Of a DNA stretch of 16,167 nt, positions 1 to 16,167 are shown in pieces; position 1 is the first letter of the stretch, and each line of letters starts with the position of its first letter. Under the pieces are notes generated by a model. It saw nothing but the letters and a program-made list of their open reading frames with translations. It was not told the origin of the DNA and ran no database searches. The translations under genes were made by a program, and so were the position numbers. The DNA is from Chloroflexota bacterium (GTDB lineage Bacteria > Chloroflexota > Ktedonobacteria > Ktedonobacterales > Ktedonobacteraceae): the NCBI GenBank assembly GCA_005879655.1, contig VBJK01000066.1, positions 1 to 16,167 of the forward strand, read 5' to 3'.

Positions 1-1250
1 GCCTCAGATACAGTCGTCTGATCATTAGCGGAACGAGCGATAGTTTCAATCATTTGCGCCTGTCGTTCTACTGCGCTGTAGATCGAGTTGAGTGCACGTC
101 CGGCTTCATCAGCCAACTGAGATCCCTTCACCACCTCTTGCGTGCTATCTTCCATAGCAACCACAGCATCGTAGGTATCACCCTGAATACTCTTAACGAG
201 AGTAGCAATACGTTTCGTTGATTCTGTTGAGCGTTCTGCCAGGAGGCGGATCTCATCGGCAACCACAGCGAAACCACGTCCATGCTCACCAGCCATAGCA
301 GACTGAATAGCAGCATTCAGAGCGAGCAAGTTCGTCTGATCAGCGATATCTTCAATGATACGTACGATTTCACCGATCTCGTTAGAACGCTCACCGAGAC
401 GTTTAATTTTCTTTGAGGTTTCCTGCACGTTTTCGCGAATGAGCATCATACCCTCAATCGTTTGACGCACAGATTGCTGACCATGAGCCGCGTTATGTAG
501 CGCTTCCTGGGCCACCTCCACGCTCAACTGAGCATTGCGAGCAACAGTCTGGATAAAGATAGCCAGAGCCTCAACGGCTTCAGTAGTCTGACTGATCTGA
601 CCCACCTGCGTTTCAGACGCCTGAGCCAGCTCTCCTGAACGATCGAGAATGCGTCGTGTTGCATTAGTCACCTGCACAGCCGTCGATTGTACGCGACCCA
701 CAACCTTGGCCAACTCTTCAATCATATAGTTAAAAGAGTCAGCCAGAACGCCTAGCGTATCGGGTGTCACCTCAGCTTGCACGCGCAGATCACCATCACC
801 GACTGCACTGACTTCTTGGAGCAACTTTTCGATTTGTGCTTGCAGAGCGGCAGCATCGCCACCAGCATTGCCGAAAGAGGCTCCACCGGCAGCATTGCTC
901 TGATTTTCCAGAAGTTGATTGATAGAGGAACACAGCATCGCAAAATCATCATCACCAGCAACCATTGCGCGCGCATTGCGATCTCCACTAACATAATCGC
1001 GACATGCCTCCGCCACCGTCTGAACGCGCTCCTTAATCTTGCGTTGCACAATATAATTGACAATAAGGACCCCTAATAAGACCACAATAGCACAGAAAAC
1101 TATTACAAAGATAAACGTTGTACGATCCATAGCGATAAAGAGGAAACCCAGAGCGGCAAAAGCTAAAACAGGAATAGCTGTCGAAGCAACCAATCCCATC
1201 TGCATCAATGCATCTACGGTCATACCACCTTTATTACGATCAGAATTCAT
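1..1250 (-). CDS. pilJ: Methyl-accepting chemotaxis protein, PilJ/PixJ-like (3' end outside window)
   Basis: Translating the minus strand from the ATG at 1250 gives an open frame of about 416 codons reaching the left edge, so the C-terminus is missing. A strong AGGAGGT lies 7 bases before the ATG. Two hydrophobic segments (about residues 17-40 and 45-66) are separated by only a few residues, so there is no extracytoplasmic sensor domain. Two HAMP-like stretches follow (about 66-118 and 137-187), then a long coiled coil with the signalling tip near residues 295-340. The tip contains [19 protein letters not shown] and [12 protein letters not shown]. The AIQ-x-x-MAGE form of the tip is, from memory, typical of PilJ and cyanobacterial PixJ rather than of flagellar receptors (EAARAGE). 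The protein should couple through the CheW encoded just upstream to a CheA kinase, which I expect immediately downstream. The type IV pilus output is inferred from this tip and the gene order. Confidence 0.9.
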
Positions 1251-1316
1251 CCGCCAGACCTCCTGTTGATAAAACAAATATCTATATCAAGCTGGATAAC
1301 CAACTGCATACAAAAA

Positions 1317-1952
1317 TTATCCAAGGGCCTCATAGCGCTGCATTTTCTCGGAGAAAAGCAGACGTGCAATATCAAGTACTACTAACACACGATTCGCAAG
1401 TATCGCACATCCAGCAGCATAGGGGGCAGCCCAGTATGGAATAGCAGCCTGGCGCGCCTGGCTATTCATAGCGGCAGGCGGAATTGGCAGCATCTCACTC
1501 ACACCATCTACCACAAAGCAAATCACCATTTCATTGCATTGCAATGACAACAAGCGCGTGCGCGGGGTATAAGGCAGCAACTCCATATCCAGAAACATTC
1601 TAAAGTCTACCACAGAAACGATGGAGCCTCGCAGATTAATTACACCCCTTACCCATGGTACTATATTAGGAACCGGGGTAATATCGATAAAACGCTCAAC
1701 ACCTTGCACATATTCTGCCTTTACAATAAACTCACGGTCTCCCAGAGCAAACACAAGATACTGCTCTCCAACAACTGGCTGCGGAGCTGCTGCTGAGCTT
1801 TCATTCGTGTGCGCGTACCCAGCCTGTGCAAGGCGAAGCGCCGCAGCCATTGCAGCAGCAGAAGAAGTATTAGAAGACGACTGTAATTTTGCTTGTTGCT
1901 GGATCGCAGCCAATGGGTCGCGTTGCAATTTTCTCAGATCTTCGCTGGACAC
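1317..1952 (-). CDS. pilI: CheW-type adaptor protein (PilI/PixI-like)
   Basis: CheW adaptors bridge receptor tips and the CheA kinase in chemosensory arrays. The CheW domain spans about residues 62-208, with GEQYLVFALGDREFIV, the strand-turn VRGVINLRGSIVSVVDFR and a C-terminal VLVVLDIARLL. The first 60 residues are a low-complexity Gln/Ala/Ser-rich tail not typical of short CheW proteins. I chose the GTG at 1952 because GGGAG lies 7 bases before it. A longer TTG start at 1973 would add seven residues but has no ribosome site. The receptor gene begins 66 bases downstream, so the two are probably cotranscribed. The 269-base gap upstream separates it from the receiver gene and holds three stem-loops. 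Confidence 0.9.
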   Translation of the reverse strand: MSSEDLRKLQRDPLAAIQQQAKLQSSSNTSSAAAMAAALRLAQAGYAHTNESSAAAPQPVVGEQYLVFALGDREFIVKAEYVQGVERFIDITPVPNIVPWVRGVINLRGSIVSVVDFRMFLDMELLPYTPRTRLLSLQCNEMVICFVVDGVSEMLPIPPAAMNSQARQAAIPYWAAPYAAGCAILANRVLVVLDIARLLFSEKMQRYEALG

Positions 1953-2001
1953 AGAACTACTCCCTGCTGGCAAGAGGTATCACGAGCTTCCACAGTATCT
2001 A

Positions 2002-2021
2002 ATCTCTGGCAAACCAGAGAT
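2002..2021 (-). other. Stem-loop in receiver-cheW gap
   Basis: Perfect 8-base inverted repeat ATCTCTGG/CCAGAGAT around a 4-base loop, 50 bases upstream of the chosen cheW start. No T-run follows on either strand, so it is not a standard terminator. It may act in mRNA processing or stability, or as part of a leader structure. Confidence 0.5.
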
Positions 2022-2040
2022 CAGTTTGTACAGAAACCGT

Positions 2041-2063
2041 CTCAGTCAGTGCACAGGACTGAG
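2041..2063 (-). other. Second stem-loop in receiver-cheW gap
   Basis: Perfect 7-base inverted repeat CTCAGTC/GACTGAG with a 9-base loop, 19 bases from the preceding stem-loop. Together with the hairpin at 2216-2235 it makes the gap unusually rich in dyad symmetry. Role unknown. Confidence 0.45.
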
Positions 2064-2215
2064 CCGTGAGAAGCAGAAACCGTACTGGGCACACTGCAAG
2101 ATGCCCTCTATGCCCCTGCCAGTGTCAAGCACTGGATTTCAGGGATTACTCGAACCATATGAATATGACAACACCATATCAAGGCATACCGCGAATTTCT
2201 CTATCCCGACAAGAT

Positions 2216-2235
2216 GACGCCTCAAATGAGGCGTC
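2216..2235 (-). terminator. GC-rich hairpin at the end of the receiver gene (possible weak terminator)
   Basis: Perfect 8-base stem GACGCCTC/GAGGCGTC with a 4-base loop. The stop codon TGA of the receiver gene at 2222 sits in the loop and stem on the minus strand. The following minus-strand bases (ATCTTGTCGG) contain only a poor T-tract, so full intrinsic termination is doubtful. Partial termination, or protection of the upstream mRNA, would change expression of the receivers relative to cheW and the receptor. Confidence 0.4.
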
Positions 2236-2587
2236 GCACACTAGCCACTAACTCATCACCATTAAAGGGCTTTGTGATATACATATCAGCGCCCTGTCTC
2301 AAACCCCAAGCTTTGTCTAACGGAGTACTCTTACTAGTTAACAAAATGATCGGAATGTGTCTACTTGCTTCCAGACTTTTAAATCTACGACAGAGCTGGA
2401 AACCATTCTGCTTTGGTAAAACAACATCAAGGACAATACAATGTGGACGTTCTCTAAAGACCTTCTCCACTGCCTCATCTCCGTCAACAGCTGTAATAAC
2501 GTCAAAACCGTTATTGCGCAATGGAGTAACAATCATGGTCAACTCTGTCCAACTATCATCCACAACAAGTACTTTCTGCCCAGGCAT
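2222..2587 (-). CDS. CheY-like single-domain response regulator (second receiver of the cluster)
   Basis: A stand-alone receiver domain, about 121 residues from the ATG at 2587. In that numbering the acidic pair is D10-D11 (VLVVDDS), the phosphoacceptor D54 (IVLDVVLP), the conserved Thr T84 (ILLTSK) and the Lys K106 (ITKPF). All catalytic residues are present, so phosphorylation by the cluster's CheA is likely. I chose 2587 because AGGAAAGGG precedes it. An ATG at 2611 would add eight residues but has a poor ribosome site. It occupies the position of pixH/pilH. With no output domain it should act by protein contact or as a phosphate sink. Confidence 0.9.
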   Translation of the reverse strand: MPGQKVLVVDDSWTELTMIVTPLRNNGFDVITAVDGDEAVEKVFRERPHCIVLDVVLPKQNGFQLCRRFKSLEASRHIPIILLTSKSTPLDKAWGLRQGADMYITKPFNGDELVASVRRLI

Positions 2588-2618
2588 CCAATTATACCCT
2601 TTCCTAGACATGCCACAC

Positions 2619-2688
2619 CAGTGCGATGGGAGATAAGGGCTATCCCACTGACGTTCTTTACCAAGTTTGTTACGCGCACTTTGGTAAA
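2619..2688 (-). other. Two stem-loops between the two receiver genes
   Basis: The first (2619-2650) pairs CAGTG with CACTG and contains an alternative inner TGGGA/TCCCA. The second (2657-2688) pairs TTTACCAA with TTGGTAAA across a 16-base loop. They fill most of the gap between the upstream receiver's stop and the downstream receiver's start. No T-tract or promoter is evident, so a post-transcriptional role is the simplest guess. Confidence 0.4.
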
Positions 2689-2702
2689 AGAGAAAACAAA
2701 AC

Positions 2703-3140
2703 TTAGCCTCGGTATCGTAGGCGAGGTCGCATACCCTCCGGCGGAGCTGGCATACGATCTTGCCAATTGATAAGATGCTTTTTGACTGTTTGTACTAACT
2801 CTACCGAATCAAACGGCTTCGTAAGATATTCGGTAGATCCGGCTAATTTCCCCCGCATCTTATCAAACAAACCATCTTTCCCACTGAGCATAATAATGGG
2901 TATTTGTCTAAACTGCAAGTTTTTACGTATGATCTGGCAAATATGGTACCCATCCATCCTGGGTAGCTGAATGTCGAGGAGAATAAGGGCGGGCATTTCA
3001 TCGGCCACCGAAGTCAAAGCACTCAGGCCATCACTGGCCGTAATCACTCTGATGTGCTCACGTTGCAATGTCATCTGAACGATCTTGCGTACCGTAGGGC
3101 TATCATCTACTACCAGTACTGTTGGTTGAGCAGCAGGCAT
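2703..3140 (-). CDS. CheY-like response regulator (first receiver of the cluster)
   Basis: A receiver domain of 145 residues with an intact site: acidic pair D12-D13 (VLVVDDS), phosphoacceptor D56 (ILLDIQLPRMDG), S86 (IMLSGKDG) and K108 (YLTKPF). A basic, proline-containing tail of about 18 residues follows the domain (RMPAPPEGMRPRLRYRG). The ATG directly abuts the TAA of the upstream PATAN gene (stop 3143-3141, start 3140), with AAGGAGGT inside the end of that gene, so translation is probably coupled. The close pairing with the PATAN protein suggests they act together, as PixG and PixH do. In cyanobacterial PatA/PixG proteins the receiver is fused to PATAN; here it is a separate, adjacent gene. 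Confidence 0.92.
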   Translation of the reverse strand: MPAAQPTVLVVDDSPTVRKIVQMTLQREHIRVITASDGLSALTSVADEMPALILLDIQLPRMDGYHICQIIRKNLQFRQIPIIMLSGKDGLFDKMRGKLAGSTEYLTKPFDSVELVQTVKKHLINWQDRMPAPPEGMRPRLRYRG

Positions 3141-4544
3141 TTATATTGACCTCCTTTGTGTTCCTGGCGACTGGAAGCCACCATCTCTTTCGGGGGTTCC
3201 GTTAAGATTTTGCATCAGACCAACGGGAGATGATTGCATGGGATCACGACCACGGGCCATTTGTGTATTGCGATGCGCACGATAAACCTGATATTGTTGT
3301 ACTTCGTGATCGATTTCGGATAAGAATACTTTCCACGCAACGCTCAATTGGCGACCTGTATGCGAGTTGCCTACCTCATCAGTTAAGAGTGTGGTAAAAA
3401 CAAAACGCAGGAACGCCGCCAATCCCTGCACTGCCTCCCAATAGAATTCTTCCAGTTGCTCCCCTTTGACTACCTTATTGAGAGTGAGTATATCATTACA
3501 ATCAAGTTGCCCATACGCAAAGGTGACGGTATCCAAAATGGAATGTTGCTTGGCCAGCGTATGCAAGGATGGTGCAAAACGACGCTCTAGATAGCGCACA
3601 ATCTCTACTGATGGCAGTTGTCCTCGACCACGCAAGCTCCTAGCAAACTTCCCATGATGACTCAATAAACCATTAATACACTCTGATAAGGTGGTAATCA
3701 AGCCGAGGAGATGTTGTTCTGGATGAGAAGAGTGCCTTTGATAGGCTAAGGTATATTGACATTTAATGATCACATTGGAGAGATCCTGTTGTAACTCGGT
3801 CTCCATCGCCGTATCCACAACTTCAATCAAACGGAGTTCGAGCAAACGGATCATAATGCGTGCCACACGAGCTTCGGGGGTCATAAGCACAAGTGAGACC
3901 GCTTGTAAAGGTAACTCGCCATTGGCCAGACAGAGCACTTCTATATATTCCTGGCTCAGACCAAGGCTACGAACATCTTTGCTCACTTCTGGTAGCCAGC
4001 GTGCTACAGTGGTGCGCGTCAGGTGGTGAGTCATGCCTTCACCCATGATCTCTTCCCACTCATCCGCTTGGCGCAATGCCTCCAATAACACTGAATCGAC
4101 GTTGAGAGGTTGCATCGTGGTCTCTAGCGGCACAATTTGACGATGGAAAGCAAAACGCCCATTCACCCAACGCAGGGCATGGCTGATGGATTGCGTGACC
4201 GCGAATTCCAGGCAACGCTGCATCTCATTGGCACTCATCCATCCTCGCTCGACCAGCATCGCTAGCGCCATTTGCATATTGCCCTGTGCCATCTCACGAA
4301 TCATCTGAGCGCGCGGAGGGTCAAGTTTATTGACCAGACATAACATGCCTAGTAAATCAGATTGCGCCACACCCTCTTCATGTAACCCGACAATCTGACC
4401 TTTGCGCAAACTAATAGAGAGTGTCTCTGGCCCAGAAGACACAAATAACTTACCCGTTTTCTCACTCAGCGCGAGCATTTTTAAGATGGACTGGAGACCC
4501 AACGTTTGTAAGTCTCCGTCCATGATGCGGTCTTGCTGATCCAT
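3141..4544 (-). CDS. PATAN (DUF4388) domain protein with unassigned C-terminal region
   Basis: A 467-residue soluble protein. Residues about 9-165 match the PATAN/DUF4388 pattern, with an opening LQTLGLQSILKMLALSEKTGKL, a central LRKGQIVGLHEEG and a later segment ending GRFAFHRQIVPL. Residues about 190-245 (LSQEYIEVLCLANGELPL followed by a VARIMIRLLELRLIEVV helix) look like the small winged-helix segment that often follows PATAN. Residues about 250-430 are helical and unfamiliar to me, and the last 35 are polar and probably disordered. Unlike PatA or PixG it has no receiver domain; two stand-alone receivers follow and a two-receiver protein precedes it. In cyanobacteria such proteins control phototaxis through type IV pili. 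An AGGGA lies 8 bases before the ATG. An internal ATG at 4523 is possible but has no clear ribosome site. Confidence 0.88.
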   Translation of the reverse strand: MDQQDRIMDGDLQTLGLQSILKMLALSEKTGKLFVSSGPETLSISLRKGQIVGLHEEGVAQSDLLGMLCLVNKLDPPRAQMIREMAQGNMQMALAMLVERGWMSANEMQRCLEFAVTQSISHALRWVNGRFAFHRQIVPLETTMQPLNVDSVLLEALRQADEWEEIMGEGMTHHLTRTTVARWLPEVSKDVRSLGLSQEYIEVLCLANGELPLQAVSLVLMTPEARVARIMIRLLELRLIEVVDTAMETELQQDLSNVIIKCQYTLAYQRHSSHPEQHLLGLITTLSECINGLLSHHGKFARSLRGRGQLPSVEIVRYLERRFAPSLHTLAKQHSILDTVTFAYGQLDCNDILTLNKVVKGEQLEEFYWEAVQGLAAFLRFVFTTLLTDEVGNSHTGRQLSVAWKVFLSEIDHEVQQYQVYRAHRNTQMARGRDPMQSSPVGLMQNLNGTPERDGGFQSPGTQRRSI

Positions 4545-4637
4545 TCTTAAAATCCCTAGTTTCTTAATATCGACTAACCCGCAAGTTGCTCTTTGATTAT
4601 GGCAAGCGGTCTTATTCTATGCAGTCTGACACCTGTT

Positions 4638-5489
4638 CTATAGACAGACCTGCTTGATAGCACTTAATAAACGATTTATGTGGAAGGGCTTATTTACGTA
4701 TGCCACTCCCTTCCCACGCAAATACGAGTGGCGAATAGGATGTTCTAATTGAGTTAACGCGCTTACCACAACAAATGCGGGTACCCCACGTAACGAGCTG
4801 TTGGTAAGACAGCGTATTACTTGATAGCCATTCATCCAGGGCATAATGAGATCCGTCACAACGCAATGCGGGAACCAATCCACAGACACTTCCAACGCTT
4901 CCAGCCCATCATAAGCCACAATTACTTCATACCCAGGCTCGCAACTCAAGCATTGCTGTATAGAACGTGCCATTATCTCATCATCATCAACCACCAACAC
5001 CCGGCATACACCATCTTCATTCTTGCTCTGCTCGTGCAACAACGGCAAGGCCGCACCCTGAGCCTCTGCTAATACAAGGCGATGCAACACTTCCAGATAG
5101 CGCTGTAGCCGCCCCATCTCAAAAGGCTTTTCTAACAGAGCCACCGCACCTATCTGCTCTAGCATCGCACGTGACACTGAACGGCTACTCAGTACTATAA
5201 CGAAGCGGGGCTGAGACCATGTCTTATTATAGCTTTTTATGCCTTCTAATGGCAATAACCCATTTTGTAAGAATGAATTTTGCATTGCTCCACTCTGTAG
5301 CCACGCATCTACGTCGTATAACAAGACATCACCCGCCCACGCCTCCCTGCTGCTGTCTTCAAGCGTTTGCACCGCAGTCTGGACGAGGGTTTCGTATCCC
5401 CAACACTCGATATTAGTGACAAGCACTCGGCTAAAAACATCTTGCTGACCAACAATAATCTGCACACGCAACGGTCGCCACAGAGCCAT
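4638..5489 (-). CDS. Two-receiver response regulator (degenerate REC followed by canonical REC)
   Basis: About 283 residues from the ATG at 5489, chosen because GGAGG lies 5 bases before it; a TTG one codon earlier is too close to that site. The N-terminal half (about residues 8-140) has a receiver fold pattern: VQIIVGQQ, a possible phosphoacceptor in LLYDVDAW, VIVLSSRS and LLEKPF. It lacks the usual acidic pair (VGQQDVF), so it is probably a pseudo-receiver. The C-terminal half (about 162-283) is canonical, with VLVVDDDE, CVVTDLIMPWMNG, VVVSALT and VNKPF. There is no DNA-binding or enzymatic output domain. It lies 93 bases upstream of the PATAN gene on the same strand, so it probably belongs to the chemosensory cluster and may supply the receiver function that the PATAN protein lacks. 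Confidence 0.87.
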   Translation of the reverse strand: MALWRPLRVQIIVGQQDVFSRVLVTNIECWGYETLVQTAVQTLEDSSREAWAGDVLLYDVDAWLQSGAMQNSFLQNGLLPLEGIKSYNKTWSQPRFVIVLSSRSVSRAMLEQIGAVALLEKPFEMGRLQRYLEVLHRLVLAEAQGAALPLLHEQSKNEDGVCRVLVVDDDEIMARSIQQCLSCEPGYEVIVAYDGLEALEVSVDWFPHCVVTDLIMPWMNGYQVIRCLTNSSLRGVPAFVVVSALTQLEHPIRHSYLRGKGVAYVNKPFHINRLLSAIKQVCL

Positions 5490-5655
5490 CAAAACCTCCG
5501 CTGTGGAAATTCCCTTTCAGAATAGCTTCCCTGAGTCTAACAGAGAACCTCCCTTTCCACACAAGTGTATACTAAAAACCGTTACGTATCTATGAAAAAT
5601 TACTCTCCTCACATTAAATTCTTATTAAATTGCCCCCTCTACCGGATGCTTTGTG

Positions 5656-6366
5656 TTAAGAACGAAACACATAGCCAATACCTGGCTCAGTCAAGATGTA
5701 ACGAGGTCTCGACGGTTCTGCCTCTACCTTGAGGCGCAATTGGCGCACGTACACACGCAAATAGTCCGCCTCTTCTCCATATTCAGGTCCCCACACCGCG
5801 CGTAACAATGAGCGATGCGTGAGGACTTTGCCTGCGTAGAGCATGAGCTGCCTCAGTAATTCAAACTCTGTGGGTGTTAACCGTACCTCCTGATCACCCG
5901 CACGCACCTGCCGCCGCTCCACATCCATGTAGATATATCCATCCTCACTGGTGAAGATCTCTGGATGGCCTTCTACTACAGCCTCGTTAGACTGCGCTCT
6001 GCGCAGACAGGCGCGCACACGGGCTTGTAGTTCATCATTGCCAAAGGGCTTCGTCAAGTAATCATCAGCGCCCAGGTCCAGCGCACGCACTTTCTCTTTC
6101 TCTTCTGAGACAGCCGAAAGTACGATGATTGGTGTCTGAAGCGTCTGACGTACCTGTGCACAGACATCTAGCCCGTCTAATTCTCCTGGCATACAGAGAT
6201 CAAGCAATATCAGGTCTGGCTGATGGAGGTTCACCATCTCCAACGCCTGCTTGCCATCGCCCGCCACCAATACATCATAGCCGCTCATAGAGAGGTTGCG
6301 GCGCAGTATGCGTTGAATTGGTGCCTCATCGTCAACAACAAGAATGCGTTTCCTCTTGCCCCTCAT
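5656..6366 (-). CDS. OmpR-family response regulator, KdpE-like
   Basis: A 236-residue regulator. The receiver spans residues 6-120, with acidic pair D12-D13, phosphoacceptor D56 (LILLDLCMP), S84 and K106 (YLTKPF). One extra residue appears after the phosphoacceptor loop (MPGELDG where MPGxDG is usual). A winged-helix DNA-binding domain follows (about 140-236), with VRLTPTEFELLRQL, the recognition region LLRAVWGPEYG and the closing ILTEPGIGYVF, a KdpE-style wing. It starts two bases after the kinase stop, with GGGGAGG inside the kinase's last codons, so the pair is translationally coupled. No kdpFABC potassium-transport genes are present, so the kdpE name is not applied. The target is unknown. 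The 166-base gap downstream to the next start is A/T-rich and shows no convincing terminator. Confidence 0.93.
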   Translation of the reverse strand: MRGKRKRILVVDDEAPIQRILRRNLSMSGYDVLVAGDGKQALEMVNLHQPDLILLDLCMPGELDGLDVCAQVRQTLQTPIIVLSAVSEEKEKVRALDLGADDYLTKPFGNDELQARVRACLRRAQSNEAVVEGHPEIFTSEDGYIYMDVERRQVRAGDQEVRLTPTEFELLRQLMLYAGKVLTHRSLLRAVWGPEYGEEADYLRVYVRQLRLKVEAEPSRPRYILTEPGIGYVFRS

Positions 6367-6368
6367 AG

Positions 6369-9176
6369 CTATAATTCCTCCCCTGCTTCGTGAGCTTTCT
6401 GTAAAACACTTGCATCGTTATCAGACTCTCTCCTATCTACAAAAGAGGTCTTCTCAGGAACAACAGAATATGGATGAACTGGCAACGTGAAGCGGAAGCA
6501 TGATCCTATAGCCTTCGTTGCTTCTTGCACATCAGACACTCCTTCGACCCAGATACGCCCCTGATGCGCTTCAATAATTCCTCGACAAATAGCTAATCCT
6601 AAACCATCACCATATGAGCGCAAACTATAAAATGACTTAAAGATATGCTCACGCTCACGCTCAGGAATTTCTTGACCATGGTCAATCACTTGGGCATGCA
6701 ATAGAGTATCAATACACTCCAATTTGATGACAATCTCTGTATGCGCCGGACTGTGATGTACGGCATTTTCTAGCAAGTTATAAAACACACGCTCCAGTTG
6801 TACATGATCCGCAAGCACCAATGGCAGTGCCGCTTGAAACTCCATGCGCAAGCTATGGTTCGCTAGGACGCGCTTCATTTTGGCGAGCGTCCCATGCACT
6901 ACTTCTACAACGTCGCACCACTCCTTTTCAAGGCTCAAGGCACCCATCTCAATGCGCGACAAATCAACTAGAGCATTTACTAAAACCGTGAGATGATCCG
7001 TTTCAGCTTCTATATCTTCTAGCATGGCACGCCAATCATGCTCTTCCCACGCGACATCGGACTGTAATAAGCCAGTCACAGCAGCTTTGATGGTCGTTAA
7101 GGGAGTGCGCAAGTCGTGTGAGACGGAGGAGAGCAGTGCTGAACGATTCTTCTCGTCACGCACCTGTTCCGTGACATCTCGTATATGTAGGATATTTGCA
7201 ATTAAAACGCCTTTGGGATCATAAAGCGGATAGTGCTTGAACTGATAATGATAATCAGAAGAAACATCCTCTGAACGTTTCATTCTGGCTCTGTTCATAG
7301 CTGTCTGTTCAGGAAACTGCTCCTGTATTGGTTCAGCCGCGAGCACACAACGCACTTCTTGCCGTTGTGCACTACCTTGCACCACATCATGCAGATAACG
7401 CCGTATTTCATCGGCATTGCGTACGCCAGGTAGCAGATTAGCGAAAATGCTCTCTATAGGTTCCGAGAGATCGGCCTGTTGTGTTGTCCCAAAAAGTTGA
7501 CTCGCGTATGATCCCGTTTTGAGGGGCTTGCCACATAACAATGCTGCTGCTGGATTCATATACTGGCAAATGCCATTGAGATCGACTACAAACCAGGCAT
7601 CTTTGACATCATAGGCAGTTTGCTTAAACTGCATGATGAAGCGCCCCCATTCGCCTACTATGCCGGTACGAATCAACGCCTCTTCTACATTGCGCGTCAA
7701 CATGAGCAGGGTATCGGCGAGCATTTCTTTCTGCTCTTCCAAGGGCTTTTTTTGTTCGGGGACTAGCTGTACTTGTGAGGCCAAAACTGGGGGCAGGCCA
7801 TCTGACGCCTCATTATCTACTTCCGGGGCACTTCCACTCCGGTCAGCAGCAATCATAGCTTGTAGATCCTGCTCCTCTGTAGTGAGCAGATGAGCACTGA
7901 CGAAGTGTAACAGGCTGGAGAAGCTCACACCAAATGTACGCTGTGTCTCTTCACGAACACGGGCAAACATTTCAAGCTCTTTTAGACATTGCCCACGCAA
8001 GGCTTGCTCGTCAACATTCCCCGCAACGCTGGCTTCGTCGATGGTTTGTGCTCCAGACAAATTCTGCACATAGATCTGCTCAAATTGCTCGATAGTTTTT
8101 TGAAAACGGCTACGGCGCTGTGCCGCTTCGAGCTGTATCCCATTATGGATGGCCACCGTTACTTGGCTGGCAAACAGGGAGAGAATATCCGTTTTCAGCG
8201 GCGTAAAGCCACCTGGCTCTGGCGAGCAGAGCAGTAGAGCGCCAAAAACGGTGGTTTCCGTTACTAACGGATAGCAGAATATAGAATGAACGCCCAGCTC
8301 CGTGGCAAAGATACGGCTATCGGGAAAATTCGTATCCACTGCTATATCATGAGAAACGTGAGGCTGACGACGTAGTAATGTGCGGCCAATAATACAGGTC
8401 TCTCGCACCGATGACGGACGACCCAATACCCGGCTTACGGCGGCTGCATCCAATCCTGATTGAGCAGCTAATGACAACCGTCCCTCACGTCCATCATGCA
8501 TGATGATCATTGATGCTACATCCAGTGTATTTGCGATACCAACCACAATTTGATTGAAGATAGCAGAAAGATCCATCTTCGCGTTTAAAGCGCGCGTGAC
8601 ATCTTTGAGCACCTGACGCTGCCGGTCTTGAATCGCTACCGTCCCACCCAGCTGAGCACTTTCAATCGCCGTTGCTAATACGCGAGCGACAGCGTTAACA
8701 AAGCGTTGGAGTGTCGTGTCATCATACGTGTGAACAACGGTACTTCCTAATTCAAGCGTACCCAAGACACGATCTTCAACCATTAGAGGTGCAATCAATG
8801 TCGAACGCAATTGCTGGGAACCAACGAGCAGGGCATCACCACAGCAGGCAGGTGAACCCTCAAGGCCATTGGGATGGTCTCTCACAATGAGGTTTGGAGC
8901 AGACAGAATCTGCTCTAGCATAGAGCCAGTGAGAGGATGCTGATGATGAGAGGCGCGCCAAGCACCTCTCTCTCGCTGGCAGACAGTTACACGCACCGCC
9001 TGACGATCATAGCGCAAAAGTCCTATTCCAAATATATCGAACGGTATCGCTTGTTCTAACTCTACCGCTAGACTGGTATAATCAGGTTTTACTCCGCGCA
9101 CACTAGACACGATACGTGCAACACGCTCAACAAGTGCAGACTTTTCTAGTATGTCTGTATCAATTTTCGCTTCCAT
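6369..9176 (-). CDS. Soluble GAF-GAF-PAS sensor histidine kinase, KdpD-like catalytic core
   Basis: A 935-residue kinase with no membrane segment, so the signal is probably cytoplasmic. Domains in order: GAF-like (about 15-175), GAF (about 185-346), a helical linker (350-505), a PAS-like region (about 510-670, with WFVVDLNGICQYMNPAAALL), HisKA with phosphoacceptor H687 (SSVSHDLRTPLTTIK) and HATPase_c with N804 (NLLENAVHHSP), an F-box (HIFKSFY) and G2 (GDGLGLAI). The G1 motif reads DHGQEIP where DxGxGIP is usual, so the second glycine is replaced by glutamate. A Cys-Cys pair at 111-112 in the first GAF domain could be redox- or ligand-relevant, but this is speculation. HisKA and HATPase resemble KdpD, without the KdpD N-terminal domain or transmembrane region. 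Its partner is the adjacent regulator. Confidence 0.93.
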   Translation of the reverse strand: MEAKIDTDILEKSALVERVARIVSSVRGVKPDYTSLAVELEQAIPFDIFGIGLLRYDRQAVRVTVCQRERGAWRASHHQHPLTGSMLEQILSAPNLIVRDHPNGLEGSPACCGDALLVGSQQLRSTLIAPLMVEDRVLGTLELGSTVVHTYDDTTLQRFVNAVARVLATAIESAQLGGTVAIQDRQRQVLKDVTRALNAKMDLSAIFNQIVVGIANTLDVASMIIMHDGREGRLSLAAQSGLDAAAVSRVLGRPSSVRETCIIGRTLLRRQPHVSHDIAVDTNFPDSRIFATELGVHSIFCYPLVTETTVFGALLLCSPEPGGFTPLKTDILSLFASQVTVAIHNGIQLEAAQRRSRFQKTIEQFEQIYVQNLSGAQTIDEASVAGNVDEQALRGQCLKELEMFARVREETQRTFGVSFSSLLHFVSAHLLTTEEQDLQAMIAADRSGSAPEVDNEASDGLPPVLASQVQLVPEQKKPLEEQKEMLADTLLMLTRNVEEALIRTGIVGEWGRFIMQFKQTAYDVKDAWFVVDLNGICQYMNPAAALLCGKPLKTGSYASQLFGTTQQADLSEPIESIFANLLPGVRNADEIRRYLHDVVQGSAQRQEVRCVLAAEPIQEQFPEQTAMNRARMKRSEDVSSDYHYQFKHYPLYDPKGVLIANILHIRDVTEQVRDEKNRSALLSSVSHDLRTPLTTIKAAVTGLLQSDVAWEEHDWRAMLEDIEAETDHLTVLVNALVDLSRIEMGALSLEKEWCDVVEVVHGTLAKMKRVLANHSLRMEFQAALPLVLADHVQLERVFYNLLENAVHHSPAHTEIVIKLECIDTLLHAQVIDHGQEIPEREREHIFKSFYSLRSYGDGLGLAICRGIIEAHQGRIWVEGVSDVQEATKAIGSCFRFTLPVHPYSVVPEKTSFVDRRESDNDASVLQKAHEAGEEL

Positions 9177-9301
9177 TGCTCTCTGTCAGTCCTTGCCGAC
9201 CACATAGTTGCAAACGACATTCTTGTCTGATCCATCTTGCATAGAGTTGTGAGGGCTATACACAAGCACAGTGCCCCCAAAGAAACAACATTACTGAATA
9301 C

Positions 9302-9307
9302 ATTATA
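9302..9307 (-). promoter_or_regulatory. Possible -10 element for the kinase/regulator operon
   Basis: The minus strand reads TATAAT here, about 125 bases upstream of the kinase ATG. No good -35 hexamer is found at 16-18 bases, so the call rests on the -10 alone. The gap 9177-9325 holds nothing else that I can assign. Confidence 0.3.
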
Positions 9308-9325
9308 AACACTGAAACAACACTC

Positions 9326-9670
9326 CTACATAGATGATAAACAACGTGAAGTACCCCTAAGCTTTCGCCCAGGAGCTTCTACAGGTTTCCCTGTTGGCTC
9401 CTTCCAAACCAAAAGGTGTTGTTTCCCTTTGCACAGGATATTAACTGCTGCATTTGTGTCTCTATCTAGCTCACACCCACATTCGCATGAATGCCAACGT
9501 ACAGATAGCTCTTTCTTGCGAATAGTACCACATCCGCTGCATGCTTGGCTAGTATATCTGGGGTCCACTTTCACAATAGTACGACCGGCCCATGCTGCCT
9601 TGTACGTACACATCTGTTGAAAGGTGCCCCATCCAGCGTCTAATATTGATTTATTGGCGTGCTGTCTTCG
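9326..9670 (-). pseudogene. tnpB: TnpB (IS200/IS605 OrfB) C-terminal remnant
   Basis: An open minus-strand frame of about 114 codons encodes the end of a TnpB nuclease. It contains KSILDAGWGTFQQMCTYK, AGRTIVKVDPRYTSQACSGCG, the zinc ribbon (C-x2-C then C-x-C) and the last RuvC motif, LDRDTNAAVNIL. Intact TnpB proteins are about 350-420 residues, so the N-terminal two thirds, including the other RuvC catalytic residues, are missing. The frame is closed upstream by TAA at 9671-9673. An ATG at 9613 lies inside the domain and is not a real start. No tnpA is seen. The frame appears to read past the element's inferred right end (near 9346) into flanking DNA for its last six codons. This is a dead insertion-sequence relic. 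Confidence 0.85.
9346..9402 (-). ncRNA. Putative omega-RNA scaffold/right end of the IS605-type relic
   Basis: Overlapping the tnpB 3' end, the minus strand folds as an outer stem AGGAGC/GCTCCT (9397-9402 with 9371-9376) enclosing ACAGG-GAAA-CCTGT (9381-9394), which is capped by a GNRA-type loop. An alternative stem pairs GAAGCTCC with GGGGTACTTC nearer the end. The segment closes with TTCAC at 9346-9350, similar to right-end sequences of IS605-type elements. In this family the 3' end of tnpB encodes the guide-RNA scaffold, and the bases just beyond the end (about 9326-9345 here) would be the guide. The structure is seen; the RNA identity is inferred. Confidence 0.45.
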
Positions 9671-9846
9671 TTATGAATCTTCTGTCCGCTGTTTGAGGGC
9701 TTTCACCGTTTGGTCAAGCCGGTAATTTAGCTTTTGCACCTCTGCACTGTTCCACCAAGGTTGTAGCTCTGCTCTTGCTTTGCGTCAATAACCTCAATAG
9801 CAACAACGGTTTTGCGTAGAGTAATGAGTTCTTTGATGCCCCAAGC
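9671..9846 (-). pseudogene. Degraded 3' fragment of an unidentified gene
   Basis: Between the AttH-like stop and the tnpB relic, two overlapping minus-strand frames look protein-like but neither has a start. The frame from 9846 gives WGIKELITLRKTVVAIEVID and stops at 9727. The next frame, open from 9784, gives ELQPWWNSAEVQKLNYRLDQ and ends at TAA 9671-9673. Joined by one frameshift near 9780 they would form one helical C-terminus of about 58 residues. I do not recognise the family. It is probably a relic broken when the IS element inserted or was deleted. Confidence 0.35.
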
Positions 9847-10968
9847 TCAACTTCCACGTTTTGCGTACCCCGTTAACTCAACATAGCCCAGGCCATCCAC
9901 GGGCTTGCCAGCATACTGTCCCTCAAGAGTGACGGCCCCCTCCCAATAGGTGTTTCCCGTGGAATTGAGCGTTACCAGTTCTTGATCTTTTAATTGTGGA
10001 ACAATGGTCAAACTCATAGGTAAGTGCGGATCGTCAATAGTAAGCCGCCAACCAGAAGGATAGGTAATGCCAGTGATAGGACTTGCCCATTTATCCAGCA
10101 CTGTCACATGTAATGCATTGCCAGAGAGTAAGTGATCGAGACCATCGGCGTCAATGTAGCCAACATAGGTTGAGAGTGTCCGGCCAGTTGCATCGCGAAT
10201 GAGGTAGACCATCATCTCGGTATTGTCATTCAATTGTATGCTATACCAATCCCAACCACTATCACCCAGCGTCAAGAAATTTCCCCACTGATGATCCATC
10301 CACGCCTGACCCTCGATACTGAGTTGCTGACCGTGATCAACAATTGTCCCAGTCACTGCCATGCGGGTACGCGAATAGTAGTATGAATATCCCGCCAAAC
10401 CATAGGTAATGAGACCATTACCATTATGCAATGTTGGTGGCTTGCGTCCCACTAGCTGCAAATTGATGGCATAGTCCTTCATCGCTGCGACCAGCTGATC
10501 TTGTCCATTTAAGCCTTGCACAGACCAGTCCCCTACGCGCACATCAATACCCCTTGCTCCGCTAAGAACCGGTGTAGACGACGTAATACGCCGCTGATCG
10601 TAATGGAACTCACCGCGTGTGATGTCGCTGATCGCAAAATGCGCCAGATAGATGGGTAGGAAATTACCGCGCGCTACTTGGAAGACAACTAGCTCAAAGC
10701 CATAGCTGTGCTGCTGACCATCTGCTTGGGTCGCTACAAAATGCCCTGTATAATACCACCACTCGGTGAGATTGTTATGCGCTCCTTCATCCTCTGGCAA
10801 GCGAATAGGTGGTAGCTGCTGTGCTACCTGTTTCTCACTTACTGGCGGTAATTGCTGTGAGGTACTAATCACGCCAGGAAAAGAACAGGAGGAGAGCATG
10901 ATTCCTAATAATAGACAAATTGTCGGAAAGTTCGCAAAGCGCTGCTTATATCTCAATACTCCACTCAT
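9847..10968 (-). CDS. AttH/CrtC-like lipocalin-fold lipoprotein
   Basis: A 373-residue protein with an N-terminal signal ending in a lipobox (LSSC, Cys28), so it should be a lipoprotein outside the cytoplasmic membrane. The mature part matches the AttH/carotenoid-1,2-hydratase-like superfamily, with EWWYYTGHF (about 69-77), YGFELVVFQ, MDHQWGNF (about 225), GWDWYSIQLNDN and a closing DGLGYVELTGYAK. Family members include CrtC, but most AttH-like proteins have no known reaction, so I assign no substrate. The ATG overlaps the exporter's TAA as TAATG, with GGAGGAG just upstream, so the two proteins are made together. AttH-like genes elsewhere often sit beside ABC-type permeases; here the partner is an MMPL/RND exporter, which suggests handling of a hydrophobic substrate. 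No carotenoid biosynthesis genes are in the window. Confidence 0.88.
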   Translation of the reverse strand: MSGVLRYKQRFANFPTICLLLGIMLSSCSFPGVISTSQQLPPVSEKQVAQQLPPIRLPEDEGAHNNLTEWWYYTGHFVATQADGQQHSYGFELVVFQVARGNFLPIYLAHFAISDITRGEFHYDQRRITSSTPVLSGARGIDVRVGDWSVQGLNGQDQLVAAMKDYAINLQLVGRKPPTLHNGNGLITYGLAGYSYYYSRTRMAVTGTIVDHGQQLSIEGQAWMDHQWGNFLTLGDSGWDWYSIQLNDNTEMMVYLIRDATGRTLSTYVGYIDADGLDHLLSGNALHVTVLDKWASPITGITYPSGWRLTIDDPHLPMSLTIVPQLKDQELVTLNSTGNTYWEGAVTLEGQYAGKPVDGLGYVELTGYAKRGS

Positions 10969-13286
10969 TAGTCTCCTCCAACTTGTACATCTCGCTGTTT
11001 ATCTTTCAGCGTCTTATCATCCTGCACACATGCACGTTCAGTGGTCAGCACTTCAGCTAAAGCAGGAGGACGGTGCTGGACGCCAACAAAAGGCAACCAC
11101 CAGTTCCAATCACCCAACAAGCGCATTGTTGCCGGAACCAGCAGACCACGCACCAATGTTGCATCTAAGATAACGGCTAAGGCCATACCAAGCCCCAACG
11201 CTTTCACTAAGATCATATCTGCGGTGGCAAAACAGGCGCTCACGACAATCACAATGACTGCTGCACTGGTAATAATAGCTCCACTACGCTGCAAACCGAG
11301 CGCGACAGCTTGTGTATTGTCACCAGTCTGCCAGAAAGCTTCCTGCACACGCGAGAGCAGAAAGACCTCGTAGTCCATGGAGAGGCCAAACAGCGAACAG
11401 AAGAGCAAAATGGGGCTGGACGCTTCCACAAAGCCCAGTGGCGTAAAACCAAGGAGTTGATGTAAGAAGCCGTTCTGAAAAATGACGACTAATGCCCCAT
11501 AACTCGCCGTAATCGAGAGTGTGTTCATCACGATTGCTTTGAGTGGCAGCACCACTGAGCGAAACAAGAAAAGCAGGACAATGTAGGTCGTTAGGGCCAC
11601 AATCAGTATTGCTCTGGGAAAATCCGTATAGAGGGTATCTACATAGTCCATATTGCCTGCCGTCGCGCCATCTACCAGCACAGAGATACCATGCCCCGCA
11701 GACGTATTGCGTATCGTGAGCACCAACTCTTGCGAGTGTGGATCAACCATGCCGTACTTGCTGACTACTTGCACCATCATGGTATTGCCCGCCACGGTAG
11801 ATCTGGCGAAAGCGGCAAGATAGGGGTCGCTAATCTGTTGCGCATGAGTATACAGCAATTCGTACTGCTCTAAGGTGAAACGAGGATCAGCGCTGACAAT
11901 ACTATCCACACGCTCCACACGAGGATCGGCCTCAATGCGCTTGACATAGTAATACAGATCACGAATATTGTCCGGCAACATCACGTCGCCTTTCGTCTGT
12001 ACAGCTAGAATGATCGGTGTCGTTTCGCGCTGATTAAAATGTTGAGCGAGCAGACTGAAAGCCTGGCGCGATGGGACATCCGCTGGCAAAATGGAGGCGT
12101 CAGGCGCGGAGAAGCGTACGCCCAGAAAGGGGAGGCCAAAGCCAAGCAACAGGCATAGTACCGGCAGGAATACACGCACAGGATAGCGCATCACCAACTG
12201 CGAGAGTCGATACCAGAAACCATGCTCTAGCTCACTCCGGCTACCAGTTGAACGTCTCCACAAACGCGGCAAACGTACCGGCCAAGCATTCACTTTGAGA
12301 CCCATGATGGAGAGGATCGCAGGTAAGAGTGTCAAAGCGGCCAGTACAGCTAACATGACCACCATGACGCCACCCATACCAACTGAGCGCAGCATATTAA
12401 TGCGAAAGAATATTAAGCCGAAGAGGCCGATAGAGACAGTTAAACCAGAGAAAGCCACAGCACGCCCAGCAGTCGTTACCGTCACTACGACTGCCTCATC
12501 AATATCCCGCCCATGCGCTATCTCTTCCCGAAAACGACTGACCATGAATAACGAATAGTCTACGCCCAAGCCAAGACCAAAGAGCGTGGTAATGTTCAAG
12601 ACGAAGATAGATAATTCGGTGAGATGACCAAGCCCGAAGATTAAGGCGAGCGAGACAACCACGGCAAAGCCACCCACTAATGCGGGGAGCAGGGCCGCGA
12701 TCACTGACCGAAAGACAAACAGTAGTGCAATAAGTGCAAAAGGAAAGGCAAGCAGTTCGGCACGACGTAAATCTCGTTCACTGACGGACTTGATATCTTC
12801 GTAGAAAACGGGACCGCCCCCAATACGGTATTGCAGATCCGGCACAGCTTGCAGGCGCTGTTCTAACTCAGGTAATAACTTGGGAGCGCTATCGGGATTG
12901 GGCTTGAGTTCGATATTCACGTATGCGGCCTTACGGTTCTGTGCGATCTGACGGGGGTTATCCTCAAAAGTGACAATACGTGCCAGCTCAGACCAGCCGT
13001 TGATGCGTGTTAATGACTGTTGAACCTCTTGCACAAATTGTGGATCATCTACGGTATACCGCTCACTGGTATAAATAACCTGTACGATGGTCAGGTTGAG
13101 ATGCAGTTTCTGCACGAGCAGATCAATCGCCTTTTGCGACTCGGCATCAGGGTTGTAAAGGCCACCTGAACGTAATACCTGACTTGCCTGTGGGGCAAAA
13201 GGGAGGGCAACAATGACGGCAACCATCCAGCAACCCACGATCCACCAGCGGTAACGAGTGGCTATCTTGCCTAGATGGACGAACAT
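10968..13286 (-). CDS. MMPL-family RND-type membrane transporter
   Basis: A 772-residue integral membrane protein with the duplicated MMPL layout: TM1 (about 14-32), an outer domain (33-175), five TMs (about 178-330), a cytoplasmic linker, TM7 (about 370-390), a second outer domain (391-555) and five TMs (about 558-720). Each half has the proton-relay motif GxxxDY: GLGVDYSLF (D243) and GLSMDYEVF (D638). A polar tail of about 45 residues follows. Family members (mycobacterial MmpL, actinobacterial homologues, hopanoid transporter HpnN) export lipids or other hydrophobic compounds using proton flow; the substrate here is unknown. The ATG at 13286 has AAAGG 7 bases upstream and lies about 83 bases after a predicted transcription start. 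It is the first gene of a two-gene operon with the AttH-like lipoprotein. Confidence 0.94.
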   Translation of the reverse strand: MFVHLGKIATRYRWWIVGCWMVAVIVALPFAPQASQVLRSGGLYNPDAESQKAIDLLVQKLHLNLTIVQVIYTSERYTVDDPQFVQEVQQSLTRINGWSELARIVTFEDNPRQIAQNRKAAYVNIELKPNPDSAPKLLPELEQRLQAVPDLQYRIGGGPVFYEDIKSVSERDLRRAELLAFPFALIALLFVFRSVIAALLPALVGGFAVVVSLALIFGLGHLTELSIFVLNITTLFGLGLGVDYSLFMVSRFREEIAHGRDIDEAVVVTVTTAGRAVAFSGLTVSIGLFGLIFFRINMLRSVGMGGVMVVMLAVLAALTLLPAILSIMGLKVNAWPVRLPRLWRRSTGSRSELEHGFWYRLSQLVMRYPVRVFLPVLCLLLGFGLPFLGVRFSAPDASILPADVPSRQAFSLLAQHFNQRETTPIILAVQTKGDVMLPDNIRDLYYYVKRIEADPRVERVDSIVSADPRFTLEQYELLYTHAQQISDPYLAAFARSTVAGNTMMVQVVSKYGMVDPHSQELVLTIRNTSAGHGISVLVDGATAGNMDYVDTLYTDFPRAILIVALTTYIVLLFLFRSVVLPLKAIVMNTLSITASYGALVVIFQNGFLHQLLGFTPLGFVEASSPILLFCSLFGLSMDYEVFLLSRVQEAFWQTGDNTQAVALGLQRSGAIITSAAVIVIVVSACFATADMILVKALGLGMALAVILDATLVRGLLVPATMRLLGDWNWWLPFVGVQHRPPALAEVLTTERACVQDDKTLKDKQRDVQVGGD

Positions 13287-13375
13287 TGCAAAACCTTTCT
13301 TGTTGCGGATATGGCGTTTTCTTTTGTGCCGCTGGGCAGAGCAGAGTGCGGCGCAGATGATATCTCTTATTGGGA

Positions 13376-13384
13376 ATCATAGCA
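13376..13384 (-). promoter_or_regulatory. Extended -10 promoter for the MMPL-attH operon
   Basis: The minus strand reads TGC-TATGAT (TGn extended -10, hexamer at 13376-13381). The -35 region is weak (TGGCTA at 17 bases), as is common with extended -10 promoters. The predicted start near 13369 gives a leader of about 83 bases before the exporter ATG. Confidence 0.5.
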
Positions 13385-13400
13385 TGAACTTACTATGCTA
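13380..13400. promoter_or_regulatory. Inverted repeat over the MMPL promoter -10 (possible operator)
   Basis: TAGCAT-9 bases-ATGCTA forms a 6-base dyad covering part of the extended -10 and the spacer of the exporter promoter. This layout fits a dimeric repressor site, for example of TetR or MarR type, which often control MMPL exporters. No such regulator gene is in the window, so the binding protein is unknown. Confidence 0.4.
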
Positions 13401-13492
13401 GCCAGGAAAGAGATAGCGGTGAATAACCGTTTTTGAATCTTCTTTTGATGATCTTATCTTATACCAAAACATCAGAATTATGAAATTCCTTC

Positions 13493-13521
13493 TATACATA
13501 AAACAATAGCAGTGATATAAT
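13493..13521 (+). promoter_or_regulatory. Promoter of the membrane-anchored ATPase gene
   Basis: TATACA (4 of 6 to the consensus -35) at 13493-13498, a 17-base spacer ending in TGA, and a perfect TATAAT at 13516-13521 (extended -10). The predicted start near 13528 gives a leader of about 38 bases to the ATG at 13566. The surrounding DNA is A/T-rich. It diverges from the exporter promoter about 110 bases away. Confidence 0.6.
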
Positions 13522-13565
13522 TAGATATCTATAGAAAAATCTCATTCTTCTAGGGAGTATTGAAG

Positions 13566-14780
13566 ATGCAACAACAGGGGCAGCTTAGTTGGAAAGATAG
13601 AAGACGTCAGAGGCGTAAGTGGAACATCTTTGGGAGTGCAGCATTTGTTATCATCATCTCCATTATCATAACCGCCACTTTCAGTCTAATTGGTACGCTT
13701 TCTCCTACTACAGGTACTGCAATAATTGGAAGTGTAGCACTTTTGCTTACCTTTCTGACTTGGCGATATCCGCGTCCACCGGCCCTACCAACGTCCGCCC
13801 CGAGTGCCGGGGTGGACACAGTCACATTGCAAAACACAGGGAGTATAGCGATTGCACCTCCTGTAGTTACCGTGCCTGCTATTAGTCCTTTTAACGCGTT
13901 GGTAAGACTGCTTGACCCGAAGAATTTCTATGGAAGGTTAAGCGAACGAAGTACATTGGTAGAAAAAACTCGCCAGAAAGCATCGACCTCAATAGTAGGA
14001 CCACGCAGGATCGGCAAAACGTGGCTATTGCAATACTTGATGCTGGTCGCACCGACAGAATTGGGGGCAACTTATCATCTAGTGGATATGTCGGCGCAAT
14101 TGGCTGACTTTAACACACTGATTGATTTTGTTGAGTCCGTTTTCCAAGAGCTAAAGAAGCAGATGCAACCTGGAACGATAGAGAATACCATCCTGGAAGA
14201 ATCGTTAGTAGCGCTCAGGGAAGAGCAAGCGAAAGCTGAGCCTAATATACTCTCTGTGTTAGAGAGGGCCATGCGAAATCTTTCGCGAGAAGGAATCGTG
14301 TCAGTACTATGCATCGATGAATTTAACAGTATCACGAACAGTCCCCAGCGCAAAAGGCAATTTAATCTGGACTTTTTCAGGAGTTTACGTGGAATGGCAG
14401 ATAGCCAGAGCACGAGCTTGGTGCTAGTTATAGTCAGTCAAGACCCGCTGAAAAAGATAGTGGGGAGGGTTGGACACGAAAGCGGATTCTTTAACATCTT
14501 CAACCATATAAGGCTCGGATCTTTTAGTCTGGAGGAAGCAGAAGATTTTGTGCAGACGAAAGGGGATCAGGCCCAGTTTTGTGACCTTGAGAGAGATTAT
14601 CTACTGAAGCTGGGTGGAAGGGGGCGGTGGATATGGCGCAAGTACTGGCCGGTGCTGCTAGAGCAGGCAGGTGAAGTAATATGGTCACATAGAGCGCCTG
14701 TCACTGGTTATCACCAACCTGGAGAGAGGCAATATTGGAAAATGGTGAAAAGGAAAGTAGTAGAGAGATCGGTATTCTGA
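13566..14780 (+). CDS. Membrane-anchored P-loop ATPase (AAA/STAND-like), unknown function
   Basis: About 404 residues from the ATG at 13566, with AGGGAG 8 bases upstream; a TTG two codons earlier is too close to that site. A basic N-terminus (RRRQRRK) precedes two membrane segments (about 23-44 and 50-66) and a Pro/Ala/Thr-rich linker (68-108). The ATPase domain starts at NFYGRLSER (about 120). It has Walker A GPRRIGKTW (145-153, K151), Walker B VLCIDEFN (D251, E252) and a sensor-like strand LVLVIVSQDP (about 285-294). The ATPase part resembles archaeal/ORC-like and STAND ATPases (AAA_16 type) with both catalytic acidic residues present. The C-terminus (about 350-404) is short and shows no recognisable effector or repeat domain. 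It is clearly paralogous to the ATPase encoded about 400 bases downstream. Positive-inside topology places the ATPase in the cytoplasm. Function unknown; a signalling or defence role is only a guess. Confidence 0.82.
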   Translation: MQQQGQLSWKDRRRQRRKWNIFGSAAFVIIISIIITATFSLIGTLSPTTGTAIIGSVALLLTFLTWRYPRPPALPTSAPSAGVDTVTLQNTGSIAIAPPVVTVPAISPFNALVRLLDPKNFYGRLSERSTLVEKTRQKASTSIVGPRRIGKTWLLQYLMLVAPTELGATYHLVDMSAQLADFNTLIDFVESVFQELKKQMQPGTIENTILEESLVALREEQAKAEPNILSVLERAMRNLSREGIVSVLCIDEFNSITNSPQRKRQFNLDFFRSLRGMADSQSTSLVLVIVSQDPLKKIVGRVGHESGFFNIFNHIRLGSFSLEEAEDFVQTKGDQAQFCDLERDYLLKLGGRGRWIWRKYWPVLLEQAGEVIWSHRAPVTGYHQPGERQYWKMVKRKVVERSVF

Positions 14781-14909
14781 GGTATAATAGAGTCAGAGAT
14801 CTGAATAAACAAAGAGTACCAGTGGCTTATAAGACTCTTAAGAGGTGATGACAGATACTTGTTAAAGAGTATGGACAGCGCGACTTCTCAGAGAAATGGG
14901 TGAGGGATC

Positions 14910-15173
14910 TTGGCAACACAGAAGCAGCAAAATGAAAATAAACCACCTATGCAGAACAACACACAGTCGCTGCGTTACCTTTTATTGGTATCTATTGGCT
15001 TGGCATTACTGGGAATAGTGATTGCTTTAACTCTCCCAGCGTTGAATAATCAACAGAACTGGGTTACCATTTTGTCAATTGCTTTGGCTTCCCTTAGCGC
15101 TGTGTTCAGCCTACTCCAATCGCTACCTACGTTGTCCAGAAGAAGCTATAGACCCGGAGCAATTGCAGCTTGA
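14910..15173 (+). CDS. Small two-membrane-segment protein
   Basis: An 87-residue frame opening at TTG 14910, the first possible start after an in-frame TGA, with GAGGG three bases before it. A polar Gln/Asn-rich N-terminus is followed by two membrane segments (about 23-43, LLLVSIGLALLGIVIALTL, and 50-70, WVTILSIALASLSAVFSLLQ) and a short basic tail. The layout resembles the N-terminal anchor of the upstream ATPase, so this may be the same anchor as a separate polypeptide placed before the XRE-ATPase. Its TGA (15171-15173) overlaps the start region of the next frame. The gap 14781-14909 holds a TATAAT at 14783 without a -35 and a 10-base palindrome, CTCTTAAGAG, at 14835-14844, but no gene. The start is uncertain. 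Confidence 0.55.
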   Translation: MATQKQQNENKPPMQNNTQSLRYLLLVSIGLALLGIVIALTLPALNNQQNWVTILSIALASLSAVFSLLQSLPTLSRRSYRPGAIAA

Positions 15174-16098
15174 ACGCCTAAAGATAGGCTGGTCGCAAGA
15201 AAGAGTGGCCTCAGAACTCGGCGTTGACGTGAAGACATATGCTCGTTGGGAGAGAGGAGTCCAAGCGCCCACTGCTGCAACGGCTTGGATGCTTAATCAA
15301 CTTTTTAGAAAAGAGAGTGAGGAAATAGAGGAAAGGCTATTTGAGGAAGAGGAAAGGCTATTAAGAGAGAGAATGTTAGCATTACCCAGCGAGCCGAAAG
15401 AGAGGGGTAAGTTGACGCGAGATTTTAGCGGCTCTCTCTTTCGCGTGAATGAGCAGTTGCTAGAGCCAAACGAGTTTTATGGAAGAGAACAAGAACGCAG
15501 CGAACTGCTGGCAGCAGTGGCACAGGAAGGCTCTATTTCAATTGTAGGACCTGCCAATATCGGTAAAACTTGGCTACTTACATATTTTAGTCTAGTCGCT
15601 CCTGCTAGATTGGGTGGGAAGGTGAGTGTAGGCTATGTAGATGCTGCTCTGCCAGCAAATAATACAGTAAGGGGTTTTGTGAAGGAAGCCCTCAAAGCAC
15701 TTGATGAAGAACCTTTTACTGAATGGAACGTAAATTTAGAGTTTTTTGGAAAATATGTGCACAGATTGCAGGAAGATCGGTTGGTAGTGCTTTGTATTGA
15801 TAATTTTGACAAATTAGCCCAGCGTGAGGGTTTTGATCGCAGTTTTTTTGAAGCCTTGCGTGCTATGGGTCAGAGGGATATGAGTTTTGTGACGGCCAGC
15901 GAAAAAAGGTTGGTGGATATAGTGAGTACAAGTACTCAAAGCAGTCATTTTTTCAATATCTTCAAGCAGATAAAGCTGGCCCCATTTACCAGAGCGGAGG
16001 CCAGGGAGTTTGTTGAGGACAAGGGAATGCGAGCAGGATTTAGTAGGAAAGAGCAAGAATACTTGTTAGAGTACGCTCAGGATCGTATAGGACAGTGA
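15163..16098 (+). CDS. XRE-type HTH plus P-loop ATPase, paralogue of the upstream ATPase, possibly decaying
   Basis: The frame is open from about 15079 to TGA 16096-16098. It encodes an XRE-type HTH (QLERLKIGWSQERVASELGV then TYARWERG, about 15166-15260), a Glu/Arg-rich helix likely to form a coiled coil (about 15310-15380) and an ATPase domain starting at NEFYGREQER. Walker A is GPANIGKTW; Walker B is VLCIDNFD, with Asn where the paralogue has Glu. No ATG lies before the HTH. The natural start position (before DPEQLQLERLK) reads ATA at 15148. The TTG at 15163 is used here, with GGAG three bases upstream and coupling to the overlapping stop of the small membrane ORF. HTH plus ATPase suggests a DNA-binding, ATP-dependent signal transducer; no target is known. 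The frame stops early compared with its paralogue. Confidence 0.7.
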   Translation: MQLERLKIGWSQERVASELGVDVKTYARWERGVQAPTAATAWMLNQLFRKESEEIEERLFEEEERLLRERMLALPSEPKERGKLTRDFSGSLFRVNEQLLEPNEFYGREQERSELLAAVAQEGSISIVGPANIGKTWLLTYFSLVAPARLGGKVSVGYVDAALPANNTVRGFVKEALKALDEEPFTEWNVNLEFFGKYVHRLQEDRLVVLCIDNFDKLAQREGFDRSFFEALRAMGQRDMSFVTASEKRLVDIVSTSTQSSHFFNIFKQIKLAPFTRAEAREFVEDKGMRAGFSRKEQEYLLEYAQDRIGQ

Positions 16099-16167
16099 TT
16101 ACCACTGCACTTGCAACGGGCAGGTAAACTGCTATTAGAGGATAAAAGGAGAGGGGAAGAGGACCTG
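16096..16167 (+). pseudogene. Family-like coding continues in frame beyond a TGA
   Basis: After TGA 16096-16098 the same frame stays open to the window edge and reads LPLHLQRAGKLLLEDK. This aligns with WPVLLEQAGEVI of the paralogue at the matching place. The TGA therefore replaces a sense codon, Trp (TGG) or similar, and truncates the ATPase's C-terminal part. The true end of the gene lies outside the window. Confidence 0.55.

What the first reader, a model, noticed from the sequence alone, without database searches (positions are those of the whole stretch)
1..5489. Pil-Chp/Pix-type chemosensory cluster with a split PATAN-receiver module
The order PATAN, receiver, receiver, CheW, PilJ-like receptor is seen directly and matches cyanobacterial pixGHIJ(L) and Pseudomonas pilGHIJ(chpA), which control type IV pilus motility. 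Here the PATAN protein has no receiver of its own, and an extra two-receiver protein precedes it. If the host is a filamentous Chloroflexota-like bacterium, which is inference, a twitching or taxis pathway would be unexpected and worth describing.
Basis: partly seen in the sequence, partly recalled or inferred. Interest (0 to 1): 0.7.

Follow-up and report, generated by a model that had tools for sequence, protein, structure and literature searches.

The report
Pilus-type chemosensory cluster without pili
These filamentous soil bacteria carry a complete, conserved copy of the kind of signalling system that steers pilus-driven crawling elsewhere, yet their relatives' genomes show no twitching-pilus motors or clear flagellar switch, so the system has probably been turned to another job.

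Summary
On the - strand lie a two-receiver protein, a PATAN (DUF4388) protein without receiver, two receivers, CheW and a cut receptor. The host is a ktedonobacterium (Chloroflexota). No genome is held for it, but relatives extend the picture: a ~1,500-aa CheA with two Hpt domains and a C-terminal receiver follows the receptor in 25 of 27 relatives; the other two contigs end first. The receptor's signalling domain is closest to that of an Acinetobacter locus in pilGHIJ-chpA order. By parts it is of the Pil-Chp/Pix (Tfp) kind. The twitching reading is not supported: of 27 class genomes with the close-type PATAN protein, none has a T2SSF (PilC/TadB/TadC) or PilT-family match, two have a full-length TadA/VirB11-like ATPase, and FliG matches are absent or weak (at most 31 bits). 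The 467-aa PATAN protein is a class hallmark: PATAN, winged-helix-like part, helical domain; its stop lies within 4 bases of the receiver's start in 25 of 28 loci. The receptor has no extracellular sensor but, in relatives, a long Q/N/G-rich tail. Best reading: a Tfp-class system, conserved with intact active sites, rewired to a non-pilus output, perhaps filament polarity or development. The output partner is unknown.

The parts
1..1250 (-). Chemoreceptor (PilJ position), cut by the window's left end: two adjacent hydrophobic segments, no extracellular domain, HAMP-type segment, signalling hairpin two heptads per arm longer than Tsr's
1317..1973 (-). CheW coupling protein (PilI position)
   Evidence: CheW 100 bits
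2222..2611 (-). Single-domain receiver REC2 (PilH/PixH position), phosphoacceptor Asp kept
2703..3140 (-). Single-domain receiver REC1 (PilG position; PixG's receiver), most conserved protein of the cluster
3141..4544 (-). PATAN (DUF4388), winged-helix-like part and helical domain, 467 aa, no receiver; stop codon directly abuts the REC1 start
4638..5492 (-). Accessory protein: degenerate receiver plus intact receiver
5656..6366 (-). OmpR-type response regulator next to the cluster (in 22 of 28 loci)
6369..9176 (-). GAF/PAS histidine kinase, 2 bases before the OmpR-type regulator (this kinase family in 19 of 28 loci)

Best explanation
This is the Ktedonobacteria version of a Tfp-class (Pil-Chp/Pix-type) chemosensory system, kept in a lineage without twitching pili and rewired to a non-pilus output. 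Shown: gene order, domain content, kept catalytic and phosphoacceptor residues in close relatives, conservation, and no detectable twitching motors in relatives' genomes. Inferred: receptor-CheW-CheA arrays phosphorylate the two Hpt histidines; phosphate goes to REC1 and REC2, with the CheA receiver as a sink; REC1~P acts through the separately encoded PATAN protein, as the fused receiver is thought to act on PATAN in cyanobacterial PixG; REC2 antagonises, as PilH does. Input does not come through a periplasmic sensor: it may come from the membrane/HAMP segment, the Q/N/G-rich cytoplasmic tail, or the related further receptors. The output is most likely the positioning or activity of a cell-surface, polarity or developmental machine of the filament.
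For: CheA follows the receptor in 25 of 27 relatives; L005 ends in the receptor, L008 inside the next ORF. Two Hpt, HATPase, CheW, receiver and no P2 match in 3 of 3 scanned. In 22 CheAs over 1,350 aa (3 shorter or split ones left out) Hpt2 His, N, G1, G2 and receiver Asp/Lys are kept in 22, Hpt1 His in 21. REC1 Asp/Asp/Asp/Ser/Lys 27 of 27 found. Receptor: top of 4,319 plasmid-collection records is an A. baumannii receptor in REC-REC-(CheW)-MCP-CheA order (48.9%, 262 bits; next species among 40 listed 189); gap-free with it, and 14 residues per arm longer than Tsr. REC1's top hit is the first receiver of that locus (132 bits, next 115 among 12 listed). Motors: of 27 close-type genomes T2SSF 0, PilT family 0 at E 1e-10, full T2SSE domain 2. 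REC1 median identity 90%, PATAN protein 70%, neighbour IsoDH 76% among up to 12 chosen loci.
Against: No output partner is identified; no experiment. CheAs with several Hpt domains and a receiver are shared by the Tfp and ACF classes (PMC10782961, passages), so architecture alone does not say Tfp. Tree support for the Pil-Chp side is moderate: receptor 89/85, CheA 88/71, receivers 91/68; cyanobacterial PixJ and PixL fall elsewhere. Long (40H) hairpins also occur in flagellar receptors (recalled); the best PDB match is an aromatic-acid chemoreceptor and the best NCBIfam one CtpM, far under its cut-off. REC2 has no specific PilH match. In 5 of 11 cluster CheAs (L135, L136, L137, L139, L140) a strict pattern found no first Hpt histidine. 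Seven close-type genomes have weak FliG_C matches over Pfam's cut-off (23-31 bits). Many class genomes are MAGs of unstated completeness. SepF, one PatA partner, was found in 0 of 8 genomes. The window's own CheA was not seen.
Confidence: 0.5

Rival explanations
1. It still steers a pilus: a divergent, unrecognised T4P or a Tad-type machine.
For: T2SSF proteins occur in 13 of the 17 class genomes with the distant-type PATAN protein; the locus typed by Pfam (L124: TadA-type ATPase, T2SSF protein, receiver-ATPase) has a Tad layout and L125 looks alike by ORF sizes. PATAN proteins bind PilB in Synechocystis (PMC10519157, PMC9090330, passages).
Against: 0 of 27 close-type genomes have a T2SSF match, with every candidate scored, and none a PilT-family match, with part of the candidates scored. 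A paper reports T4P genes largely absent in Ktedonobacteraceae, though broadly present in two other families of the class (PMC13374853, passages).
Confidence: 0.15
2. An ACF-like, gene-regulatory pathway: the winged-helix-like part of the PATAN protein, or the neighbouring kinase-OmpR pair, makes the output transcriptional.
Against: PATAN proteins with known partners bind proteins. The kinase is among the least conserved neighbours (median 49%), and L025, L026 and L136 keep the cluster without the pair.
Confidence: 0.22
3. Gliding or another pilus-free motility of the filaments.
For: Chemosensory systems steer gliding in other filamentous bacteria (general knowledge).
Against: No such motility gene was searched for or identified here.
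Confidence: 0.08
4. A decaying relic of an ancestral twitching system.
For: Motors are missing in the same lineages; 5 of 17 distant-type PATAN matches run over in-frame stops, and some relatives' frames are broken.
Against: Catalytic and phosphoacceptor residues kept in close relatives, receivers at 85-90% median identity, PATAN protein in 44 of 47 class genomes.
Confidence: 0.03

Closest known systems
Pil-Chp system (pilGHIJ-chpA order; compared with A. baumannii record CP040041.1, L117)
   Same: Order REC-REC-CheW-receptor-CheA, receptor signalling domain 49-50% identical and gap-free, CheA with several Hpt domains and a C-terminal receiver
   Different: No PATAN gene there; its receptor has ~470 residues before the signalling domain and its CheA four Hpt stretches; ChpA and PilG are needed for A. 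baumannii motility (PMC10519157, passages), here no T4aP motors are found
Cyanobacterial Pix-type cluster (compared with Allocoleopsis plasmid pMIC7113.02, L119)
   Same: PATAN, REC, CheW, receptor, CheA-REC order
   Different: There PATAN and receiver are fused in one 356-aa protein and the receptor carries GAF domains; here they are two touching genes and the PATAN protein has an extra helical domain
Deinococcus plasmid clusters (L118, L144)
   Same: Chemosensory set with a separate DUF4388 gene
   Different: DUF4388 gene lies after CheA; in L118 it is 263 aa with a weak receiver-like N-terminus; one receiver, not two, before CheW
PatA of Anabaena
   Same: PATAN protein of a filamentous bacterium; acts on differentiation and binds ZipN and SepF (PMC7380572, passages)
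   Different: PatA has its own receiver; SepF found in 0 of 8 ktedonobacterial genomes
Tfp-class CheA of Chloroflexota
   Same: Tfp-class CheAs with the longest dimerisation domains are noted for Chloroflexota and Cyanobacteria (PMC10782961, passages)
   Different: The passages that I saw name no gene cluster, PATAN protein or pilus gene content for them

Membership tests
Tfp-class (Pil-Chp/Pix) chemosensory system | CheA with multiple Hpt domains and a C-terminal receiver, no P2 | tested here: met
   Relatives' CheA; also true of ACF-class CheAs; the window's own CheA lies beyond its end
Tfp-class (Pil-Chp/Pix) chemosensory system | Two receivers (single or PATAN-fused) upstream of CheW and a receptor | tested here: met
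Tfp-class (Pil-Chp/Pix) chemosensory system | 40H receptor with PilJ-like tip | tested here: met
   Two heptads per arm longer than Tsr, gap-free with the A. baumannii receptor; the 36H/40H names are recalled, and 40H is not exclusive to this class (recalled)
Tfp-class (Pil-Chp/Pix) chemosensory system | CheA core groups with Tfp CheAs in a tree | tested here: inconclusive
   With the ChpA-position protein at 88/71; PixL elsewhere at 95/74 (19 rows, no known ACF CheA included)
Tfp-class (Pil-Chp/Pix) chemosensory system | Genome encodes type IVa pilus motors (PilB/PilT/PilC) | tested here: not met
   In relatives: of 27 close-type genomes 0 with T2SSF, 0 with PilT family at E 1e-10, 2 with a full T2SSE domain, both TadA/VirB11-like; one more (G006) only short matches. 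The window's own genome is not held
PATAN-REC response regulators (PixG, PixE, PatA) | PATAN/DUF4388 domain | tested here: met
   84 bits, cut-off 25
PATAN-REC response regulators (PixG, PixE, PatA) | Receiver fused C-terminally | tested here: not met
   No receiver match in the 467-aa protein; the cyanobacterial comparator has it
PATAN-REC response regulators (PixG, PixE, PatA) | Binding to the PilB motor | not testable with these tools
   Needs an experiment
Flagellar chemotaxis (Che) | Flagellar switch protein FliG in the genome | tested here: not met
   FliG_C over 90 bits only in G010, G011, G013, G014 of 47; 7 of 27 close-type genomes have partial matches of 23-31 bits, over Pfam's 23.3 cut-off alone or with neighbours, not pursued

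The most novel reading that the evidence does not exclude
A complete Tfp-class chemosensory array, with a sensorless receptor bearing a Q/N/G-rich, possibly condensate-forming tail and a class-specific PATAN-winged helix-helical effector, has become the only catalytically fit CheA pathway of non-motile, filamentous, multicellular bacteria and sets filament growth polarity or the switch to aerial growth and sporulation.
Probability: 0.3. Interest if true: 0.75.

Novelty: new variant of a known kind. Interest (0 to 1): 0.52.

Why it matters
[quoted passage not shown] Here the kind of system and the gene content of the genome disagree across most of a bacterial class, two closed chromosomes among them. 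That makes it testable what the core Pil-Chp/Pix pathway does once the pilus is gone, and gives PATAN's other known role, in cyanobacterial differentiation, a test case in other filamentous bacteria.

Full report
OBSERVATION. Six-frame ORFs and Pfam confirm the order on the - strand: two-receiver protein (4638-5492), DUF4388/PATAN protein (3141-4544, 467 aa), receiver REC1 (2703-3140), receiver REC2 (2222-2611), CheW (1317-1973), receptor (to 1250 or 1277, cut by the window's end). A GAF/PAS histidine kinase and an OmpR-type regulator (5656-9176) precede it in the same direction. The first half of the two-receiver protein is a degenerate receiver.

HOST AND DISTRIBUTION. No genome is held for the window. 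The PATAN protein's best relative with a source name is 84% identical and from a Ktedonosporobacter MAG. A scan of species genomes gave 27 loci, from Ktedonobacteria or from MAGs named only Chloroflexi, with the shared order MmpL, CrtC-like lipocalin, (kinase, OmpR regulator), (two-receiver), PATAN, REC1, REC2, CheW, receptor, CheA, isocitrate-type dehydrogenase (some loci are cut by contig ends or lack bracketed genes). Over 47 class genomes the PATAN protein is found in 44: 27 of close type (over 660 bits) and 17 of distant type (122-475 bits, 5 of them running over in-frame stops). Over 400 Chloroflexota genomes at E 1e-20 it is found in 44, the same 44 handles (at most 4 candidates per genome were scored). 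So it is a class hallmark.

CHEA. A CheA follows the receptor in 25 of 27 relatives; the contigs of L005 and L008 end before it can be judged, and in L010, L014 and L016 it is split over ORFs or short. Pfam gives two Hpt stretches, HATPase, CheW and a C-terminal receiver in 3 of 3 scanned. The 22 longer than 1,350 aa were checked by column: kinase motifs and receiver residues 22 of 22, second Hpt histidine 22, first 21. With stricter patterns and more distant rows the first Hpt histidine was found in 6 of 11 and some kinase motifs were missed, so those members are less certain. In 8 genomes the CheW family finds four proteins each: the cluster's CheW and CheA and a second pair elsewhere. I looked at the second CheA in 3 of the 8: the patterns found no kinase motif in any, and Pfam found Hpt, CheW and receiver but no HATPase in the one scanned. 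So the cluster's CheA may be the only one fit for catalysis.

RECEPTOR. Its signalling domain aligns without gaps with the receptor of an A. baumannii locus in REC-REC-(CheW)-receptor-CheA order, while Tsr lacks 14 residues in each arm (a second 36H-length receptor shows the same), as expected for 40H against 36H (class names recalled; 40H also occurs in flagellar receptors, recalled). That receptor heads 4,319 plasmid-collection records with 8,273 places (262 bits; next species among 40 listed 189). In a 33-row tree the two group at 89/85, not a starred branch; cyanobacterial PixJ-position and Deinococcus receptors fall on the other side, and two further receptors of Ktedonobacter (L141, L142) fall inside the ktedonobacterial group (98/95, starred). 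A crude hydropathy scan gives two adjacent membrane segments near the N-terminus and no room for an extracellular domain; the part after the signalling domain is 113-318 aa and 49-78% Q/N/G/S/P/F in the 27 relatives (L005's is cut, and the window's lies outside the window). P. aeruginosa PilJ lacking most of its ligand-binding domain still twitches (PMC12632253, passages), so a receptor without sensor can signal.

RECEIVERS. REC1's best match in the plasmid collection is the first receiver of the same A. baumannii locus (132 bits). REC2's listed matches are YycF/PhoB-type and unnamed receivers. Both searches reached their 5,000-record limit. A 26-row tree splits with REC1, PilG and PixG on one side and REC2, PilH and PixH on the other at 91/68; other receivers lie on both sides, so this is weak. 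Phosphoacceptor residues are kept. PilG as output and PilH as antagonist come from PMC10519157 (abstract and passages).

PATAN PROTEIN. The 98-sequence model (pLDDT 87) shows PATAN (about 5-168), a part that I read as a winged helix (about 180-243) and a helical domain (245-432). Its stop codon lies within 4 bases of the REC1 start in 25 of 28 loci. In the cyanobacterial comparator PATAN and receiver are fused. I read this as one output module encoded as two coupled genes; that they act together is inference.

MOTORS. T2SSF (PilC/TadB/TadC) is over its cut-off in 13 of 47 genomes, all of distant PATAN type, as single matches in frames of 313-431 aa, not the two-domain PilC form; 0 of the 27 close-type genomes match, all candidates scored. 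T2SSE is over its cut-off in 22 of 47, but aligned over more than 200 positions in 17 by my count, 2 of them close-type (G028, G030); G006 has only short matches (not all candidates were scored). Seven such ATPases from seven genomes rank TadA first in NCBIfam, none over the cut-off. The PilT family is over its cut-off in 0 of 47, against 5 of 14 control genomes; 14 distant-type genomes have sub-cut-off matches. FliG_C is over 90 bits in 4 of 47, none close-type; 7 close-type genomes have partial matches of 23-31 bits that I did not pursue. CheR has a match in 36 of 47; the 11 without include 6 close-type genomes, among them G002 and G003, whose loci come from closed chromosomes. A 2026 paper reports type IV pilus genes largely absent in Ktedonobacteraceae but broad in two other families, and flagellar and chemotaxis genes enriched in one of those (PMC13374853, passages). 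Completeness of the class genomes is not told, so absence in single MAGs means little. Secretin (pilQ) and pilin genes were not searched.

CONSTRAINT. Median pairwise identity among up to 12 loci chosen from the 28: REC1 90%, REC2 85% (6 loci), dehydrogenase 76%, OmpR 75%, MmpL 73%, PATAN protein 70%, receptor 64%, lipocalin 60%, CheW 59%, CheA 58%, kinase 49%, two-receiver 45% (5 loci). The receivers are the most conserved; the rest is ordinary. With intact residues this argues for a working system.

CONCLUSION. Known PATAN outputs are the PilB motor in Synechocystis (PMC10519157, PMC9090330, PMC7690835, passages) and the division machinery in Anabaena (PMC7380572, passages). The first is missing here, and so is SepF, one of the two division partners. 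The output is open; a polarity or developmental role is my best guess. Tfp-class CheAs of Chloroflexota are already on record (PMC10782961, passages), so I rate it a new variant of a known kind.

Noticed in passing
L132:7234-10865, L133:8108-11852, L134:7093-10573: A second REC-CheW-CheA set in ktedonobacterial genomes whose CheA lacks kinase motifs (3 of 3 looked at) and, where scanned, the ATP-binding domain: a probable pseudokinase paralogue.
   Followed up: partly
L141:2450-4762, L142:3710-5707: Further receptors of the Ktedonobacter genome fall inside the cluster receptor's group, suggesting that several receptors may feed the one CheA.
   Followed up: partly
window 9326-9613 -: 95-aa TnpB/Cas12f-like C-terminal fragment between the kinase and the lipocalin gene: probably a transposon remnant.
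   Followed up: no
window 13560-16098 +: Two AAA/STAND-like NTPases, the second with a helix-turn-helix, on the opposite strand to the cluster.
   Followed up: no
window 9847-13286 -: MmpL-family transporter gene overlapping a CrtC-type lipocalin gene by one base; the pair lies upstream of the cluster in many relatives. Whether it is functionally linked is unknown.
   Followed up: partly
L018:15373-20070 (residues about 140-730): Long linker between the two Hpt domains of CheA with conserved unannotated stretches (around WTPWEMQ or WSPWEVQ); no domain named.
   Followed up: no
genomes G001-G008: No SepF found (0 of 8) although Bacillus, Synechococcus and Corynebacterium controls ring; division-ring anchoring in this class may differ.
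   Followed up: no
genomes G010, G011, G016, G017, G022: Distant-type PATAN matches run over one or two in-frame stops; not examined whether this is decay, a matching artefact past the gene's end, or assembly error.
   Followed up: no
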